Part shown: piece by piece, positions 1-64,000 of the stretch
Layout of the letters: each line of letters begins with the position of its first letter
How positions within the stretch are numbered: position 1 is the first letter of the stretch
DNA from: Synechococcus sp. BO 8801
GTDB lineage: Bacteria; Cyanobacteriota; Cyanobacteriia; PCC-6307; Cyanobiaceae
Length of the DNA stretch: 64,000 nt
NCBI RefSeq assembly: GCF_002252675.1
Contig: NZ_NQKY01000012.1
Location: 1 to 64,000 of the forward strand
Direction of reading: 5' to 3'
Program-made: the position numbers and the translations under genes
Notes under the pieces: generated by a model
What the model saw: the letters and a program-made list of their open reading frames with translations, nothing else
Told to the model about the DNA's origin: nothing
The model's database searches: none

Positions 1-85
1 CGAGCGCAACGCTCACAACTTCCCCCTCGACCTGGCTGCTGCCAGCGCCACCCCCGTGGCCCTGACCGCCCCGGCGATCGGCTGA
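1..85 (+). CDS. psbA: Photosystem II D1 protein, C-terminal end (partial)
   Basis: Only the last 27 codons are in the window, reading from base 2 to the TGA at 83-85. The peptide begins [12 protein letters not shown] and ends ALTAPAIG, which is the hallmark D1 C-terminus. It includes the Asp/Leu/Ala region at the CtpA processing site, after which the short tail is removed before the manganese cluster assembles. D1 is the reaction-centre subunit of photosystem II in the thylakoid membrane. The 5' part lies outside the window, so copy type (D1:1 or D1:2) cannot be judged. A strong terminator follows about 30 bases downstream. Confidence 0.95.
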
Positions 86-116
86 TCCAGCCCCTCCAGA
101 TTTCCTGGAACCTGCC

Positions 117-144
117 AACCCCCTGCGCGAGCAGGGGGTTTTTT
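117..144 (+). terminator. Rho-independent terminator after psbA
   Basis: A perfect 10-bp stem (AACCCCCTGC / GCAGGGGGTT) with a GCGA tetraloop is followed by a run of T ending at 144. It lies between the psbA stop and aroC on the plus strand, so it insulates aroC from strong psbA transcription. Confidence 0.9.
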
Positions 145-210
145 CATGGCGACGGGTTCCGGCTGGGTAGGCTCCCTGCTTCGGGAAACCCGGTTGGTCA
201 GGGCGGTGTG

Positions 211-1299
211 ATGGGCAGCAGTTTCGGTGATCTCTTCCGGATCAGCACGTTCGGCGAATCCCACGGCGGTGGCGTCGGGGTGATCATCGATGGCTGTCCC
301 CCCAGGCTGCCGCTGGACCTGGAGCAGATCCAGGCCGATCTCGACCGACGCCGGCCCGGCCAGAGCCGCATCACCACCCCCCGCAAGGAGGAGGACCGGG
401 TCGAGATCCTCAGCGGCCTGCTCGATGGGGTCACGCTCGGGACACCGATCGCCATGGTGGTCCGCAACAAGGACCAGCGCCCCGGGGACTACCAGGAGAT
501 GCAGGTGGCCTTCCGGCCCTCCCATGCCGACGCCACCTACCAGGCCAAGTACGGCATCCAGGCCCGCAGCGGCGGTGGCCGCGCCTCGGCCCGCGAAACG
601 ATCGGCCGGGTGGCCGCCGGAGCGGTGGCCAAACAGCTGCTGGCCCGCACCCACGGCACCGAGGTGATCGCCTGGGTGCGCCGGATTCACACCATCGAGG
701 CCGTGATCGATCCCGCCAGCGTGAGCCTGGAGGCGGTGGAGGCCAACATCGTGCGTTGCCCCGACGCCGCCACCGCTGAGCGGATGATCGAGCGGATCGA
801 GGCGATCGGTCGGGAAGGGGATTCCTGCGGCGGGGTGATCGAATGCCTGGTGCGGCGGCCGCCGGTGGGTCTGGGCATGCCGGTGTTCGACAAACTGGAG
901 GCGGATCTGGCCAAGGCGGTGATGTCGCTGCCGGCCACCAAGGGGTTCGAGATCGGCTCCGGCTTCGGCGGCACCCTGCTGCGCGGCAGTGAGCACAACG
1001 ACGCCTTCCTGCCCAGCGACGACGGCCGCCTGCGGACCGCCACCAACAACTCGGGCGGCATCCAGGGGGGCATCAGTAACGGGGAGGAGATCCAGCTGCG
1101 GGTGGCCTTCAAACCCACGGCCACGATCCGCAAGGAGCAGCAGACCATCGATGCCACCGGCGCCGCCACCACCCTGGCGGCGAAGGGACGCCACGACCCC
1201 TGCGTGCTGCCCCGGGCCGTGCCGATGGTGGAGGCGATGGTGGCCCTGGTGCTGGCCGATCACCTGCTTCGTCAGCAGGGCCAGTGCAGCCTCTGGTGA
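211..1299 (+). CDS. aroC: Chorismate synthase
   Basis: Converts 5-enolpyruvylshikimate-3-phosphate to chorismate, the last shared step of aromatic amino acid and quinone synthesis; the enzyme needs reduced FMN. Visible family signatures are GESHG near residue 16, [12 protein letters not shown] near residue 125 and [14 protein letters not shown] near the C-terminus. The length of 362 residues is normal. A GTG three bases upstream (208) also opens the frame, but the ATG at 211 gives the usual [19 protein letters not shown] start. It stands alone between the psbA terminator and a convergent aldolase gene. Confidence 0.95.
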
Positions 1300-1308
1300 T
1301 CCGCCCGC

Positions 1309-1878
1309 TCAGGGCCGCTGCTGCAGTGCCTCCAGCACAAGGCGCAGCGGCTCCGGCCCCTGGGCGACCAGGGACGAGCCCAGGGCGACGGCATCGACCC
1401 CGGCCTCGAGCCAGGGACGCACATCGCCGGGCTGGAGACCGCCGGCGGCGATGCAGAAGGGGAGCGGTGGACCGAGGGGATCCCGCAGGCGCCGCCAGTG
1501 GCCGATGCCGACGCTGGCGGCGGGGAACAGCTTGACGATCGGACAGCCCAGGGAGCGGGCCCGGTTCACCTCCGTGGGTGTCATCACCCCGGGGACCAGG
1601 GCGAAGCGGGCCATCGCCGCCGTCTCCAGCAGCTCCGCGTCCAGGACGGGGGAGACGCCGTAGGAGAAACCCGCCTCCAGGGACGCCGCCAGGGCCGCGG
1701 GGGTGCAGATCGAGGCCGACCCCAGACACAGTTCGGGGAACGCCTCGATCAGGCGCCGGCATTCGGGGATCCAGGCCGGCGAGGGCCCCCAGGCGATCTC
1801 CACATGGCGCACCCCCAGGTCGGCCAGCTGGCCCAGCTGGGGGGCCAGGAGCGCTGGCTGCTCAGCGCGAAGCACCAC
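1309..1878 (-). CDS. eda: KDPG/KHG aldolase family protein (class I aldolase)
   Basis: Resembles 2-keto-3-deoxy-6-phosphogluconate aldolase (EC 4.1.2.14), which splits KDPG into pyruvate and glyceraldehyde 3-phosphate in the Entner-Doudoroff route. The visible core includes HVEIAW, GSASI.TP, and the VKLFPAA segment with the Schiff-base lysine, followed by AAGGLQPGDVRPWLEAGVDAVALGS. The start is doubtful. The first GTG (1878) falls inside the conserved first strand, because the in-frame upstream codons read SLIQSLHHQPLLVVLR, typical of this family. No ATG, GTG or TTG lies upstream before an in-frame stop; CTG codons at 1909-1911 and 1897-1899 are candidates. It sits about 50 bases downstream of ftsH on the same strand. 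Confidence 0.85.
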   Translation of the reverse strand: MVLRAEQPALLAPQLGQLADLGVRHVEIAWGPSPAWIPECRRLIEAFPELCLGSASICTPAALAASLEAGFSYGVSPVLDAELLETAAMARFALVPGVMTPTEVNRARSLGCPIVKLFPAASVGIGHWRRLRDPLGPPLPFCIAAGGLQPGDVRPWLEAGVDAVALGSSLVAQGPEPLRLVLEALQQRP

Positions 1879-1927
1879 CAGCAGGGGCTGGTGGTGCAGG
1901 GACTGGATCAGGGACTCGCAGGGAGGC

Positions 1928-3772
1928 CTAGACGTAGGCGGCCACCGTCACATCGCGGGAGATGAGGAGCTCCTGGAGCTCCTCGGCATCCACGGTCTCC
2001 TTCTCGACCAGGAGCTCGGCCAGCTCATCGAGGACGGCCCGGTTGGCGAGCAGCACGTCGGTGGCGCGGCGGTAGGCGTCGGCCACCAGCTGGGAGACCT
2101 CCTCGTCGATGGCGGCGGCGGTGTCCTCGGAGAAGTCGCGCTCGGCGGCGATGTCGCGGCCGAGGAACATGCCCCCCTGGGCCCGGCCCAGGGCCACCGG
2201 GCCGAGGCGGTCGCTCATGCCGAAGCGGGTGACCATCTGGCGGGCGACCCGGGCCACCTGCTGCAGGTCGTTGGAGGCCCCGGTGGTGACTTCGTCCTCG
2301 CCGTAGACGATCTCCTCGGCGACCCGGCCACCGAGGGCGACGGCCATCTGGTTCTGCAGGTAGGAGCGGGAGTAGAGCCCCGACTCCATGCGCTCCTCAC
2401 TGGGGGTGAAGAAGGTGAGGCCGCCGGCCTGGCCGCGGGGAATGATGCTGATCTTCTGGACGGGGTCGTAGTCGGGCATCAGGGCGCCCACCAGGGCGTG
2501 GCCGGACTCGTGGTAGGCCACCAGGCGCTTGCGGCGCTCGCTCATCACCCGGTCCTTCTTCTCGGGGCCGGCCATGACGCGCTCGATGGCGTCGTTGACC
2601 TCATCCATCGACACTTCGGTCAGCTGGCGCCGGGCGGCGAGGATGGCCGCCTCGTTGAGCAGGTTGGCCAGGTCGGCACCGGTGAAGCCGGGGGTGCGGC
2701 GGGCCACCTTGTCGAGGTCGACGTCCTTGGCGAGGGTCTTGCCGCGGGCGTGGACACCGAGGATCTGGAGACGGCCGGCGTAGTCGGGACGGTCGACCAC
2801 CACCTGACGGTCGAAGCGACCCGGCCGCATCAGGGCCGAATCGAGCACGTCGGGGCGGTTGGTGGCCGCCACGATGATGATGCCGGTATTGCCCTCGAAG
2901 CCGTCCATCTCGGTGAGCAGCTGGTTGAGGGTCTGCTCCCGCTCGTCGTTGCCGCCGCCGAGGCCGGCGCCGCGCTGGCGGCCCACGGCGTCGATCTCAT
3001 CGATGAAGACGATGCAGGGGGCGTTCTTCTTGGCCTGCTCGAACAGGTCGCGCACCCGGCTGGCGCCGACGCCCACGAACATCTCGACGAACTCCGAACC
3101 GGAGATCGAGAAGAACGGCACGCCCGCCTCACCGGCCACGGCCTTGGCCAGCAGCGTCTTGCCGGTGCCCGGAGGGCCCACCAGCAGCACGCCCTTGGGG
3201 ATCTTGGCGCCGACAGCGGTGAAGCGGTCGGGGTTCTTGAGGAAGTCGACCACTTCGGTGAGCTCGAGCTTGGCGCCCTCGATGCCGGCCACGTCACCGA
3301 AGGTGACTTGGGTCTGGGGTTCCATCTGGACCCGGGCCTTGCTCTTGCCGAAATTCATGGCCGGGTTGCCGCCGCCGCCCTGGGCGCGGCGCAACAGGAA
3401 GAACAGGCCGCCGAGCAGCAGCAGCGGGAAGATCAGGCTGCCGATCGCCTGCTGCCAGGCCGCCGGCTCCCGGTTGGGCTGCACGGCGATGTCGACGTTG
3501 TGGTCGGTGAGCAGCTTGAGCAGGTCCTTGTCGGGGGCGAGGTTCACCACGGCGCGCTGGCCGTCGTTCTCCACCACCTGGGCGGTGCCCCGGTCGGGGG
3601 AGATCAGCACCCGGGAGATCTCGTTGGCCTGGACGGCCTCGACGAAATCGCTGTAGCGCAGGGTGCGGGGGGCCCGGGCCGGGTCAGGCCGCTCCAGGAA
3701 GGCGGTGCCCACGGCGATCATCACGATCACCAGGAGCACGTAGAGCCCCGCGTTGCGCCAGCGTTTCTTCAC
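1928..3772 (-). CDS. ftsH: ATP-dependent zinc metalloprotease FtsH
   Basis: Membrane-bound AAA protease that degrades damaged thylakoid proteins, in cyanobacteria chiefly photodamaged D1. The 614 residues show, in order, an N-terminal membrane helix (about 9-25), a lumenal/periplasmic domain, a second helix (about 108-125), a Walker A GPPGTGKT, a Walker [12 protein letters not shown] with the second region of homology RPGRFDRQV, and the zinc-binding HESGH motif near residue 418. Length and architecture are complete. Cyanobacteria carry several FtsH paralogues, so the exact one cannot be assigned without a tree. The stop lies about 50 bases upstream of the aldolase frame, so they may be cotranscribed. 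Confidence 0.96.
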
Positions 3773-3838
3773 GACCCTGTCTCCTGTGTGAGAGTGAAAG
3801 TAACAGAATGTTAATCGGCGTCCGCGGTCGGACGGGGC

Positions 3839-5008
3839 TCAGGCCGCGGCCCTGAGCACCTCCACCACGCTACGGAAGGCGAACCATTCCGGGATCTCCT
3901 CACCGCCGCGCAGCATCTGGCGGAACTGGGTGCCGCTCAGCTTGCGGATGTGCAGCCCCCGGGCCTGGGCGTGCTCGGCGGTGACGTAGCCCTCCTCCTC
4001 GGTGTAGACGAGGTTGAGGGAGGGCACCGTCTCCATGCCGAGCTCGGTGGCCTGGTCACGGGCGAAGTCCTGGGCCTCGTAGGGGCCGTAGAAGTCCTCG
4101 CCGGTGAGGGACGATTTGCAGCCCGCCATGTCGCGGCCGATGATGAAGTGGGTGCAGCCGTAGTTCTTGCGAATGATCATGTGCTGCAGGGCCTCCCGGG
4201 GGCCGGCCATGTGCATCGCGTAGGGCAGGTAGGCCCAGCGGATGCGGGGGTTGTCCACCTCGGCGGCCAGCCGTTCGTAGGTGGCGAAGCGCACCTCTCC
4301 GGCGATGTCGTCCTCCTGGGTGGGACCGCAGGTGGGGTGCACCAGCACCACCCCGCCCTTGCTCACGTTGGGGGCCTCGAGGGCGCGGGTGAACAGTTCG
4401 TAGTGGGCCCGGTGGATGGGGTTGCGGCACTGGAAGGCCACCACGTCCTGGCCCGCCGGCAGGGTGGCGCGCACGTCGGCCGGGGTGCTGCAGGGAAAGA
4501 CGCGCTGCGGCAGGGCCAGACCCTGGAGGCGCCCGCCCAGGTAGAAGCGGCCCCGTTCGGTGGCGATCATGCGCACCGCCGGATGTTCCAGGGAGGTGGT
4601 GCCGTAGCAGCCCTTGGCCTCGAGCACCTTGTCGGGCTCCCAGCGGCTCTCCACGGTGAGCACGGCCAGGTCCTGGCCCTGGTAGGTGAGCAGCAGCCGC
4701 TGGCCCACGGCGACGGAGGCGTCGTCGGTGTCGAAGATGATCGGCAGGCCGAACAGCAGACCGCTGGTGGTGCGGTGGCCCGCCACCACAGCCTCGTAGT
4801 CCTCCTGGTGCATGAAGCCGCGCAGGGGCGAGAAGCCGCCCACGATCAGCAGCTCCACGTCGCAGGCGTTGCGGTGACTGCACTCCAGCACCTTGTCCAC
4901 CGAGGCGCGCACACCCTCCTGCTGGTCGGGCGGCACCATCAGATCGACAAGGCTGCCGCCGTGGGGGGCGATCAGATCGGAACGGGCGGCGGTGTTGGCG
5001 AGCGTCAT
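3839..5008 (-). CDS. sat: Sulfate adenylyltransferase (ATP sulfurylase)
   Basis: Makes adenosine 5'-phosphosulfate from ATP and sulfate, the first step of assimilatory sulfate reduction, in the cytosol. The catalytic motif is seen in QCRNPIHRAHYELF (the HxxH pair), followed by HPTCG and GRDMAGCK. The frame is open for over 100 codons upstream of the real start; the ATG at 5008 giving MTLANTAARSDLIAPHGG matches the family N-terminus and gives 389 residues. The psbO terminator lies upstream, so sat has its own promoter. Confidence 0.95.
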   Translation of the reverse strand: MTLANTAARSDLIAPHGGSLVDLMVPPDQQEGVRASVDKVLECSHRNACDVELLIVGGFSPLRGFMHQEDYEAVVAGHRTTSGLLFGLPIIFDTDDASVAVGQRLLLTYQGQDLAVLTVESRWEPDKVLEAKGCYGTTSLEHPAVRMIATERGRFYLGGRLQGLALPQRVFPCSTPADVRATLPAGQDVVAFQCRNPIHRAHYELFTRALEAPNVSKGGVVLVHPTCGPTQEDDIAGEVRFATYERLAAEVDNPRIRWAYLPYAMHMAGPREALQHMIIRKNYGCTHFIIGRDMAGCKSSLTGEDFYGPYEAQDFARDQATELGMETVPSLNLVYTEEEGYVTAEHAQARGLHIRKLSGTQFRQMLRGGEEIPEWFAFRSVVEVLRAAA

Positions 5009-5085
5009 GGCGACGGGCCGGGGCTGCACAAGGAATAGGCCCATCCTCCCAGACCAACCTTCGGCCTTGAAAAAGGGCGGCCACG

Positions 5086-5108
5086 AAAAAAGGGGCCCGT
5101 GGGCCCCT
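5086..5108 (-). terminator. Rho-independent terminator of psbO
   Basis: On the minus strand an 8-bp perfect stem (AGGGGCCC / GGGCCCCT, two-base loop) runs directly into six T residues. It lies about 50 bases past the psbO stop and upstream of sat, on the strand of both genes, so it should end the abundant psbO transcript. Confidence 0.85.
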
Positions 5109-5159
5109 GGGATCAACGGGTTGTGGTGAGGGGGCCTGGGGCGAAACCCGGCCCGGGCC

Positions 5160-5972
5160 TCAGACCTCCTCGAGACGGCCGTAGAGCTCGCCGGTGATCT
5201 TGACGTCGACGACGGCCTTGGTGCCCATGTCGGTGTCAGAGGGCTGGATGGCGGTGAACACCCCGGCGAACTCGCCGGTGCTGGGATCGACCTTGGTGAT
5301 CGAGAGGTCCATGGTGCCGGAGCCATCCACATAGCGCTTGACGGTTTCCCCGGCGAACTCATCACCGGCGGGCACCAGACCCACGGCGCTGCTGTAGCCG
5401 GTGGTCAGGCCCCGGCCCTTGGGATCCAGGAAGTTGCTGGTGCGGTAGCTGGGGGCGCGGTACTCGCCCTTGAGGTCGGTGCTGGTGGAGAAGGAGGTGC
5501 CGGCGGCAGAGGCCTTGAGCTCCTTGCTGGAGAACATGAAGGGCACTTCCTCACCACCGGGCATCAGCACGGTGATCGGCTGGAAGTCGATGCCACCCAG
5601 CTCCTTGAAGCTGAGCTTGTCACCGCTGACCTTGAGGTCGCCGTAGACCTGATCGAGGCTGGAGGTATACCGGGTGAGGATCTTGCCGGCGACGAACTGG
5701 GCTTCCTGGCGCTTGTTGGCGGGCTCACCCTTCACGAAGACCTCGGAGGGGTGCATGCAGATCTCCTTGAGCTGATAGGTCGCCGAGGGATCCAGGGTGA
5801 TCGTGCCGCGTGCGGAATCGGGCAGGGTCGGGCAGTCGTTCGCCAGACCGGTGTTGTGGATGTCTTCGTAGGTGAGATTGGCCCGATCAACGGCCTTGGC
5901 CCCGCCGCTGCATGCGGACACCAGGGTCAGGCACAGAGCCAGCACGAGGGCCAGCAGGGGACGGAAACGCAT
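5160..5972 (-). CDS. psbO: Photosystem II manganese-stabilizing protein PsbO
   Basis: Extrinsic 33-kDa-type subunit on the lumenal side of photosystem II that stabilises the Mn4CaO5 cluster. The ATG at 5972 gives 270 residues starting MRFRPLLALVLALCLTLVSAC. This is a signal peptide ending in a lipobox-like LVSAC, so the mature protein may be a lipoprotein. Diagnostic segments are LTYEDIHNTGLANDCPT, KRQEAQFV.GKILTR.TSSLDQ, GGIDFQPITVLMPGGEEVPF, FLDPKGRGL and QPSDTDMG. An extended upstream open frame has shadow codon content and is ignored. A terminator follows. Confidence 0.97.
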   Translation of the reverse strand: MRFRPLLALVLALCLTLVSACSGGAKAVDRANLTYEDIHNTGLANDCPTLPDSARGTITLDPSATYQLKEICMHPSEVFVKGEPANKRQEAQFVAGKILTRYTSSLDQVYGDLKVSGDKLSFKELGGIDFQPITVLMPGGEEVPFMFSSKELKASAAGTSFSTSTDLKGEYRAPSYRTSNFLDPKGRGLTTGYSSAVGLVPAGDEFAGETVKRYVDGSGTMDLSITKVDPSTGEFAGVFTAIQPSDTDMGTKAVVDVKITGELYGRLEEV

Positions 5973-6084
5973 GGGGAGAAGCCGCAGAGACGGAACGGGA
6001 ACTGGGCTGGCCGGGATCCTACCGGTGCAAAACGCCCATTCCAGGTGGCTTGCGTGGGCTCTCAACAACCTGTATGAGAGGGAG

Positions 6085-6486
6085 ATGTCCCTGAGCCGCA
6101 CCCACCCGATCGACGACTCCACGCCCTTCGCGCCGCCGTCTCCGGGACCCGCCGCGACGGCTCCGGCCCCTCCGACGTCCGCACCCGCGACCGAGCCAGC
6201 CTTCGACCCAGCCGCCGACCCCGAACTCCAGCGGGCCCTCGACACCCTGCTGAGGATCGCTGAGGAGCGCGCCGAGCAGCCCGAGGCCCTGCTCGATCTG
6301 CTGCGCCGCATCGAGCACCTGCACCGCAGCATCCAGGACGGCCCCTTCCGCAGCAGCCTGCCCAGCGACCGCAATGGCCTGTTCACCCTGCTCTCCGAGA
6401 TGGAAGGCAGCGGCGGCTGGCCCTACATCCCCCGGCTGCAGCTGCGCACGTTCATGGATCTGCTGGCGCCCGATCCGGAGACCTGA
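6085..6486 (+). CDS. Conserved cyanobacterial hypothetical protein
   Basis: 133 residues. A low-complexity Pro/Ala-rich N-terminus (about 1-45) is followed by a well-ordered helical domain with LDTLLRIAEERAEQPEALLDLLRRIEHLHRSIQDGPFRSSLP and GGWPYIPRLQLRTFMDLL, a pattern I recall as widely conserved in picocyanobacteria but without known function. No signal peptide or membrane segment. The ATG at 6085 follows a purine-rich GAGAGGGAG. The 3' end overlaps the convergent coaBC gene by about 35 bases. Function unknown. Confidence 0.8.
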   Translation: MSLSRTHPIDDSTPFAPPSPGPAATAPAPPTSAPATEPAFDPAADPELQRALDTLLRIAEERAEQPEALLDLLRRIEHLHRSIQDGPFRSSLPSDRNGLFTLLSEMEGSGGWPYIPRLQLRTFMDLLAPDPET

Positions 6487-7723
6487 GGGCCACCGCTTCC
6501 GCGAGCGCCGAGAGCAGACGGTGGGCCAGGGCCAGCTTGCCGGTGGGGCCCACCTGGCATTCCCGCTCGCCGGGACCGAGCAGCCAGCCTTCGTTGCCGG
6601 CCGACCCGAACCCCGCTCCGTCCCGGTCGATGGGGTTGGCGAACAGCAGATCGCAGCCTTTGCGGGCGAACTTGGCCCGGGCCTCCTGGAGCACCTCACC
6701 ACTCTGGGCGGCGAAGCCGAGGATCGCCTGGGCCGGCGGGCGGCGCCGCACCAGGGCCGCCAGCAGATCGGGCACGGGCTCCCAGCCCTCGGTGAGGGAG
6801 GCCTCCAGCGCCTCCTTGGGGAGCTTGCGGTGCTCGGGGCTGCGGCGGCGGTGGTCGGCGACGGCGGCGGCCATGGCGATGGCATCGGCGCCGTCCTGCA
6901 GCCGCAGCAGCGCCGCCTCCATCTCCGCCGCAGTGACGACGGGGTGGCATTGGAGGCCCTCCAGCCAGGCCGGATCGACCGCCAGCGGGCCGTGGACCAG
7001 ATCGACCGTGGCGCCGCGCAGGCGGGCGGCCTGGGCCAGCAGCACCCCCATGCGTCCGGTGCTGGGGTTGGTGAGGCAGCGGGCCGGATCGAGGGCCTCC
7101 CGGGTGGGGCCGGCACTCACCAGCAGACGGCGGCCGGCCCAGTCGCGGCGGCAGCCGGCCACCAGCAGCGACTCCAGCGCCAGCAGCAGCAGCTCCGGGT
7201 CGGCCATGCGCCCATCGCCCACCCGGTCGCAGGCCAGCAGGCCGCTGCCGGGATCCAGGGGCAGCACCCGCTCCCAGCCCTGCAGCTCCCGCCAGTTGCG
7301 GCGTACCGCCGGAGCGGCCCACATGGCGCTGTTCATGGCCGGGGCGGCCACCACGGGGACCTCGCAGGCGATCAGGGTGCTGGCCAGCAGGGTGTCGGCC
7401 ATCCCGTGCACCCAGCGGGCCAGGCTGGTAGCGCTGAGGGGGGCCAGCAACACCACCTCGGCCCACTCGGCCAGGGCGATGTGCAGGGGCCTGGATTCCT
7501 GATGGCTCCACTGGTCGGCCTCGATGTGGCAAGGAGCGCGGCTGAGGCTCGCCAGGGCCACCGCGCTCACCAGCCGCTCGGCGCCGGGGCTGAGCACACA
7601 GCGCACCAGGGCACCGCGCTGCACCAGGGCACTGACGAGCTGGGGCAGCTTGACGGCGGCGATGCTGCCGCTGATCAGCACCAGCACGCGACGTCCCGCA
7701 AGGGCGTCCTCCTCACTCCTCAT
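6452..7723 (-). CDS. coaBC: Bifunctional phosphopantothenoylcysteine decarboxylase / phosphopantothenate-cysteine ligase
   Basis: Two successive coenzyme A steps in one 423-residue chain. The N-terminal flavoprotein half (about 10-190) shows LISGSIAAVK, the HF-type flavin pocket region and PAMNSAMW. The C-terminal ligase half (about 195-420) shows VSAGPTREALDPARCLTNPSTGRMG, AMAAAVADHRR and FAAQSGE. Its ATG overlaps the stop of the upstream DUF2555-like gene by 11 bases, suggesting translational coupling. The 3' end overlaps a convergent hypothetical gene. Confidence 0.94.
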   Translation of the reverse strand: MRSEEDALAGRRVLVLISGSIAAVKLPQLVSALVQRGALVRCVLSPGAERLVSAVALASLSRAPCHIEADQWSHQESRPLHIALAEWAEVVLLAPLSATSLARWVHGMADTLLASTLIACEVPVVAAPAMNSAMWAAPAVRRNWRELQGWERVLPLDPGSGLLACDRVGDGRMADPELLLLALESLLVAGCRRDWAGRRLLVSAGPTREALDPARCLTNPSTGRMGVLLAQAARLRGATVDLVHGPLAVDPAWLEGLQCHPVVTAAEMEAALLRLQDGADAIAMAAAVADHRRRSPEHRKLPKEALEASLTEGWEPVPDLLAALVRRRPPAQAILGFAAQSGEVLQEARAKFARKGCDLLFANPIDRDGAGFGSAGNEGWLLGPGERECQVGPTGKLALAHRLLSALAEAVALRSPDRAPADP

Positions 7724-7931
7724 CGAAGGGTTCCTGATCCACCAGATGGACGTAGGGCCGGATCAGGTCGGGGCGGTGGATGGCCAGGGCCCGCAGCAGG
7801 TGCCAGTCGGCCAGGCCCGCAAACGGGGTGGGGTAGTCGTCGTCCTCGAGACGCCGGGCGAGCTCGGCAATGGAGGCGTCGTCGAAGGCCGCGAGCTGCT
7901 CGGGGGTGATGGACAGGCTGGAATCAACCAA
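7713..7931 (-). CDS. DUF2555-type small cyanobacterial protein
   Basis: 72 residues, acidic, no membrane segment. The block ITPEQLAAFDDASIAELARRLEDDDYPTPFAGL.DWHLLRALAIHRPDLIRPYVHLVD matches my memory of the cyanobacteria-specific DUF2555 family; the family name should be confirmed by a profile search. It is the first gene of a two-gene unit with coaBC, overlapping it by 11 bases. Function unknown. Confidence 0.8.
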   Translation of the reverse strand: MVDSSLSITPEQLAAFDDASIAELARRLEDDDYPTPFAGLADWHLLRALAIHRPDLIRPYVHLVDQEPFDEE

Positions 7932-7977
7932 GGGGGCGGCCGGGGAGGGGGACGGGATGGTGATAATGGCGATCGAA

Positions 7978-8050
7978 GGGGAATTAGCTCAGCTGGTAGA
8001 GCGCTGCGATCGCACCGCAGAGGTCAGGGGTTCGAGTCCCCTATTCTCCA
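7978..8050 (+). tRNA. tRNA-Ala (anticodon CGC)
   Basis: 73 bases fold into a full cloverleaf. The acceptor stem GGGGAAT / ATTCTCC carries the G3-U70 wobble pair that identifies alanine tRNAs. The D arm is GCTC..GAGC, the anticodon stem CTGCG/CGCAG with loop ATCGCAC giving anticodon CGC (codon GCG), and the T arm is CAGGGGTTCGAGTCCCCT-like. Discriminator A at 8050. The CCA end is not encoded. Confidence 0.95.
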
Positions 8051-8141
8051 TCCACCATTCTCCCCGGCCGGGTCTCCCAGCGTCCCTGAGGGCGTCCCGG
8101 CGGCTCCCGGCCCAACCCCGACCCGTCCCGATCCCCTGCCG

Positions 8142-8303
8142 ATGAACTGGAGCAGCGACGCGGAAACCAGCCTGAAGGAGATCCCGTTCGTGGTGCGGCC
8201 GATCATCCGGCGGCGGATCGAATCCCTGGCCCGCGAGGCCGGCCTCGAGGGTGTGGATCTCGCCTTCTACCAACAGGCCAAGGAGCGTTTCGGAAGGAAG
8301 TGA
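8142..8303 (+). CDS. Small PCP-reductase-domain-like protein
   Basis: 53 residues: WSSDAETSLKEIPFVVRP.IRRRIESLAREAGLEGVDLAFYQQAKERFG. This resembles the short domain at the C-terminus of the light-independent protochlorophyllide reductase subunit ChlB (PCP_red), also found as a free-standing small protein in cyanobacteria. The key pattern is W..(A/E)....L..IPFFVR...R...E. Chosen start is the ATG at 8142; the long open frame upstream overlaps the tRNA and is not coding. Role unknown. Confidence 0.75.
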   Translation: MNWSSDAETSLKEIPFVVRPIIRRRIESLAREAGLEGVDLAFYQQAKERFGRK

Positions 8304-8347
8304 ATCGGCGATGGGGTAAAAGAGGGGGTTGATCAGGGGCCCGCTCA

Positions 8348-8545
8348 ATGTCGCAGTCCAAGCGCGAACAGGTTGTCAGTCATCTGCGCTACATCCGCCA
8401 GGAGCTGCGGGAGATGCACCAGGGGGTCATGGAGGACGGCCTGCTGCCGGAGGCCGGTGAGGTGCGGGGTGTGATGGCCCAGATGGAGGCCCTGCTGGAA
8501 CTGCTGGAAGGCAAGGGATCCCGCAAGAAGGACGGGGACGGCTGA
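8348..8545 (+). CDS. Conserved small cyanobacterial hypothetical protein
   Basis: 65 residues, highly charged, predicted helical: SKREQVVSHLRYIRQELREMHQGVMEDGLLPEAGEVRGVMAQMEALLELLEGK. No signal peptide or membrane helix; it could form a coiled coil over about residues 4-56. It lies on the same strand as the PCP-reductase-like gene, 44 bases downstream, and is followed by a terminator at 8669. I do not recognise a function. Confidence 0.7.
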   Translation: MSQSKREQVVSHLRYIRQELREMHQGVMEDGLLPEAGEVRGVMAQMEALLELLEGKGSRKKDGDG

Positions 8546-8668
8546 TTCGGGACGTCTGAGAACGACCACGCCACCCGTCAAGCCCCCGCAGGGACGCTCC
8601 GGTCAGCGGCTGCCCCCCCTTGCCCGACCCGCTGGAGATTGGTTTGCTGGTGTCGTCCCCATCACCCC

Positions 8669-8696
8669 GCCCGGGCCTCGGCCTCGGGCTTTTTTA
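8669..8696 (+). terminator. Rho-independent terminator
   Basis: Hairpin GCCCGGGC-CTCG-GCC(T)CGGGC with one bulged base, followed by six T residues. It lies in the otherwise empty 270-base gap between the 65-residue gene and the ycf20-like gene and is read on the plus strand. Confidence 0.75.
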
Positions 8697-8815
8697 TTGG
8701 CATCCCCTATCGGTGGGGGGAAAATGCTGTCAAGACGCCAGAGATGGTGTAGACAAGAGATCGCAGGGATTGGGCCGGGTGATGGGGATCACCGCCAGCG
8801 GCTTTCCACCCTTGG

Positions 8816-9202
8816 GTGTTGAGCCCCCTGCTCCCCTTTCCACCCAGCGGCAGGTTCGCACCGTTGCCTCCCCGCTTCCAGCAGACCCGATTCCAGCAAC
8901 GGATCACCCAGTCCGGCAACCTGCTTGAGGCGTGGGCCCAGAACCCCTGGCGCCGCCTTTCCCTGTTGCTGATCGTGCTGCTGGGCGGGTTCGTGATCGG
9001 CGGCAGCGTCGGCTCGATCACCGGCGCCCTCGCCCTGTTCGATCCCCTCGGCGCCCTGGTGTGCGTGCTGGCCATTGAGGTAGCGGCCCGCCTGCGGCGC
9101 AGGCTGCTGGCGCAGCCGCTGAAGCTGCGGCTGCAGGTGCTGGACATGGCCCGCATGGGCCTGCTCTACGGCCTGCTGCTGGATGGCTTCAAGCTGCTCT
9201 GA
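8816..9202 (+). CDS. Ycf20-like (DUF565) membrane protein
   Basis: Up to 128 residues with QTRFQQRI...LLEAWAQNPWRRLSLLLIVLLGGFVIGGSVGSITGALALFDPLGALVCVLAIEVAARL and MARMGLLYGLLLDGFKLL. This is the pattern of the plastid/cyanobacterial Ycf20 family, with two or three membrane helices. In algae and plants Ycf20-like proteins are linked to non-photochemical quenching; whether that holds here is unknown. The start is uncertain: GTG 8816 is used, but the conserved part begins only near residue 20. Confidence 0.8.
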   Translation: MLSPLLPFPPSGRFAPLPPRFQQTRFQQRITQSGNLLEAWAQNPWRRLSLLLIVLLGGFVIGGSVGSITGALALFDPLGALVCVLAIEVAARLRRRLLAQPLKLRLQVLDMARMGLLYGLLLDGFKLL

Positions 9203-9206
9203 GCCC

Positions 9207-10217
9207 TCAGACGGCGGCCAGCAGATAGAGCAGGGCCATCCGGATCGGAATGCCGTTGCGGACCTGCTCCTCCACCAGGCTGCGGCCGGGATCGTCGAGC
9301 AGTTCGCCGGCAATCTCCACCCCCCGGTTCACCGGGCCGGGGTGCAGCACCGGCACGGCGTCGCCGCAGAGGGCCAGGCGCCGGTGGCTGAGGCCGTACT
9401 GGCGGTGGTAGGTGTCCAGGCTGGTGAGCAGGTGCTGCTGCATCCGCTCCTTCTGCAGGCGCAGGGTCATGACGGCGTCGGCCCCGGGCAGGGCCTCCTC
9501 CAGGCGCCGCTCGACCCGCACCCGGCCCCGGGCGGCCACCGGATCGGCCCCCTGGCCCGGCGGCGGAGCCAGCACGAAGTCGGCGAAGCAATCGGGCAAC
9601 AGGGTGGCCGGCCCGCAGAGCACCACGTCGGCGCCGCAGGCGGTGAGGGCCCAGAGGTTGGAGCGGGCCACCCGGGAATGGAGCACGTCGCCGACGATGA
9701 CAATGCGGCGGCCCCGCAGGCTGGCGGGGGAGGGGGCCTCGGGTTCGAAGTGGCGCGCCAGGGTGAACAGGTCGAGCAGGCCCTGGCTGGGGTGGCTGTG
9801 CAGGCCGTCACCGGCGCTGAGCACCGACACCCGCTCGCCGCAGCGGTCGAGGTCGCGGGCCAGGCTGTGGGGCACCCCGGCGCAGCGGTGGCGCACCACC
9901 AGGATGTTGGCGCCCATCGCCACGTAGGTGCGGGCGGTGTCCAGCAGGCTCTCCCCCTTGCTGAGGGAGCTCGACGACGGCGAGAAGCTCTGCACCTCCG
10001 CCGAGAGCCGTTTGGCGGCCAGTTCGAAACTGCTGCGCGTGCGGGTGCTGGGCTCGAAGAACAGGCTGGTCATCAGCCGGCCCTGGAGGGCGGGCAGGCG
10101 GCGGGAGCCGGCCACCGGCAGGGCCCGGAAGCGCTGGGCCAGTTCGAGAACGGTGGCGAAGTCGTCGACCGAGAAGGACGCCAGGTCGAGCACGTGGCGG
10201 TGACTCCAGCCGCTCAA
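9207..10217 (-). CDS. pyrB: Aspartate carbamoyltransferase catalytic chain
   Basis: Joins carbamoyl phosphate to aspartate in pyrimidine synthesis. Motifs: the carbamoyl-phosphate loop [13 protein letters not shown] near residue 45, [21 protein letters not shown] and [10 protein letters not shown]. The start is a TTG at 10217, which gives the family N-terminus (L/M)[15 protein letters not shown]. It overlaps the stop of the upstream mpg gene in the four bases TTGA, so the two are probably translationally coupled. 336 residues, full length. Confidence 0.94.
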
Positions 10218-10909
10218 GGCGTTCCGCTTCCATCGATCGCCCCAACCGTAGAGGCCAGCAGGGCGGCGAGCCCATCGTGTCGGGGTGTCCGATCGCCGCG
10301 GGCCCGCCGACTGACACTGCGGCTGGCACGCAGGTACCAGCGCCAGGGCAGTTCCTGTCCCTGGGAGACGCCGATGCGCTGGGTCTGCAGCAGCGGCGCC
10401 TCCTGGGGTGCCGGCCCCTCCAGCAGCGCCGCCAGCACCGGCGGCCGCGGGGCCAGCCACAGCCCCGAGGCCGGCGCGGCGATCAGGCCGTCCTGACGGT
10501 GGTCGATGGCGAAGCAGCGGGCCAGCAGGCCGGGGCCGGCCGCATCCCGCTCCGGTGCCCCCGGCAGGGCCGCGGCCCGCAGCAGCACCCCGTTGGCCCA
10601 GTCCCTCCGGCCGGTGACCACGTTGACGCAGTGGTGCACGCCGTAGGTCAGGTACACATAGAAACGGCCGGGCTCCCCGAACAGGGTGTCGTTGCTGGCC
10701 GAACGGCGGCGGTGGCCGTGGCACGCCGGCTCGCTCTGGCAGTAGGCCTCGGTTTCGACGATCACGCCCCACAGCAGGGCGCCCGTCGGCTGGCGCCGCA
10801 GCAGCAGGCAGCCGACCAGCTCCGGCGCCACCAGCTCGGCGGGGCGGGCGAAGAAGGACGGGGGGAGGGCGGGGGCGGGAGGGTCCAGGCGGCTGATCAC
10901 CATTCTCAT
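10214..10909 (-). CDS. mpg: 3-methyladenine DNA glycosylase (AAG/MPG family)
   Basis: Base-excision repair enzyme that removes alkylated purines. Family hallmarks: [29 protein letters not shown] (catalytic Glu), [17 protein letters not shown] and [12 protein letters not shown]. 231 residues, slightly long because of a divergent C-terminal tail. Two near starts exist (ATG 10909 or ATG 10903). The stop overlaps the TTG start of pyrB. Confidence 0.92.
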
Positions 10910-10954
10910 TTCTGCAACCGTGTCCGTTGGTACGGCAGGGGCCGGAACAGACGT

Positions 10955-10984
10955 CTTAACCAGGTCTTAACCGAGGGATAACGT
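10955..10984 (+). promoter_or_regulatory. Possible Pho box (three 8-bp repeats, 11-bp spacing)
   Basis: CTTAACCA, CTTAACCG and GATAACGT are spaced by three bases each. This matches the cyanobacterial SphR/PhoB layout of tandem 8-mers close to PyTTAAPyPy(T/A). It ends only nine bases before the ATG of the sulfotransferase gene, unusually close for a normal promoter. Either the true start lies further downstream, or the match has another meaning. Confidence 0.45.
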
Positions 10985-10993
10985 TGGGCGGCC

Positions 10994-11713
10994 ATGGCGA
11001 AGCGCTACTCCACTCTCGATCGGCTGCGCTTCACCCGGACGGGCCTGAAGGCACGCCTCAACTACCTGAAGTCCAGGTACATCTTTGTGCACGTCCCCAG
11101 GTGCGGCGGCACCTATGCCTCCACCCTGATTCACGGCAGGCCCCTGGGCCATCTCTATGCGGATTTCATCCGGAGGAAGCTTCTTGGTGATGGCCAGTAT
11201 TCCGCCCGAACGTCCGTCGCCTTCGTTCGCTGTCCCGTCGAGCGGCTGATTTCGGCCTACTGCTTCTCCCTCCGTGGCGGCACCGATCTGGTGTCCCAGT
11301 TTCCGCTGCACAGGCCACCCCGCTGGGCGCTGACGGACTTTCGGACCTTCTGCCAGGACTGGCTGTTTCAGCAGAGTCTGCACCGGGTCGACTTCATCTT
11401 CAGACCCCAGAGCTGGTGGCTGTTCGACGAATCCGGCCAGCTGATCGTTGACGAGGTCAACCATCTGAGCCGGCTGGATTCATGGCTTCAGGAGAAGGGC
11501 TTCGTCACCGAAGCCAGCCCGGTGAACGTCAACGCCTCGGAGCGGGGTCTGGCGGATGAAGCACGCAGGGCCCTGAGTCCGTCCCTGATCGCCTCGATCC
11601 GCGATCTCTACGCCCAGGATGTGGCGCTGCTCAGCGGCCACCTCTCCTGCACCCCCGCGGAGCCGGCCACGGTGCGGGGAAGCGGACGACAGCTCTCCCC
11701 TGTGCACCGTTGA
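10994..11713 (+). CDS. Sulfotransferase family protein
   Basis: 239 residues. The PAPS-binding signatures of the Sulfotransfer_2-type fold are visible: the 5'-phosphosulfate loop YIFVHVPRCGGTYAS near residues 29-43 and the 3'-phosphate loop FVRCPVERLISAY near 77-89. It would move sulfate from PAPS to a carbohydrate or other acceptor, probably at the envelope; the substrate is unknown. No membrane anchor is evident. It stands alone on its strand, divergent from mpg, with a Pho-box-like repeat just upstream, which might tie it to phosphate status. Confidence 0.75.
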   Translation: MAKRYSTLDRLRFTRTGLKARLNYLKSRYIFVHVPRCGGTYASTLIHGRPLGHLYADFIRRKLLGDGQYSARTSVAFVRCPVERLISAYCFSLRGGTDLVSQFPLHRPPRWALTDFRTFCQDWLFQQSLHRVDFIFRPQSWWLFDESGQLIVDEVNHLSRLDSWLQEKGFVTEASPVNVNASERGLADEARRALSPSLIASIRDLYAQDVALLSGHLSCTPAEPATVRGSGRQLSPVHR

Positions 11714-11778
11714 GGCGTCTGCGGGCCACACTGACAGCAGCGGTGAACAGCCCTTCGCCCGCCGATCCACACCCCTCC

Positions 11779-11916
11779 ATGGAAACCGCCAGCTTCAACC
11801 TCGGCACCGTCCTTCTGGCCGTCAGCGGCCTGTTCGTGCTGACCACCCTGTTCTTCGGCACCAAGGGCGGCTACTACGACACCGACGACTACGACGGCAA
11901 CGGCACCGCCCACTGA
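11779..11916 (+). CDS. Small single-pass membrane protein, picocyanobacterial
   Basis: 45 residues: a short N-terminus, one strongly hydrophobic helix (about residues 9-28, LGTVLLAVSGLFVLTTLFFG) and a polar acidic tail rich in Tyr, Asp and Gly. This size and shape are typical of small subunits of photosynthetic or NDH complexes, but I cannot assign it to PsbX, PsbM, PetM, PetN or NdhP/Q. A longer in-frame start at 11710 overlaps the sulfotransferase stop and is less likely. Confidence 0.65.
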   Translation: METASFNLGTVLLAVSGLFVLTTLFFGTKGGYYDTDDYDGNGTAH

Positions 11917-11959
11917 GAGCCCGCTCAGGCAGGGAGGCCGGCGGCCGTCGGGCCCATGA

Positions 11960-12256
11960 TCAGGAACTCCCCAGCCGTTCGGCCTCGGGGCAGTCGCCGG
12001 TGGTGGGCAGGTCGTCGGCATCGGCGGAGCGGCTCACCGAGGCCAGCCGGGTGCTGACGGCCCCGATCGAGGCCAGCCGGACGCTCTCCTCCCAGCTGTG
12101 GCGCTCGTCGCCGTCCTCGTCGTCGTAGCGGAGGGTGACCAGATCGCCCTCGATCTCCACCACCAGGGCCCTCTCGATCCAGCGCTGCTGGTCCAGCAGG
12201 TAGACCCAGACCGGTCGCTGCTCCAGGCGAAATCGGTCGAGCTTGCGATGCAGCAT
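11960..12256 (-). CDS. Conserved cyanobacterial protein (DUF6679-like)
   Basis: 98 residues from ATG 12256: MLHRKLDRFRLEQRPVWVYLLDQQRWIERALVVEIEGDLVTLRYDDEDGDE..SWEESVRL.SIGAVSTRLASV, ending with DCPEAERL. I recall a cyanobacteria-wide small family with this sequence, annotated DUF6679; the number needs a profile check. The beta-rich core resembles a small SH3/Tudor-like barrel (inference). It is divergent from the creatininase-like gene, with a short overlap-free gap if that gene starts at 12306. Function unknown. Confidence 0.75.
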   Translation of the reverse strand: MLHRKLDRFRLEQRPVWVYLLDQQRWIERALVVEIEGDLVTLRYDDEDGDERHSWEESVRLASIGAVSTRLASVSRSADADDLPTTGDCPEAERLGSS

Positions 12257-12305
12257 CGTGACGCCGCGGATAGGGTCGATCCTAGGCAGCACGGCGCCTG
12301 TCGCC

Positions 12306-13145
12306 ATGTTCACCATGACCCGATCGATGCCCAGCACCGCCCCAGGCCCCAGCACGGTTCCGGGCCCCGTCGCCAGCACCGAGGCGATCCGGCTGCAGTT
12401 GCGCAGCTGGCCCGAGGTGGAGGACTACCTGACCCGCTGCCGGGGGGTGATCGTGCCGCTGGGCTCCACCGAGCAGCACGGGCCCACCGGCGCCATCGGC
12501 ACCGACGCCCTCACCGCCGAGGCCGTGGCCCTGGAGGTGGGTCGCCGCACCGGGGTGCTGGTGACGCCGGCCCAGGCCTTCGGCATGGCCGAACACCATC
12601 TGGGCTTCGCCGGCACCATCAGCCTGCAGCCCTCCACCCTGCTGGCCGTGCTCCATGACGTGGTGCTCTCACTGGCCCGCCACGGCTTCGAGCGCATCTA
12701 CGTAATCAACGGCCACGGCGGCAACATCGCCACCGCCCGGGCCGCCTTCGCCCAGGCCTACGGCACGGCCGCGGCCCGGGGGCTGCCGGGCGCCGAGCGG
12801 CTGCGCTGCCGTCTGGCCAACTGGTTCACCGCCGGCCCGGTGATGCGCGAGGCCCGCGATCGCTACGGCGACCGGGAGGGGCACCACGCCACCCCCAGCG
12901 AGATCGCCCTCACCCTGCACCTGGAGCCCAGCCTCAACGCCAAGCAGCGGCCCCTGCCGGAGGCGGCCCCCGCCGGGCCGATCCACGGCCCCGAGGACTT
13001 CCGCCGCCGCCATCCCGATGGCCGCATGGGCTCCGACCCCTTCCTGGCCACGGCCGACCACGGCGCCCGCTTCCTGGAGCTGGCGGCGGCGGCCCTGGCC
13101 GACGACCTGGCCGACTTCCTGGGGCCGGAAGGGGAAGCCAGCTGA
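12306..13145 (+). CDS. Creatininase family protein (amidohydrolase)
   Basis: 279 residues from ATG 12306 (ATG 12315 also possible). Creatininase-type metal-binding motifs are present: VIVPLGSTEQHGPTGAIGTD (His and Asp ligands) near residues 40-60, NGHGGN near 115 and GDREGHHATPSEIALTL near 170-186 (Glu and His). Such proteins hydrolyse cyclic amides; members act on creatinine, formamido-riboflavin precursors and others, so the substrate is open. Followed after about 48 bases by gatC. Confidence 0.85.
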   Translation: MFTMTRSMPSTAPGPSTVPGPVASTEAIRLQLRSWPEVEDYLTRCRGVIVPLGSTEQHGPTGAIGTDALTAEAVALEVGRRTGVLVTPAQAFGMAEHHLGFAGTISLQPSTLLAVLHDVVLSLARHGFERIYVINGHGGNIATARAAFAQAYGTAAARGLPGAERLRCRLANWFTAGPVMREARDRYGDREGHHATPSEIALTLHLEPSLNAKQRPLPEAAPAGPIHGPEDFRRRHPDGRMGSDPFLATADHGARFLELAAAALADDLADFLGPEGEAS

Positions 13146-13193
13146 GGCGGCGACGGCCGCGGCTAGGTTCGGACGACGACGACGAGCGCGACG

Positions 13194-13487
13194 ATGGAGC
13201 GGATCACGGCCGAGGATGTGCGCAAGGTGGCCCAGCTGGCCCGCCTGGCCCTGCCCGAGGAGCGGATCGCCACCTACACCGTTCAGCTGGAGCGGATCCT
13301 CGACTACGTCGCCCACCTCGAGCAGGTGGACACCGAAGGGGTGCCCCCCACCACCCGGGCCGTTGAGGTGGTCAACGTGACCCGCCCCGACGCGGTGGAC
13401 CCCACCCCGGTGCGCGAGGAGCTGCTTTCCCTGGCCCCCCAGCGGGAGGGGGATTTCTTCCGCGTGCCCAAGATCCTGGGCGACTAG
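13194..13487 (+). CDS. gatC: Asp-tRNA(Asn)/Glu-tRNA(Gln) amidotransferase subunit C
   Basis: 97 residues. GatC clamps GatA and GatB in the transamidosome that makes Gln-tRNA(Gln) from Glu-tRNA(Gln). The family pattern is clear: [40 protein letters not shown] and [19 protein letters not shown]. GatA and GatB are not in the window. The stop overlaps the stop of the convergent crtR by four bases. Confidence 0.94.
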
Positions 13488-14503
13488 CGCACCGGCGAGA
13501 CGGCGGTGCGGTGCAACAGCTCAAGCACCCGCCGGCGGGCATGGCGGGTGGGCATCAGCCTGACGATCGGCCGAAGCCGGCTGCGACGCTTCTTGTGGGA
13601 GCGCACTCCCAGGAAGATGTCGTAGAGGAAGTTGAGGCTGTCGGTACGGGTTTCGAACAATCCAAGCCGCTGGGGTGAACCCTTGGCATCAAGAATCGGC
13701 TTGGTGGCGTGATACGCCGGCTGGTATTCGAACCAGGGGATCGACGGCCAGAGATGGTGGATCAGGTGATAATTCTGGCCCATGATCAGCCAGTTCATCA
13801 GCCTGCTGGGATAGACGCGGGCGTTGTGCCAGCGGTTGCGGGACTGGAAGGGACGGTGGGGCAGGTAGTCGAAGAACAGACCGAGGGTGACGCCCACCAT
13901 CAGGGCCGGTGCGAACCAGCAGTTGAAGACGAACGGCAGGAAGTTGTGCTGGGCGGCCGCCACCACGATCAGCACGAAGATGGTGCGGGCCAGGACCCAC
14001 TCGAACAGCTCGTTGTGGCGCCAGAGGCGATGGCGGAAGAAGAAAACTTCGTGATAGAAGAACCGCGGCGCGATCAGCCACAGGGGCCCGAAGGTGCTGA
14101 CGATGTGGTCGGGATCGAGCTTGGGATCGTTGACGTGGGCGTGGTGCTGCAGATGCACCCGGGTGAACACCGGGAAGCTGAAGCCCAGCAGCAGGGCGGC
14201 CCCATGGCCCATCACCGCGTTCCAGATGCGGTTGGGATGGGCGGCGTTGTGGCAGGCGTCGTGGATGACGGTGCCCTCCAGGTGCAGGGCCAGGAAGCCC
14301 AGGGCCAGCAGGGGCGGCAGGGGCCAGCCGCCCACGAACCAGCCCCAGATCGTCAGGGCCGCCAGGCCGTAGCCGGCCAGGAACAGGCCCACCGTGGGGT
14401 TCCAGGCGGCGGGGGGATCCAGGTACTCCCGGGGGACGCTGAGCCGAGGCACGGGCGTGGTGGAAGCCACGGGGGCGGACGTGGGTGCCAGCGTGTCTGT
14501 CAT
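13484..14503 (-). CDS. crtR: Beta-carotene hydroxylase (fatty-acid-desaturase type)
   Basis: Membrane di-iron enzyme that hydroxylates beta-ionone rings to make zeaxanthin. Three histidine boxes are visible: HDACHNAAH near residue 85, [10 protein letters not shown] near 119 and [15 protein letters not shown] near 245, with hydrophobic helices between. 339 residues. The N-terminal 30 residues are a variable, Thr/Ser/Pro-rich stretch. Monocistronic and convergent with gatC. Confidence 0.92.
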
Positions 14504-14588
14504 GGCCTGGGCCAGGTCCGGATCCCCGAAGGAGGACCCAGATTACGGAACCCGCCCGGTCGGCGCGACAGGATCCGGGACGGCGCCA

Positions 14589-16142
14589 TCACGGCTGGTT
14601 GGCAGCGACCGGCAGGGTGCGCAGGTTGGCGGTGACATCCACCAGGGGGAACTCCGTGGCTCCCCAGCCATCGGGGGGCATGAGCGGGGGCGCGTCCGGA
14701 CCCGGGGCCGCGGCGGCACCGGCGGCGAAGGCGCCGTCGGTCCAGGCCAGAAGCAGACCCCGCAGGGCGCCGCCGCCCTGCTCATAGGAGGAGCGCAGGT
14801 TGAAGTGGTCGCCATCCTTGGCCAGCACCAGCCGGTGGCCGCCGCCGGCATTGCGCGCCTCCAGCGCCATGGGCCTGAGGGCCTCGGGCCCCGAGGGCAC
14901 CACCCAGTCGCGGCTGCCGCTCACCAGCAGCACCCGGCCGTTCATGGCCTTGGCCGAGCCCTGATCGAACAGCAGCGACATCGGCGGGCTGACCGCCACC
15001 ACCGCCTTGACCCGGGGGTCGGCCAGGCCGGCCTGGTCGGCGGAGGTGAGGAAACTGCACTGCAGCACCCAGCTGACGTTGCGGGCCGGATTGGTGACGT
15101 CCTTGCAGAAGCGGTTGAGCAGGGCGGCGCTGGGCCGGGCCCCGGCCAGCTGCAGCGACGTGGTGGCGCCGTAGGACTGCCCCATCGCCACAACGGCATC
15201 GGTGCGCAGACCGGCCGGCAGCCCCAGGCTGCCCGCCGCAGCCGCATCGATGGCGGAGGTCATGTCCATCGGCCGCAGCTTCAGGTCCTCCGGCTTGGGG
15301 GGCGGCACCTCGCCGGAGAGCATGGCCTGCTGCTGCGACTTATCGCTGCCGGGGTGGCGGGGCAGCAGCACGGTGTAGCCATGGCTGGCCAGGTGCTTGC
15401 CCCAGCCCTCGAAGCTTTCGGGGGAGTCCCAGAGGCCATGGGAGATCAGCACGAGGCGGCCGTTGGCGCCGGTTTCCGGCTGGATCGTGACGACCTGCAG
15501 GGGCTTGGGGCGATGGGTGACGGGGATCGCCAGCTCCTGACGCTTCACCGCCAGCGGGCCGGCCTGGCTGAGGGCCGGGCTGATGCCGGCGGCGGGCATC
15601 GAGGTCACCAGGTCGTTGCCCTGGCGTTGCTGGTTGGCGAGTCGATCGATGGCGAAGACCACCCGCTGCAGATCCACCGAGGCGCTCTTGCCGGGCAGGG
15701 CCTCGAGCACCTCCAGCAGGTTGAGGCTGCCCTTGGCCTGGCTGCTCTCCAGGGAGGTCGCCAGCTGGCTGGAGTCCAGCGGCTGGCGCACCCCCTCGAC
15801 CAGCACCACTGAAGAGATCAGCAGCAGCACCTGGTTGACCAGGGGCGAACCCACCGACTGCTCGGCGAAGGCCTTGACCGGCAGAGGCAGGGGTGTCTGG
15901 AAGGCCTCCACCAGCCGGCGGCCGATGGCGCCGTTGGTGGCCCGATCCAGCTCGGCGAGGTCACTGTCGCCGGAGAGCAGGCTGCGCTGATCCCTCAGTT
16001 CCCTGAGCTGGATGGTGAACGCCGTCTCGAGCAGGGGCAGGCTGAGCTGGATTTCCTCGAGGGCCCGGGCCGGAGCCGCCGCCGCCAGGAGGGAGCCTGC
16101 ACCCAGGAGCAGCGCCGTGAGCTGGCGGAGAGGGCTCTTCAT
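14589..16142 (-). CDS. Secreted alpha/beta hydrolase with N-terminal DUF1400-type domain
   Basis: 517 residues with a Sec signal peptide (hydrophobic about 8-27, cleavage near ARA-LEE). An N-terminal helical cyanobacterial domain (about 28-190, DUF1400-like) is followed by an alpha/beta hydrolase domain. It shows LISHGLWDSPESF near residue 230, the nucleophile elbow GQSYGAT near 322, and a late Asp/His region (SGSRDWVVPSG; KDGDHFN). It resembles platelet-activating-factor acetylhydrolase or dienelactone hydrolase relatives. Likely periplasmic; substrate unknown. Confidence 0.82.
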   Translation of the reverse strand: MKSPLRQLTALLLGAGSLLAAAAPARALEEIQLSLPLLETAFTIQLRELRDQRSLLSGDSDLAELDRATNGAIGRRLVEAFQTPLPLPVKAFAEQSVGSPLVNQVLLLISSVVLVEGVRQPLDSSQLATSLESSQAKGSLNLLEVLEALPGKSASVDLQRVVFAIDRLANQQRQGNDLVTSMPAAGISPALSQAGPLAVKRQELAIPVTHRPKPLQVVTIQPETGANGRLVLISHGLWDSPESFEGWGKHLASHGYTVLLPRHPGSDKSQQQAMLSGEVPPPKPEDLKLRPMDMTSAIDAAAAGSLGLPAGLRTDAVVAMGQSYGATTSLQLAGARPSAALLNRFCKDVTNPARNVSWVLQCSFLTSADQAGLADPRVKAVVAVSPPMSLLFDQGSAKAMNGRVLLVSGSRDWVVPSGPEALRPMALEARNAGGGHRLVLAKDGDHFNLRSSYEQGGGALRGLLLAWTDGAFAAGAAAAPGPDAPPLMPPDGWGATEFPLVDVTANLRTLPVAANQP

Positions 16143-16212
16143 GTCGGCGATTCCGTTGATGGGCAGCGTAGGTGTGTCCGCGAAGACGCCACCTCCTACC
16201 GATCAGGGGGGA

Positions 16213-16294
<82 letters not shown>

Positions 16295-16365
16295 GCCTGC
16301 TGGACTCTAGACAGGTCGGCCGGCGCCATCCGGCGGGATCGGCCATCCGGTGGTCACCGCCCAGA

Positions 16366-17001
16366 ATGGCGCCAGACGTCGCCCCGGCCATGCTTGCCAC
16401 CCTCGGAGGCCTCCTGGCCCTGCTGCTGGGGCTGCTGCTGCTGCTGCTGCCCCTGCTGGCCTCCGAACTGAGCCGGGCGAGGGATTCGGTCTGGGGGGCG
16501 GTGGTGCTGCTGCTGGGCCTGGTGCTTGTGACCAGCGCCGAGCGGCTCACGGGCGCGCCGATGCTGGCGGTGCTCTGCGGCGGCCTGCTGATCGGCCGGC
16601 TCGGGGTGGAGGTGGGCCAGGCCCGCTGGCGCCTGCTCACCGACGAGGAGCGCCAGCGGCTGTGGTCGTTGGAGCGCTGGCAGACCAGCCTCAGCCAGCT
16701 CGGCGCCTCCCTGGCGCGGCTGCTGCAACTGGCCGGCGGCATGGCCAGCGGTCTGGGGACCTGGCTGGCGGAACGGCGCGCCACCCGCCCCGCCAGCACC
16801 AAGAAGTGGGTGCGGCCCGAAGCGGAGGCTGTCGCCGCCTCAGGCGCCGAGCCCGCCGTGGTGACGGAGACGGCCGGCGAGGAGCCGGTGGTGGTCAGCG
16901 ACTTCGAGGCGATCGACGCCCTGCTGGAGCAAGCGGTCCCGGAAGCCCCGCCCGAGCCGGTGACGCCGCAGCCGGAGGAGGGTCTCGGCGAGGCGGGATA
17001 A
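16366..17001 (+). CDS. Ycf66-like membrane protein
   Basis: 211 residues. The first about 75 residues form two or three hydrophobic helices (LLALLLGLLLLLLPLLA; WGAVVLLLGLVLVTSAERLTG; MLAVLCGGLLIGRLGVEVG), followed by QARWRLLTDEERQRL and an acidic, low-complexity C-terminal tail. The helix pattern and the post-helix motif resemble picocyanobacterial Ycf66 proteins; moderate certainty. Function is unknown. It ends 25 bases before ileS, with which it is probably cotranscribed. Confidence 0.65.
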   Translation: MAPDVAPAMLATLGGLLALLLGLLLLLLPLLASELSRARDSVWGAVVLLLGLVLVTSAERLTGAPMLAVLCGGLLIGRLGVEVGQARWRLLTDEERQRLWSLERWQTSLSQLGASLARLLQLAGGMASGLGTWLAERRATRPASTKKWVRPEAEAVAASGAEPAVVTETAGEEPVVVSDFEAIDALLEQAVPEAPPEPVTPQPEEGLGEAG

Positions 17002-17026
17002 TCCAGCCTTCTCGCGCTCCGGCGAC

Positions 17027-19954
17027 GTGACGGCAAGCCCGGCGTCCTACAAGGACACGCTCAACCTGCTGCAGACGCCCTTCGCGATGCGGGCCAACGC
17101 CCGGGTGCGGGAGCCGGAACTGCAGGCCTTCTGGAAGGAGCACGATCTCTACGGACGGCTGAGCCGCGGCAACCCGGGCGCCCCCTTCACGCTCCACGAC
17201 GGCCCGCCGTACGCCAACGGCGCCCTGCACGTGGGCCATGCCCTCAACAAGATCCTCAAGGACATCATCAACAAGCACGCCCTGCTGCAGGGGCGGCGGG
17301 CCCGCTTCGTGCCGGGCTGGGACTGCCACGGCCTGCCGATCGAACTGAAGGTGCTGCAGGGCCTGGGCAGCGAGGAGCGGCGGCAGCTCACCCCCATCGA
17401 CCTGCGGCGCCGGGCCCACGCCTATGCCCTCGAGCAGGTGGAGGCCCAGAAGAGCGGCTTCCGGCGCTGGGGCATCTGGGCCGACTGGGATGAGCCCTAC
17501 CTGACCCTGCAGAAGTCCTACGAGGCGGCCCAGATCGGCGTCTTCGGAAAGATGGTGCTGGCCGGCCACATCTACCGGGGCCTCAAGCCGGTGCACTGGA
17601 GCCCCAGCTCCCGCACCGCCCTGGCCGAGGCCGAGCTGGAGTACCCCGACGGCCACACCTCCCCCAGCGTCTACGTGGCCTTCCCGGTGGTGGAGCTGCC
17701 GGAACCGTTGGCCGGGCTGCTGGCGGCCGCCGGCATCGCCGGGCCCACCGATGCGGCCCACCGGGAGCAGCTGTTCGTGGCCATCTGGACCACCACCCCC
17801 TGGACCCTGCCGGCCAACCTGGCGGTGTCGGTGAATGGCCAGCTCGATTACGCCATCTGCCGCGACGGCACCACCAACGGCGGCACCCCCCGCTATCTGG
17901 TGGTGGCCTCCCAGCTGGTGGAGCAGCTGCGCACCAGCCTGGCGCGCCCGCTCGAACCGCTGCTCACCCTCAAGGGGGCCCAGCTGGAGGGGATCCAGTA
18001 CCGCCATCCGCTGCTGGATCGCACCAGCCCCGTGGTGATCGGCGGCGACTACATCACCACCGAGACCGGCACCGGCCTGGTGCACACGGCGCCGGGCCAC
18101 GGGGTCGATGACTTCCACACCGGCAACAAGTACGGCCTGCCGGTGCTCTGCCCGGTGGACGAGGCCGGCACCCTCACCGCCGAGGCGGGCCCCTTCGCCG
18201 GGCTCAACGTGCTCAAGGACGCCAACCCGGCGATCATCACCGCCCTGCGGGACGCCGGGCTGCTGCTGGCCGAGCAGCGCTACGAGCACCGCTACCCCTA
18301 CGACTGGCGCACCAAGAAGCCGACCATCTTCCGGGCCACCGAACAGTGGTTCGCCTCCGTCGACGGCTTCCGGGCCCAGGCCCTGGAGGCGATCGCGGCG
18401 GTGGAGTGGCTGCCGGCCAGCGGCCGCAACCGCATCGAGGCGATGGTGCGGGACCGGGGCGACTGGTGCATCTCCCGCCAGCGCTCCTGGGGGGTGCCGA
18501 TCCCGGTCTTCTATCACCGCGAGACGGGCGAGGTGCTGCTGAACGCCGACACCCTGGCCCACGCCGAGGCGCTGATCGCCGAGCACGGCGCCGATGTCTG
18601 GTGGGAGCGGGACGAGGCCGGCCTGCTGCCGCCCGCCTGGGCCGAGGAGGCCGACCAGTGGCGCAAGGGCACCGACACCATGGATGTCTGGTTCGACTCG
18701 GGCTCCTCCTGGGCCGCCGTGCTGGAGGGCCGCGGGCTCGGCTGTCCCGCCGATCTTTATCTGGAGGGCTCCGACCAGCATCGCGGCTGGTTCCAGAGCA
18801 GCCTGCTCACCTCGGTGGCGGTGAACGGCACGGCCCCCTACCGCCGGGTGCTCACCCACGGCTTCACCCTCGATGAGAAGGGCCGCAAGATGAGCAAGTC
18901 CCTCGGCAACGTGGTCGACCCCGTTGTGTTGGTGGAGGGGGGCAAGAACGAGAAGCAGGAGCCGCCCTACGGCGCCGACGTGCTGCGGCTGTGGGTGAGC
19001 TCGGTGGATTACTCCGCCGACGTCCCCCTGGGTCCGGGCATCCTCAAGCAGCTGGCGGACGTGTACCGCAAGGTGCGCAACACGGCCCGCTATCTGCTGG
19101 GCAACCTGCACGATTTCGTGCCGGCCGAGCATGCCGTGCCGATCACGGATCTCCCCCTGCTGGATCGCTGGATGCTGCAGCGCACCGCCAGCCTGATCGA
19201 GGAGGTGAGCGCCGATTTCGAGCGCTTCGAGTTCTACCGCTTCTTCCAGGCCCTGCAGAACTTCTGCGTGGTGGACCTGTCCAACGTCTACCTCGACATC
19301 GCCAAGGACCGCCTCTATGTGAGTGCGGCCGCCGACTTCCGGCGCCGCAGCTGCCAGACGGTGCTGCACCTGGTGGTGGAGCGGCTGGCGGGGCTGATCG
19401 CGCCGGTGCTCTGCCACATGGCCGAGGACATCTGGCAGAACCTGCCCTACCCGGTGGCCGAGGCCTCGGTGTTCGAGCGGGGCTGGCCCACGGTGCCCGG
19501 CAGCTGGGCCGCCCCGGAGCTGGCGGCGCCGATGCAGCGGATCCTGGAGCTGCGCGCCCAGGTGAACCGGGTGCTGGAAGGCTGCCGGGGCCGGGGGGAA
19601 CTGGGAGCTTCCCTCGAGGCCCAGGTGCAGCTGGAGCTGGTGGAGGCCGGCCCGGAGGCGGCCCCCCTGCAGGAGGCCCTGGCCCTGGTGGAGGCCAGCC
19701 CCCATCCGGAGGTGGACAACCTGGCCGACTGGCTGCTGGTCTCGGCCCTGCGGGTCGGCGGGCCTGCGCCGGCGGAGCCCCTTCTGGCGGAGACCGAGGA
19801 GGAGGGGGTGCGGGTGCGGATCGCGCGGGCGGCGGGCCACAAGTGCGAGCGCTGCTGGCACCACGAGAGCGACATCGGCCAGCACCCGGACCATCCCACC
19901 CTGTGCGGTCGCTGCGTGGGTGTGCTCGGGCGCCAGGGGGCGGGGCCCGCCTGA
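17027..19954 (+). CDS. ileS: Isoleucine-tRNA ligase
   Basis: Charges tRNA-Ile, with an editing domain. 975 residues from a GTG start. HIGH-type motif PPYANGALHVGHALNK near residues 58-73, editing (CP1) domain about 190-400, KMSKS loop RKMSKSLGN near 620, anticodon-binding domain, and a C-terminal zinc finger with CERCW and CGRC near 940-965. Complete. Confidence 0.97.
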   Translation: MTASPASYKDTLNLLQTPFAMRANARVREPELQAFWKEHDLYGRLSRGNPGAPFTLHDGPPYANGALHVGHALNKILKDIINKHALLQGRRARFVPGWDCHGLPIELKVLQGLGSEERRQLTPIDLRRRAHAYALEQVEAQKSGFRRWGIWADWDEPYLTLQKSYEAAQIGVFGKMVLAGHIYRGLKPVHWSPSSRTALAEAELEYPDGHTSPSVYVAFPVVELPEPLAGLLAAAGIAGPTDAAHREQLFVAIWTTTPWTLPANLAVSVNGQLDYAICRDGTTNGGTPRYLVVASQLVEQLRTSLARPLEPLLTLKGAQLEGIQYRHPLLDRTSPVVIGGDYITTETGTGLVHTAPGHGVDDFHTGNKYGLPVLCPVDEAGTLTAEAGPFAGLNVLKDANPAIITALRDAGLLLAEQRYEHRYPYDWRTKKPTIFRATEQWFASVDGFRAQALEAIAAVEWLPASGRNRIEAMVRDRGDWCISRQRSWGVPIPVFYHRETGEVLLNADTLAHAEALIAEHGADVWWERDEAGLLPPAWAEEADQWRKGTDTMDVWFDSGSSWAAVLEGRGLGCPADLYLEGSDQHRGWFQSSLLTSVAVNGTAPYRRVLTHGFTLDEKGRKMSKSLGNVVDPVVLVEGGKNEKQEPPYGADVLRLWVSSVDYSADVPLGPGILKQLADVYRKVRNTARYLLGNLHDFVPAEHAVPITDLPLLDRWMLQRTASLIEEVSADFERFEFYRFFQALQNFCVVDLSNVYLDIAKDRLYVSAAADFRRRSCQTVLHLVVERLAGLIAPVLCHMAEDIWQNLPYPVAEASVFERGWPTVPGSWAAPELAAPMQRILELRAQVNRVLEGCRGRGELGASLEAQVQLELVEAGPEAAPLQEALALVEASPHPEVDNLADWLLVSALRVGGPAPAEPLLAETEEEGVRVRIARAAGHKCERCWHHESDIGQHPDHPTLCGRCVGVLGRQGAGPA

Positions 19955-19969
19955 TCCAGCGGGGTCGGG

Positions 19970-21757
19970 TCAGACCAGCCCGAAGGGGCTGAGGACCTTT
20001 CTGGCCGCGATCTTGAGCTGCAGCGGAATGCCCTGCCTGGGGAGCTTGCGCACGATGCGGGCCGCCAGCCGGCGGGAGCGCGTGGCCAGCGAATGGGACT
20101 CCAGCAGGGGATAGGGAGAGCGCTCCCGCAGCAGCTTGATCAGCCAGGCCTCCGCCGCCGGATCCTGGGAACCCGGCGCCTGGGCGACCTCGGCCAGGCG
20201 GATGCGCTCGGCGAACTCCGCCACCAGGGCCTGATAGCCGCAGGCCTCGGCGACGGGCCCGTGGGAGGCATGAACCCGGGCGAAGTGCTTGAGCGACTTG
20301 CGCTCCAGCAGGGCGGCGTGGTCGAGCAGATCCTCGATGTCGTTGGCGATCCGCACGACGCTGGCCTGGGCGCTGACGATCGGCATTTCCTCGATCACCG
20401 GCGGGGCCTCGCGGGTGCCCGCGGCGCTGGCGACCGCGTAGGCATGGGCGATCGCCTCGACCTTGCGGCCCACCAGTTCCCGCAGCAGGGCCCGGTTCCG
20501 CTCGGTGGGGGCCAGATGGCGGCCGGAGGAGGTGTTGGCCATGTAGGCGGCGTGCAGCAGGGAGGCCTTGACCAGATCGAAGGGGGCGCCGTGCACGACC
20601 AGGACACTGGCCACCCGGACGACATGCTCCTGGAAAGTTTTCTTGGAGCCCCGGAAGGAACCGCCGTGAAGCTCGGCGGCGACATCGAACACCCTGTTCA
20701 GCTCAGCGATCTCCTTGCGGGAATGGCCCTGCGCCAGGCATTGCCGCACCAGCAGAGGGAACGAGTGGACGTAGGGATAGGCGTGGTTATCCACGGCCTC
20801 GGCCGCCGCCGCCGCAGGCCCCTGGGTGCGGGGGTGCACCAGCTCCATGCTGCCGATCTGGCGGTTGAGGAAGGAGGTCATGCTCTGGAGGGAGCGCAAC
20901 TTCCACTTGCTGGACAGGTAGGCCACGTCCCGGGCCGCCTGCTCATGGCTCCAGCGGCTGCGGAAGGGCTCGATATCGCAGAGCCAGTAGGGGGATTGGG
21001 CGTTGGCGTACACATAGCTGACGACGGACTTCGGCTCGAAGATGACCCGGTAGTTCGCCTGCCTGGCCACCATGGCGATGTCGATGTGCTCGTTCACCTG
21101 GAGGTAGGACTCATCAAGGGGGCCCACCTCCTGGAGCATCTTCATGCTGAGCAGCATGCAGTGGAACTCGCCGAAATCGGAGTCTCCCCCCTGGAGAGTG
21201 CCGACGATGCGGGAGGCTGGGGCGTTGGCGAAGAGGTGTTCTTCGTTGTATTCGATCTGGCCATCGTTCTCCGAGAGATGGTTCTTGCCTCCGGCCATGT
21301 GGATGCGATCCTCCGACAACTCACCCATCAGGTAGAGGGGGAACACGATGCCCGCTCCGGTTCGCTCCGCCGTGGCCACCAGGGTCTCGATCCAGCCCCT
21401 GGTGACGAGCACATCGTTGTCGATGAAGCACACGTACTTTGTCGTCACCGCCTGCAGCGCCTGGTTGCGCAGCTGGTTGGGGGTGCCGTTTCCTGCCGTG
21501 AACAGCGTCAGCTCCCCGCGGGCCTCGGCCGCTTCGAGCTCCCGGCGCACCGAGGGCGGGGACTGGCTGTCGAGGTAGTGCAGGGCGAAGGGGTAATCCC
21601 TGTGCTCCAGGAGCGAGCGCAGCGAGCGGGAGGCAAAGCTGTGCCGTTCGCGGAACACCACGACGACCGTGACCAGGGGGAGCACCGGGGAGCCGCCCGG
21701 GCTGGCCTGCCCGACGTCGCCGTGCTGTACGTCAGTGCGGCGTACGGGGGCGTTCAT
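19970..21757 (-). CDS. Glycosyltransferase family 2 fused to a C-terminal DUF6817/HD-like domain
   Basis: 595 residues from ATG 21757 (a longer frame to 21802 exists). An N-terminal GT-A domain has VTVVVVFRER, YVCFIDNDVLVTRGW (the DxD-type metal site), a GGKNHLSE segment and FGEFHCMLLSMKML...DESYLQVNEHIDIAM. The second half (about 320-560) contains YVHSFPLLVRQCLAQGHS, FRGSKKTFQEHVVRVASVLVVHGAPFDLVKASLLHAAYM, resembling HD-type metal-dependent domains such as DUF6817. Product unknown. Divergent from the GT25 gene, so they likely share surface-glycan work. Confidence 0.78.
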   Translation of the reverse strand: MNAPVRRTDVQHGDVGQASPGGSPVLPLVTVVVVFRERHSFASRSLRSLLEHRDYPFALHYLDSQSPPSVRRELEAAEARGELTLFTAGNGTPNQLRNQALQAVTTKYVCFIDNDVLVTRGWIETLVATAERTGAGIVFPLYLMGELSEDRIHMAGGKNHLSENDGQIEYNEEHLFANAPASRIVGTLQGGDSDFGEFHCMLLSMKMLQEVGPLDESYLQVNEHIDIAMVARQANYRVIFEPKSVVSYVYANAQSPYWLCDIEPFRSRWSHEQAARDVAYLSSKWKLRSLQSMTSFLNRQIGSMELVHPRTQGPAAAAAEAVDNHAYPYVHSFPLLVRQCLAQGHSRKEIAELNRVFDVAAELHGGSFRGSKKTFQEHVVRVASVLVVHGAPFDLVKASLLHAAYMANTSSGRHLAPTERNRALLRELVGRKVEAIAHAYAVASAAGTREAPPVIEEMPIVSAQASVVRIANDIEDLLDHAALLERKSLKHFARVHASHGPVAEACGYQALVAEFAERIRLAEVAQAPGSQDPAAEAWLIKLLRERSPYPLLESHSLATRSRRLAARIVRKLPRQGIPLQLKIAARKVLSPFGLV

Positions 21758-21855
21758 CCAATGCCAATCAGATCCGGATGGCGATGATAACATTCTTCTC
21801 AATGAGGCATCCCCGCACGCCCCATGGAGGGCCTGCTTCCACGCCGCATTGATTC

Positions 21856-22695
21856 ATGGCCAAACTTTCCTGGCAGGACTTACTCAACGGACCTGCCTTT
21901 GTGGTCAATCTCGATCGCCGGCCGGATCGGTGGGAAAACAGTCGCAGGCAACTGGAATGGGCAGGATTCACGGACACACATCGCTGGTCGGCCTTTGATG
22001 GTGCGACGGGAAACGTCAGGCAGGAGCTGAAACGGTTCGGCATCGATCAACTGGCGGATCGCGAACACTTTCTCAGCCAGTCTGGCGCCCAGGGCTGCGC
22101 CGTTTCGCATCTGACGCTTCTCCAGCACATCATCGATCAGGGGTATCCACGGGCCTGCATCTTCGAGGACGACATCCGCTTCTCCCGGTCGTGGCACCAG
22201 CTGGCACCGGCGTTCCTGAGCAGAACACCCCGCCACTGCGACCTGCTCTTCCTGGGCTCCCAGATTCAGTACGACGCCCTGCCCCGCCTGCATCCAGCCC
22301 GGCGGTTGAATCGCTCCCGAACACTCACACGCCTGAGCCAGAGCGCCTGGCCCTGGCCCTCCCGTCGGCTGGGCGATGTGGTGCAGGGGCCGCTCTATTG
22401 CATGCACGCCTTCAGCATCACCCGGAAGGGCTGCCAGGAGTTGCTGAAGTTCCTGACCACCCAGAGCGACGGTTTCTACATCCCGGATTGCATGATTCAC
22501 GACGCCATGGCCGGGCGCACCCATGTCTCGGGCTTCCCGCTGCGCTGGTATGCATGGAACGGCCATCGCATCCCCTCCCTTGTGGAGGAACGGGGCACGA
22601 ATCCCCACTGGATCAGGCGGAACTGCGGCCTGGTGTATCAGGAGGAAAGCTTCGGCACGGACATTCAACCGCGCCCGGCGGACTCCCCGGCCTGA
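21856..22695 (+). CDS. Glycosyltransferase family 25 (LPS-type) protein
   Basis: 279 residues. GT25 pattern: FVVNLDRRPDRWE near residue 15, GCAVSHLTLLQHIIDQGYPRACIFEDDIRFS near 75-108 (the EDD metal motif) and a C-terminal YIPDCMIHDAM region. These enzymes add galactose or glucose in lipooligosaccharide or glycan synthesis. No signal peptide. The 3' end overlaps the convergent TIR-like gene by 31 bases. Confidence 0.85.
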   Translation: MAKLSWQDLLNGPAFVVNLDRRPDRWENSRRQLEWAGFTDTHRWSAFDGATGNVRQELKRFGIDQLADREHFLSQSGAQGCAVSHLTLLQHIIDQGYPRACIFEDDIRFSRSWHQLAPAFLSRTPRHCDLLFLGSQIQYDALPRLHPARRLNRSRTLTRLSQSAWPWPSRRLGDVVQGPLYCMHAFSITRKGCQELLKFLTTQSDGFYIPDCMIHDAMAGRTHVSGFPLRWYAWNGHRIPSLVEERGTNPHWIRRNCGLVYQEESFGTDIQPRPADSPA

Positions 22696-23405
22696 GGCTT
22701 TGGCGGCAGAACGCCCCGGGCGGGCGGGGGCGTGTCCTTCATGGGGGGAACCAGGCGCGCGCCGAGGCTGAAGGCCCCCGCCAGCAGACCGGCCAGGGCG
22801 ATCGCCACGCTCCACAGCTGCACCGGCCGGAGGGCGCCGACCAGGTCGGCGATCGACAGCTCGGCCGGGTTGAGGGCCCGGGGACCAGGCGAAGAGGGGG
22901 CGTCGCCCCCCGGCTTGAGGGCCAGCACCTTCTCCTTCCAGTCGGCCAGCACGCCGTTGAATTCGTTGGAGGCCAGCGCCGTTGCCTCCAGGGGCACGGT
23001 CTGGACGTACCAGTCGTAACCGGGCTCCAGCAGCCCCTCGGCCTTCAGCCCTGCCTCCACGATCACGAGCAAGGGCAGGTGCTTGGTGTAGGCCATCGCC
23101 GCCTCGATGTGGTTCCAGGGGGTGGGCAGTCGGACGTCGGCAAGGCTGCCCTGACGCGGACCGCCGCGCTTATCGAGACCGGAGGGGAAGTAGCTGCGCT
23201 CCAAGGCGATCACGACGATGCCGGAGCACTTCTCCATCAGTTCGGTGATGGCCTTCAGCGGTGCATCGGCGCTGAAGGTGTTGCGGCCGACGGTCTTGGG
23301 GATCAGGGACTCACTGCGCAGGCGATCCTCGATCGATCGCACGAAGGATTCCTGCTCCGCCGTGGCGGTCGCCCCCACACTCACGAAGACGAGTTTCTCC
23401 TCCAT
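22665..23405 (-). CDS. Membrane-anchored TIR/nucleoside-deoxyribosyltransferase-like protein
   Basis: 246 residues. The N-terminal alpha/beta domain begins EKLVFVSVGATATAEQESFVRSIEDRLRSESL and continues with a CSGIVVIALERSYF strand and W.HIEAAMAYTKHLPLLVIVE. This layout resembles TIR or nucleoside 2-deoxyribosyltransferase-like Rossmann folds, with the HIEAAMA Glu as a candidate catalytic residue. A linker leads to one membrane helix at about 203-222 and a short Pro-rich tail. Such domains can act in immune NAD or nucleotide signalling, but no partner effector is adjacent. Fold and function are inference. Confidence 0.5.
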   Translation of the reverse strand: MEEKLVFVSVGATATAEQESFVRSIEDRLRSESLIPKTVGRNTFSADAPLKAITELMEKCSGIVVIALERSYFPSGLDKRGGPRQGSLADVRLPTPWNHIEAAMAYTKHLPLLVIVEAGLKAEGLLEPGYDWYVQTVPLEATALASNEFNGVLADWKEKVLALKPGGDAPSSPGPRALNPAELSIADLVGALRPVQLWSVAIALAGLLAGAFSLGARLVPPMKDTPPPARGVLPPKPQAGESAGRG

Positions 23406-23492
23406 CCCGCGCCACGTATCCGTGGGCGGAGCCTACCGATTCCCCCGCCGGCGCGCTCGCAGCGACAGATCGGCAGCGTGGGCCGCGCAGCC

Positions 23493-23987
23493 TCAGAGGC
23501 CGAGATCGGACAGGCCCGGATGATCGTCGGGGCGGCGACCCAGGGGCCAGTGGTACTTCCGCTCGCTCTCCTTGATGGGCAGGTCGTTGATGCTGGCGAT
23601 GCGGGTGTGCATGTACCCCTGGGCATCGAACTCCCAGTTCTCGTTGCCGTAGGCACGGAACCACTGGCCGGAATCGTCGTGCCATTCGTAAGCGAAACGT
23701 ACGGCGATGCGATTGCCGTGAAAGGCCCAGAGCTCCTTGATCAGGCGGTAGTCGAGCTCCTTGGCCCATTTACGGGCCAGAAACTGCCGGATGGCCTCCC
23801 GGCCGCTGACGAACTCGGCACGGTTGCGCCAGACGCTGTCCGGGCTGTAGGCCAGCGCCACCCGTTCCGGGTCACGGCCGTTCCAGGCATCCTCGGCCAT
23901 TCGCACTTTCTTCGCCGCCGATTCGGCATCGAAGGGGGGAAAGGGGGGCCTGGGGGATTCCGGAGTCGTCACTGGAAGGTGATTCAA
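23493..23987 (-). CDS. DUF1348 family (NTF2/SnoaL-like) protein
   Basis: 164 residues. [85 protein letters not shown] and [19 protein letters not shown] are characteristic of the DUF1348 branch of NTF2-like small barrels, common in bacteria and fungi, function unknown. Cytosolic. Near-complete family length. Confidence 0.88.
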
Positions 23988-24003
23988 GCGTGATCAGGCT
24001 AAT

Positions 24004-24372
24004 TCAGAAGGGAATCGTGTAGGTGTTTCCCCGCTCACTGCGCACCAGGAGGGACGAGGAGGTCTGCCGGTAGGCGGCCAGGGTGGTGCGGCCATTGCTG
24101 GGCTCGGTGATCAGCAACTTGCCGCATTCCTCCTGATCGCGCTGGCCGCAGGTCCAGGGCTCGCCCACCTTCTCCATCTCGATCTGCTTGCCGTCGGAGC
24201 GGAAGGTGACCGTGAACGAGGTGGATCCGCCCGCGACCAGGCAGGCTTCGGCGCGGCCGTTGAAGCTGCAGCTCTGCCAGGCGGCCTGGGCGTGGGCCTC
24301 GGGGATGGCCGGGAGAGCCAGGGCGGCGCCGGCGGCGACAAGGGTGCACAGGGCCGCCAGGGGGGAACGCAT
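24004..24372 (-). CDS. Secreted hypothetical protein
   Basis: 122 residues from ATG 24372. A clear signal peptide (MRSPLAALCTLVAAGAALALPAIPEAHAQA) precedes a small, beta-rich domain with three cysteines (SCSFNGRAEAC; TCGQRDQEECGK), which could form disulfides in the periplasm. I do not recognise a family. A longer upstream open frame (to 24627) has no coding character. Confidence 0.7.
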   Translation of the reverse strand: MRSPLAALCTLVAAGAALALPAIPEAHAQAAWQSCSFNGRAEACLVAGGSTSFTVTFRSDGKQIEMEKVGEPWTCGQRDQEECGKLLITEPSNGRTTLAAYRQTSSSLLVRSERGNTYTIPF

Positions 24373-24679
24373 GGGCGGGGTGCCGAACTCCAGGACTGTA
24401 CGAGGATCAACATCCTCATACACGGTGGTCTGGCACTGTTCGCAACCACAGGAATCGAATCTCAAGTCACGGACACCCTGTGCACAACGATCAGGGTTGG
24501 ATTGAACGCACCGATGGCGAAGTTCATGGCGAGCCCCATGGCATTCGGTTACAGTCTTCCGGAAGCCTGCATCATCGTCTTCAGGCTCTCCTTCGTGCTC
24601 CGCCTGGGTTCGATGGCAAACGCCCATCTAACATCCGCTGGGCGACATCCAGATCCAACGGACCGCCTGGCTTGAGAGC
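24373..24679. other. Intergenic region with no gene seen
   Basis: About 300 bases between divergent genes. Open frames here are shadows without conserved features. Base composition becomes noticeably less GC-rich toward 24680, marking the left edge of the GT4-hydrolase-LLM block. No terminator or clear operator found. Confidence 0.5.
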
Positions 24680-25855
24680 ATGAATCTCCTCTTCATCCTG
24701 TGTGACAACCCCTTCAGGGCCTCCTGCGGCATGGGGAGCTCTGTCAAGGAAATCATTGAAGGCCTGGCTAAAGCAGACCAATCCATCAGGATCCAGGTGT
24801 TGGATTTGCGATGGAACTATGGCCATCAGACGATCACCGATCAGATCGAGGTGTTTTCCTGCGGATACAGGGATGTCCTGGGCAGTGACTTTATCGTTCA
24901 GACCCTGATGAACGCCCCCATACAGATCATCTATGGGATCAAGAACCTGAGGAGGCCCGATATCATCCACATGCAGGACTGGACGTCCATCCCGGTCGGC
25001 AATGCCTTAGCCAGCTACTGGGGAGGCAACATCAGATCGGTGTACACAACCCAATTGAGTTACACCCTGTTGCTGGAGGATCTGGCGAAGGAGTCGATGG
25101 CGGCTCCGCCCGTCAACCAGTCGATTGTTGCCGAGATTGAACGACTGGAGCGGGAAAGCATTCAATGCTCAGACATGGCTACTTTCCTGAACCGGAGCGA
25201 TCAGACACGGCTCGACGGACCGCACGATTCGCAGGTGATCCCCCACGGGATCCATCTGGAGGACGTGCAGTCGATTCCATTCGAAGAGAAAAGACTTCCT
25301 GGCACGAACCCCACGAAACTCCTGTATTTCGGGCGCATCGATACGATGAAGAATGTCGGGCGGCTGCTCGATGTCCGATTGCCGAGCGGCGTCGACCTGA
25401 TCGTGATGGGAGGAGAAGCCGGCTCGAATCCGGACTTGTATCAACGGCTTGAGAACCTGGCACGCGAACGCGATAACTTACACCGGATCCCTTTCACCTC
25501 AGGGAATGACAAGTTCAACATCATCCGAGCGGCCGACGCCGTGATCTTCCCCAGCATCCATGAGCCATTCGGCCTGGTTGGACTCGAGGCGTTGGCCTGC
25601 GGCACACCCCTGATCGCTTCTTTTGCCGGGGGGATGAATGACTACCTCGATGACACGTGCGCGATCCGGACAGACGGACTAAGCGCCGAGGCCATCGAGA
25701 ACGCCATCCACAGGTTCATGACGATGTCAGACTTCGCCAAGGAGGCCATGGTCAGGAACGGATTGGACGTCTGCAGGCGCTTCTCATGGAAGGATCCCGT
25801 CGAGCGGCATCATCAGCTTTATCGGGACTTGACCCATGACAGCAGGCCCGAATAG
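24680..25855 (+). CDS. Glycosyltransferase family 4 (GT-B) protein
   Basis: 391 residues. N-terminal acceptor domain begins MNLLFILCDNPFRASCGMGSSVKEIIEGL and has the sugar-transferase IIHMQDW strand. The C-terminal donor domain has KLLYFGRID.MKNVGRLLD and the EX7E-type region HEPFGLVGLEALACGTPLIAS near residues 294-314. Composition is less GC-rich than the neighbours. The next gene starts four bases after the stop (ATG 25860), so this opens a three-gene unit with the hydrolase and the flavin monooxygenase. Product unknown. Confidence 0.85.
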   Translation: MNLLFILCDNPFRASCGMGSSVKEIIEGLAKADQSIRIQVLDLRWNYGHQTITDQIEVFSCGYRDVLGSDFIVQTLMNAPIQIIYGIKNLRRPDIIHMQDWTSIPVGNALASYWGGNIRSVYTTQLSYTLLLEDLAKESMAAPPVNQSIVAEIERLERESIQCSDMATFLNRSDQTRLDGPHDSQVIPHGIHLEDVQSIPFEEKRLPGTNPTKLLYFGRIDTMKNVGRLLDVRLPSGVDLIVMGGEAGSNPDLYQRLENLARERDNLHRIPFTSGNDKFNIIRAADAVIFPSIHEPFGLVGLEALACGTPLIASFAGGMNDYLDDTCAIRTDGLSAEAIENAIHRFMTMSDFAKEAMVRNGLDVCRRFSWKDPVERHHQLYRDLTHDSRPE

Positions 25856-25859
25856 CCCC

Positions 25860-26639
25860 ATGGTCACGGAACATCGCATCGACATTCGAGGCTGCCAAGT
25901 CGCCTATCAGCGTGGCGGCAAAGGTGAACCCCTCCTGCTCTTGCACGGCATGGATGGGCGAGCGTCATGGGAAAGCGTGCTGTCCAGGCTGACGGAGCAC
26001 CACGATGTGATCCTGCCCGACCATCCCGGCTTTGGCGCATCGGGGTCAGGGGAATGGATCGACGGCATGGCCGATCTGGCCCTCTTTTACCTCGATGTGC
26101 TTGATGCGTTGCAGATCGAGAGCTGCCACCTTTCCGGCCACTGCCTGGGCGGCTGGCTGGCAGCGGAAATTGCCGTGATGCAGCCGCAACGTTTCAAGAG
26201 CCTGAGCTTGTGTGCCGCAGCCGGCATCCGGGTTGACGGCTGCCCGATGGGGGATGCCTTCCTGTGGAACCCGGACGACACCATCGGCCAGCTGATCGTT
26301 GATCCGCAGGCCAGGGAAACCATGCGGGCGAAGCAATCGAGCGAGCGTGACATCGAACTGATGCTGAAAGCCAGACAGATGTCGGCGCGATTGGCCTGGC
26401 ATCCTCGCTTTCACAATCCCCATCTACGCAAGTGGTTGCATCGGCTGACGATGCCAACCATGATTCAATGGGGTGAGAACGACAGGCTCTTCCCCGTGGC
26501 CTATGCCCACGGCTACCACGCCATGATCCCCAACGCCCAGCTCCATCTCTACAGGGACTGCGGCCATTTCCCGATGCTGGACGCCACCGATCGCTACCTC
26601 GAGCATCTGGACGCATTCACTGCCAAGGCATCCGCATGA
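25860..26639 (+). CDS. Alpha/beta hydrolase with apparent Cys nucleophile
   Basis: 259 residues from ATG 25860 (an earlier start at 25836 would overlap the previous gene by 20 bases). Typical alpha/beta hydrolase: LLLLHGMDGRASW oxyanion loop, DHPGFGASG, nucleophile elbow LSGHCLGGWLAAEIA, GENDRLFP acid loop and GHFPMLD histidine. The elbow has Cys instead of the usual Ser, as in dienelactone hydrolases. The stop overlaps the ATG of the downstream LLM gene (ATGA), suggesting coupled translation and a shared substrate. Confidence 0.82.
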   Translation: MVTEHRIDIRGCQVAYQRGGKGEPLLLLHGMDGRASWESVLSRLTEHHDVILPDHPGFGASGSGEWIDGMADLALFYLDVLDALQIESCHLSGHCLGGWLAAEIAVMQPQRFKSLSLCAAAGIRVDGCPMGDAFLWNPDDTIGQLIVDPQARETMRAKQSSERDIELMLKARQMSARLAWHPRFHNPHLRKWLHRLTMPTMIQWGENDRLFPVAYAHGYHAMIPNAQLHLYRDCGHFPMLDATDRYLEHLDAFTAKASA

Positions 26640-27799
26640 AGTTCTATTCCTTTCATTTGATGCCCTATGGCGCTCTCGACCTGGATTACGTCGAGAAGCA
26701 CATCTCGGCAAGCCTGGTGCTCCCCAACAGCTATTACGATCCCCAGATTGGCCATCAGCTCTATAACCGCTATCTCGATGAGCTGGAACTAGCCGATGAA
26801 CTCGGTTTTGATGGCGTGTGCGTCAACGAGCATCACCAGTCGGCCTATGGCCTGATGCCCACACCGGCCGTGATGGCGGGGGCGCTCTCCAGAAGCGTGA
26901 AGCGAGGCAAGATCTGCATCCTGGGGCGTGCGTTGCCCCTGCTGTCCAATCCCCTCAGCGTGGCGGAAGAATACGCCATGCTCGACAACATCACCGGGGG
27001 GCGTTTCATTGCCGGATTCGTCCGAGGGATTGGCGTGGAGTATCACGCCACCGGCGTCAATCCCACCTATTCCCTGGAGCGTTTCCATGAAGCGCACGAT
27101 CTGATCATCCGGGCCTGGACGGAAGAGGGTCCGTTTCCGTTCGAAGGCAAGCATTACAGTTACAACTATGTGAATCTGTGGCCGCGTCCTTTCCAACAAC
27201 CCCATCCGGACGTCTGGATTCCCTCCGGAGGCAGCCTGGAAACGATTCGCTGGGCGTCCGATCCCAAACGGAAGTATGTCTATCTGAATGTCTATAGCAA
27301 CGTCGATGTGGCCTGCGGCCTCATGGACACCTACCGGAACTGTGCCGAGGCGTACGGCTATACCGCGAGCTCCGACCAGCTGGGCATGGCCCTGCCCATT
27401 TATGTGGCAGAAACCGATGCAATCGCCCGAAGAGAAGCCAAGCCCCACATCGAGGCGTTCTTCAACAAGTTTCTGCGCATGACCAACGAGATGTTGCTGC
27501 CACCGGGCTACACATCGGTGTCCTCCCTCAAAACGCTCCTGATCACCAGCCGCGAAACGCTGATGGCTAACCATTCCCTGGAGGCTGTCGACAAGCTCGG
27601 CATGTTCCTCGTGGGGTCACCCGAAACCGTCCGTCAGCGTCTGGCGGAGTTTGAGCAACGGCTGGGCATCGGCCATCTCTGCGCCATCATGCAATTCGGC
27701 AGCCTGCCGCATGCGCAGACGAAGCGAAATCTGGAGCTGTTTGCCGAAGAGGTGATGCCCCATTTTCGAGCCAAAGTAACGGCAGGCAGCTGCCCCTAG
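26636..27799 (+). CDS. Luciferase-like (LLM class) flavin-dependent monooxygenase
   Basis: 387 residues. Bacterial luciferase-type TIM barrel: DELGFDGVCVNEHHQSAYGLMPTP near residues 57-80, a KICILGRALPLLSNP.SVAEEYAMLDNITGGRFIAGF segment, WPRPFQQPHPDVWIPSGGS and a late FLVGSPETV motif. It would use FMNH2 and O2 on an unknown substrate. It overlaps the hydrolase by four bases; LLM-hydrolase pairs often act in one degradation or tailoring pathway (inference). Confidence 0.86.
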   Translation: MKFYSFHLMPYGALDLDYVEKHISASLVLPNSYYDPQIGHQLYNRYLDELELADELGFDGVCVNEHHQSAYGLMPTPAVMAGALSRSVKRGKICILGRALPLLSNPLSVAEEYAMLDNITGGRFIAGFVRGIGVEYHATGVNPTYSLERFHEAHDLIIRAWTEEGPFPFEGKHYSYNYVNLWPRPFQQPHPDVWIPSGGSLETIRWASDPKRKYVYLNVYSNVDVACGLMDTYRNCAEAYGYTASSDQLGMALPIYVAETDAIARREAKPHIEAFFNKFLRMTNEMLLPPGYTSVSSLKTLLITSRETLMANHSLEAVDKLGMFLVGSPETVRQRLAEFEQRLGIGHLCAIMQFGSLPHAQTKRNLELFAEEVMPHFRAKVTAGSCP

Positions 27800-27985
27800 G
27801 GGCCGATGGCAGCCAACCCCCGGCAGGCCCGCAGCACCACATCGGAATAGACGCACAGGCCCAGTCTTCGTTGCAGAAGAAGGGCACTGGAAGGCCGGCC
27901 GTTTCCCCGCTTGCTCCCCACCCCGGCACCCAGGCTCGCCGGCCACGGCGGGCTGCCTACCATCGCCCCTTTGCCGCCCTTCCCC
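27800..27985. pseudogene. Short decayed copy of the 3' end of the M14-like gene
   Basis: On the minus strand the codons ending at about 27804-27855 read YSDVVLRACRGLAAIGP, matching the C-terminus ADVVLRACRGLGG of the DUF2817 gene at 28881-29966. 19 bases (27827-27845) are identical to 28903-28921. No intact frame extends upstream. It lies just past the flavin monooxygenase gene, so it probably marks a duplication or insertion junction. Confidence 0.6.
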
Positions 27986-28750
27986 ATGGCCAGCCAATGG
28001 CAGAACTTTCTGCGCAACCTGGGGGAGTGGCGGGGCAGCTTCACCACGATCAGCGCCGGCGGCGAGGTGCTGGAGAGCCATCCGTCGGTGCTGACGCTGG
28101 CGGCGGGCGATGACGACGACCACCTGGTGCGCTTCAGCCTGCAGCGCTGGCCAGCCGGCACGGCGATCGCCACGGGCGGCGGACCGGCGCCGGGGGCGGG
28201 CGAGCCCAGCCGCGCCATGGAGCAGGACTACCGGACCCTCGGGCGCCAGGTGGTGTTCTTCGATTCCGGGGCGTTCAACAAGGGGTCGCTGCAGGTGGCG
28301 CCGAACACGGTCTTCGGCGGTGAGTTCGGCTTCATCGCGGCCGACCGGCGCCACCGGATCGTGCAGCTGTACAGCCCCGACGGCCGCTTCGATCAGCTGG
28401 TGCTGATCCGCGAGTTCCGTGCCGGCAGCGACGCCGCCGAGGCCGCGCCCGCCAACGCCGAGCAGCTGCTGGGCCACTGGCAGGGCCAGTCAGCCACGAT
28501 CAGCGCCGACTGGCACGAGTCCGACACCAGCGACGTGCAGCTGGAGCTGGGGCCCGCGGAGCTGGAGGCGCTGCAGCTGCTGCCCGATGGCGGCTTCGTG
28601 CATCTGCCGGAGCAGGTGAGCCACCGGGCCGCCTTCGAGCTGGTGGGCGGCTGGCTGCCGGCCCCGGGCCGGATGGAGCGCCTCATCCGCCGCTACGACG
28701 CCACCGGCGCCTGGGTCTCCGCCAGCCACGAGGTGCTGGAGCGCGTCTGA
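27986..28750 (+). CDS. DUF3598-type (lipocalin/CpcS-like) protein
   Basis: 254 residues from ATG 27986. SQWQNFLRNLGEWRGSFTTIS.GGEVLESHPSVLTL, QVVFFDSGAFNKGSLQVAPNTVFGGEFGFI....RHRIVQLY and a second repeat-like barrel with LLGHWQGQSAT fit the cyanobacterial DUF3598 family, related in fold to the CpcS/CpeS bilin lyases and lipocalins. A small-molecule or bilin ligand is possible but unproved. An upstream open extension to 27911 is not conserved. Confidence 0.78.
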   Translation: MASQWQNFLRNLGEWRGSFTTISAGGEVLESHPSVLTLAAGDDDDHLVRFSLQRWPAGTAIATGGGPAPGAGEPSRAMEQDYRTLGRQVVFFDSGAFNKGSLQVAPNTVFGGEFGFIAADRRHRIVQLYSPDGRFDQLVLIREFRAGSDAAEAAPANAEQLLGHWQGQSATISADWHESDTSDVQLELGPAELEALQLLPDGGFVHLPEQVSHRAAFELVGGWLPAPGRMERLIRRYDATGAWVSASHEVLERV

Positions 28751-28880
28751 GGGGCCGGCACGCCGGCAACGGCCTCACTGCGGCGGCAACCCATCCAACA
28801 TCTGCCAGAGAAGCGGGCACATTTTTATTGCGCCTGAAAAAGGTACGCAGGGTTGGATGACAGGGCATCAAGGGCTTCGC

Positions 28881-29966
28881 TCAACCCCCCAATCCCCGAC
28901 AAGCCCGCAGCACCACATCGGCGCAGCGCCCGTACACAGCGGCCCGCCAGGCGGGGCTGTCGATCAGGAAGGCATCGCGGACCTGGCGGCGGATCGCTTC
29001 GCGGTGGGGGGTGGGGCGATCGGGCACGGCGTGCAGCCAGGCATCGGCGCGCAGGGCGGCCAGCACCTGATCGATCGGCCGGGTGCCGAATTCCAGTGCC
29101 AGATAGCTGAGCTCCAGCGCAGGGAGCATGCGGCGCAGAAACACCGGCAACGACCCCGACACCACCGATGAGCTGGAGGGGCCCTGGCCGGGCCGGGTGA
29201 GCTCCGGGCCATACCAGCGTTGCAGCCGCTCCCAGTCGACGCCTGTGCTGCCGCTGCCGATCAGCTCCCCGTAGCCCCAGGGGCCCAGGCCGGTGTGCAG
29301 GTCGATCACCGCCAGGCGGCGGCAGGCCGGGCCCAGGTGCTCGGTGAGGATCGTCTCCAGGGTGGACAGCGACCAGCTGGGGCGGCTGCCGCCGTAGAAG
29401 AGGCCGGTGGGATGGGTGTACTGGCCGCGCTGCAGCGCCGCCTGGTAGGCGGCCATCCCGTGCCCAGTGATGAAGGCCTCCAGCAGGGTGTCGGCCCGTT
29501 GCCGCTCGGGCCCGTCCCAGTCGCCGGGCAGCAGGGCGTCGTGGAGGGCGTCGTAGGCCGGGTTGTCGGGCAGGGGGCCGCGGAAGTCGAGGCCGTTGCG
29601 GTTGAGATCGATGTTGTGTTCGTTGCCGCGGCGCAGCCAAGCGAAGCCATGGGGGTTGAGGGCATGGATCAGCAGCGCCCCGCCGCCGGCCGGCAGGGCG
29701 CCGTGGAGTTCATCCAGCAGAACGCTCACCTGGCAACCGGATCCGGCCAGGCCCTCCACGCCGTGGGTACCGGAGATCAGCAGCAGCAGGGACTCGGGCT
29801 CGGCAGGACCCAGGGCCGCCGCATCGATGGCGAGCGGCTCACCGGCCGGGCCGTGGTGATCGGGCAGGACATGGCTGCTGAGCCGGGCGCCGGCGCCAAC
29901 GGCGGCGGCCAGGAACGCCTCACGGGCCGAGCGGTAATCGGGGTGGAAGAAGTCGCTGGTGGCCAT
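28881..29966 (-). CDS. DUF2817 / M14-like zinc carboxypeptidase-family protein
   Basis: 361 residues. M14-type features: LLISGTHGVEGLAGS (first zinc His and Glu), ALNPHGFAWLRRGNEHNIDLNRNGLDF, VIDLHTGLG (second zinc His region) and a late ALEFGT (catalytic Glu). No signal peptide. These enzymes hydrolyse peptide or amide bonds at a zinc site; the substrate is unknown. Its 3' end has a decayed duplicate at 27.8 kb. The integron-like array begins upstream of its start. Confidence 0.85.
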   Translation of the reverse strand: MATSDFFHPDYRSAREAFLAAAVGAGARLSSHVLPDHHGPAGEPLAIDAAALGPAEPESLLLLISGTHGVEGLAGSGCQVSVLLDELHGALPAGGGALLIHALNPHGFAWLRRGNEHNIDLNRNGLDFRGPLPDNPAYDALHDALLPGDWDGPERQRADTLLEAFITGHGMAAYQAALQRGQYTHPTGLFYGGSRPSWSLSTLETILTEHLGPACRRLAVIDLHTGLGPWGYGELIGSGSTGVDWERLQRWYGPELTRPGQGPSSSSVVSGSLPVFLRRMLPALELSYLALEFGTRPIDQVLAALRADAWLHAVPDRPTPHREAIRRQVRDAFLIDSPAWRAAVYGRCADVVLRACRGLGG

Positions 29967-29993
29967 GGGGGAGGGGTGCGGGGCCGGGGGCGA

Positions 29994-30105
29994 TCAGAAG
30001 GGGTGGTCGTCGTGGCGGGTCACCGCCTGGATGTCGGCGTCGCTGGTGAAGATCTTGTCAAGCGCACTGATGATCGCCATCACATCCTGCGGCTGGTCGT
30101 TCGAG
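29994..30105 (-). pseudogene. Remnant 3' gene fragment
   Basis: A short frame ending TGA at 29994 reads NDQPQDVMAIISALDKIFTSDADIQAVTRHDDHPF, with coding-like composition but no start. It is cut off at its 5' side near 30105 by the broken cassette. I do not recognise the parent gene. It is likely a chromosomal gene truncated when the cassette array arrived, or the tail of the frameshifted cassette. Confidence 0.4.
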
Positions 30106-30650
30106 CACCGCCGTCCTCTGATATGCCTGGTCCGGCGCCTGGGATGCCCTCCACGCGGGGCGGCATAGGAAGCCCGCTATTCAAGCCGTCTGTAGTCGGC
30201 AGCCATCCTGGGTCTGGCTCGCCGCACCAGTCGGCATAGGCGACAGGTAGTACCCCACGTTCGGCCAAACCGAGCATCTGGACGTACCAGCCGGCATACC
30301 CCCAGTCTGTACCTTGGCCCAGTTTGGCGATGGCGGGGAAGCGGTCGAGGAACTTTGAAGCGAGCTGCCGCGCCGTGTTCTTCAGCGAGTCCTCCCAGCC
30401 GAAAAAAGTTGCTGTCCTGCCCCGTTGTGTAGTGGCCTGCATCATCGATGTCGTTCATCATTGCGCCGTGTATGCGCTGGATGATTCCGACGTGGGTGAC
30501 TGAGCACCGCCAGTGCATCACAGATAGTGACATGCCTGGCACAACCCCAAGCCGCTGGCAGTAGAGCTTGTGCAGCTCGTGGAGCATCAGCAGCTCCCGA
30601 TGAGAGCGCCGCACTAGCGGGTCGTAATCACGCTCCACAGTTAATGACAT
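30080..30650 (-). pseudogene. Frameshifted cassette gene of unknown function
   Basis: Two frames read as one protein. From ATG 30650 the first frame gives SLTVERDYDPLVRRSHRELLMLHELH... up to TTGQDSNFF. The second continues as GWEDSLKNTARQLASKFLDRFPAIAKLGQGTDWGYAGWYVQMLGLAERGVLP. The switch lies at a run of six A (30402-30407, plus strand), a typical slip site. The ATG sits two bases from the box of the decayed attC, as expected for a cassette. Family not recognised. Confidence 0.6.
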
Positions 30651-30651
30651 C

Positions 30652-30740
30652 CGACAACCCGAGTTCATCATCACCCGCAATCAGCACTTCTGCATAGATG
30701 ATTATCAATAAGGCGGGTCGACTGAATGGTGATGCTAGGC
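30652..30740 (-). repeat. Probable decayed attC site (site 0)
   Basis: 89 bases, the same length as attC 4 and 5. On the minus strand it opens with GCCTAGC (AAC changed to AGC), which holds the TAG stop of the ATPase gene. It has complementary inner arms (CATCACC / GGTGATG; ACCCGC / GCGGGT) and closes with GTTGTCG. Both outer boxes are degenerate, so activity is doubtful. Confidence 0.55.
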
Positions 30741-32360
30741 GCGTCTTCTTTGCCTACCTGTCTTCACGCTATGCTTTTTGGGATTTAAAGTAGAGCTACT
30801 CGACTCCTTGTATATCAGCCCTGCTCGCCTTATTGAATCTGTGGCATTGTCGCGCCAGAACTCAATAATCTCAAGTTCTCGCTTCTTTCTGGAAGCCGTA
30901 TATTGACTTACATCAAGCATAAACGCTTCAAACGTTTTTCCAGGTCTGTCGGCGACGGTAACACGACTTCTCACGCGATGGACAAGCCTAAGATCCACTA
31001 ATTCCTCGATTGGTGCCAACTCACTTTCCGGAAGGCCCTTGTCAACCAGAAAGACATTAGCTCTAGATAAATCGTTGACAAACAGGCCAATCTTCGCGAA
31101 CTCCTCCTCGAGCTCCTGACGTTCATCGAGAGTATCGCGTGTCAGTTCTTCTCTCTTCGATGAATCGTATTCGCCGGCCGCTGCGTTTATATCCTCTGCT
31201 CCAACCTTTTCGCCGCGAGAGGTCACACCACGCTCACGGGCAATTAAGATCGAGCGCCGAAGGAGTCCGATGAAGTCGCGTGCCACTCCCCCGCTAGCAA
31301 GCACTAGCCTATCGAGTGCGTACCGAGTGAGAAAGTCACTCTTGCGGATGCCACTTTCATCCAGAAAAGAGAGAAGGATCTTTTCTAGAAAGGCGCTAGT
31401 GACCTTATACTTCTCTAACGTTAAGTCAAGGTCAATCTCGCCAATATCGTCCCCAATCTTCATTCCAATCGGCGGATCACCATGAACATACCATTGTGTT
31501 CGGTGTCTTATTGTCCCAACCTTGAGCCACAAGCTATTTCCTTTTGAGATGCGATGAAAGTAGTCAAGTACTTGAGCTTGATACCGTCGAGGAATGTGAT
31601 ACAAGTCATCAAGGAAGAGAAACGCATCGCCGTCAGAAAGCGTTGCCATTCTTCGGAATAGAGCCTGATAGTCGGGGATGTGGCGGTGTAAATGCTGTAT
31701 CTTCTTGTGTGTGAAACGAGCGGTGAGTTGCTCTGTGCGTTCAGCTGAAGTTGTACCACCATCCTCATGACTAAAGGCAACCGGGGATGCCTCAAGGCCA
31801 ATTTTCAATAAGTCAGACTGGCTTTCTTGAGCCTTTGTTCCAACGCTTGCCTCGATTTCGGCATCGTCCTCAGAAAACAATAGATCTCTAAGCACAACTA
31901 GCTGGTCACGGAGATCTTCCGAAAGGCTCTGAGCCTGTTGCCGGTTAAATGGAGATCGCTTGGGTTTACTGCCAAACAATCGTGCCCAAAAAGATGTCTT
32001 GCTCGCGGGTGCAATCGCCGCAGTTTCGAGCCAATCAGCAAAACGATTAAAGGTTTCAACCAGAACGCTGATTAACACGTCTGGATATTCGTGGCCCTTA
32101 AATGACTCAAGGTCCACGAAAGCTATTGGCCGCCTGTCCACGGTTAGATCTTGCGCAGCTTTGCGAAGCAGGCTCGATTTCCCGGACCCACGCCGACCGA
32201 AGACGAGATGATGTGTTCTGGACGTCGCACGAGTAAGAGTGCCTGCGGCTGGTTCAATGAAGCGTTTGATGCTTGCCTGGGAAGAACGTGTCGCCTCCTC
32301 AAGCAAAACCTCAAGGTCGGCCACCTCAGGGCTGTCTAGGAATTCACAATCTCGTGCCAC
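30735..32360 (-). CDS. Cassette-encoded P-loop ATPase (AAA/STAND-like)
   Basis: 541 residues from a GTG start. Walker A is FGRRGSGKSSLLRKA near residues 52-66 and Walker B DAFLFLDDLYHI near 243-254, preceded by a variable insertion rich in Ser and Glu. A sensor-like region ASGGVARDFIGLLRRSILIARERG near 360-385 is typical of ORC/STAND-type AAA proteins. The C-terminal third has a winged-helix-like VDLRLVHRVRSRVTV segment and a basic tail. It resembles ATPase components of defence or DNA-sensing systems, but no partner is adjacent. Its stop lies in the attC box. Confidence 0.65.
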   Translation of the reverse strand: MARDCEFLDSPEVADLEVLLEEATRSSQASIKRFIEPAAGTLTRATSRTHHLVFGRRGSGKSSLLRKAAQDLTVDRRPIAFVDLESFKGHEYPDVLISVLVETFNRFADWLETAAIAPASKTSFWARLFGSKPKRSPFNRQQAQSLSEDLRDQLVVLRDLLFSEDDAEIEASVGTKAQESQSDLLKIGLEASPVAFSHEDGGTTSAERTEQLTARFTHKKIQHLHRHIPDYQALFRRMATLSDGDAFLFLDDLYHIPRRYQAQVLDYFHRISKGNSLWLKVGTIRHRTQWYVHGDPPIGMKIGDDIGEIDLDLTLEKYKVTSAFLEKILLSFLDESGIRKSDFLTRYALDRLVLASGGVARDFIGLLRRSILIARERGVTSRGEKVGAEDINAAAGEYDSSKREELTRDTLDERQELEEEFAKIGLFVNDLSRANVFLVDKGLPESELAPIEELVDLRLVHRVRSRVTVADRPGKTFEAFMLDVSQYTASRKKRELEIIEFWRDNATDSIRRAGLIYKESSSSTLNPKKHSVKTGRQRRRA

Positions 32361-32490
32361 ACTAGATCACTCTAACTTGCGACATACTACCAAACCATAC
32401 CCTCTCGCGCAAAGCAACCATCAGTACATTAAACCGCCCACTTAATTCGGCAAATCAGCCTAACAAGGTTGGTGCCGGTCTCAGTGGGGC

Positions 32491-32575
32491 GCATAACGCT
32501 CAAGATCACAAGCCGGCAAGAGCCTCAGCCTAGAAACCAGCCTAAGCTCCCGTCTTCTGTATCCTGATGTTAGGC
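32491..32575 (-). repeat. attC site 1
   Basis: 85 bases. On the minus strand GCCTAAC (32569-32575) opens and GTTATGC (32491-32497) closes. Inner arms ATCAGGATA / TGATCTTGA pair with mismatches. The closing end TGATCTTGAGCGTTATGC is nearly identical to that of site 2. Another GTTAGGC lies at 32458-32464, before the ATPase gene. Confidence 0.75.
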
Positions 32576-32613
32576 CTGAGGGCAGGACAGATCTAAATCT
32601 AGTTGTATTCTGC

Positions 32614-33497
32614 CTAGAGCACAATTAGCCTGTCGAGGCCTGGATAATCCCTCGTATTCTCAATTGCTTCAAGCAGTTGATCCATTGTGGGTTGTCTTAT
32701 AGTCTCAACGGTGCCACACCATTTTACCTCTAATGCATGTCCATTGATTAGGGCGATTGAATGCTGAACTCCCTCGGTAAGATATGTAACTGGATTAGGC
32801 GCTAATGCCTGAAGGGCGAGCCATATGAATTCATCATCCCCCTTCTCGACAGCCCGCGCCAATCGCTTTTGGTCGACATGGGAATTACCACGATTGCGCA
32901 TCGTAAATATGAGTGCTCCATGCCTTAAAGTATCCAGTTCCCATGCGTATTCTTCGTGCAGTGCAGCAGCGAAGCTATCAACAAGGAGAAAGTGCACTCC
33001 ATGGGACGGATGGAGGAGAAGCTCGGCCAGGGTTTTCCCAGAGAAACAGCAGTCAAGCACAACGGATAGCCGAAGACTTCGTTGTTCTGCTCGCCAAGTA
33101 TGTTCTGCAATTACATTAGCGATCTTCTCTGCCGATAGACATGCATCGCTTAGCACTACTTCCCCTGCCTTCGTTCCATGTCCAGCAAATACAAGATTGA
33201 TTTGTCCACCGCCCCACCGAGACGCACTTTTATTGTGATGTAAGCAGCCCACAGACTCAGTGATTGCAGCAACAACTTCGGAGCGAGACGGGTTCTGCAG
33301 CAAGGTAAAGCGAGTATCTTGGGATTTGTCGCTATAGAAGTGTTCGGCCCAATACTTCGCATCAGCAATTACATGATCTAGCTTTGCGCCGTTGCGTGAC
33401 CTTCGAACACCTGCAGGACTATCACGAAGCACCCCTCCTCGGGCCCCTCGCACGCGATCACAATACTTGTCTGGAAATTGGAATCAGGCTGCGGCAT
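32614..33497 (-). CDS. Caspase-like cysteine protease (C14 family), probably frameshifted near the N-terminus
   Basis: The catalytic pair is clear: INLVFAGHGTK (His) and LSVVLDCCFSGKT (Cys), about 40 residues apart, with VIADAKYWAEHFYSDK as the first helix. The single frame opens only at GTG 33453 and lacks the first core strand. In the next frame an ATG at 33497 gives MPQPDSNFQTSIVIACEGPEEG, a proper caspase first strand, ending in a stop 39 codons on. So the cassette gene most likely starts at 33497 and carries a one-base frameshift near 33435, or uses internal initiation. Substrate and partner unknown; caspase-like proteins often act as abortive-infection effectors. Confidence 0.75.
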
Positions 33498-33569
33498 TTA
33501 CGATTTGCCTGGGGCTGATGTGAATCAGGGCTGTTGAATCTGTGTAAAGCACAAGAAGCGCTACAAAGC

Positions 33570-33656
33570 GCCTAACGCTCAAGATCAATGGTTGGCCGGA
33601 TTACATGGGAATAATCCAAAAGTTCTATGCCCGACCGCTGGATCTTGATGTTGGAC
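33570..33656 (-). repeat. attC site 2
   Basis: 87 bases. Minus strand: GTCCAAC (33650-33656) then ATCAAGATC, central spacer, TGATCTTGA then GCGTTAGGC (box 33570-33576). The inner nine-base arms TCAAGATCA / TGATCTTGA are complementary. Lies about 75 bases past the stop of the nuclease-like gene. Confidence 0.88.
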
Positions 33657-33729
33657 GGCACGATAAGCGTATGGACAGTTATAGGCGGAACGGAAGCTGC
33701 TATGAATATCGATCTAAGTCCCAATGCAT

Positions 33730-34875
33730 TCATTGAAGAGTTCCTCTATGATTCGGAGTCGTAGGCAGCTGAATTTCCAAAAGCTGAGGCGTCCGAAGAT
33801 GTTGAGCCGCATACGGATTAGGCAGCCACTGAATGATTTCTGGGACATGCATGAGCAGGACGCCGCTTAGGTATTGAGCCCATTCTTTTTCGAATAGAGC
33901 GCCGAAATCCTGCTTATAGCACCGAGAGTTAGGCCCATAGTCCCAATCATCCATGAGCCGCCTCCAAGGACCTGAAAGTGCAGCAAGCAAGTCTTCCGGG
34001 TAGGAAGCACGTTTCTCGGCATAATACTTAGTTTGCATCTCAGGAGGAGCCAAGTAGCAGCAACGAGAACCAGTCAAAGCCGAATGAGCAGTGAGTGGGT
34101 CAAGCTCTGGTTCTCTATTGTCATAGGCTACGATAAACGGGATCGCCTGCTTTTCAGGAGGAAGTTTCCGCTGTTTGCTGGCTTTATGCTCCAGCTCACG
34201 CAGAAGCTTCAATTTGTGTTTCTCAGTCCGGACGCAGTGAAAAGCTGTTACGCCTCCCGAATGGTAGCCCTGTTGAGTAGGCGAGGGTTCGTACTCAAAC
34301 CGAGTTCCATCGATTAGGATTGATCCCCTGTCCAACGGACTGAGATCCTTCAAGTGCTCAATGAATTTGCTTGCAATCGTTCTTGCCTGTTCTTCTGCTT
34401 TGTTCCGCTCCTCAGCTGTGACCCCTGGAATACTCAGGTCATCTGCAAGATAGACAGTAGTCCGAAAGCATAGATTATTCTCTGTTAGTCCTTCCTGAAT
34501 TAGGCTCGACATATCGACACCTCCCGGCGACCCGGACGCTACTTCAATGAGAATCTCGCCGAAGTTTGTGGCAGCAAGTAGGTCTGGGGTGTAGGTTCCG
34601 TTACGACCGAATTCTTCGTCGGGAAGCATCCTGACTGAACATCCTAGGCGAGAAAAAATGTTTGCAATACGGAGCTCGGAGAGCAATGAAATAAACTTGG
34701 ATCCGCTTATTGGTTGCGCCAATTTCTCCGTTCCAAGGACACCTAAGGTTTCGGCCGCGGACAGGAGTAACTCTGCAGATTCAAACACAGTCGGATATTT
34801 GATCTCGGTATGCAGCTTCTGCAACTGCTGTGGAAAATCTGCAAAGAGCAGGTCAAGGATCGGCGTGTTTGGCAT
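33730..34875 (-). CDS. Cassette-encoded protein with possible PD-(D/E)XK nuclease core
   Basis: 381 residues, no membrane segment. Near residues 67-113, FISLLSELRIANIFSRLGCSVRMLPDEEFGRNGTYTPDLLAATNFGEILIEVAS has the restriction-endonuclease fold layout: an early Glu, then PD, 10 residues, then E-V. The usual final Lys is replaced by Ala, so activity is uncertain. The C-terminal two thirds are not recognised. Composition is AT-richer than flanking core genes. Starts about 55 bases after attC 3. Confidence 0.6.
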   Translation of the reverse strand: MPNTPILDLLFADFPQQLQKLHTEIKYPTVFESAELLLSAAETLGVLGTEKLAQPISGSKFISLLSELRIANIFSRLGCSVRMLPDEEFGRNGTYTPDLLAATNFGEILIEVASGSPGGVDMSSLIQEGLTENNLCFRTTVYLADDLSIPGVTAEERNKAEEQARTIASKFIEHLKDLSPLDRGSILIDGTRFEYEPSPTQQGYHSGGVTAFHCVRTEKHKLKLLRELEHKASKQRKLPPEKQAIPFIVAYDNREPELDPLTAHSALTGSRCCYLAPPEMQTKYYAEKRASYPEDLLAALSGPWRRLMDDWDYGPNSRCYKQDFGALFEKEWAQYLSGVLLMHVPEIIQWLPNPYAAQHLRTPQLLEIQLPTTPNHRGTLQ

Positions 34876-34930
34876 ACTTGAGTGTCATATCTAGATAATC
34901 TTTGGCTTGCAGATAAAGCCCTACAAGGCC

Positions 34931-35026
34931 GCCCAACGCTTGCGTTCAGCTGCAGCCGCATCAAACAAGAGAGCGCGAAGCGCGCCCATAATAGCGCGGT
35001 GGTCAGACTGCAACGCTTTGTTGGAG
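34931..35026 (-). repeat. attC site 3
   Basis: 96 bases, the longest. Minus strand: CTCCAAC (35020-35026), AAAGCGTTGCAG, a GCGC-rich centre, GCAGCTGAACGCAAGC, and GTTGGGC (34931-34937). Arms GCGTT / AACGC and GCAG / CTGC pair. Confidence 0.82.
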
Positions 35027-35038
35027 TTCACGTGCAGT

Positions 35039-35551
35039 CTACTTTCGTGGCAAGCCAACATGCTCTGGGTGCTTTCGGAGTTCCTGCCATGCCCACGGCT
35101 GCAAATTGCAGTCAAATGCTGTTGTGCCAGGATGGCCGATGTTCGATGCCCAGTACAGGATTTTCTTTGCAACTAGACCCCCAACCACACCGTTGCTGTA
35201 CGGTTGAGGGAGAGTCGTAGTGTTCGCGTTCAAGTATGCCGCGAGCACCTTCTGCTCTGGCGGGCTCAAAACCTTAAGCTTCTTCCTGTGCTGGCGCACG
35301 TTCCATTGATCGAGCAAGACCGGGCTCACCAACTTAGTAGCGCGGGCGCCAACGGCACTCACGAATATTGACATGCTCACGAGAAACGTTCCGCCAACCC
35401 ACACTCGATGTGTGGAGAGCAAAGAGACGATGCCTAGGGCGCTCTGAAAGGCTGGTGGAGCAAACAAGGCCGTGCCAGATGCGATCGCGAGTCCCAAGAA
35501 CACGTACGGTGCGGCCTTAAGCACCGATAGCAACTTTTCCACGTCGATCAT
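35039..35551 (-). CDS. SieB-like superinfection exclusion protein
   Basis: 170 residues. Two N-terminal membrane helices (about 13-35 and 50-70) precede a cytosolic domain with LKVLSPPEQKVLAAYL and the block NGVVGGLVAKKILYWASNIGHPGTTAFDCNLQPWAWQELRKHPE. This matches my recollection of the SieB family (LTPEEK...; DGVVAGLV.KGILYRAS; F.IN.WAW.YL..HPE). SieB of phage P22 blocks lytic growth of other phages at the membrane. Here it would be a cell-borne anti-phage cassette. The stop lies 12 bases from the attC box. Confidence 0.75.
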   Translation of the reverse strand: MIDVEKLLSVLKAAPYVFLGLAIASGTALFAPPAFQSALGIVSLLSTHRVWVGGTFLVSMSIFVSAVGARATKLVSPVLLDQWNVRQHRKKLKVLSPPEQKVLAAYLNANTTTLPQPYSNGVVGGLVAKKILYWASNIGHPGTTAFDCNLQPWAWQELRKHPEHVGLPRK

Positions 35552-35577
35552 TGATACTGCCTAGATGGTTGAGTGAC

Positions 35578-35666
35578 GTCTAACGCTTGCCATCGCCAGC
35601 CCGCGAGCCTCATCAATGGAGTAAAGATCATCTGCATTGCGGGTCTGGTGTGTGGCAATGTTAGAT
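35578..35666 (-). repeat. attC site 4
   Basis: 89 bases. Minus strand: ATCTAAC (35660-35666) holds the TAA stop of the trypsin-like gene, then ATTGCCA...GACCCGC, a central loop, GCGGGC...TGGCAAGC and GTTAGAC (35578-35584). Arms TTGCCA / TGGCAA and CCCGC / GCGGG are perfectly complementary. The clearest attC in the array. Confidence 0.92.
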
Positions 35667-36491
35667 CGCAGGGCGCGGAAATAGCGTCTGAATCTTCCCA
35701 AGGATGTGCTCAATCCGAGTTGCCACAAGAACTGGAGACTCCTCCCCAGCCAACCAAATCATGCCACAGACCCGTGCATACTCAGGTTGCCACTCAACAC
35801 CATTTGCATAACAAGCTATACGTTTTGTATCCCAGAGTAGACTCCCGCTGAGGCCACGAGGACTGCATACTTCAATCATCTCACCATTTGCCTCACGCTT
35901 TGCCTCGCCAGGAAAGTGAATCAGTTCGTGGAATTCGTGATTGTATCTGCTCGGCACCATATCAAGAGATTCAGCTACGGCTTGAGTTAGAAATGGATAA
36001 CCCGGCACTTCAAGTTCATTTCCCCAAGAGTAAAGGGTTCTATTCTCATTTGCCGGATCCCATCTTGATAGAGTAGTTCCTGGAAATCCCAGGAAGAAGA
36101 GAAGCTCATGATTTATCGGATGATATCTGTCGTCGAACATATCTAGGCAGAGACAAACTTTTTCATCTGAAAGAATCTCTAGGTTGATGGGCGCACATGC
36201 AAAGTCGATTGGCTCAGGCCACGAATGAAATGGCTTCTCAACAACTACATATTCTTGATTCTGCCTGGGCAAATGACAAATAAGGCGCGCTTCTGAATTG
36301 TTAACAACGTGATCATTCGTCAAAAGATATGCACCTAGTGAATCCCCTAGCCACGTGTACGAGCCAGTTCCTCCAGCCCACCCGTAATCAGGGCTATCAG
36401 ATCGCGATATAGGCGTAACATACTGTGTTACAAAATGCGCCATCCTTTCCTTTGTCTCTTGCGCAATCTGATCAAGTTCTGCTTGGTTCAT
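35661..36491 (-). CDS. Cassette-encoded trypsin-like serine protease
   Basis: 276 residues. The chymotrypsin triad is visible: LLTNDHVVNN (His near residue 60), PIDFACAPI (Asp near 95) and CSPRGLSGSLLWD (Ser near 214, GxSG). No signal peptide or transmembrane helix, so it is probably cytosolic, unlike Deg/Htr proteases, and it lacks a PDZ domain. Trypsin-like modules occur in several anti-phage systems as effectors, but here it is a single gene. Its stop codon lies inside the attC box. Confidence 0.75.
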   Translation of the reverse strand: MNQAELDQIAQETKERMAHFVTQYVTPISRSDSPDYGWAGGTGSYTWLGDSLGAYLLTNDHVVNNSEARLICHLPRQNQEYVVVEKPFHSWPEPIDFACAPINLEILSDEKVCLCLDMFDDRYHPINHELLFFLGFPGTTLSRWDPANENRTLYSWGNELEVPGYPFLTQAVAESLDMVPSRYNHEFHELIHFPGEAKREANGEMIEVCSPRGLSGSLLWDTKRIACYANGVEWQPEYARVCGMIWLAGEESPVLVATRIEHILGKIQTLFPRPAI

Positions 36492-36507
36492 GAGTCTTTT
36501 GGTGTCG

Positions 36508-36596
36508 ATCTAACACTTGCGATCACCTGGCCGCAGAAAGTGAAGATTCCTCCCGCACTCCATGGGTGGCGGCTCAGGTGAATCGCTATGTTAGAC
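36508..36596 (-). repeat. attC site 5
   Basis: 89 bases. Minus strand: GTCTAAC (36590-36596) holds the TAA stop of the PD-(D/E)XK-like gene. Arms GCGATTCACCTGAGCCGC and GCGGCCAGGTGATCGC pair with a few extrahelical bases, typical of attC, and it closes with GTTAGAT (36508-36514). Confidence 0.92.
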
Positions 36597-37463
36597 CTCA
36601 CCCAACCCAAGGCGATCAATTACATGAATGCCGAGGGTGGCCTGTAGTGGCCGAAGCTCGCCTGGCATGTCTCCCCCCAATGCCAAGATAACTCTGCAAT
36701 CCCTTATTGACTGCTCTGCCTTCTCTTCTGCTTCAATGACTGCCAAATACTTTATACATTGAAAGAGTCCTCTGACGACATCGTATTGAGGAGCGTTCAC
36801 AGGCTTGACCTCGACGGCAATTCGATAGCTTAAGGAAGCGAAGTGAACATCAACTCGATCACCAGAGTAGAGGTCTACTTCGGTATCTCCGAGGCCTAAA
36901 GATGGCTCTATTCCAACAAGGGATGGATTTAATGAGATTGCTAGTTTCAAGGCCAAATGCTGTTCACCTTCCCCTTGATCGCGCATTTGAGTGATCTGAC
37001 TTGGGTCGACAGGAATCAGTTCTGCTGCTGTTACTGGCTTCAATCCATAGCGGGCTAACACATCGTTCCACCTAGCAAACGTAAACACCTCTGCGAGCAT
37101 TCCATTGACAATCAGCTCCTTATTAATTCGACTGGCCTTCTTGAATTCTGAAGCATCTGGCGCAAACCACGAGATTCCCTCACCTGGGAGGCCGCTCCCT
37201 TTGTTGACGACAAGAGCCTGAATTGGAGGGACCTTAATGCCCCATTCCTGTCCTAGCTCTAGCATTGAGTTCCCAATCGCTCCAAGGACGTAATTCAGAT
37301 TCCGCGGATTGGGCATTCCCAGCTCTCTGGATAACGCGCCATACTCGATTGTCTGACTTGCCTTGGCTTGCCTTACAAGGATTGGCAGAGCTGCTCTAGC
37401 ACGCTGTTGATATAGCTTGTCCCCAACCAAGCCTTCGATCGATGCTTCGCCTGTTTCTGCCAT
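36591..37463 (-). CDS. Cassette-encoded protein with C-terminal PD-(D/E)XK nuclease-like domain
   Basis: 290 residues from ATG 37463, which has a good AGGAG site seven bases upstream. The N-terminal half has a winged-helix-like ALPILVRQAKASQTIEYGALSRELGMPNPRNLNYVLGAIGNSMLELG and a conserved-looking PPIQALVVNKGSGLPGEGI. The C-terminal half has DVDLYSG/DRVDVHFASLSYRIAVEVKP, a PD-(D/E)XK pattern (Asp, then E-V-K near residues 215-219). It resembles small restriction-like enzymes. The stop is inside attC 5. Confidence 0.68.
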   Translation of the reverse strand: MAETGEASIEGLVGDKLYQQRARAALPILVRQAKASQTIEYGALSRELGMPNPRNLNYVLGAIGNSMLELGQEWGIKVPPIQALVVNKGSGLPGEGISWFAPDASEFKKASRINKELIVNGMLAEVFTFARWNDVLARYGLKPVTAAELIPVDPSQITQMRDQGEGEQHLALKLAISLNPSLVGIEPSLGLGDTEVDLYSGDRVDVHFASLSYRIAVEVKPVNAPQYDVVRGLFQCIKYLAVIEAEEKAEQSIRDCRVILALGGDMPGELRPLQATLGIHVIDRLGLGEV

Positions 37464-37486
37464 TGGATGCTCCTGCTTTGTTGTAG

Positions 37487-37578
37487 GTCTAACGCTGCCC
37501 CTGAGTGGCAGGCAAGAAGCCAGGGGTGGCACTGCAGATAGTCGGCGGGGGCCTGTCCACTCAAGGGGCTGGTTAGAC
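37487..37578 (-). repeat. attC site 6
   Basis: 92 bases. Minus strand: GTCTAAC (37572-37578) holds the TAA stop of the DUF262 gene. Arms GCCCCTTGAGTGGACAGGC and GCCTGCCACTCAGGGGC pair nearly throughout, and it closes with GTTAGAC (37487-37493). Strong site. Confidence 0.93.
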
Positions 37579-38922
37579 CCCTTTGCCACGCTTCCAGTTA
37601 CACGTACGGTGAGCCAAGCGAGCATTCACAGGAACCGTCTCACCGCCCTTCCAGTATTGAAGATTGTGGTCAAGCGCGGCATCATTTAGCATAACAATCT
37701 TTTGGCCGCATATCGAACACGAATTATCGGCTTCAAACATCTCTTCTTTCAAGCTTCGGCTAAAGAGACGAACTGCATCATTTGCCCTTTCGCCAGACAC
37801 CGCATCTTTGAGTCGGGCTTGCCAAGTTTCAAACGCATACTCTATACGAGAATAGTCACCTGTGGCCGCCGTGACCGACGCGACCCATCTTTCATCGGTT
37901 TCGATCAAGTCGATGTAGGCCTCATAAATGCTGTCCGCCGATCTAGTGATTATGCCAATATCGTAGTCGTTAAACGACACTGATATAACTTGGAAGATAG
38001 AGGCATTAATGCGAGAAGCCCACTCTCCACCGCCTTTTTCGTAGACGCGCCGAAGGCGAAAGGCCTTATTCCCAAACACCGTCAGACAAGCACGCATCGC
38101 ATGCTTAAACGCCCCTCTAAACTCCTTCGTCTTTTCTGCTGTGGGATTCCGATAGGTAGTAAAAAACTCGTTGAAAAATGCCTTTAATCCCTTCTTCGCT
38201 TTTGTGTAGGTCATCTGATAGAACGCTAAATAGCGGAGAATCAGAGTACGATCTGCCATCCTCTTATCAAGACCGCTCTGCCCCGCTGAGTTCTTAAACT
38301 CTTCGAGCTGGCAAAGCTCCTTAATCAAGTCATTAAGACCACCTCGATAGAGACAATTACGAATCTCCATATCGTTGAGCGCCATGCCTCCAGTGTTGAG
38401 GCGCTCAAAGATGATAAACATCAAATCTTTTGGAGCTGTCTGGCTGAGCTCAAAAGTTCTGAGGGTCGCATCCTCAAGTTTTGACTGAAGCTCGGTATCA
38501 AGCTCTGAAAATTGCTTCCCTACCAGTTCCTTCCTGATCTCCAAGCCAGTTAATGCATATCGATTCTCGAAGTAGTCAAATATGGATGTAAGGCGCTGGA
38601 GTCCATCAATCACTTCGTACTTGCCATCGTCGTTGACCGCCAAATAAATGACTGGTACAGGTAGGTCAATTAAAAATGATTCAACAAGCCTTGAGGCTCT
38701 CTTGCGATCCCATACATATTTCCGTTGCCACTCAGGGTCTACAATGATTCTGCCTTTGGTATACCAACGATGGAACTCGGATAGGCTCCGATCATTCTTA
38801 TCAAGCTTGATGGTTGGCTTTGTCCCCTCTAGCGTCAGATCTCCTTCGTCAGAAGAGTCGATGACTTCATCCGTGGTGACTCCATCTGGCTGGATTGTTT
38901 CTGAGTCGTCCATCATGCTCAT
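37573..38922 (-). CDS. DUF262-HNH nuclease (GmrSD/type IV restriction-like)
   Basis: 449 residues. After an acidic leader the DUF262 domain shows RSLSEFHRWYTKGRIIVDPEWQRKYVWD and the ATP/GTP-site motif YEVIDGLQRLTSIF near residue 100. The C-terminus has an HNH nuclease with zinc cysteines: CSICGQKIVMLNDAALDHNLQYWKGG...ARLAHRTCNWKRG near 405-445. This single-chain layout is like fused GmrSD enzymes, which cut modified phage DNA. First visible cassette of the array on its strand; its stop lies in attC 6. Confidence 0.85.
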   Translation of the reverse strand: MSMMDDSETIQPDGVTTDEVIDSSDEGDLTLEGTKPTIKLDKNDRSLSEFHRWYTKGRIIVDPEWQRKYVWDRKRASRLVESFLIDLPVPVIYLAVNDDGKYEVIDGLQRLTSIFDYFENRYALTGLEIRKELVGKQFSELDTELQSKLEDATLRTFELSQTAPKDLMFIIFERLNTGGMALNDMEIRNCLYRGGLNDLIKELCQLEEFKNSAGQSGLDKRMADRTLILRYLAFYQMTYTKAKKGLKAFFNEFFTTYRNPTAEKTKEFRGAFKHAMRACLTVFGNKAFRLRRVYEKGGGEWASRINASIFQVISVSFNDYDIGIITRSADSIYEAYIDLIETDERWVASVTAATGDYSRIEYAFETWQARLKDAVSGERANDAVRLFSRSLKEEMFEADNSCSICGQKIVMLNDAALDHNLQYWKGGETVPVNARLAHRTCNWKRGKGV

Positions 38923-38957
38923 AGTTTTAGGCCAGTCTAGTCAGGTCTGGGGCGTGG

Positions 38958-38964
38958 GTCTAAC
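38958..38964 (-). repeat. Single attC/attI-type core box before the first cassette
   Basis: GTTAGAC on the minus strand, 36 bases before the ATG of the DUF262 gene, is the recombination core box. No complementary arm is visible beyond it. Instead, two copies of TTCCGAGAACCAC (38979-38991 and 39010-39022) follow. This could be the remains of attI or of an upstream attC. Confidence 0.55.
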
Positions 38965-39204
38965 CAGTCATTGGACGGTTCCGAGAACCACTCCTCTCAT
39001 GTTCTCCCTTTCCGAGAACCACCCGACGCGCGGCAGGGAGGATTGCCTGAAATACCGATGCTGCATAGCCTTTCGAGAGCAGCTTCCGCTTTCTAGCAAT
39101 GGTTGACGGGTCCGATAACCAGCTGTAGCCAGCGATACCCAAGTCTTACCAACCTCCCCACCTTGAGCAGCTCAAGTCCCGCAAAGAGATCCACCCCAAG
39201 CCGT
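38965..39204. other. Non-coding left edge of the cassette array
   Basis: About 240 bases between the last core box and the MFS stop. It has two TTCCGAGAACCAC direct repeats and no convincing gene. Composition shifts from the AT-richer array to GC-rich core DNA at about 39180. Confidence 0.5.
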
Positions 39205-40425
39205 TCACCCCCGCGCACTGCGCAAAGCAAACGGCACGGTGAGCAGCAGGCTCCCCCCCGCGATCAGGAACAGCCCCGGCAGTGAGATGTCGATCAGCAC
39301 CCCCGAGAGGGCCTGGGACAGGGGATCGAAGGCGACGCCGGCCAGCATGGCCAGGGCCATCACCCGGCCCTGCAGCGGTGCCGGGGTCTCCCGCTGCAAC
39401 CAGGCCGTGGCCAGCACCCCCACCAGGCCGCCGCCGATCCCCATCGCCGCCAGCAGGGCGGCCGCCGTCCACCACTGGCCGGCCACCGCCAGCCCCAGCA
39501 GGCCCGCCCCCAGCCCGGCCGACAGCCAGCCCAGTGCGCCCCCCGGATGGGCGATGGCGCCGAACCGGCCGGCCCACCAGACCCCCACCAGGGCGCCCAC
39601 GCCGTAGGCGGCCTGGAGCCAGCCGTAGCTGGCGGCACCACCGCCGAAGCGCAGCGTCACCAGCTCCACCACGCCGATCACCACCGGGCCCAGCACGGCC
39701 AGGTTGATCATGGCGATCAGCGTCAGGCCGGTGCGGATCGCCCCGTGGCCCCAGGCGAAGGCGATCCCCTCCCGCAGGCCCTGCCCCAGGCCCCCCGTCG
39801 GGGCCGTGGCCGCCGCGGCCAGGCGAGGCCGCACCTGCACGAAGCAGCCCACGGCGAGCAGCAGCAGCACGGTGTCGAAGGCCAGGGCCGCCGTCGCCCC
39901 GGCCACCGCCAGGGCCAGCCCCGCCAGGGCGGGGCCGGCCACGTTGCTGATCTGCTCGCTGCCCTGAAGCCAGGCGTGGGCCCGGCCGAGATGGCGGTCC
40001 TCCAGCAGGCGGGGCAGCAGGGCCAGGGCAGCGGGGTAGAGGCAGGCCTCCGCCGCCCCGAACACGGCCGCCAACACCAGCACCGGGCCCAGGTCGAGGG
40101 CGTCGCGGCTGGCCAGCAGGGTGAGCACCCCGGTGGCGATCGCCAGGATCCAGCCGGCCCGCACCGCCATCGTCCGGGGTGGATGGCGGTCGCTGAGCAC
40201 ACCGCCCAACAGGAGCAGCAGCCCCCGGGGCAGGGCCGCCGCCATCAGCACCAGGGCCAGGGAGGTGCCCGAGCCCGTGCGCTGCAGCATCAGCCAGGTG
40301 ACGGCAACGAACCAGAACTGGACGCCGGCGAACAGGAGGGTCTGGCCCAGCCAGAGCCAGCGGAAGCCCGGCCGCCGCAGCAGGGATCCGCTCACTGCCT
40401 TGGGGCTCACAGCCTTCCCGCTCAC
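39205..40425 (-). CDS. MFS transporter (exporter-like)
   Basis: 406 residues, about 12 hydrophobic helices. N-terminal RPGFRWLWLGQTLLFAGVQFWFVAVTWLM and the loop 2-3 motif GGVLSDRHPPRTM suggest the enterobactin-exporter/DHA3 branch. It overlaps the upstream Coq4-family gene by four bases, so the pair is an operon. The TetR operator in front of that operon implies ligand-induced export; substrate unknown. Confidence 0.85.
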   Translation of the reverse strand: MSGKAVSPKAVSGSLLRRPGFRWLWLGQTLLFAGVQFWFVAVTWLMLQRTGSGTSLALVLMAAALPRGLLLLLGGVLSDRHPPRTMAVRAGWILAIATGVLTLLASRDALDLGPVLVLAAVFGAAEACLYPAALALLPRLLEDRHLGRAHAWLQGSEQISNVAGPALAGLALAVAGATAALAFDTVLLLLAVGCFVQVRPRLAAAATAPTGGLGQGLREGIAFAWGHGAIRTGLTLIAMINLAVLGPVVIGVVELVTLRFGGGAASYGWLQAAYGVGALVGVWWAGRFGAIAHPGGALGWLSAGLGAGLLGLAVAGQWWTAAALLAAMGIGGGLVGVLATAWLQRETPAPLQGRVMALAMLAGVAFDPLSQALSGVLIDISLPGLFLIAGGSLLLTVPFALRSARG

Positions 40426-41141
40426 GGCCGCCCCACCCGCTCAGCGAACGGACGCAGCTGCAGCGCCTCGCGCCACTCGTGCAGCGGCCGCTCCCAGCCC
40501 TCCTCCCAGCGCTGGGCGAACAGGGGCCTGGCCTCCAGGCCCATCTGCAGCCCGGTGCGGATCGCCTCCACCAGCTCCGGCAGCAGCTCGGGGGCCCCGA
40601 GGGTGGCCGACACCAGGGCCTGGGCCGTGAGCACGGCGCCCAGGGGGTAGGGGAACTGGGTGAGATGGAAAGCCTGCAGGCCGATCTCGCCCGTCACCGT
40701 GGTGTCGAAGCCGGTGACCACGTGCCAGAGGTCGTGGGTCTGACTGAGGCGCAGCTCCACATAGGCCGCATCACTTCCGGGCACCATGCCGGCGTGCAGG
40801 TTGGGGTCGTAGCCCAACCGTGCCAGCGACGCCGCGTAGGCCTGGCCGAGGCTGCCCTCGGGCAGGGCGGCCAGCTGCTCCAGGTCGTGGGCCGGGGGGA
40901 TCCAGCGCGCCTCGATCAGCGCGGCACAGGCCGGATCGCGGCGCAGCTGCTCGGCCATCAGGGCATAGGAGGGCGTCTCCAGCAGGGCCTCAGCCAGGGC
41001 CCCCACCAGCTCAAGGTCGGTGTCGCCGCCGCTCATGGCCACGAAGGTGCCGAGGACGCGGAACAGCTGGGGGGGCAGCTCCGGGGCCTCGAACGACGCC
41101 GCGGTGGGGGCGGGAGTGGGGCGGAAAACGGTGGTGGTCAT
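40422..41141 (-). CDS. Coq4 family protein
   Basis: 239 residues. The Coq4 metal-binding motif is clear: QTHDLWHVVTGFDTTVTGEIGLQAF near residues 133-157 (HDxxH followed by Glu), with LPEGSLGQAYAASLARLGYDPN upstream. Mitochondrial Coq4 acts in ubiquinone synthesis; bacterial homologues outside the ubiquinone route have unknown roles, and cyanobacteria make plastoquinone. First gene of a TetR-controlled pair with an MFS transporter. Confidence 0.8.
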   Translation of the reverse strand: MTTTVFRPTPAPTAASFEAPELPPQLFRVLGTFVAMSGGDTDLELVGALAEALLETPSYALMAEQLRRDPACAALIEARWIPPAHDLEQLAALPEGSLGQAYAASLARLGYDPNLHAGMVPGSDAAYVELRLSQTHDLWHVVTGFDTTVTGEIGLQAFHLTQFPYPLGAVLTAQALVSATLGAPELLPELVEAIRTGLQMGLEARPLFAQRWEEGWERPLHEWREALQLRPFAERVGRP

Positions 41142-41159
41142 CGGAAGGAACGCGAAAGA

Positions 41160-41178
41160 ACGTGAGCAGTCCTCACGT
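41160..41178. promoter_or_regulatory. Palindromic operator, probably TetR-bound
   Basis: ACGTGAG-CAGTC-CTCACGT: two perfect 7-bp arms and a five-base spacer. It lies between divergent Coq4 and TetR genes, just downstream of the predicted -10 of the Coq4 promoter. A bound repressor would block the Coq4-MFS operon. Confidence 0.75.
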
Positions 41179-41183
41179 CCAAG

Positions 41184-41212
41184 AAATTATGAGCATCCCT
41201 CGCCTTTGTCAA
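41184..41212 (-). promoter_or_regulatory. Sigma-70-type promoter of the Coq4-MFS operon
   Basis: On the minus strand TTGACA (41207-41212) is followed after 16-17 bases by ATAATT/TAATTT (41184-41190). The 19-bp palindrome begins six bases further on. Confidence 0.65.
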
Positions 41213-41258
41213 TGGGATGCGAGGATCGCTCAGGTTTTCCCGGTCTGCCGCTGCGCCC

Positions 41259-41942
41259 ATGGCCGACGCCCCCGCCCCCGCCAGCGAGCCTTCGCCCTTG
41301 CGCCGCCAGCCCCGCCAGGCCCGCAGCCAGGAACGGGTGCGGCGGATCCTGGCGGCGGCCGAGGAGCTGTTCGTGGCCGGCGGTGTCGGCAGCACCACCA
41401 CCAACGCCATCGCCGCCAGAGCCGGGGTGCCGATCGGCTCCCTCTACCAGTTCTTCCCCGACAAGGGGGCGATCCTGCGCAGCCTCGCCCAGCTCTACGC
41501 CGAGCAGCTGCACGAGCTGCTCACGGCCTTCTTCGACCAGGGGGACGGCCGCTGCCTCCCCCTGGAGGACTCGATCACCGCCGCCGTGGCCCTCACCGAT
41601 CGCTTCTTCCGCGACCACCCCGGCTACCCGGCCATCTTCCTGGATGTGCAGAGCGCCACCCCCGAGCTGCTGGCCATCGAGGAGGAGGCCGACGTCCGGC
41701 TGATCAACGACTGGAGCGGCCTGATGATCGAAAAGGCCGCCGCCGAGGGCAGCCCCCTCAACGAGGAGGAGGGCCACCTGATCGCCTACGTGCTGGTCAA
41801 GACCGTCGGCCACCTGCTCTGGCTCGCCGCCACCCAGGAGCAGGGCCGCCGCGACCGGCTGGTGGCCGAATGCTCCGACCTGGCCATCGCCTATCTGCGC
41901 CTACGCCTGACTGATCAGGCCCAGAGCGACTCCAGGGTGTAG
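41259..41942 (+). CDS. TetR/AcrR family transcriptional regulator
   Basis: 227 residues from ATG 41259. The DNA-binding HTH is seen in RRQPRQARSQERVRRILAAAEELFVAGGVGSTTTNAIAARAGVPIGSLYQFFPDKGAILRSL near residues 18-80. The C-terminal helical domain would bind the ligand. Divergent from the Coq4-MFS operon and next to its palindromic operator. The 3' end overlaps the convergent aldo/keto reductase by 28 bases. Confidence 0.9.
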   Translation: MADAPAPASEPSPLRRQPRQARSQERVRRILAAAEELFVAGGVGSTTTNAIAARAGVPIGSLYQFFPDKGAILRSLAQLYAEQLHELLTAFFDQGDGRCLPLEDSITAAVALTDRFFRDHPGYPAIFLDVQSATPELLAIEEEADVRLINDWSGLMIEKAAAEGSPLNEEEGHLIAYVLVKTVGHLLWLAATQEQGRRDRLVAECSDLAIAYLRLRLTDQAQSDSRV

Positions 41943-42865
41943 GGGCCGCCCTCCTTCACCCAGAAGGTGCCGTCGATGAAGCGATGGCTCCGGTCGAGCC
42001 CGTCGATCGCCTTCATGTCTTCGGGAGCCAGCTCGACCTCGGCGGCGGCGAGGTTCTCGGCCAGGCGCGCCGGCGACACCGACTTGGGGATCACGGCGGT
42101 GCCGCGCTGCAGGGCCCAGCCCAGCACCACCTGGGCCGGCGTGAGGCCTCGGCGTGAGGCGATCGCTGTGACCGTGGGGTCCTCCAGCAGCACCGGCTGG
42201 CCGGGGGGCCGCATCTGGGGCGGCAGGCCCGGGGTGCCCAGGGGCGAGTAGCCCGTGAGGTGCACGCCGTGGGCCTCGCAGAAGGCGAACAGCCCCTTCT
42301 GCTGCAGGTAGGGATGCAGCTCCACCTGGTTCATGGCCGGCCGGATGCGCGCCTGCCCCAGCAGGCTGTAGAGGGTGGCCATGCCGAAGTTGCTGACGCC
42401 GATGTGGCGGCACAGGCCATCGTCCACGGCCGCTTCCATCGCCGCCCAGGTGGCCGCGATCGGCAGGGTCTCGAGCGACACCAGGTCGCCGGCGCCCTCG
42501 GGCATCAGCACCCCAGGCCGGAAGGCCACGGGCCAGTGGATCAGATACAGATCGAGGAAGTCGAGCTGCAGATCGGCCAGGGTGCGCGCCAGGGCCGGGG
42601 CCACGTCCTCGGGGGCATGGGCGTTGTTCCAGAGCTTGGAGGTGATCCAGAGCTCGTCGCGGCTCACCAGGCCGGAGCGGATCGCCGCCGCCAGGGCCTC
42701 GCCGATCTCCGCCTCGTTGCCGTAGATGGCGGCACAGTCGATGTGGCGGTAGCCCAGCTGCAGGGCCGCCGTCACCGCCGCACCCACCTCGCCGGGAGGG
42801 GCGTTCCAGGTGCCCAGGCCGAGCATCGGCATGGCAGCGCCGTCGTCGAAGGGGAGTGTCTTCAA
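41915..42865 (-). CDS. Aldo/keto reductase
   Basis: NADPH-dependent reductase, TIM barrel. Catalytic tetrad region: HIDCAAIYGNEAEIG (Asp, Tyr), TSKLWNNAH (Lys) and LYLIHWPVAF (His). Cofactor end: AVIPKSVSPARLAENL. A TTG at 42865 gives MKTLPFDDGAAMPMLGLGTWN, the usual N-terminus; an ATG at 42919 also opens the frame but would overlap the upstream gene. Substrate unknown. Confidence 0.85.
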   Translation of the reverse strand: MKTLPFDDGAAMPMLGLGTWNAPPGEVGAAVTAALQLGYRHIDCAAIYGNEAEIGEALAAAIRSGLVSRDELWITSKLWNNAHAPEDVAPALARTLADLQLDFLDLYLIHWPVAFRPGVLMPEGAGDLVSLETLPIAATWAAMEAAVDDGLCRHIGVSNFGMATLYSLLGQARIRPAMNQVELHPYLQQKGLFAFCEAHGVHLTGYSPLGTPGLPPQMRPPGQPVLLEDPTVTAIASRRGLTPAQVVLGWALQRGTAVIPKSVSPARLAENLAAAEVELAPEDMKAIDGLDRSHRFIDGTFWVKEGGPYTLESLWA

Positions 42866-42887
42866 GGCCTGGAACCCCAGAGGGTCC

Positions 42888-43475
42888 TCACTCCACCCTG
42901 GCCTTGGCACGGAAGTCAACCAACGCGAAGCTGCGGGCCTCGGGCTTGGGCGATTCGATCACCAGCTGATGGCGTTCCCCCTGGCGTCCGATTTTTGTCT
43001 CGACCACCTTGTCGACCTCCCGGCCCTGGCCGTCGAGCGCAGCGAACGTCGCCTGGATCTCGCCGCAGGGACGCTCCAGGCAGGCGACCTCCATCACGTC
43101 GATGATGCCGCCGCCATAGAGGCGGGGCTTGCGGCAGATCCCCTGGCAGCGGCGGGTGAACACCCCCTGATCCGATTCCACCCAGCCGTCGGCGAGCAGG
43201 TCCTGGCGGCTCTCGCCCCTGCCGCCGCCGGCCGGCTTCTCGGCCAGGGACGCCCGCAGCCCGGCCGCCATCCAGCCGGCGCCGAAGCCCACCAGCACCA
43301 GACCCACAGCCAGCAGCCGCTGCAGGATCGGGAACCGGGAGGGTCCGGAGGCCGGGGGAAGGGCCGGCGGCGACGGGGGCCGGCCCCCGGGGGGCACCGG
43401 CTCCATCTCGACGATCAGGTCCTCAACGGTCTTCGGGCTCGCCGCGGTCCTGTCGCTCTTGCCGGTCCTTGCCAT
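42888..43475 (-). CDS. Hypothetical single-pass membrane protein
   Basis: Up to 195 residues: a Pro-rich N-terminus, a membrane helix near residues 52-72 (LLAVGLVLVGFGAGWMAAGL) and a C-terminal domain with three cysteines (RRCQGICRKP; CLERPCGE) and a beta-rich end. Cys spacing suggests disulfides outside the cytosol. The start is uncertain: ATG 43475 overlaps the upstream gene by 53 bases, while ATG 43406 would not. No family recognised. Confidence 0.6.
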   Translation of the reverse strand: MARTGKSDRTAASPKTVEDLIVEMEPVPPGGRPPSPPALPPASGPSRFPILQRLLAVGLVLVGFGAGWMAAGLRASLAEKPAGGGRGESRQDLLADGWVESDQGVFTRRCQGICRKPRLYGGGIIDVMEVACLERPCGEIQATFAALDGQGREVDKVVETKIGRQGERHQLVIESPKPEARSFALVDFRAKARVE

Positions 43476-43923
43476 CGTCGTAGGCCATCAGTGAACGGAA
43501 CATCAGCCCGCCGCCGCTGCCGATCAGGGCGAACATCGTCAGCAGGTTCCAGAGCGAGGTGGGCTGGAAGCTCATGATCAGGGTCTGGAGCACGCCCACC
43601 GCCAGGGCCGCCACCGAGGCCAGCACCAGGAACCAGCCCCAGCGCTGGTTGCGCAGGGCGAACAGCAGGCACACCCCGATCGTCAGGGGAATCAGCAGCA
43701 GGCCGAAGCCGCCGCCCAGGCCCTGGGAGAGCCCGAAGCCGCCGCCCCAGGCCGCTCCGGCCCCACCCCAGCCGCCTGCGGCGCGCCGGCCGAAGCGGAG
43801 CCCCAGGCCCATGGGCACGGAGCTGACCATCACCTGGTTGAAGAACAGGAACGCCCCCATGGTGAAGAGCACGCCCCCCAGCAGGAAGCTGAAGAAGTCC
43901 CGGATCGGGTCCCTGGCGGCCAT
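43423..43923 (-). CDS. Hypothetical multi-pass membrane protein
   Basis: 166 residues from ATG 43923. Four hydrophobic helices, a Gly-rich loop (GRRAAGGWGGAGAAWGGGFG) between helices 1 and 2, and a charged tail. The family is not recognised; similar small proteins occur in marine Synechococcus. It overlaps the next minus-strand gene. Confidence 0.65.
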   Translation of the reverse strand: MAARDPIRDFFSFLLGGVLFTMGAFLFFNQVMVSSVPMGLGLRFGRRAAGGWGGAGAAWGGGFGLSQGLGGGFGLLLIPLTIGVCLLFALRNQRWGWFLVLASVAALAVGVLQTLIMSFQPTSLWNLLTMFALIGSGGGLMFRSLMAYDDGKDRQERQDRGEPEDR

Positions 43924-44052
43924 GGCCCTCCTGCCGGCCCCGTCATGATGGCCGGCCCCCCTGGGTTTGTCTGCCGAAGCCCACGGTCCTGCGGTTGACA
44001 GCGGCCGGTGCTGCCACGAGCATCGGCAGATGGAGGACGCCGGATCGGACGC

Positions 44053-45177
44053 ATGACCCCCGGCGCCACCACCGTCCGCAGCCTGGTGCTCCACGCCACC
44101 GAAACCGGCAACGGCGCAGAACCACGGCAGACCAACCAGCGCTACAGGGATCCCCGGGTCGCCCTGGAAGAACGGCATCTCCAGCCCCTCCATCCCGGCG
44201 CGTTGCGGTTGCAGATGCTGCGGGTCGGCATCTGCGGCACCGACCTCCACATGACCCAGCGGGATCCGCTGGGGTTCGTGCGCAGTTCCGCCCCCGCCTC
44301 GATTCCCCTGCAGGGCCGGGTGCTGGGCCATGAGGGAATCGGCCGGGTGATCGCCACCGGCTCCGACGTCAGCCGCTTCCGGTTGGGCGACATCGTGGCG
44401 CCGGAGTCCGTGCTCAGCTGCGGGGCCTGCCGCTCCTGCCGCTCCGGCGCCTTCAACCAGTGCCTGGACGCCCGGCTGCTGGGCATGGAGAAGGACGGGC
44501 TGTTCGCCGCGATCGCCGATGTGCCGGCCCGATCGGCCGTGGCCATCGGCCGGCTGGCCGAGAGCGAGCGGGGCCTGCAGATGGCCGCCTGTCTGGAGCC
44601 GGCTGGGGTGGCCCTGCTGGCCTGCCGGAAGACCCAGATGGCACCGGGCGAGCGGGTGCTGGTCTTCGGCGCCGGACCGATCGGCCTGCTGGTCGCCATG
44701 ATGGCGCGCCGGCTCCACGGCGCCGCGTTGGTGGCCGTGGTCGAGCCCTCCACCTACCGCAGGGACTTCGCCGCGGCCTGGGCCGACCAGGTGGCGGAAT
44801 CGGCGGAGGCGCTGGAGATCCCGGACGGCGGCTGGGACGTGGTGGTGGAAGCCTCCGGCGTGCTCGCCAACGTTGATGCGGTGTTCCGCCAGATCGCCCC
44901 GGGCGGCCGGGTGGCCCTGCTGGGCAGGGGCGGCCAGGCCCTGCGGATCGGGGCGGTCGACCACATGATCACCAACGCCATCAGCGTCATGGGGCTGCGC
45001 GGCCACCTCGGCGGGGTCTACGAGCGGCTGATCGACCTGTGCCTCTCCGGGGTCCTGCCGCTGGATCGGATCGTCAGCAGCACCATCGAGGGGCTGGAGC
45101 GGCTGCGATCCGTGCTCGAGCACCCGGACGACCTCGCCGGCGGCGACTGCAAGATCGTCGTCAAGCTCGCCGATTGA
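44053..45177 (+). CDS. Zinc-dependent alcohol/sugar dehydrogenase (MDR family)
   Basis: 374 residues from ATG 44053. The catalytic zinc site is VGICGTDLH with GHEG, and the structural zinc site is CGACRSCRSGAFNQC near residues 123-137. The NAD site is VLVFGAGPIGLLVAMMA. It resembles threonine or polyol dehydrogenases. It begins a plus-strand unit with a radical SAM protein and a giant transporter. The stop lies in the first of three 16-bp tandem repeats. Confidence 0.85.
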   Translation: MTPGATTVRSLVLHATETGNGAEPRQTNQRYRDPRVALEERHLQPLHPGALRLQMLRVGICGTDLHMTQRDPLGFVRSSAPASIPLQGRVLGHEGIGRVIATGSDVSRFRLGDIVAPESVLSCGACRSCRSGAFNQCLDARLLGMEKDGLFAAIADVPARSAVAIGRLAESERGLQMAACLEPAGVALLACRKTQMAPGERVLVFGAGPIGLLVAMMARRLHGAALVAVVEPSTYRRDFAAAWADQVAESAEALEIPDGGWDVVVEASGVLANVDAVFRQIAPGGRVALLGRGGQALRIGAVDHMITNAISVMGLRGHLGGVYERLIDLCLSGVLPLDRIVSSTIEGLERLRSVLEHPDDLAGGDCKIVVKLAD

Positions 45178-45211
45178 GCAGCTCGCCGATTGACAAGCCC
45201 GCCGATTGACC
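45164..45211 (+). repeat. Triple 16-bp tandem repeat
   Basis: Three consecutive copies close to AGC(T/C)CGCCGATTGA(G/C)(C/A), with one to three differences. The first copy holds the stop codon of the dehydrogenase gene. It may be a slip-duplication. Confidence 0.85.
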
Positions 45212-45240
45212 GTCCCCCGAACAGCATTTTCTTCCCCCGC

Positions 45241-46437
45241 ATGGCCAATCCCTTTCCCCTGGACGGCGAAAAGTTCCTCAAGATCCGCATCTCCGTGCGG
45301 ATGCTGAAGTGCAACTTCAGCTGCAACTACTGCGTGGCGGCGGCGGGCCAGAGCCAGGTGAGCGGCATCGACTACAGCCGGGGCACGAAGCGCAACATGT
45401 GGGGCACCGAGCAGGGCCGGGGCATGGCGCGCACGGCCATCGAATGGGCCGCCTCCCTGCCCTATCGCATCGGCGTTCGCTACGACGTGCACGGGGAGCC
45501 CTTCCTCAACGCCGACGTGATCGAGGATCTGATCTGGCTCACCGCCCAGCCGAATGTGGCCTTCGTGGAGGTGCAGACCAATGCCTCCCTGTTCAGGAAG
45601 CGGCTGCCGGAACTGGCCGGCCTCATCGAGCCCTCCAGGCTCAAACTCTTCTGCACCTTCCATCACACCGAGATCGCCCTCGACGACTTCCTCGGCAACG
45701 TCACCCTGGCCGCCGACCTGGGCTTCGACGTGGTGGTGAACACCCTGCTCGCCACCGACAACGTGGCGGTCATCCGCGACGCCCTGACGCGCTGCGCCGA
45801 GCGGGCGATCCCCACCTCCGCGGATCTGAAGTTCCCCGGCTTCGATGTGCCCCCCACCGAGGCGATGAGCGACGCCGTCGATGTGGACAAGCGGGCCCGC
45901 CATTTCCTCAGTGCGGACCCGATCGAGGAGCTGCTGGCGGCCGGTGAGCCCGGCCTGGAGGTGTTCCGCACCATGGCCGACAGCGGACCGCTGGGCCGGG
46001 AGATCCGCTTCCTGGCCGCCCTGCTGGTGGGCCTCTACGGCGGCAAGGGGCGTCTCTGTTCCGCCGGCCATGACTACCTGATCGTCGACAACTGGGGCGA
46101 TGTCTTCCCCTGCACCAGCTACGCCGACACCCGCACGGGCCGGCTTGGCTCCGTGCTGGACCCCGGCTTCGTTCCGGCCCTGCGGGAGGAGGTCTATGCC
46201 CCCTGCCAGTACGCCGAGACCTGCCACCAGAAGGAGGAGTACGGCAACCTGCGCCTGCTGCGCGAGCACCGCGATCTCCAGGCGATGAGCCTCAACTGTG
46301 TCTGCGGCGAGGGCAAGCAGGTGGACCCCGAAACCCTCTTCGACAGCCGCATGGCCCTGCTGGAGACCGCCCGCCACAACCCCCAGACCAGCCGCGTCGG
46401 ACGACCCGCCGCCGCCGCCGCCGTCCCGGCCGGCTGA
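45241..46437 (+). CDS. Radical SAM protein with C-terminal SPASM-like cysteines
   Basis: 398 residues from ATG 45241. The [4Fe-4S] SAM motif is CNFSCNYC near residues 23-30. The C-terminus has a second cluster: CSAGHDYLIVDNWGDVFPCTSY, CQYAETC and NCVCGEGK, as in SPASM or Twitch domains that hold extra iron-sulfur clusters. Such enzymes modify peptides or anaerobically mature enzymes. It lies 4 bases before the transporter GTG. Substrate unknown; a disrupted small ORF lies at 52.5 kb. Confidence 0.85.
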   Translation: MANPFPLDGEKFLKIRISVRMLKCNFSCNYCVAAAGQSQVSGIDYSRGTKRNMWGTEQGRGMARTAIEWAASLPYRIGVRYDVHGEPFLNADVIEDLIWLTAQPNVAFVEVQTNASLFRKRLPELAGLIEPSRLKLFCTFHHTEIALDDFLGNVTLAADLGFDVVVNTLLATDNVAVIRDALTRCAERAIPTSADLKFPGFDVPPTEAMSDAVDVDKRARHFLSADPIEELLAAGEPGLEVFRTMADSGPLGREIRFLAALLVGLYGGKGRLCSAGHDYLIVDNWGDVFPCTSYADTRTGRLGSVLDPGFVPALREEVYAPCQYAETCHQKEEYGNLRLLREHRDLQAMSLNCVCGEGKQVDPETLFDSRMALLETARHNPQTSRVGRPAAAAAVPAG

Positions 46438-46440
46438 GCG

Positions 46441-49137
46441 GTGCTACCCAGGGTCTGGATCTTCGCGCTGCTGGCCTCCCTGGGGGGCCTGCTCTTCGGC
46501 TTCAACGCCACGACCCTCGGGCTGGTGGCCGCGACGGCCGCCAGCGACTGGTCGTTGACCCTCGGCTCCCAGGTGCTGCTGAGCGGCGCCTTCTTCCTCG
46601 GCGCCATCCTCGGGGCCGTGTTCATGGGCCGCTTCGGGGATGGCCTGAGCCGCCGCGATGTGATCACCACCAGCGCGGCCTGCTACGCCTTCTTCGGCTT
46701 TGCCTGCGCCATCTCCGAGCGCTTCGAGGAGCTGGTGGTGGCCCGCTTCTTCCTCGGGATCATCGTCGGGGTCACCTCCCTGGCGATCCCGCTCTACATC
46801 GCCGAGATCTCCCCGGCCCGGCACCGGGGCGCCCTGGTGTCCCTCAACCAGCTGAGCATCACCCTGGGGATCGTGCTCGCCTTCGTCATCGAGACGAGGC
46901 TGGTGGACGGCCAGGACATTTCCCAGCTGTACACGATCAGCGGCATCCTTGCCGTGGGCGTCAGCGCCGGCGCGATCATCCTGCCGGATTCCCCCGCCTG
47001 GCTGATCAAGCAGGGGGATGGGGATGCCGCCCGCGCCGTGCTGAAGCTGATCCACGGCCCCAACGTGGAGCCGGAGGTGGCCGCCATCGAGGAGAGCCTG
47101 ACGGGCAACCATCCGAATGTGTGGGTGGCGCTGCTGGAGCCCTCGAACCGAAAACTGCTGGGGATCGGCATCCTGCTGTTCGCCATCCAGCAGCTGAGCG
47201 GCATCAACTTCGTGCTGCAGCTGGCGGGCGACGGCTCCCTGTTCCAGGGCTTCGATCTGGGCTGGGATCCGGTGATCGTGGTCGGCCTGGTGAATCTGTT
47301 CAGCACGCTGCTGTTCGTGCTGCTCGTCGATCGCCTCGGCCGCCGGCCCCTGCTGCTGGCGGGCCTGGCGGGCCTGGCCCTCTGCCTGGCCGGGCTGATT
47401 CTCGACGCCACCACCTCCCTGTTTCCGCCGCTGGCGGTGGCCGTCAGCCCCTTCCTGATCCTGGGTTACGTGTTCTTCTTCGCCATCAGCCTGGGGCCCC
47501 TGCCCTGGCTGTTCGTGGCCGAGATGTATCCGCTGCCGGTGCGGGGCCTCTCGATGAGCATCCCGATCACCGTCAACTGGCTGATCAATGCCGTCATGGT
47601 GGTCGCCGCCCTGTCGGTCGACTCCCCGGCCGACACCCTGGCGGTCTACGGGGTGTCGCTGGCCACGGCCCTGGTGGCGCTGCCGCTGTGCTTCTTCCTC
47701 TACCCGGAGACCCGGCGGCTGCGCTTCTCCCAGATCCGCCGCACCTGGCACCGCTCGGGGACCGCCGATGAGCGCAATGAGATCGCCGCCACCCTGGCCA
47801 CCACCGTGGTGACCATCGGCGGCATCTTCTTCGGCTACAACCTGACGATCATCGCCGGGGCCCTGCTGCAGATCCGCACGGCCTTCGCCCTCACCCCCTT
47901 CAGCAGCGGGCTGGTGGTGAGCTCGGTGCTGGTGGGGGCGATCCTGGGGTCCTTCATCAGCGGCCATCTGGCGGGGGCCTTCGGCCGGCGCTACATGCTG
48001 ATGACGACGACCGTGGTGCTCATCGTCGGCACCGCCGTCTCCGGCCTCGCCGACTCGTTGCCGATCCTGGTGCTGGGTCGCCTCGTCACCGGCCTGGCCA
48101 CCGGGGTGACCGCCAGCATCGTGCCGCTGTACATCACCGAAATCGCCCCGGCCCCGATCCGGGGCCGGCTGAACAACATTCAGAATCTGGCGGTGGGCAT
48201 CGGCTCCCTCACCGCCTACGGCACCAGCACCCTGCTGATGGCCGTGCCGGAGGGATGGCGGGCGATGCTCTACCTGGGTTCCGTGCCGGCGCTGTTGCTG
48301 GGGATCGGCGCCCTGTTCCTGCCGGAATCGCCGCGCTGGCTGATCACCCAGTCCCGCTTCAGCACGGCGGAGCGGATGCTGCAGAGGCTCTGCGTCGGCA
48401 ACCCCAGGGAGGAGGTGGCCCAGCTCAGGGCCAGCGTCGAGCACACCTCGGCGGGCCCGGGGGGGATGCCCCTGTTCTCGAAAACCATCCGGCCTCCCCT
48501 GCTGATCGGCCTGGCCCTGGTGTTCTTCCAGGAATGCACGGGCATCATCATCGTCACCTACTACAGCCCGACGATCTTTCAGGCCTGCGGCGTGAGCGAT
48601 CCCACCACCGCCATCCTGCTGACCACCATCGGGGTCGGTGGCTTCGGCCTGGCCATGTCCTCCCTCTCCTTCCTGCTGGTCGATCGGCTGGGGCGCCGCA
48701 CCCAGTTCCTGATCGGCATCCTCGGCATCCTCACCAGCTCGATCGGCTTCGGGCTGATCTTCGCCGTGCTGCCCCAGGGCACCCCTGCCGTTCAATATCT
48801 CGTCCTGATCTGTTTCATCCTCTTCGTTTGCTCCTTTTCCCTGAGCCTGGCCTCCGTCTGCGGCATGGTGGTGTCGGAGATCTTTCCCCAGGCGGTCAGG
48901 GATCGGGCCATCGGCTTCGTGATCGCCTTCCAGCTCCTCTGCGGCATGGCGGCGTCCTTCCTGTTCCCCATGCTCGCCGATGCCCTGGGACTGGCGGTGG
49001 TGTTCTTCGTCAATGCCGGCATCGCCGCCCTGGCCCTCCCCTTCTGGGCCTTCGTGATGCCGGAGACCCGGGGCCGGAGCCTCGAGGCCATCGAGCAGCA
49101 CTGGCTGGCGGGACAACCTCCCGCCGCCCTGCGCTGA
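46441..49137 (+). CDS. Tandem fusion of two sugar-porter MFS transporters
   Basis: 898 residues from a GTG start. Two full 12-helix sugar-porter units lie head to tail. The first (about 1-435) has GRFGDGLSRRD, PDSPAWL and DRLGRRPLLLAG. The second (about 440-898) has GHLAGAFGRRYML, PESPRWLI, DRLGRRTQFL and PETRGRSLEAIE. There is no stop or frameshift between. An about 24-helix single chain is rare. Substrate unknown; context is the dehydrogenase-radical SAM unit. Confidence 0.92.
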   Translation: MLPRVWIFALLASLGGLLFGFNATTLGLVAATAASDWSLTLGSQVLLSGAFFLGAILGAVFMGRFGDGLSRRDVITTSAACYAFFGFACAISERFEELVVARFFLGIIVGVTSLAIPLYIAEISPARHRGALVSLNQLSITLGIVLAFVIETRLVDGQDISQLYTISGILAVGVSAGAIILPDSPAWLIKQGDGDAARAVLKLIHGPNVEPEVAAIEESLTGNHPNVWVALLEPSNRKLLGIGILLFAIQQLSGINFVLQLAGDGSLFQGFDLGWDPVIVVGLVNLFSTLLFVLLVDRLGRRPLLLAGLAGLALCLAGLILDATTSLFPPLAVAVSPFLILGYVFFFAISLGPLPWLFVAEMYPLPVRGLSMSIPITVNWLINAVMVVAALSVDSPADTLAVYGVSLATALVALPLCFFLYPETRRLRFSQIRRTWHRSGTADERNEIAATLATTVVTIGGIFFGYNLTIIAGALLQIRTAFALTPFSSGLVVSSVLVGAILGSFISGHLAGAFGRRYMLMTTTVVLIVGTAVSGLADSLPILVLGRLVTGLATGVTASIVPLYITEIAPAPIRGRLNNIQNLAVGIGSLTAYGTSTLLMAVPEGWRAMLYLGSVPALLLGIGALFLPESPRWLITQSRFSTAERMLQRLCVGNPREEVAQLRASVEHTSAGPGGMPLFSKTIRPPLLIGLALVFFQECTGIIIVTYYSPTIFQACGVSDPTTAILLTTIGVGGFGLAMSSLSFLLVDRLGRRTQFLIGILGILTSSIGFGLIFAVLPQGTPAVQYLVLICFILFVCSFSLSLASVCGMVVSEIFPQAVRDRAIGFVIAFQLLCGMAASFLFPMLADALGLAVVFFVNAGIAALALPFWAFVMPETRGRSLEAIEQHWLAGQPPAALR

Positions 49138-49161
49138 CCCTGGGCCCGGCGGGGCCCTGAC

Positions 49162-52100
49162 TCAGGCGGCACCCACGCCGGCGGCCGCGATGGCGTCGGA
49201 GCAGACCTTGCCCAGGTAGGCCACCGGGAAGTCCGCGAACGCCTCGGCCCCAGGCCCCGCAGCCTCCGGGACCGGGGCGGGGCGGTACGCCTCCAGCACA
49301 TCGAGCAGCGACAGCGATCGCTGGGCCGCGGGCAGCCGGCGCAGGGCCGGCTCGATTCGCTCCAGCCACTCCCCGTAGCTGGCCGTCCGCTCCAGGGGGA
49401 AGCCCGCCGCCTCGATCCGCTCCACCAGGGCCTCCAGGGGAAAGGCGCCGTCGGCGGGGCCACCGAGGGTGAGTTGGTGGAAGCCCTCGGGCGCGCCATC
49501 CCCGAGGGCCACGATCGCCTGCGCCAGCTGGTCCACCGGCAGGCCGCTGGCCCGGAAGCCCGCCGCCTGGCCGGCTGCATCGGTGACGCAGAAGGCCGGG
49601 GGGGCCAGGCCCGTGAGCAGGAGGCTGTGGATCAGCCGCGAGAGAATGTCGTCCGGGTTGCATTCCCCGGCCAGGTGCCGATCGGGCAGCACCAGCCCCG
49701 ATCGCAGGAGGCGGATCGGCAGACCCGTGGCGGCGTGGGTGGAGCCCAGCAGCTGCTCACAGGCCCACTTGCTGGCGATGTAGCCGTTGGCATAGGAGCC
49801 ATCGAGACGGATGGGCTCCTTCAGCGGGGCCACGCCGATGGTGGAGACCATGGCGATCGACTTGCGCCGGTGCGTCAGCGCCAGACGCACCACCTCGGCG
49901 GTGCCGATGACATTGGGTCGGCGGAGGTGGCGGTAGTCCAGCCGGTGATTGACCAGGGCCGCGCAGTGGACGATGGCCTCGATGCCGTGGGCCAGCCGCT
50001 CGTAGGTTGCGGCGTCCAGCCCAAGCCGCGGCTCGCCGATGTCGCCGGCCACCACCTCCAGGTGCTGCTCCGCCAGCGTGCGCCAGCGCGCCGCCATGGC
50101 CGGCTCGAGGTGGGCGAAGCGGGCGTCGAGGCGCTCCCGGGCCGACTGGGTGCGGCTGGGCCGGACCAGACACACCAGCCGGCCGCCGCTGGTGGCGAGG
50201 CGCTCCAGCCAGGCCAGGGCGACGCGGCCGCCCAGAAACCCATTCGCCCCGGTGAGCAGCACCGAGCGGGTCGGCCCTGAAGACAGTGGCAATTGCGCCG
50301 CGGCCCGCAGGGTGGGCCCGTCGATGAACGCCTCCACCCGGAAGTCGGCGGCGACGAGCACGTCGGCGGCCGGCTCCCGGGCCGGGCCGGAGCCGGCGGC
50401 CCGGAGAATCCGCGCCCAGGCCGCGATCGTGCCGTCGGGCCCGAGGATCTGGCTGGCCTCGATGGCGACGCCGAACTCCGCTTCGATCCGCACCGACAGC
50501 TGAACGGCAGCGAGGGAGTCGCCGCCCAGATCGCGGAAGCAGCGATCCTGCAGGGAGGCCTGGTCGTGGACGCCGAGGGTGCTGCCCAGCAGCAGCCGCA
50601 GCCGCTCCTCCAGGCCCAGCGCGGCGCCGGGCCGGCGGAGGGTGGCCAGGGCCGCATCACCGAGACGGTCGTGGCTGTCATAAAGGGCGGCCAGGGCCGC
50701 CGCATACCGCTGGCGGATGGCGGGCCGGAGCGGCTTGCCCAGGGAGGACAGCAGGCCATTGGCATGGGAGAAGGGTTCGTCCGCCAGCAGGAGATCCCGG
50801 GGAATCTCGAAGCTTTTCAGGCCCTTCTCGCCGGCCAGCCGCACCATCTCCTCACGCACCAGGGCGATCAGCTCGGCGGCGTCGGCGGGGGGCCGGGGCC
50901 GCCGCGCCAGGGCCTCAGGGTCCGGCACCACGACCGCCAGCAGGTAGGAACGGCTGCTCTCGCCATGGACATGGATCTGGGTCACCGAGGCGCAACCATC
51001 GGCGAACAGCTGCTCCAGCGCACCGACGGCGACGTACTCCCCCTGCGACAGCTTGATGACGTTCCGGCGGCGGTCGATGAGGGCGATCTGGCCGGGGCCG
51101 CGCTCCTCGACCACATCCCCGGTGCAGCAGAAACCGTCGGCATCGAACAGGGCCGCCGTCGCCTCCGGGTTCCGGAAGTACTCGCGGATGCCGAAGCGCG
51201 TCTTCACGCACAGTTCGCCCCTTGGATAGGGGCGATCGGTGAGGAAGTAGCCCGACTCCGGCACATCCCGCAGCCGGTACGCGATGACGTTGGGCCGGTT
51301 GAGCCGGCCGTTCATGGCCAGGCCGCCGCTGGCCGTCTCGGTGCTGCTGTAGCCCTCGTGCACCGGCACCCCGAAGGTCTCCTCCATCAACGCCCGGATG
51401 CGGGGCGCGATCGGCGCCGAAGCCACAACGATGGATTGCAGCCGGTCGCCCAAGAAGACACGCAGGTCATCGGATGTAGTCGTTCGCAGGTGCTGGTCGA
51501 TCCACTCACAGAGGCGCGGAAACAGCACCAGCCCCGTCGGTCGGGCCAGGCGGATGTCCTCGAAGACGGTGGAGAGATCCGGCTTCAGGGTGAAGCAGGC
51601 CAGGCCACCGGAATTGAGGGCGGTGACCATCGAATCCCTGCCCATGATGTGGTGGAAGGGAGCGAGCACCACCGCCACCTTCGGGTCCGGACCGGAGACC
51701 TGGCGCCAGGTGTTGACCAGGGCCGCGGCCGAGATGCAGGCCCCCTTCGGCTGGCCGGTGCTGCCCGAGGTGTGGATGAGCAGGGCCATCGCCTCCGGGT
51801 CGACGGTGGCCGGGGGAGGGAGGTCGGCGGCGGCGTCCTGGCCGCGGACGATGAGATCCGGCAGGAGCACCAGGGGAACCGTCGACCCGGCCGCCCGGAG
51901 CGTTCGCTCGGCCTCCTCCACGAGGGTGCGCTCGGCCGTGATCCGGGTGTCGGCGTCGAAGACGATCAGCTGGCGGATGCAGGCGTGGCGCCGCACCAGA
52001 TCCACCATCGCGGGCAGCTGGGCGATGGACACGGCCAGCGCCGCTGGGGTGGTCCGCTCCAGGATCGCGTCGAACTCGGCGGCCGAATGGTGACCCGACA

Positions 52101-52443
52101 GGGGCATCGGCACGGCCCCGGTGTAGGCCAGGGCCAGGTCGATGACGGCGTAGTCGATGCTGGCGAAGCCGATGATCGCCACCCGCTCCCCGCGCCGGAT
52201 GACGCCATCGGGATCGCTGCGCCAGGCCGCGGCCAGGCAGCGGACCCGATCCCGCAGGGTTCGGTAGGTGATGGGGCGGAACTCGGCCAGGATCTGGCGG
52301 TGGGTGGTTCCCGTGGCGGGGTCGGCCGCAACGACATAGGCGCGCTCGGCCAGGGCGGGGCGCTCGGGATGGGCCGCCAGAACGGAGTCGATCAGGGCCC
52401 CGTAGGGCAGGGACGACGGCAGGGCAACGCTGGAATCACTCAC
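49162..52443 (-). CDS. Carboxylic acid reductase (A-T-R)
   Basis: 1093 residues from GTG 52443 (ATG 52491 would overlap the upstream ORF tail). The adenylation domain has LIHTSGSTGQPKGA, HEGYSSTETA and the late TGDVVEERGPGQIALIDRRRNVIKLSQGEYVAVGALE. The thiolation domain has DLGGDSLAAVQLS near residue 641, with the phosphopantetheine Ser. The C-terminal reductase has LLTGANGFLGG near 727. It would reduce a carboxylic acid to an aldehyde using ATP and NADPH. Convergent with the transporter gene; likely cotranscribed with the GT1 upstream. Confidence 0.9.
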   Translation of the reverse strand: MSDSSVALPSSLPYGALIDSVLAAHPERPALAERAYVVAADPATGTTHRQILAEFRPITYRTLRDRVRCLAAAWRSDPDGVIRRGERVAIIGFASIDYAVIDLALAYTGAVPMPLSGHHSAAEFDAILERTTPAALAVSIAQLPAMVDLVRRHACIRQLIVFDADTRITAERTLVEEAERTLRAAGSTVPLVLLPDLIVRGQDAAADLPPPATVDPEAMALLIHTSGSTGQPKGACISAAALVNTWRQVSGPDPKVAVVLAPFHHIMGRDSMVTALNSGGLACFTLKPDLSTVFEDIRLARPTGLVLFPRLCEWIDQHLRTTTSDDLRVFLGDRLQSIVVASAPIAPRIRALMEETFGVPVHEGYSSTETASGGLAMNGRLNRPNVIAYRLRDVPESGYFLTDRPYPRGELCVKTRFGIREYFRNPEATAALFDADGFCCTGDVVEERGPGQIALIDRRRNVIKLSQGEYVAVGALEQLFADGCASVTQIHVHGESSRSYLLAVVVPDPEALARRPRPPADAAELIALVREEMVRLAGEKGLKSFEIPRDLLLADEPFSHANGLLSSLGKPLRPAIRQRYAAALAALYDSHDRLGDAALATLRRPGAALGLEERLRLLLGSTLGVHDQASLQDRCFRDLGGDSLAAVQLSVRIEAEFGVAIEASQILGPDGTIAAWARILRAAGSGPAREPAADVLVAADFRVEAFIDGPTLRAAAQLPLSSGPTRSVLLTGANGFLGGRVALAWLERLATSGGRLVCLVRPSRTQSARERLDARFAHLEPAMAARWRTLAEQHLEVVAGDIGEPRLGLDAATYERLAHGIEAIVHCAALVNHRLDYRHLRRPNVIGTAEVVRLALTHRRKSIAMVSTIGVAPLKEPIRLDGSYANGYIASKWACEQLLGSTHAATGLPIRLLRSGLVLPDRHLAGECNPDDILSRLIHSLLLTGLAPPAFCVTDAAGQAAGFRASGLPVDQLAQAIVALGDGAPEGFHQLTLGGPADGAFPLEALVERIEAAGFPLERTASYGEWLERIEPALRRLPAAQRSLSLLDVLEAYRPAPVPEAAGPGAEAFADFPVAYLGKVCSDAIAAAGVGAA

Positions 52444-52456
52444 GACAATGCTGGCC

Positions 52457-52775
52457 TCAGGCCGCTGCCTTGTCGTACGCGAAGGCCGCAACGTTCGCGG
52501 GCAGCGTGATGGCGTGGATGCAGGTCTGGCAGAGGTCGTAACCGGGGATGGGACGGGGCCACGAAGTCCTCGGTGACACCTTCATTCTCCAGGTTGCCCG
52601 GGCGGGAGTTCATCGTCGGCAGCATCACACTGGAGGGGATCGTCCTGATCTGCTCGACATCCTCCAGTGACAGGCCGACGGCTGTGGTGAAGACACACAG
52701 GGGGGGACCCTTGCCGTGGGCATGCAGAATCATATTGAAGTTAGCACGACATAAAGATGCGAAAGAATCATTCAA
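52457..52775 (-). pseudogene. Disrupted small ORF between GT1 and CAR
   Basis: A TTG at 52775 overlaps the GT1 stop (TTGA). The frame reads MNDSFASLCRANFNMILHAHGKG, then LSLEDVEQIRTIPSSVMLPTMNSRPG and GVTEDFVAP, and then loses coding sense. Shifting one base near 52560 gives RPIPGYDLCQTCIHAITL and PANVAAFAYDKAAA with a stop at 52457, 14 bases before the CAR GTG. Short size and a Cys-containing tail could fit a small peptide precursor, but the family is not recognised. Confidence 0.5.
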
Positions 52776-54097
52776 GGCTCGTCGATGTCGTCGCCGGCCG
52801 TGAAGTCGGCCGTGATGCCTTCAATGAAGGCCACCGCCTGCTGCAGTCCACGCTCCCGTTCGATCTGTTCCTTCATGCGCCTGAGGCCCCGCTTCAGTCC
52901 CGGATCAGCCATGGCCTCGCCGATCAGCTGGCGCAGTCGGTCGGCCGTGATCGATCGGGCCTCCGCCGTGAGGGCCAGCTGATGGTGGGCCGCCCGGACG
53001 GCATTGCCCGGCTGATCCCTGGCGCAGGGAAGGATCACCATGGGAACGTCGTTCTGTACACATTCCATGATCGAATTGAGGCCGCCATGGTGAACCATCA
53101 CGGCCGCATGGCGCAGCAGCGTGAGCTGGGAAATCCAGGGCACCACCAGCAGGTTGGCGGATGAGGCGAACGCGCCGATGAGGGCTGGATCGCTGATGTG
53201 GAGCACGAAGAACCACTCCGGTGCCAGGGCGCTGGCTTCGGCCACGGCCGCAAAGAACCGCCGGGCCTGCGGGTAGGCCCCCGCGCTCGTACCCAGCGAG
53301 CAGAGGATGGTCGTCCGGCCGGAGGGATCGAACGGCAGCGGCGGCTCCTGGCGCTGGAAATCAATGAAATCACCGCAATGGCGCCGCTCCTTCGCCCGCG
53401 GGCCCGGCAGCTGGAAGGCGGCCGGACACAGCACAAGCTCGGGCAGGACCAGGTGCGGGCCGATCTCATCCTGGAGATAGGTGACGTTGCGCCGCAGGCG
53501 GATGCCGGACTGCCGGGCCACCCACAGAAAGGTGTCGGTGAGGTGGTGCATCCGCAGCGGGGCCCGGTAGGCACCGAATAGCCGGGAAGCCAGGCGCTTG
53601 GTGGCCAGATACCGCAGATGCATCAGCTTCCAGGCCAGGGAGATCCGCAGGGCCGAGAGCACGCCCCGGCCCGGCCTGAGGGAGGTCACCGCCGGGGGGA
53701 TGCGGGCGTTGTCGAAGAGGAACAGCGAGGTGGAGATCTGGATGGTCGGGAGGCCCAGCCGCAGGGCCCGCAGGGCCACGTACCAGAGGAACGAATCACA
53801 CAGCAGCAGGTCCGGCCGGGCCGAGAGCAGGCAGGCATCGAGGCTGCCGTCGACGATGGCGGTGGTGTAGCGGCGAAACAGGGCGTCCGCCGCCGGGGGC
53901 TCCTGCCCGTCGCCGGGCGTGGCAAAGAGATCGCCCGCGAATTCGATGAACGCGAAGCCCTGGCCCTCCACCAGTTGCCTCACCCGTGGAAGCCCGAGAT
54001 AGGTCACCCGGTGGCCCCGGGACACCAGGGCCCTGGCCAGCCGGAACGTCCCCAGGTGATGGCCCGCCTCGCCATGCATGGAGAACAGGATCTTCAC
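52772..54097 (-). CDS. Glycosyltransferase family 1 (UGT/MGT-like)
   Basis: 441 residues. N-terminus MKILFSMHGEAGHHLGTFRLARALVSRGHRVTYLGLP. The C-terminal donor site is VMVHHGGLNSIMECVQNDVPMVILP near residues 330-355, as in natural-product glycosyltransferases such as macrolide or zeaxanthin types. No signal peptide. It precedes the small ORF and CAR on one strand, consistent with glycosylation of a lipid or polyketide-like product. Confidence 0.85.
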   Translation of the reverse strand: MKILFSMHGEAGHHLGTFRLARALVSRGHRVTYLGLPRVRQLVEGQGFAFIEFAGDLFATPGDGQEPPAADALFRRYTTAIVDGSLDACLLSARPDLLLCDSFLWYVALRALRLGLPTIQISTSLFLFDNARIPPAVTSLRPGRGVLSALRISLAWKLMHLRYLATKRLASRLFGAYRAPLRMHHLTDTFLWVARQSGIRLRRNVTYLQDEIGPHLVLPELVLCPAAFQLPGPRAKERRHCGDFIDFQRQEPPLPFDPSGRTTILCSLGTSAGAYPQARRFFAAVAEASALAPEWFFVLHISDPALIGAFASSANLLVVPWISQLTLLRHAAVMVHHGGLNSIMECVQNDVPMVILPCARDQPGNAVRAAHHQLALTAEARSITADRLRQLIGEAMADPGLKRGLRRMKEQIERERGLQQAVAFIEGITADFTAGDDIDEP

Positions 54098-54112
54098 GCC
54101 GTTGTCACGGCC

Positions 54113-54964
54113 TCAATCGACCGGCCGGCAGCCTTCGAACCACATGACGTGCCGGGCCGGGTCGTAGTCCTTGTACTGACCCGTCAGCTGGATGCCCTGG
54201 CCGGTCCGCAGGGAGAGGGCATAGGCGCCCTGGCCCTTGGCGGCCAGGCAGCTGATCTGGGTCAGGAAGCGGAACTTGCCGAACCTGATGGCCAGATCGT
54301 TGGTGGAATTGGGAATGTCGTAGGCGATGCGATAGGCACCGCCGTCCTTGGCCACATGGGCCACCCGACCCTTGATCGTGAAGGTCTTGCCCTGGTAGCG
54401 GGAAGGAATCGACGCGGCGTTGGTGTCGGCTTCCTGGGAGATCTGCTGCGACAGCACCAGGGCATCGATCACGACAGGGCCGGCCGTTGACACCGCCCCG
54501 GCACTCCGCTCCGCCGCCGCGATGCCTTCAGCGCCACCTTTGACGGCGTTCAACATGGCGCAGAGTTCGGTGCGCGCCCCACCGGCGCCCGCCAGCATGC
54601 CGGCCGGGAGCTTCGCTTCCAGCTTCACCCGGGCAGCCGCCTGCTCGGCCTGGGCGGTGGCGATGATCGGGAACGGCCGGGCGGCGCCCGATCGCGGCTG
54701 CTCGAGCAGCATGCTGCCGTCGTCCGCCTCCTCGCTGAGGATGTCGTAGCCCCGGGCGGCCGCGATGCCGCGCAGCTGGCGAATCGCCACCGGCACGGTC
54801 AACGCATCGACCGTGACTTCGGCGCTGAACCGCGTCCCGGAAAGGGGGTTCCCCTTCTGCGCGAAGCTCTCTTCGCAGCTGCCGGCCCGGGCCGCCGAAG
54901 GCAAGGCCAGGGCCAGCGCCAAACCGCCCAGGGGAACCACGAATCGAAGGGCTGGAAGGAACAA
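54113..54964 (-). CDS. Secreted protein with C-terminal OB-fold-like domain
   Basis: 283 residues. A signal peptide (MFLPALRFVVPLGGLALALALPSAARA) is followed by a Cys-containing mixed domain. The C-terminal part SRYQGKTFTIKGRVAHVAKDGGAYRIAYD resembles tRNA_anti-like OB folds. Periplasmic or lipoprotein-like; function unknown. Confidence 0.65.
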   Translation of the reverse strand: MFLPALRFVVPLGGLALALALPSAARAGSCEESFAQKGNPLSGTRFSAEVTVDALTVPVAIRQLRGIAAARGYDILSEEADDGSMLLEQPRSGAARPFPIIATAQAEQAAARVKLEAKLPAGMLAGAGGARTELCAMLNAVKGGAEGIAAAERSAGAVSTAGPVVIDALVLSQQISQEADTNAASIPSRYQGKTFTIKGRVAHVAKDGGAYRIAYDIPNSTNDLAIRFGKFRFLTQISCLAAKGQGAYALSLRTGQGIQLTGQYKDYDPARHVMWFEGCRPVD

Positions 54965-54973
54965 ACGCGGCGT

Positions 54974-55016
54974 GGGCTCACTGGCGGCGACTCTACCGAG
55001 GCCCGCCAGTGAGCCC
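54974..55016. repeat. Long perfect inverted repeat
   Basis: 14-bp arms GGGCTCACTGGCGG / CCGCCAGTGAGCCC with a 15-base loop. No T-run follows on either strand, so a simple terminator is doubtful. It lies between the secreted protein gene and the truncated VOC gene. Confidence 0.8.
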
Positions 55017-55049
55017 TACATCGCCGCCGTTGCCGCCGCTCACCCATCC

Positions 55050-55344
55050 CAGGGTGCGCCCATCCCGCCGCCTGCATCGCTTCACAGCGCCTCAGCCAGT
55101 CCTGCCTGTCCGGAATAAAGAACACCAGCAAGTCTTCCGGTGTGGGTGATGGAGCGACGGGATGGGTACGGCAATACGTGAATTCAAAGTGATACGCCCC
55201 GCCCGGCTCTCCCAGCATCACCCCGTCAAAGCCGTCGTGGTTGTCGAAATTGTCGAGACGCGTGAGCCCCAGACCCTCGCCGTACAGGACTTCCGTGCGG
55301 CGTAGATCCGTCACTGGACGGGCCAGTCGGACGTGGGGGATCAT
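55050..55344 (-). pseudogene. Truncated VOC/glyoxalase-family gene
   Basis: From ATG 55344 the frame begins IPHVRLARPVTDLRRTEVLYGEGLGLTRLDNFDNHDGFDGVMLGEPG and YHFEFTYC, a normal VOC first half, up to EAMQAAGW. Then it loses similarity (HPGMGERRQRRR...) and runs into the next gene. The second half with the metal Glu/His is missing, so the gene is cut or frameshifted near 55065. The inverted repeat lies just beyond. Confidence 0.7.
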
Positions 55345-55354
55345 CAGGACCGCT

Positions 55355-56242
55355 TCAAGTCCAAGAGGGAGTTGATCCCCAATGCAAGTCAGGCTGCTGC
55401 TCAGAGGGTGAACGCCTCTCGCCCATGGCGGCCAGGACGGACTCCTGTGCCAGGCGTCCAAGCCGCGCGCGGGGCTTGCCTGTCAGCCCAAGCCAGTCAG
55501 GGATCAAAGAGCCTTGGGAGGCGAAGTGCTCGACATGAACCACCACGACCTTCCCATCCGTATAGCTCACATCATTCAGTTTCCGCCACTCTCCGGGCCG
55601 GGCAAACCCGAAGATCTTCATGGCTGCGTCGACATAGTTGAGGCCAGTGCCCAAGCCAAACATGACGATGAGCTTCGTCGCCTCGGGAAGGGAGCCGAGG
55701 AAGCGGCTGGCACAACTGGTGGCCACGTCGTGTCCAAACGGCAGGGCCACAAACTGATCAAGCATTCCACCGCCAGATCCCTTCCAACCCGCCGACTTCC
55801 TGTCGTATCGCTCGACCGTGCAGCGCACTAGGGAGCCAAAATGGAAGCGTCCGGATGGGTCTGCGATCAGTTCATCCACGGCCTTGCTGCCCCTCTCCAT
55901 CAGCACCCCTGGCAGCAGACCAAGATGGGCGAGGATTTTGGCTACGTTTCCACGACTCGCCTTGAAGGCAATCTCGTCGTGCGGAGTGCTGGCCAAGGAA
56001 CCCGCCTGACGCGGTCCCTTTGAGAAGCCAAGGAGCACGATTTCAGGAGTGCTGCTTCCCCAGGCAAGTGGATTATTGGTGATGCGCCAGTCGCCTTCCT
56101 TACGTCTGGTCTTGTCGAAAACGACTGGCTTGCCTTCAAAGCACAGGTTGCAATCAACGCGGCCATGAGAAGGGAGACACGGCATGGCCAGGATGTCCTC
56201 GTTGTCTCTTGATCCGCCAACGGCTGTTGGCGACAAATCCAT
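55355..56242 (-). CDS. Uracil-DNA-glycosylase-like superfamily protein
   Basis: 295 residues. Near the N-terminus are CNLCFEGKPV and STPEIVLLGFSKGPRQAG, the latter in place of the usual GxNPG loop of UDG-like proteins. A late LNDVSYTDGKVVVVHVEHFASQG segment occupies the place of the HPS motif. Fold assignment is tentative. The stop lies 11 bases before the VOC remnant. Confidence 0.45.
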   Translation of the reverse strand: MDLSPTAVGGSRDNEDILAMPCLPSHGRVDCNLCFEGKPVVFDKTRRKEGDWRITNNPLAWGSSTPEIVLLGFSKGPRQAGSLASTPHDEIAFKASRGNVAKILAHLGLLPGVLMERGSKAVDELIADPSGRFHFGSLVRCTVERYDRKSAGWKGSGGGMLDQFVALPFGHDVATSCASRFLGSLPEATKLIVMFGLGTGLNYVDAAMKIFGFARPGEWRKLNDVSYTDGKVVVVHVEHFASQGSLIPDWLGLTGKPRARLGRLAQESVLAAMGERRSPSEQQPDLHWGSTPSWT

Positions 56243-56278
56243 AATGGCCTCCCCCCAGCCACCGGGCAGGCCGCCGAA

Positions 56279-56650
56279 TCAGCCCCCTGCCGTTCCTTCC
56301 CAGGCCCCCGCATCCAGATAGGTCGCCGCCGGCAGCGGGCCCGCCAGGAGCCGCTCGTCGCTGGGGTTGAGGGGGCCGGCCAGCAGTTCGGCCGCCGCGA
56401 TGCGGGCCGACGCCGGCAGGGCCGGCTGGTCGGGGTCGAAGGCGGTGGGGTGGGTGACGCTGCTGGAGAAGCCGCGGAAGATCAGCAGCTCAAAGGGCTC
56501 CTCGCCCGCCCCGGCGGGGTCCGGCTCCGGCAGCGGCAGGGTGCCCACCAGGCGCAGCACCCGGTCGGGGCGCTCGCGGCTGATGACTTCCAGCGCCGCC
56601 AGCAGGGCCGCCACGGAGGGGGAGGCGGCGTCGGGCGTGGTGTCGGTCAT
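56279..56650 (-). CDS. Conserved hypothetical cyanobacterial protein
   Basis: 123 residues from ATG 56650. Core: SVAALLAALEVISRERPDRVLRLVGTLPLPEP and EPFELLIFRGFSSSVTHPTAFDPDQPALP, ending LPAATYLDAGAWEG. I recall similar proteins across cyanobacteria and plants, function unknown. It follows the DUF3177 gene on the same strand. Confidence 0.7.
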   Translation of the reverse strand: MTDTTPDAASPSVAALLAALEVISRERPDRVLRLVGTLPLPEPDPAGAGEEPFELLIFRGFSSSVTHPTAFDPDQPALPASARIAAAELLAGPLNPSDERLLAGPLPAATYLDAGAWEGTAGG

Positions 56651-56673
56651 GGGGGACAACGCCGAAGAACAGC

Positions 56674-57291
56674 TCAGAACTCGCCGGCCACCCGGCCCAG
56701 GCGCGGCAGGCGCACCACCAGCCACTGCAGCAGGCCCACCACGTAGGCCACCAGGGCCGCATAGCCGACGAAGGCGGCCACCCCCGTCGTCCACTCGCCG
56801 CCGAACACGAAGGCGAACACCCGGGCCACCACGCCGTGGAGCCCCTCGGGGGCCTCCAGCCAGGCCCGGCAGAGGCGAAGACCGGCACCGGCGCCGCCCA
56901 TGCAGGGCAGGGCGGTGATGGCCAGGCTCGCTCCGCCCAGCGACAGCAGGGTCAGGCTCCAGCGCCAGATGCGCAGGGTGAGCGGCAGGGCCCGCCAGGG
57001 GGGCATGTCGGCCAGCTCCTCATTGAGATCCACCCAGAACCACAGGCTGGCCACCACCATCAGCGGCGCCACCACCAGCAGCAGGAAGCCGGTGGGGCGG
57101 TTGCCCGTGAGCAGCAGCAGGGCGATCAGCTGCAGGCTCGCCACCTTCCAGTAGAGGCCCATCAGGCGCACCAGGGCCTGCTCCTTGCGGAGCGCCGCCC
57201 AGACGAGCAGCACCAGCGGCAGCCCAACGGCGAACAGCATTCCAAGCCGCACGTCGAGCCAGACCAGGGAGCGATAGAGCTGTTCCGGCAC
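56674..57291 (-). CDS. DUF3177-type membrane protein
   Basis: 205 residues from GTG 57291 (VPEQLYRSLVWLDVRLGMLFAVGLPLVLLVWAAL). About five hydrophobic helices and a WFWVDLNEELADMPPW loop match my recollection of cyanobacterial DUF3177. Function unknown. The next gene in the direction of transcription starts 23 bases on. Confidence 0.8.
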   Translation of the reverse strand: MPEQLYRSLVWLDVRLGMLFAVGLPLVLLVWAALRKEQALVRLMGLYWKVASLQLIALLLLTGNRPTGFLLLVVAPLMVVASLWFWVDLNEELADMPPWRALPLTLRIWRWSLTLLSLGGASLAITALPCMGGAGAGLRLCRAWLEAPEGLHGVVARVFAFVFGGEWTTGVAAFVGYAALVAYVVGLLQWLVVRLPRLGRVAGEF

Positions 57292-57351
57292 GTCCGCTCG
57301 GTTCGGTAAGGCGCCATTATCCGTGTGCCCCCCAGGCGATAGGGTCCGTCC

Positions 57352-58671
57352 ATGGGCTCCCTCCCCTCCTTTCCCTGGTTGCAGCGTCGTCCCGACGCCC
57401 CCTGGTGCCGCACCGCCCTCGGCCGGGATCCCTCTCTCCAGGAAGCCGTCAACCAGGTGTTCGAGCAGCTCCGGGGCGCCGGTGAGGCCGACCTGGCCCT
57501 GGTGTTCGCCTCCGCCAGCTACGCCAGCGACCTGCCCCGCCTGCTGCCCCTGCTGCAGCAGAAACTCAGCGCCGCCCACTGGCTGGGCTGCGTCGGCGGC
57601 GGTGTGGTGGGCACCGATCCGGCGGGCGCGCCCCATGAGATCGAACAGCAGCCGGCCCTGACGGTCACCCTGCTGCGGCTCCCGGGCGCCAGCCTCCATC
57701 CCTTTGCCATCGACACCACCTCCCTGCCCGACCTTGATGGCCCGGCCGAGCCCTGGCGGGAGCGGGTGGGGGGCGAACTCGAGGACGGCCAGTCGATGCT
57801 GCTGCTGCTCGATCCCACCGGCACCGCCATCAACGACCTGATCAGCGGCCTGGATTACGCCTACCCCAACACCACCAAGGTGGGCGGCATCGCCGGCCCC
57901 CACAGCGCCGCCCACGGCTCCCTGCTCTTCGACAGCGGCACCGCTGCCCCGAACACTCCCGCCGACACGGTCCGCAACGGGGCGGTGGGCTGCCTGATCA
58001 GCGGCGCCTGGCGGCTCGATCCCCTGGTGGCCCAGGGCTGCCGGCCGATCGGCCCGGTGCTGGAGGTGGAGCAGGCCCAGCGCAACGTGGTGATCGAGGT
58101 GAGCTGCGGCAGCACCCGCAACAGCCCCGTGGCCGCCCTGCAGTCGATCCTCGTCGACCTCACCCCCGCCGAGCGGGAGCAGGTGAAGCATTCCCTGTTC
58201 CTCGGCGTCGGCCGCAGCGACTTCAGTCTCCCCAGCGCCGACCTCACCCCCGTGGCGGAGGCGCCCGGCTCCTTCCTGGTGCGCAACCTGATCGGCGTCG
58301 ACCCCCGCAACGGGGCGGTGGCGGTGGGGGAACGGATGCGGGTGGGCCAGAAGGTGCAGTTCCAGCTGCGCGATGCCGATGCCTCCCGGGACGAATCCCG
58401 CCAGCTGCTGGCCGGACAGGCCCGGCGCCGCAGCGAGCCCCTGGCCGCCTTCCTGTTCGCCTGCCTGGGCCGGGGCGAAGGCCTCTACGGCGAGGCCGAC
58501 GGCGATGTGAACCTGTGCCGGGAGGTGTTCGGCACCGTTCCGATCGCCGGTCTGTTCTGCAACGGTGAGATCGGCCCGGTGGGGGGCACCACCCACCTGC
58601 ACGGCTACACCGCCAGCTGGGGCTTCCTGGTTCCCAACGACCCGCCCGGGGGCACCGCCACACCGCTCTGA
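57352..58671 (+). CDS. FIST N- and C-domain protein
   Basis: 439 residues. FIST sensory domains are recognisable: LALVFASASYASDLP, LGCVGGGVVGT, and the C-terminal RSEPLAAFLFACLGRGEGLYG and GLFCNGEIGPVGGTTHLHGYTAS. FIST proteins are thought to sense small ligands such as amino acids in signalling. No kinase or cyclase domain is attached. The stop shares a base with the trmB ATG. Confidence 0.88.
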   Translation: MGSLPSFPWLQRRPDAPWCRTALGRDPSLQEAVNQVFEQLRGAGEADLALVFASASYASDLPRLLPLLQQKLSAAHWLGCVGGGVVGTDPAGAPHEIEQQPALTVTLLRLPGASLHPFAIDTTSLPDLDGPAEPWRERVGGELEDGQSMLLLLDPTGTAINDLISGLDYAYPNTTKVGGIAGPHSAAHGSLLFDSGTAAPNTPADTVRNGAVGCLISGAWRLDPLVAQGCRPIGPVLEVEQAQRNVVIEVSCGSTRNSPVAALQSILVDLTPAEREQVKHSLFLGVGRSDFSLPSADLTPVAEAPGSFLVRNLIGVDPRNGAVAVGERMRVGQKVQFQLRDADASRDESRQLLAGQARRRSEPLAAFLFACLGRGEGLYGEADGDVNLCREVFGTVPIAGLFCNGEIGPVGGTTHLHGYTASWGFLVPNDPPGGTATPL

Positions 58672-59387
58672 TGGTGCGTCAGCACGTCAATCCCCTCAGC
58701 CGGATCCACCAGCTGGCGCGGCCCCTGCCGCCGCTGATCGAGCTGTTCGCCGATCCCTCCCTGCCCCTGCATCTGGATATCGGCTCCGCCCGGGGCCGTT
58801 GCCTGCTGGCCATGGCCCCCCTGGCGCCGCAGCGCAACCACCTCGGCCTGGAGATCCGCCGGCCCCTGGTGGAGGCCGCCGAGGACGACCGCCGCCGGGA
58901 CGGGCTCACCAACCTGCGCTTCCTCTACGGCAACGCCAACGTCAACCTGCCGGAGTGGCTGGCGCAGCTGAGCCCCGGGCAGCTGGAACTGGTGACACTG
59001 CAGTTCCCCGACCCCTGGTTCAAACTGCGCCACCGCAAGCGCCGGGTGCTGCAGCCCGCCCTGCTGCTGGCGATCGCCGCGGCCCTCGCCCCCGGCCGGA
59101 CCCTCTTCCTGCAGAGCGATGTGGAGGCCCTGATCACCCCGATGCGGCAGCTGGTTGGGGCCAGCGGCGCCTTCGAGCTGGCCGGGCCCGAGGAGTGCGG
59201 CCCTGAGCGAAATCCCCTGCCGGTGGCCACCGAACGGGAAGGCCAGGTGCTGGCCGAGGGCAAGCCGGTGCACCGCAGCCTCTACCGCCGCAACAACGCC
59301 CCCCTGCCGCCACTGGCCGATCTGGAAGCCCACCTGGAACCCACCACCAGTGGCGTCGATAATCGCCTCGACGCTGAAGCGGATTGA
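58671..59387 (+). CDS. trmB: tRNA (guanine-N7-)-methyltransferase
   Basis: 238 residues. SAM motif LHLDIGSARGRCLLAM and the TrmB signature QFPDPWFKLRHRKRRVLQP. Modifies G46 of tRNA. The ATG overlaps the FIST stop (TGATG), and the stop overlaps the start of the IctB-like gene, so the three are coupled. Confidence 0.95.
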   Translation: MVRQHVNPLSRIHQLARPLPPLIELFADPSLPLHLDIGSARGRCLLAMAPLAPQRNHLGLEIRRPLVEAAEDDRRRDGLTNLRFLYGNANVNLPEWLAQLSPGQLELVTLQFPDPWFKLRHRKRRVLQPALLLAIAAALAPGRTLFLQSDVEALITPMRQLVGASGAFELAGPEECGPERNPLPVATEREGQVLAEGKPVHRSLYRRNNAPLPPLADLEAHLEPTTSGVDNRLDAEAD

Positions 59388-60703
59388 TGGTGCCTGCCCC
59401 AGCTCCCGTGCCCCTGCTGCTGCGCTGGCAGGGGTTGCTGGCCGGCCTGCCCGCCGGCCGCCTCGGCGCCCACCTGCCCCTTCTGGCGGGCTGGATCCTC
59501 TGCGCCCTGATGGCCGGCCTGCCCCTGGTGACCCGGGCGGGCCTCAGCCTGCTGATCGCCGCCTCCGCCCTGCTCTGGGTGGTCTGGGCCCTGCGCACCC
59601 CGCCGGGCCGCCTCGGCGCCATCAACATCTGGCTGCTGCTGGTGATCGCGATCGCCGTGGTGGCCACCGGCTTTTCGCCCGTGCCGAAGGCCGCCCTGGT
59701 GGGCCTGTTCAAGCTGCTCAGCTACCTGAGCGTCTACGCCCTGATGCGCCAGCTGCTGGCCGCCGCCCCGGCCTGGTGGGACCGGCTGGTGGGCGCCCTG
59801 CTGGCCGGTGAACTGATCACCAGCGTGATCGGCATCCGCCAGCTCTACGAGGCCCCCGGGGCCCTGGCCCGCTGGTCGGACAACAACTCGGTGGCCGAGG
59901 GCACGGTGCGCATCTACAGCACCCTCGAAAACCCCAACCTGCTGGGGGGCTACCTGCTGCCGATCCTGCCCCTGGCCGTGGTGGCCCTGCTGCGCTGGCA
60001 GGGACGGGGCCGGCGCCTGTTCGCCCTGGCCAGCCTGGTGCTGGGCCTGGTGGCCCTGGTGCTCACCTACAGCCGCGGCGCCTGGATGGGGATGGTGGCC
60101 TCCCTGGGCCTGCTGGCCCTGCTGCTGGTGCTGCGCCAGACCCGCGACTGGCCGCCCCTGTGGCGGCGCCTGTTCCCCCTGCTGCTGCTGGCCGGGGCCA
60201 CCGTGGCGCTGGTGCTGCTGGTGACCCAGGTGGAGCCGCTGCGGGTGCGGGTGATGAGCCTGGTGGCCGGCCGGGAGGACAGCTCCAACAACTTCCGCAT
60301 GAACGTCTGGACCTCGGCCCTGGCGATGATCCAGGACCGCCCCTGGATCGGGATCGGCCCGGGCAACAGCGCCTTCAACCTCATCTATCCGCTGTACCAG
60401 CAGCCCAAGTTCAACGCCCTCAGCGCCTACTCCATCCCCCTGGAGCTGCTGGTGGAGGCCGGCATTCCGGGGCTGCTGGCGGGGCTGGGCCTGCTGCTGA
60501 GCGCCGTGAAGGTGGGCCTGGGCCAGTGGCGCAGCAGCGCCCCCCTGGCCCTGCCCTGCCTGGCGGCGGTGGCCGTGTTCGCGGGGCTGGGGGTGCAGGG
60601 CCTCACGGACACGATCTTCTTCCGGCCGGAGGTGCAGCTGATCGCCCTGTTCAGCCTCGCCACCCTCGCCGCCTCGGCGGCGGATCCAGCGCCATGCGAC
60701 TGA
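59384..60703 (+). CDS. ictB: IctB/O-antigen-ligase family membrane protein
   Basis: 439 residues, ten or more helices. Conserved segments: YSTLENPNLLGGYLLPILPL, LTYSRGAWMGMVASL, NNFRMNVWTSALAMIQDRPWIGIGPGNSAFNLIYPLYQ. This is the Wzy_C/O-antigen ligase fold of cyanobacterial IctB, once proposed as a bicarbonate transporter, although direct function is disputed. It overlaps trmB by four bases and the BadF-type gene by 10. Confidence 0.88.
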   Translation: MMVPAPAPVPLLLRWQGLLAGLPAGRLGAHLPLLAGWILCALMAGLPLVTRAGLSLLIAASALLWVVWALRTPPGRLGAINIWLLLVIAIAVVATGFSPVPKAALVGLFKLLSYLSVYALMRQLLAAAPAWWDRLVGALLAGELITSVIGIRQLYEAPGALARWSDNNSVAEGTVRIYSTLENPNLLGGYLLPILPLAVVALLRWQGRGRRLFALASLVLGLVALVLTYSRGAWMGMVASLGLLALLLVLRQTRDWPPLWRRLFPLLLLAGATVALVLLVTQVEPLRVRVMSLVAGREDSSNNFRMNVWTSALAMIQDRPWIGIGPGNSAFNLIYPLYQQPKFNALSAYSIPLELLVEAGIPGLLAGLGLLLSAVKVGLGQWRSSAPLALPCLAAVAVFAGLGVQGLTDTIFFRPEVQLIALFSLATLAASAADPAPCD

Positions 60704-61689
60704 TCGCCGGCTTCGACGCCGGTCAGACCCACACCACCTGCCGCCTGGCCCTTGTAGGCGATGGCATCCCGCCGGGGCTGGGCCCGGTGGTCGGGGAAGG
60801 GGAAGGCCCCGGCTTGTGCCACCTGGCCGCCCCCGAGGGTCCCGAGCGCTTCGGGGCCGCCCTGCGGGAGAGCCTGGTGCGGGCCCGGGCCCATCTCATC
60901 GACGCCGGCGAGTCCGCCGGCACGGCCGTACTGGTGGCGGCCGCGGTGGGGGCCAGCGGCATCGAACTGGGCACGGCGGTGCAGGACCAGGGGCGAGCCC
61001 TGGCGGCCGCCGCCCTGGGGCTGGCCCCGGAGAAGGTGGTGGTCACCGGCGACGAGCGCACCGCCCTGCGCGGGGCCTTCCCTGCCGGCCCCGGCATCGT
61101 GGTGATCAGCGGCACCGGCACCATCGCCGTCGGCCGCGACGGCCGTGGGCGCGAGCACCGCTGCGCCGGCTGGGGCTGGCTGCTGGACGGGGCCGGTTCG
61201 GCCATGGACATCGGCCGGGACGGCCTGGCCCTGAGCCTGCAGATGGCCGATGCCCGGCTCCCCGAAACCCACCTGCGGCGGGCCCTGTGGGAGGCCCTGG
61301 ATCTGGACCCGGACGACCCGGGATCTCCCCAGCGGCTCAAGGCGCTGGTGGTGGCCGACGGGTTCGGCGCCGCCGGCTTTGCCCGGCTGGCGCCGGTGCT
61401 CGACCGGCTGGCCGCCGCCGGCGATCCCCGGGCCCTCGCCGTGATGGAGCACAACGCAGGGGCGCTGGCGGCGATGGCGGCAGGAGTGGCCCGGTGCCTG
61501 GATCTGGTGGGGCCGGCGGTGTGCCCGATGGGAGGAGCGCTGCTCCATCTGGAGCAGCTGCGGGACCCCTTCGGCCGCAGCCTGACCCTGGCCCTGCCGG
61601 GCAGCCGGCTGGTGGGGGCCGCCGGCGATGCCTGCCAGGGGGCCCTGGCGATGGCAGCGGCCCTGCTGAGTGGGCCTCAGCCGGCCTGA
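60694..61689 (+). CDS. BadF/BadG/BcrA/BcrD ATPase family (N-acetylglucosamine-kinase-like)
   Basis: 331 residues from ATG 60694. Actin-like ATPase fold: LIAGFDAGQTHTTCRLA, TGDERTALRGA and VVISGTGTIAVGRDGRG near residues 135-150, with AGWGWLLDGAGSAMDIGRDGL. Small members phosphorylate N-acetylglucosamine or related sugars. It overlaps the IctB-like gene and ends inside the convergent hupE stop region. Confidence 0.85.
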   Translation: MRLIAGFDAGQTHTTCRLALVGDGIPPGLGPVVGEGEGPGLCHLAAPEGPERFGAALRESLVRARAHLIDAGESAGTAVLVAAAVGASGIELGTAVQDQGRALAAAALGLAPEKVVVTGDERTALRGAFPAGPGIVVISGTGTIAVGRDGRGREHRCAGWGWLLDGAGSAMDIGRDGLALSLQMADARLPETHLRRALWEALDLDPDDPGSPQRLKALVVADGFGAAGFARLAPVLDRLAAAGDPRALAVMEHNAGALAAMAAGVARCLDLVGPAVCPMGGALLHLEQLRDPFGRSLTLALPGSRLVGAAGDACQGALAMAAALLSGPQPA

Positions 61690-62285
61690 GCCGCCAGGGG
61701 AACGAGGGCCAGGGCGCCGCCGAGCACGGCCAGCAGCAGGGCCAGCCGGGTGGTCCAAGCCAGGGGAAGGCGGCGCATCAGCAGGAAGGAGCCACCGCTG
61801 ACCAGCACCGAGGCCGCCAGGGCACCGGCCCACCAGCCGAAGGCCGAAGCATCGACAGGGGCCTCACCGCCGTGCAGGGCGCCATGCAGTGCCACCGCCG
61901 CGGCCACCAGGCCGCCACCGAAGGCCAGACCAGGGCTGCGGCTCTCGCGGTGGGCGTTCAGGATCAGCAGCGCCACCGCCGAGATCGCCAGGGCGGCGAG
62001 CACCTCGGCGAAGGGCATGGTGAAGCCCATGGCCCCGGCCAGTCCCCCCAGGACCGCACCGGCCAGGCCCCAGAGCAGCAGCTGGGCCGACACATAGGAG
62101 GCGGCGGCGCCGACCCCGATCAGCAGCAGCAGGTGGTCGACCCCGGTGATCGGGTGGAGGAAGCCGTAGCTGAGGCCGCCGTGGGCCAGGCCATGGGCCT
62201 GGGCCGGCTGGCCGACGAGCACGAAGCCGAGGGCGGCGGCGCCCCCCAGCAGGGTCCAGGAGCGCAGACGGGAGAAGTGGATCAT
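61677..62285 (-). CDS. hupE: HupE/UreJ family metal transporter (copy 1)
   Basis: 202 residues from ATG 62285. The signal-like first helix ends near AQAHG. The family motif HPITGVDHLLLLIGVG near residue 44 has the metal-binding His and Asp. Six or more helices. HupE/UreJ proteins import nickel or cobalt; a cobalamin riboswitch upstream argues for cobalt. Its 3' end overlaps the BadF-type gene by 13 bases. Confidence 0.85.
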   Translation of the reverse strand: MIHFSRLRSWTLLGGAAALGFVLVGQPAQAHGLAHGGLSYGFLHPITGVDHLLLLIGVGAAASYVSAQLLLWGLAGAVLGGLAGAMGFTMPFAEVLAALAISAVALLILNAHRESRSPGLAFGGGLVAAAVALHGALHGGEAPVDASAFGWWAGALAASVLVSGGSFLLMRRLPLAWTTRLALLLAVLGGALALVPLAAQAG

Positions 62286-62319
62286 CGAGGTTCCCGGTCC
62301 GCGCCGGGATGGAAGGAAC

Positions 62320-62445
62320 GGTTCACGGCGAGCGTTCTGGCTGAGGGTGACCCCATCACAGCTGCGGGACAGCGCCGGAATGATGGAAGGGAGAACCCTG
62401 CCGTGCACCGGACTTTCCTCGTTTCCTCCCGGAGGTGAACCCCGG
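62320..62445 (-). ncRNA. Cobalamin riboswitch upstream of hupE copy 1
   Basis: On the minus strand: AAAGTCCGGTGCACGG, then CCGGCGCTGTCCCGCAGCTGTGATGG, the core of the cobalamin element, then the B12-box-like CAGCCAGAACGCTCGCC (about 62328-62344). It lies in the leader of the hupE gene. Confidence 0.85.
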
Positions 62446-62529
62446 GAACCGTCCACCCATTGTGCCCGCAGCCAGTGACGTTGCCGCCCGATGACCGCAG
62501 CTTCTGACCGGTAAGGGGGGAGGATGGCC

Positions 62530-62672
62530 CGCAGGAGGTTCCTTCCCTTCACGGGGAGGACGCAAGGAGGAAAGGCGGTGCGGGGTGACCCAAGTCCGCC
62601 GCTGTCCCGCAGCTGTGATGGACACCGTGGCCCCCGCCCCGTCGTCCTCAGTCAGAACGCTCACCCCCCACG
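62530..62672 (+). ncRNA. Cobalamin riboswitch upstream of hupE copy 2
   Basis: Plus strand: AAAGGCGGTGCGGGGTGACCC, AAGTCCGCCGCTGTCCCGCAGC with TGTGATGG, and TCAGTCAGAACGCTCACCC as the B12 box (about 62648-62666). Its core is nearly identical to the minus-strand element. It leads directly into the gene at 62708. Confidence 0.87.
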
Positions 62673-62707
62673 ACACCTTTCCTGCCGGCGAGGACCGGAG
62701 ATCATCC

Positions 62708-63331
62708 ATGAATCTGCCTTCCCTGGCCAAGCGGCGCGGCGCCCTGCCCATCGCCCTGCTCGCCATGTGCGCCCTGCCGCTGCTGCTGGCGGCTCCCGCA
62801 TCGGCCCACCACCTGATGGATCTCACCGGCATGAAGCCGGGCGTCCTCACCGGCCTGCTGAGCGGCCTGGCCCACCCGATCCTGGGCCCCGACCACCTGC
62901 TGTTCCTGCTGGCCATCGGCCTGGTGGGCATCGTCCAGCCCTTCCGCTGGGTGCTGGCCCTGCTGGGCTGCGGGCTGGTGGGTAACGCCCTGGGGCTGGC
63001 CCTGCCGGGCTTCCCCTGGATCGAGCCCCTGGTGGCCCTCTCGGTGGCCCTCACCGGCCTGGTGCTGGCCCGGCGCCTGCCCCCGGCCGTGCTGGTGCCC
63101 GCCTTCCTGCTGCACGGCTACGCCCTCAGCGGCGCCGTCCTCGGCTGGGAACCCACCCCGATCGGCTTCTATCTGGTCGGTCTGCTGGTGAGCCAGAGCC
63201 TGCTGCTGCTGGTGGCCCTCACCGCCGTCCGTCGCTGGCGCCGCAGGGCCTCCAGCGGTGCGGTCAACATCACCGCCGGTCTGCTGATGGGCATCGGCCT
63301 GGCCTTCACCTGGTCGGCCCTGGTGGCCTGA
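62708..63331 (+). CDS. hupE: HupE/UreJ family metal transporter (copy 2)
   Basis: 207 residues from ATG 62708. A signal-like helix ends near ASAHH. The motif AHPILGPDHLLFLLAIGLVG near residue 56 matches HupE/UreJ. It differs clearly from copy 1, so it is an old paralogue. Divergent from copy 1; both have B12 riboswitches, which suggests cobalt uptake for (pseudo)cobalamin synthesis. Confidence 0.87.
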   Translation: MNLPSLAKRRGALPIALLAMCALPLLLAAPASAHHLMDLTGMKPGVLTGLLSGLAHPILGPDHLLFLLAIGLVGIVQPFRWVLALLGCGLVGNALGLALPGFPWIEPLVALSVALTGLVLARRLPPAVLVPAFLLHGYALSGAVLGWEPTPIGFYLVGLLVSQSLLLLVALTAVRRWRRRASSGAVNITAGLLMGIGLAFTWSALVA

Positions 63332-63335
63332 GGGC

Positions 63336-64000
63336 TCAGGTGCCCAGCAGGGCGGTGCACTCCAGCCGCTCCTGGCTGGCGGCCCGGTGCGAGGCCCGCA
63401 GGCGGATCGCCTCCGCCAGGTACTCGGCGTCGTCGGCGACGCCGCAGAAGCGGGCCGAGCCCCAGGTGTGCAGCCAGGGCAGGCCCAGGACATAAAACCC
63501 CGGCACCCGGGTGAGACCCCGCTCGTGGACCGGATGGCCGGCGCCGTCGAACACGGGCACCTCCACCCAGGAGAAATCCGGGCTGTAGCCCGTGCACCAG
63601 ATCACCGCCGCCAGCGGCTCGGCGACCAGGTCGAGGGGCTCCGGCGCACCGGGGGGCGGCGTCCAGCAGGGGACGTAGGGCGCTTCCTCGGGGGCATCGA
63701 GGCCCTCGCTGGCGATGTGGTCGTCGATGCTGCGGCAGATGCGGCTGTAGACGGCATCGGCCCCGTCGAGGTTGGCGGCCAGGTCGCCGGCGAACCGGAT
63801 GCGGTCGTGGCCGAGGTCGGCCAGGCGGCCGTGCAGCACCATCCCCTCGAGGGCTCGGCGGCGCAGGTCGATCTCCCGGCCGCCGTCGCGGCCGGTGAGG
63901 TAGTGGTTGGTCTTGCCCCGCACCGCCCTGGGATCGGCGTGCTGGTCGATCGGCATGGCGTAGTAGCCCATGCGATCGAGCCAGTCGACCACGTCGCGGC
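63336..64000 (-). CDS. Flavin-dependent oxidoreductase, C-terminal part (MSMEG_0569-like, partial)
   Basis: 221 codons are visible; the 5' end lies beyond the window. VVDWLDRMGYYAMPIDQHADPRAVRGKTNHYLTGRDGGREIDLRRRALEG, VIWCTGYSPDFSWVEVPVFD and GFYVLGLPWLHTWGSARFCGVADDAEYLAEAI belong to FAD monooxygenase-like enzymes. I recall the closest group as the MSMEG_0569 type, usually in a nitrilase gene cluster in cyanobacteria. Four bases separate its stop from the convergent hupE stop. Confidence 0.82.
   Translation of the reverse strand, partial: RDVVDWLDRMGYYAMPIDQHADPRAVRGKTNHYLTGRDGGREIDLRRRALEGMVLHGRLADLGHDRIRFAGDLAANLDGADAVYSRICRSIDDHIASEGLDAPEEAPYVPCWTPPPGAPEPLDLVAEPLAAVIWCTGYSPDFSWVEVPVFDGAGHPVHERGLTRVPGFYVLGLPWLHTWGSARFCGVADDAEYLAEAIRLRASHRAASQERLECTALLGT

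Follow-up and report, generated by a model that had tools for sequence, protein, structure and literature searches.

The window, by which we mean the whole 64,000-nucleotide stretch of DNA analysed here, belongs to a 3.27-Mb genome, to which Cyanobium and Aphanothece are the closest named relatives, and it contains a single gene for a double sugar porter, set within a small accessory block (Table 1).

Table 1. Features of the fused sugar-porter locus (window coordinates)
Feature	Position	Strand	Remarks
Accessory block, about 10.1 kb, five genes (dehydrogenase to glycosyltransferase)	43975..54113	.	Empty sites in genomes G022 and G025
Zinc-type dehydrogenase; first gene of putative operon	44008..45177	+	Nearest NCBIfam model IolM, far below cut-off
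Radical SAM-like protein	45190..46437	+	CxxxCxxC; NCBIfam matches under cut-off
Fused double sugar-porter gene, 898 aa	46441..49137	+	Two Sugar_tr domains; fusion repeated in five further genomes
Half 1, sugar-porter unit, residues 1-440 (our cut)	46441..47760	+	
Linker, residues 421-455, between hydrophobic peaks 12 and 13; net charge +3	47701..47805	+	Indel-free in six genomes
Half 2, sugar-porter unit, residues 441-898 (our cut)	47761..49134	+	
Carboxylic acid reductase-like gene	49162..52491	-	AMP-binding, PP-binding, NAD_binding_4; faces fused porter
UGT/MGT-like glycosyltransferase	52772..54097	-	Common to the 5 of 60 genomes with the fused porter

The porter frame starts with a GTG codon at 46441 and runs for 898 codons to a stop ending at 49137, with no stop inside. 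The Pfam model PF00083 matched it twice, each time over model positions 2-452 of 452 (263.5 bits for half 1 and 338 bits for half 2; cut-off 22.3), and TIGR00879 (sugar porter) scored 518 bits on the whole protein, in two stretches, against a cut-off of 237.8. By these cut-offs both halves are members of the sugar porter family, and the sequence-only reading was right in proposing one 898-residue chain that holds two complete sugar porters, with no stop at the junction. Its further statement, that both halves keep all of the family's signatures, holds for half 2, in which the motifs have their usual forms, but half 1 deviates in three of them: the loop that follows helix 2 reads SRR and not GRR, PESPRW is replaced by PDSPAW, and PETRR lacks the subsequent GRSLE. 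The protein departs from the single 12-helix unit of its family in having two units and 24 hydrophobic peaks, with a basic 35-residue stretch between peaks 12 and 13 (Kyte-Doolittle scan, 19-residue span; the threshold of 1.1 and the spacing were our choice). In the topology of the major facilitator superfamily (MFS), a half 1 of 12 helices would end on the cytoplasmic side, where half 2 would also start, so that no additional helix is needed at the junction. An AlphaFold2 model, built on an alignment of five close sequences, was not usable (mean pLDDT 34.1, pTM 0.23).

Whole-length relatives of the fused porter were found in 5 of 60 genomes, the window's own included; the other four (G004, G007, G012 and G017) belong to the same genus, of which 36 further genomes were covered. 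When named contigs were scanned, the gene was located in Cyanobium sp. N.Huapi 1H5 (98% identity), Aphanothece cf. minutissima CCALA 015 (89%), an Aphanothece saxicola MAG (89%) and Cyanobium sp. Morenito 9A2 (81%). Pooled, the two scans gave five distinct relatives of Cyanobium/Aphanothece type, with identities of 81-98%. All six frames are free of stops, and the junction region is free of gaps. A missed stop or frameshift at the junction, named beforehand as what would refute the fusion, is therefore excluded, as the five other genomes read through without indels. Consequently, we regard a sequencing or assembly artefact that joined two adjacent genes as having a negligible probability: no point in its favour was found, and besides the continuation through the same junction in five other genomes, GC by codon position over the whole frame (0.64, 0.47, 0.94) has the pattern of a gene. 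Pairwise dN/dS (Nei-Gojobori; 15 pairs from the six genomes) ranged from 0.11 to 0.39 in half 1 and from 0.11 to 0.33 in half 2; purifying selection acts on both halves.

The arrangement is rare, as had been proposed, among the cyanobacteria sampled, the scope of this statement being set by our searches of the phylum and the class. With PF00083 (E ≤1e-25; best five candidates per genome scored), at least 78 matches were obtained in 69 of 291 genomes of the class, and none of the other frames among the 78 matches listed exceeded 597 aa. When the whole protein was searched against 386 genomes of the phylum (E ≤1e-30; best two candidates per genome scored), 115 genomes gave a match, only the window's own covered both halves, and among the matches listed the two halves never occurred as an unfused pair. 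In the open-licence literature, no fused pair of sugar porters was found in titles and abstract openings, which does not prove its absence.

We compared both halves with single porters of the family at the positions that matter for coupling and sugar binding, taking Asp27 of XylE to be the proton-coupling position and presuming the roles in XylE of nine pocket residues (Q168, Q288, Q289, N294, Y298, N325, W392, W416, and N419). In each of the six species, both halves have Asn at the Asp27 position (Asn22 in half 1 and Asn467 in half 2); the distinct core single porters, eight of which come from one family of the window's phylum, have Asp there in 33 of 33 cases. (The core comprised 34 rows, two of which, L011 and L074, are one gene of genome G050; seven remote single-unit rows, with V, I, A or D at this position, were excluded from the core residue counts.) Judged by this residue, both halves fall outside the XylE-type proton-coupled symporters; GLUT uniporters, we assume, have Asn there. 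The pockets are unequal. Half 1 retains eight of the nine positions (Q168, Q288, Q289, N294, N325, W392, W416 and N419), Tyr298 being lost, with Gln260 in its place. Half 2 retains two in the window (Q288 and Y298), as well as Q415 (XylE numbering), and has N582, E698, I703, G736, G808, L832 and G835 (chain numbering) at the replaced positions. Over the six species, Q168 is replaced in half 2 by N or H, Q289 by E, N294 by I (N in Morenito 9A2), N325 by G, W392 by G, W416 by L or V, and N419 by G, and the variable positions include 168 (N/H), 294 (I/N) and 389 (S/P/A). Both halves retain R133, E153, R160, D337, E397 and R404, a pattern that a moving carrier should show. The unequal pockets, together with the shared loss of Asp, are the main new fact about this protein. 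The sequence-only reading had also suggested that the tandem may couple two substrates or a relay; because the pockets of the halves differ, two substrates are possible, and a coupling of the halves would be plausible.

The two halves share 29% identity by BLAST and 26% in a wider alignment, which is lower than the best identity of either to single porters (32-37%); this speaks against a recent internal duplication. A tree built from 54 rows placed each half in a fully supported clade of its own on a long stem (3.04 and 1.91), and the halves were not sisters, but one joint clade of both was not rejected (AU p 0.202), so that the gene represents either (i) a fusion of two different porters, or (ii) a very old duplication. 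Ten alignment columns, among them the Asn at XylE position 27, show no variation across the two halves and are uncommon among the 33 single porters. However, an individual single-porter row can have as many as 16 such columns in common with half 1, or 15 with half 2, and the ten common columns thus decide nothing about duplication.

The fused gene lies in constant company. The dehydrogenase, radical SAM and porter genes occur together in six of six genomes, and the carboxylic acid reductase-like gene is found near the porter, on its far side, in all six as well. The dehydrogenase scored 211.8 bits against the scyllo-inosose 3-dehydrogenase model IolM, below the equivalog threshold of 450. The radical SAM-like protein had no Pfam match at E 0.001 and was matched in none of the 241 other class genomes searched (E 1e-20). 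Its relatives were three Nocardia/Streptomyces plasmid records (31-33% identity, with about 77% of the protein covered), in which a second radical SAM gene and creatininase-family, arylsulfotransferase-family and glycosyltransferase genes form a conserved row; this row gave no substrate name. The stop of the radical SAM-like gene sits 3 nt ahead of the porter start, and the two frames (45190-49137) are in the same reading frame, split by one stop codon and one codon. In the reductase-like gene, PF00501, PF00550 and PF07993 follow in the order of adenylation, carrier and reductase domains, and the match to NF041592 (974.7 bits) is below the equivalog threshold of 1300. The glycosyltransferase follows the reductase-like gene in all five genomes read that far, the window included. 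In three of the six genomes (G004, Morenito 9A2 and A. saxicola) the porter is followed on the same strand by genes for a short-chain dehydrogenase and an acetolactate-synthase-type ThDP enzyme, neither of which had a match in the window or the N.Huapi locus, and in CCALA 015 luciferase-like, hydrolase and glycosyltransferase genes occupy that place on the opposite strand. Relatives of these last three genes form a cassette elsewhere in the window (24680-27784), with identities of 80% for the glycosyltransferase, 79% for the hydrolase and 89% for the luciferase-like gene; as the cassette stands between the porter and the reductase gene in CCALA 015, it has moved relative to the gene block.

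The porter, radical SAM, reductase and glycosyltransferase genes were found in an identical set of 5 of 60 genomes, in searches whose E limits differed, and the flanking aldo-keto reductase gene occurs in 24 of 60, including the block-less genome G022 (94% identity). We read the block-free flanks in four near relatives. In G022 and G025 the left flank stops at window position 43973-43975 and the right flank restarts at 54113-54121, with 11 and 16 bp between them; in G024 and G002 the block is absent along with the next gene (54113-54964). These empty sites indicate the gain or loss, in one piece, of about 10.1 kb carrying five genes, and they are stronger evidence than the co-occurrence, since the block may simply be shared among closely related genomes. 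The two block-end stretches examined had no direct repeat of at least 8 bp in common, and a single 9 bp inverted match between the ends was taken as chance. The enzymes of the block suggest a modified, perhaps glycosylated, small molecule.

Elsewhere in the window, positions 30000-39000 have about 50% GC within surroundings of 67-72%. This stretch carries a GmrSD/DUF262-type gene (37573-38922; PF03235 99 bits, PADLOC NsnA 307 bits), an ORC-CDC6-like ATPase gene (30735-32360) and several frames without any Pfam match, and looks like an acquired, possibly defence-related region.

Several known systems resemble the fused porter in part. The proton-coupled porters XylE and GalP have the family and its motifs in common with it, and half 1 has most of their pocket; they are, however, single units with Asp27, whereas the fused porter has Asn twice and a replaced pocket in half 2. 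The best PDB match of either half was GlcP of Staphylococcus epidermidis (4lds; 5.3e-40 for half 1 and 2e-66 for half 2), which is also a single unit and has Asp where the halves have Asn. The GLUTs (SLC2) that we aligned share the QQLSGIN and GPxPW motifs with half 1, but are single units from animals, and half 2 lacks these pocket motifs. In architecture the nearest parallel lies in another MFS family. Few MFS transporters with 24 segments are known, according to a published account (PMC2777183), and in NarK of Paracoccus, as described in excerpts of PMC5217062, NarK1 and NarK2 are fused into a 24-helix MFS protein whose parts are interdependent. Like the porter described here, NarK1-NarK2 consists of two complete 12-helix units of the same family joined by a linker, and its halves have different roles (PMC5217062, excerpts). 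Unlike in the porter, both halves of which lack the Asp, one NarK unit is described in those excerpts as a proton symporter, and the NarK1-NarK2 linker varies in length, whereas that of the porter is fixed in six genomes (PMC5217062). The nitrate/nitrite porter family was absent from the matches of the fused porter (two Pfam families and the best 25 of 26 NCBIfam families), which sugar-porter models led. A two-transporter MFS fusion is thus already known for nitrate and occurs here in another MFS family.

We propose, with moderate confidence, that the gene encodes two distinct sugar-porter units fused into one working protein, in which they are tethered, probably not coupled to protons and different in substrate, and that this protein serves the pathway of the gene block. 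Tethering would ensure that both units are made and placed together for that pathway. Both halves would be carriers without proton coupling (facilitators or exchangers), half 1 probably taking something that resembles a sugar or cyclitol, and half 2 another, modified substance that the pathway makes or uses. In favour of this explanation we counted the conservation of the fusion and the selection on both halves, the Asn at the Asp27 position, the state of the two pockets, the carrier residues retained in both halves, the constant company of the dehydrogenase, radical SAM and reductase-like genes, the shared 5 of 60 genomes, and the precedent of NarK1-NarK2. Three points count against this explanation: half 1 too has lost Tyr298; the variable pocket positions of half 2 could mean a relaxed pocket; and the co-occurrence is less telling if the five genomes with the block are close kin. 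By analogy with NarK1-NarK2, the halves may serve the entry of a substrate and the exit of a product. A covalent import/export device, with entry of a sugar-like precursor through half 1 and release of the modified product through the rebuilt pocket of half 2, both without proton coupling, is a more tentative and rather doubtful extension; a single chain would then act as an enforced two-carrier exchanger, a pairing for which we know of no earlier example among sugar porters.

The chief rival to two working carriers is that half 2 no longer transports and serves half 1, the sole transporter, as a stabiliser, regulator or sensor. Half 2 has indeed lost most sugar-binding positions, a few of which vary among the six species, and transporter-like sensors occur in the family (PMC6071613), the yeast glucose sensors Snf3 and Rgt2 being transporter-like proteins. 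Nevertheless, half 2 is under constraint as strong as that on half 1, scores higher against the family model, keeps the alternating-access motifs and has no signalling tail, and we consider it improbable that it has ceased to transport. Alternatively, two carriers may merely share a chain because the stop between adjacent porter genes was lost and the change became fixed, either by chance or because it equalised dosage; they would then lack functional coupling and might have a common class of substrate. The completeness of each half, with its own family motifs, is compatible with this, as is the fused NarK, in which changing two conserved linker residues left growth unaltered and the authors see a tether, apparently nothing more (PMC5217062, excerpts). 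The sharp difference between the pockets, the preservation of fusion and linker length in six genomes down to 81% identity, and the failure to see an unfused pair among the best two candidates from each of 386 phylum genomes argue against mere sharing of a chain, which we judge unlikely.

Since the nitrate fusion is already known, what is unexpected here is the family concerned, the inequality of the pockets and the absence of the coupling Asp from both halves rather than the architecture by itself. The fused porter marks a small accessory gene cluster in picocyanobacteria. Occurring in nature, conserved and covalently joined, the pair combines a near-canonical pocket with a rebuilt one, and as such offers a ready system in which to ask whether pairing benefits MFS carriers.
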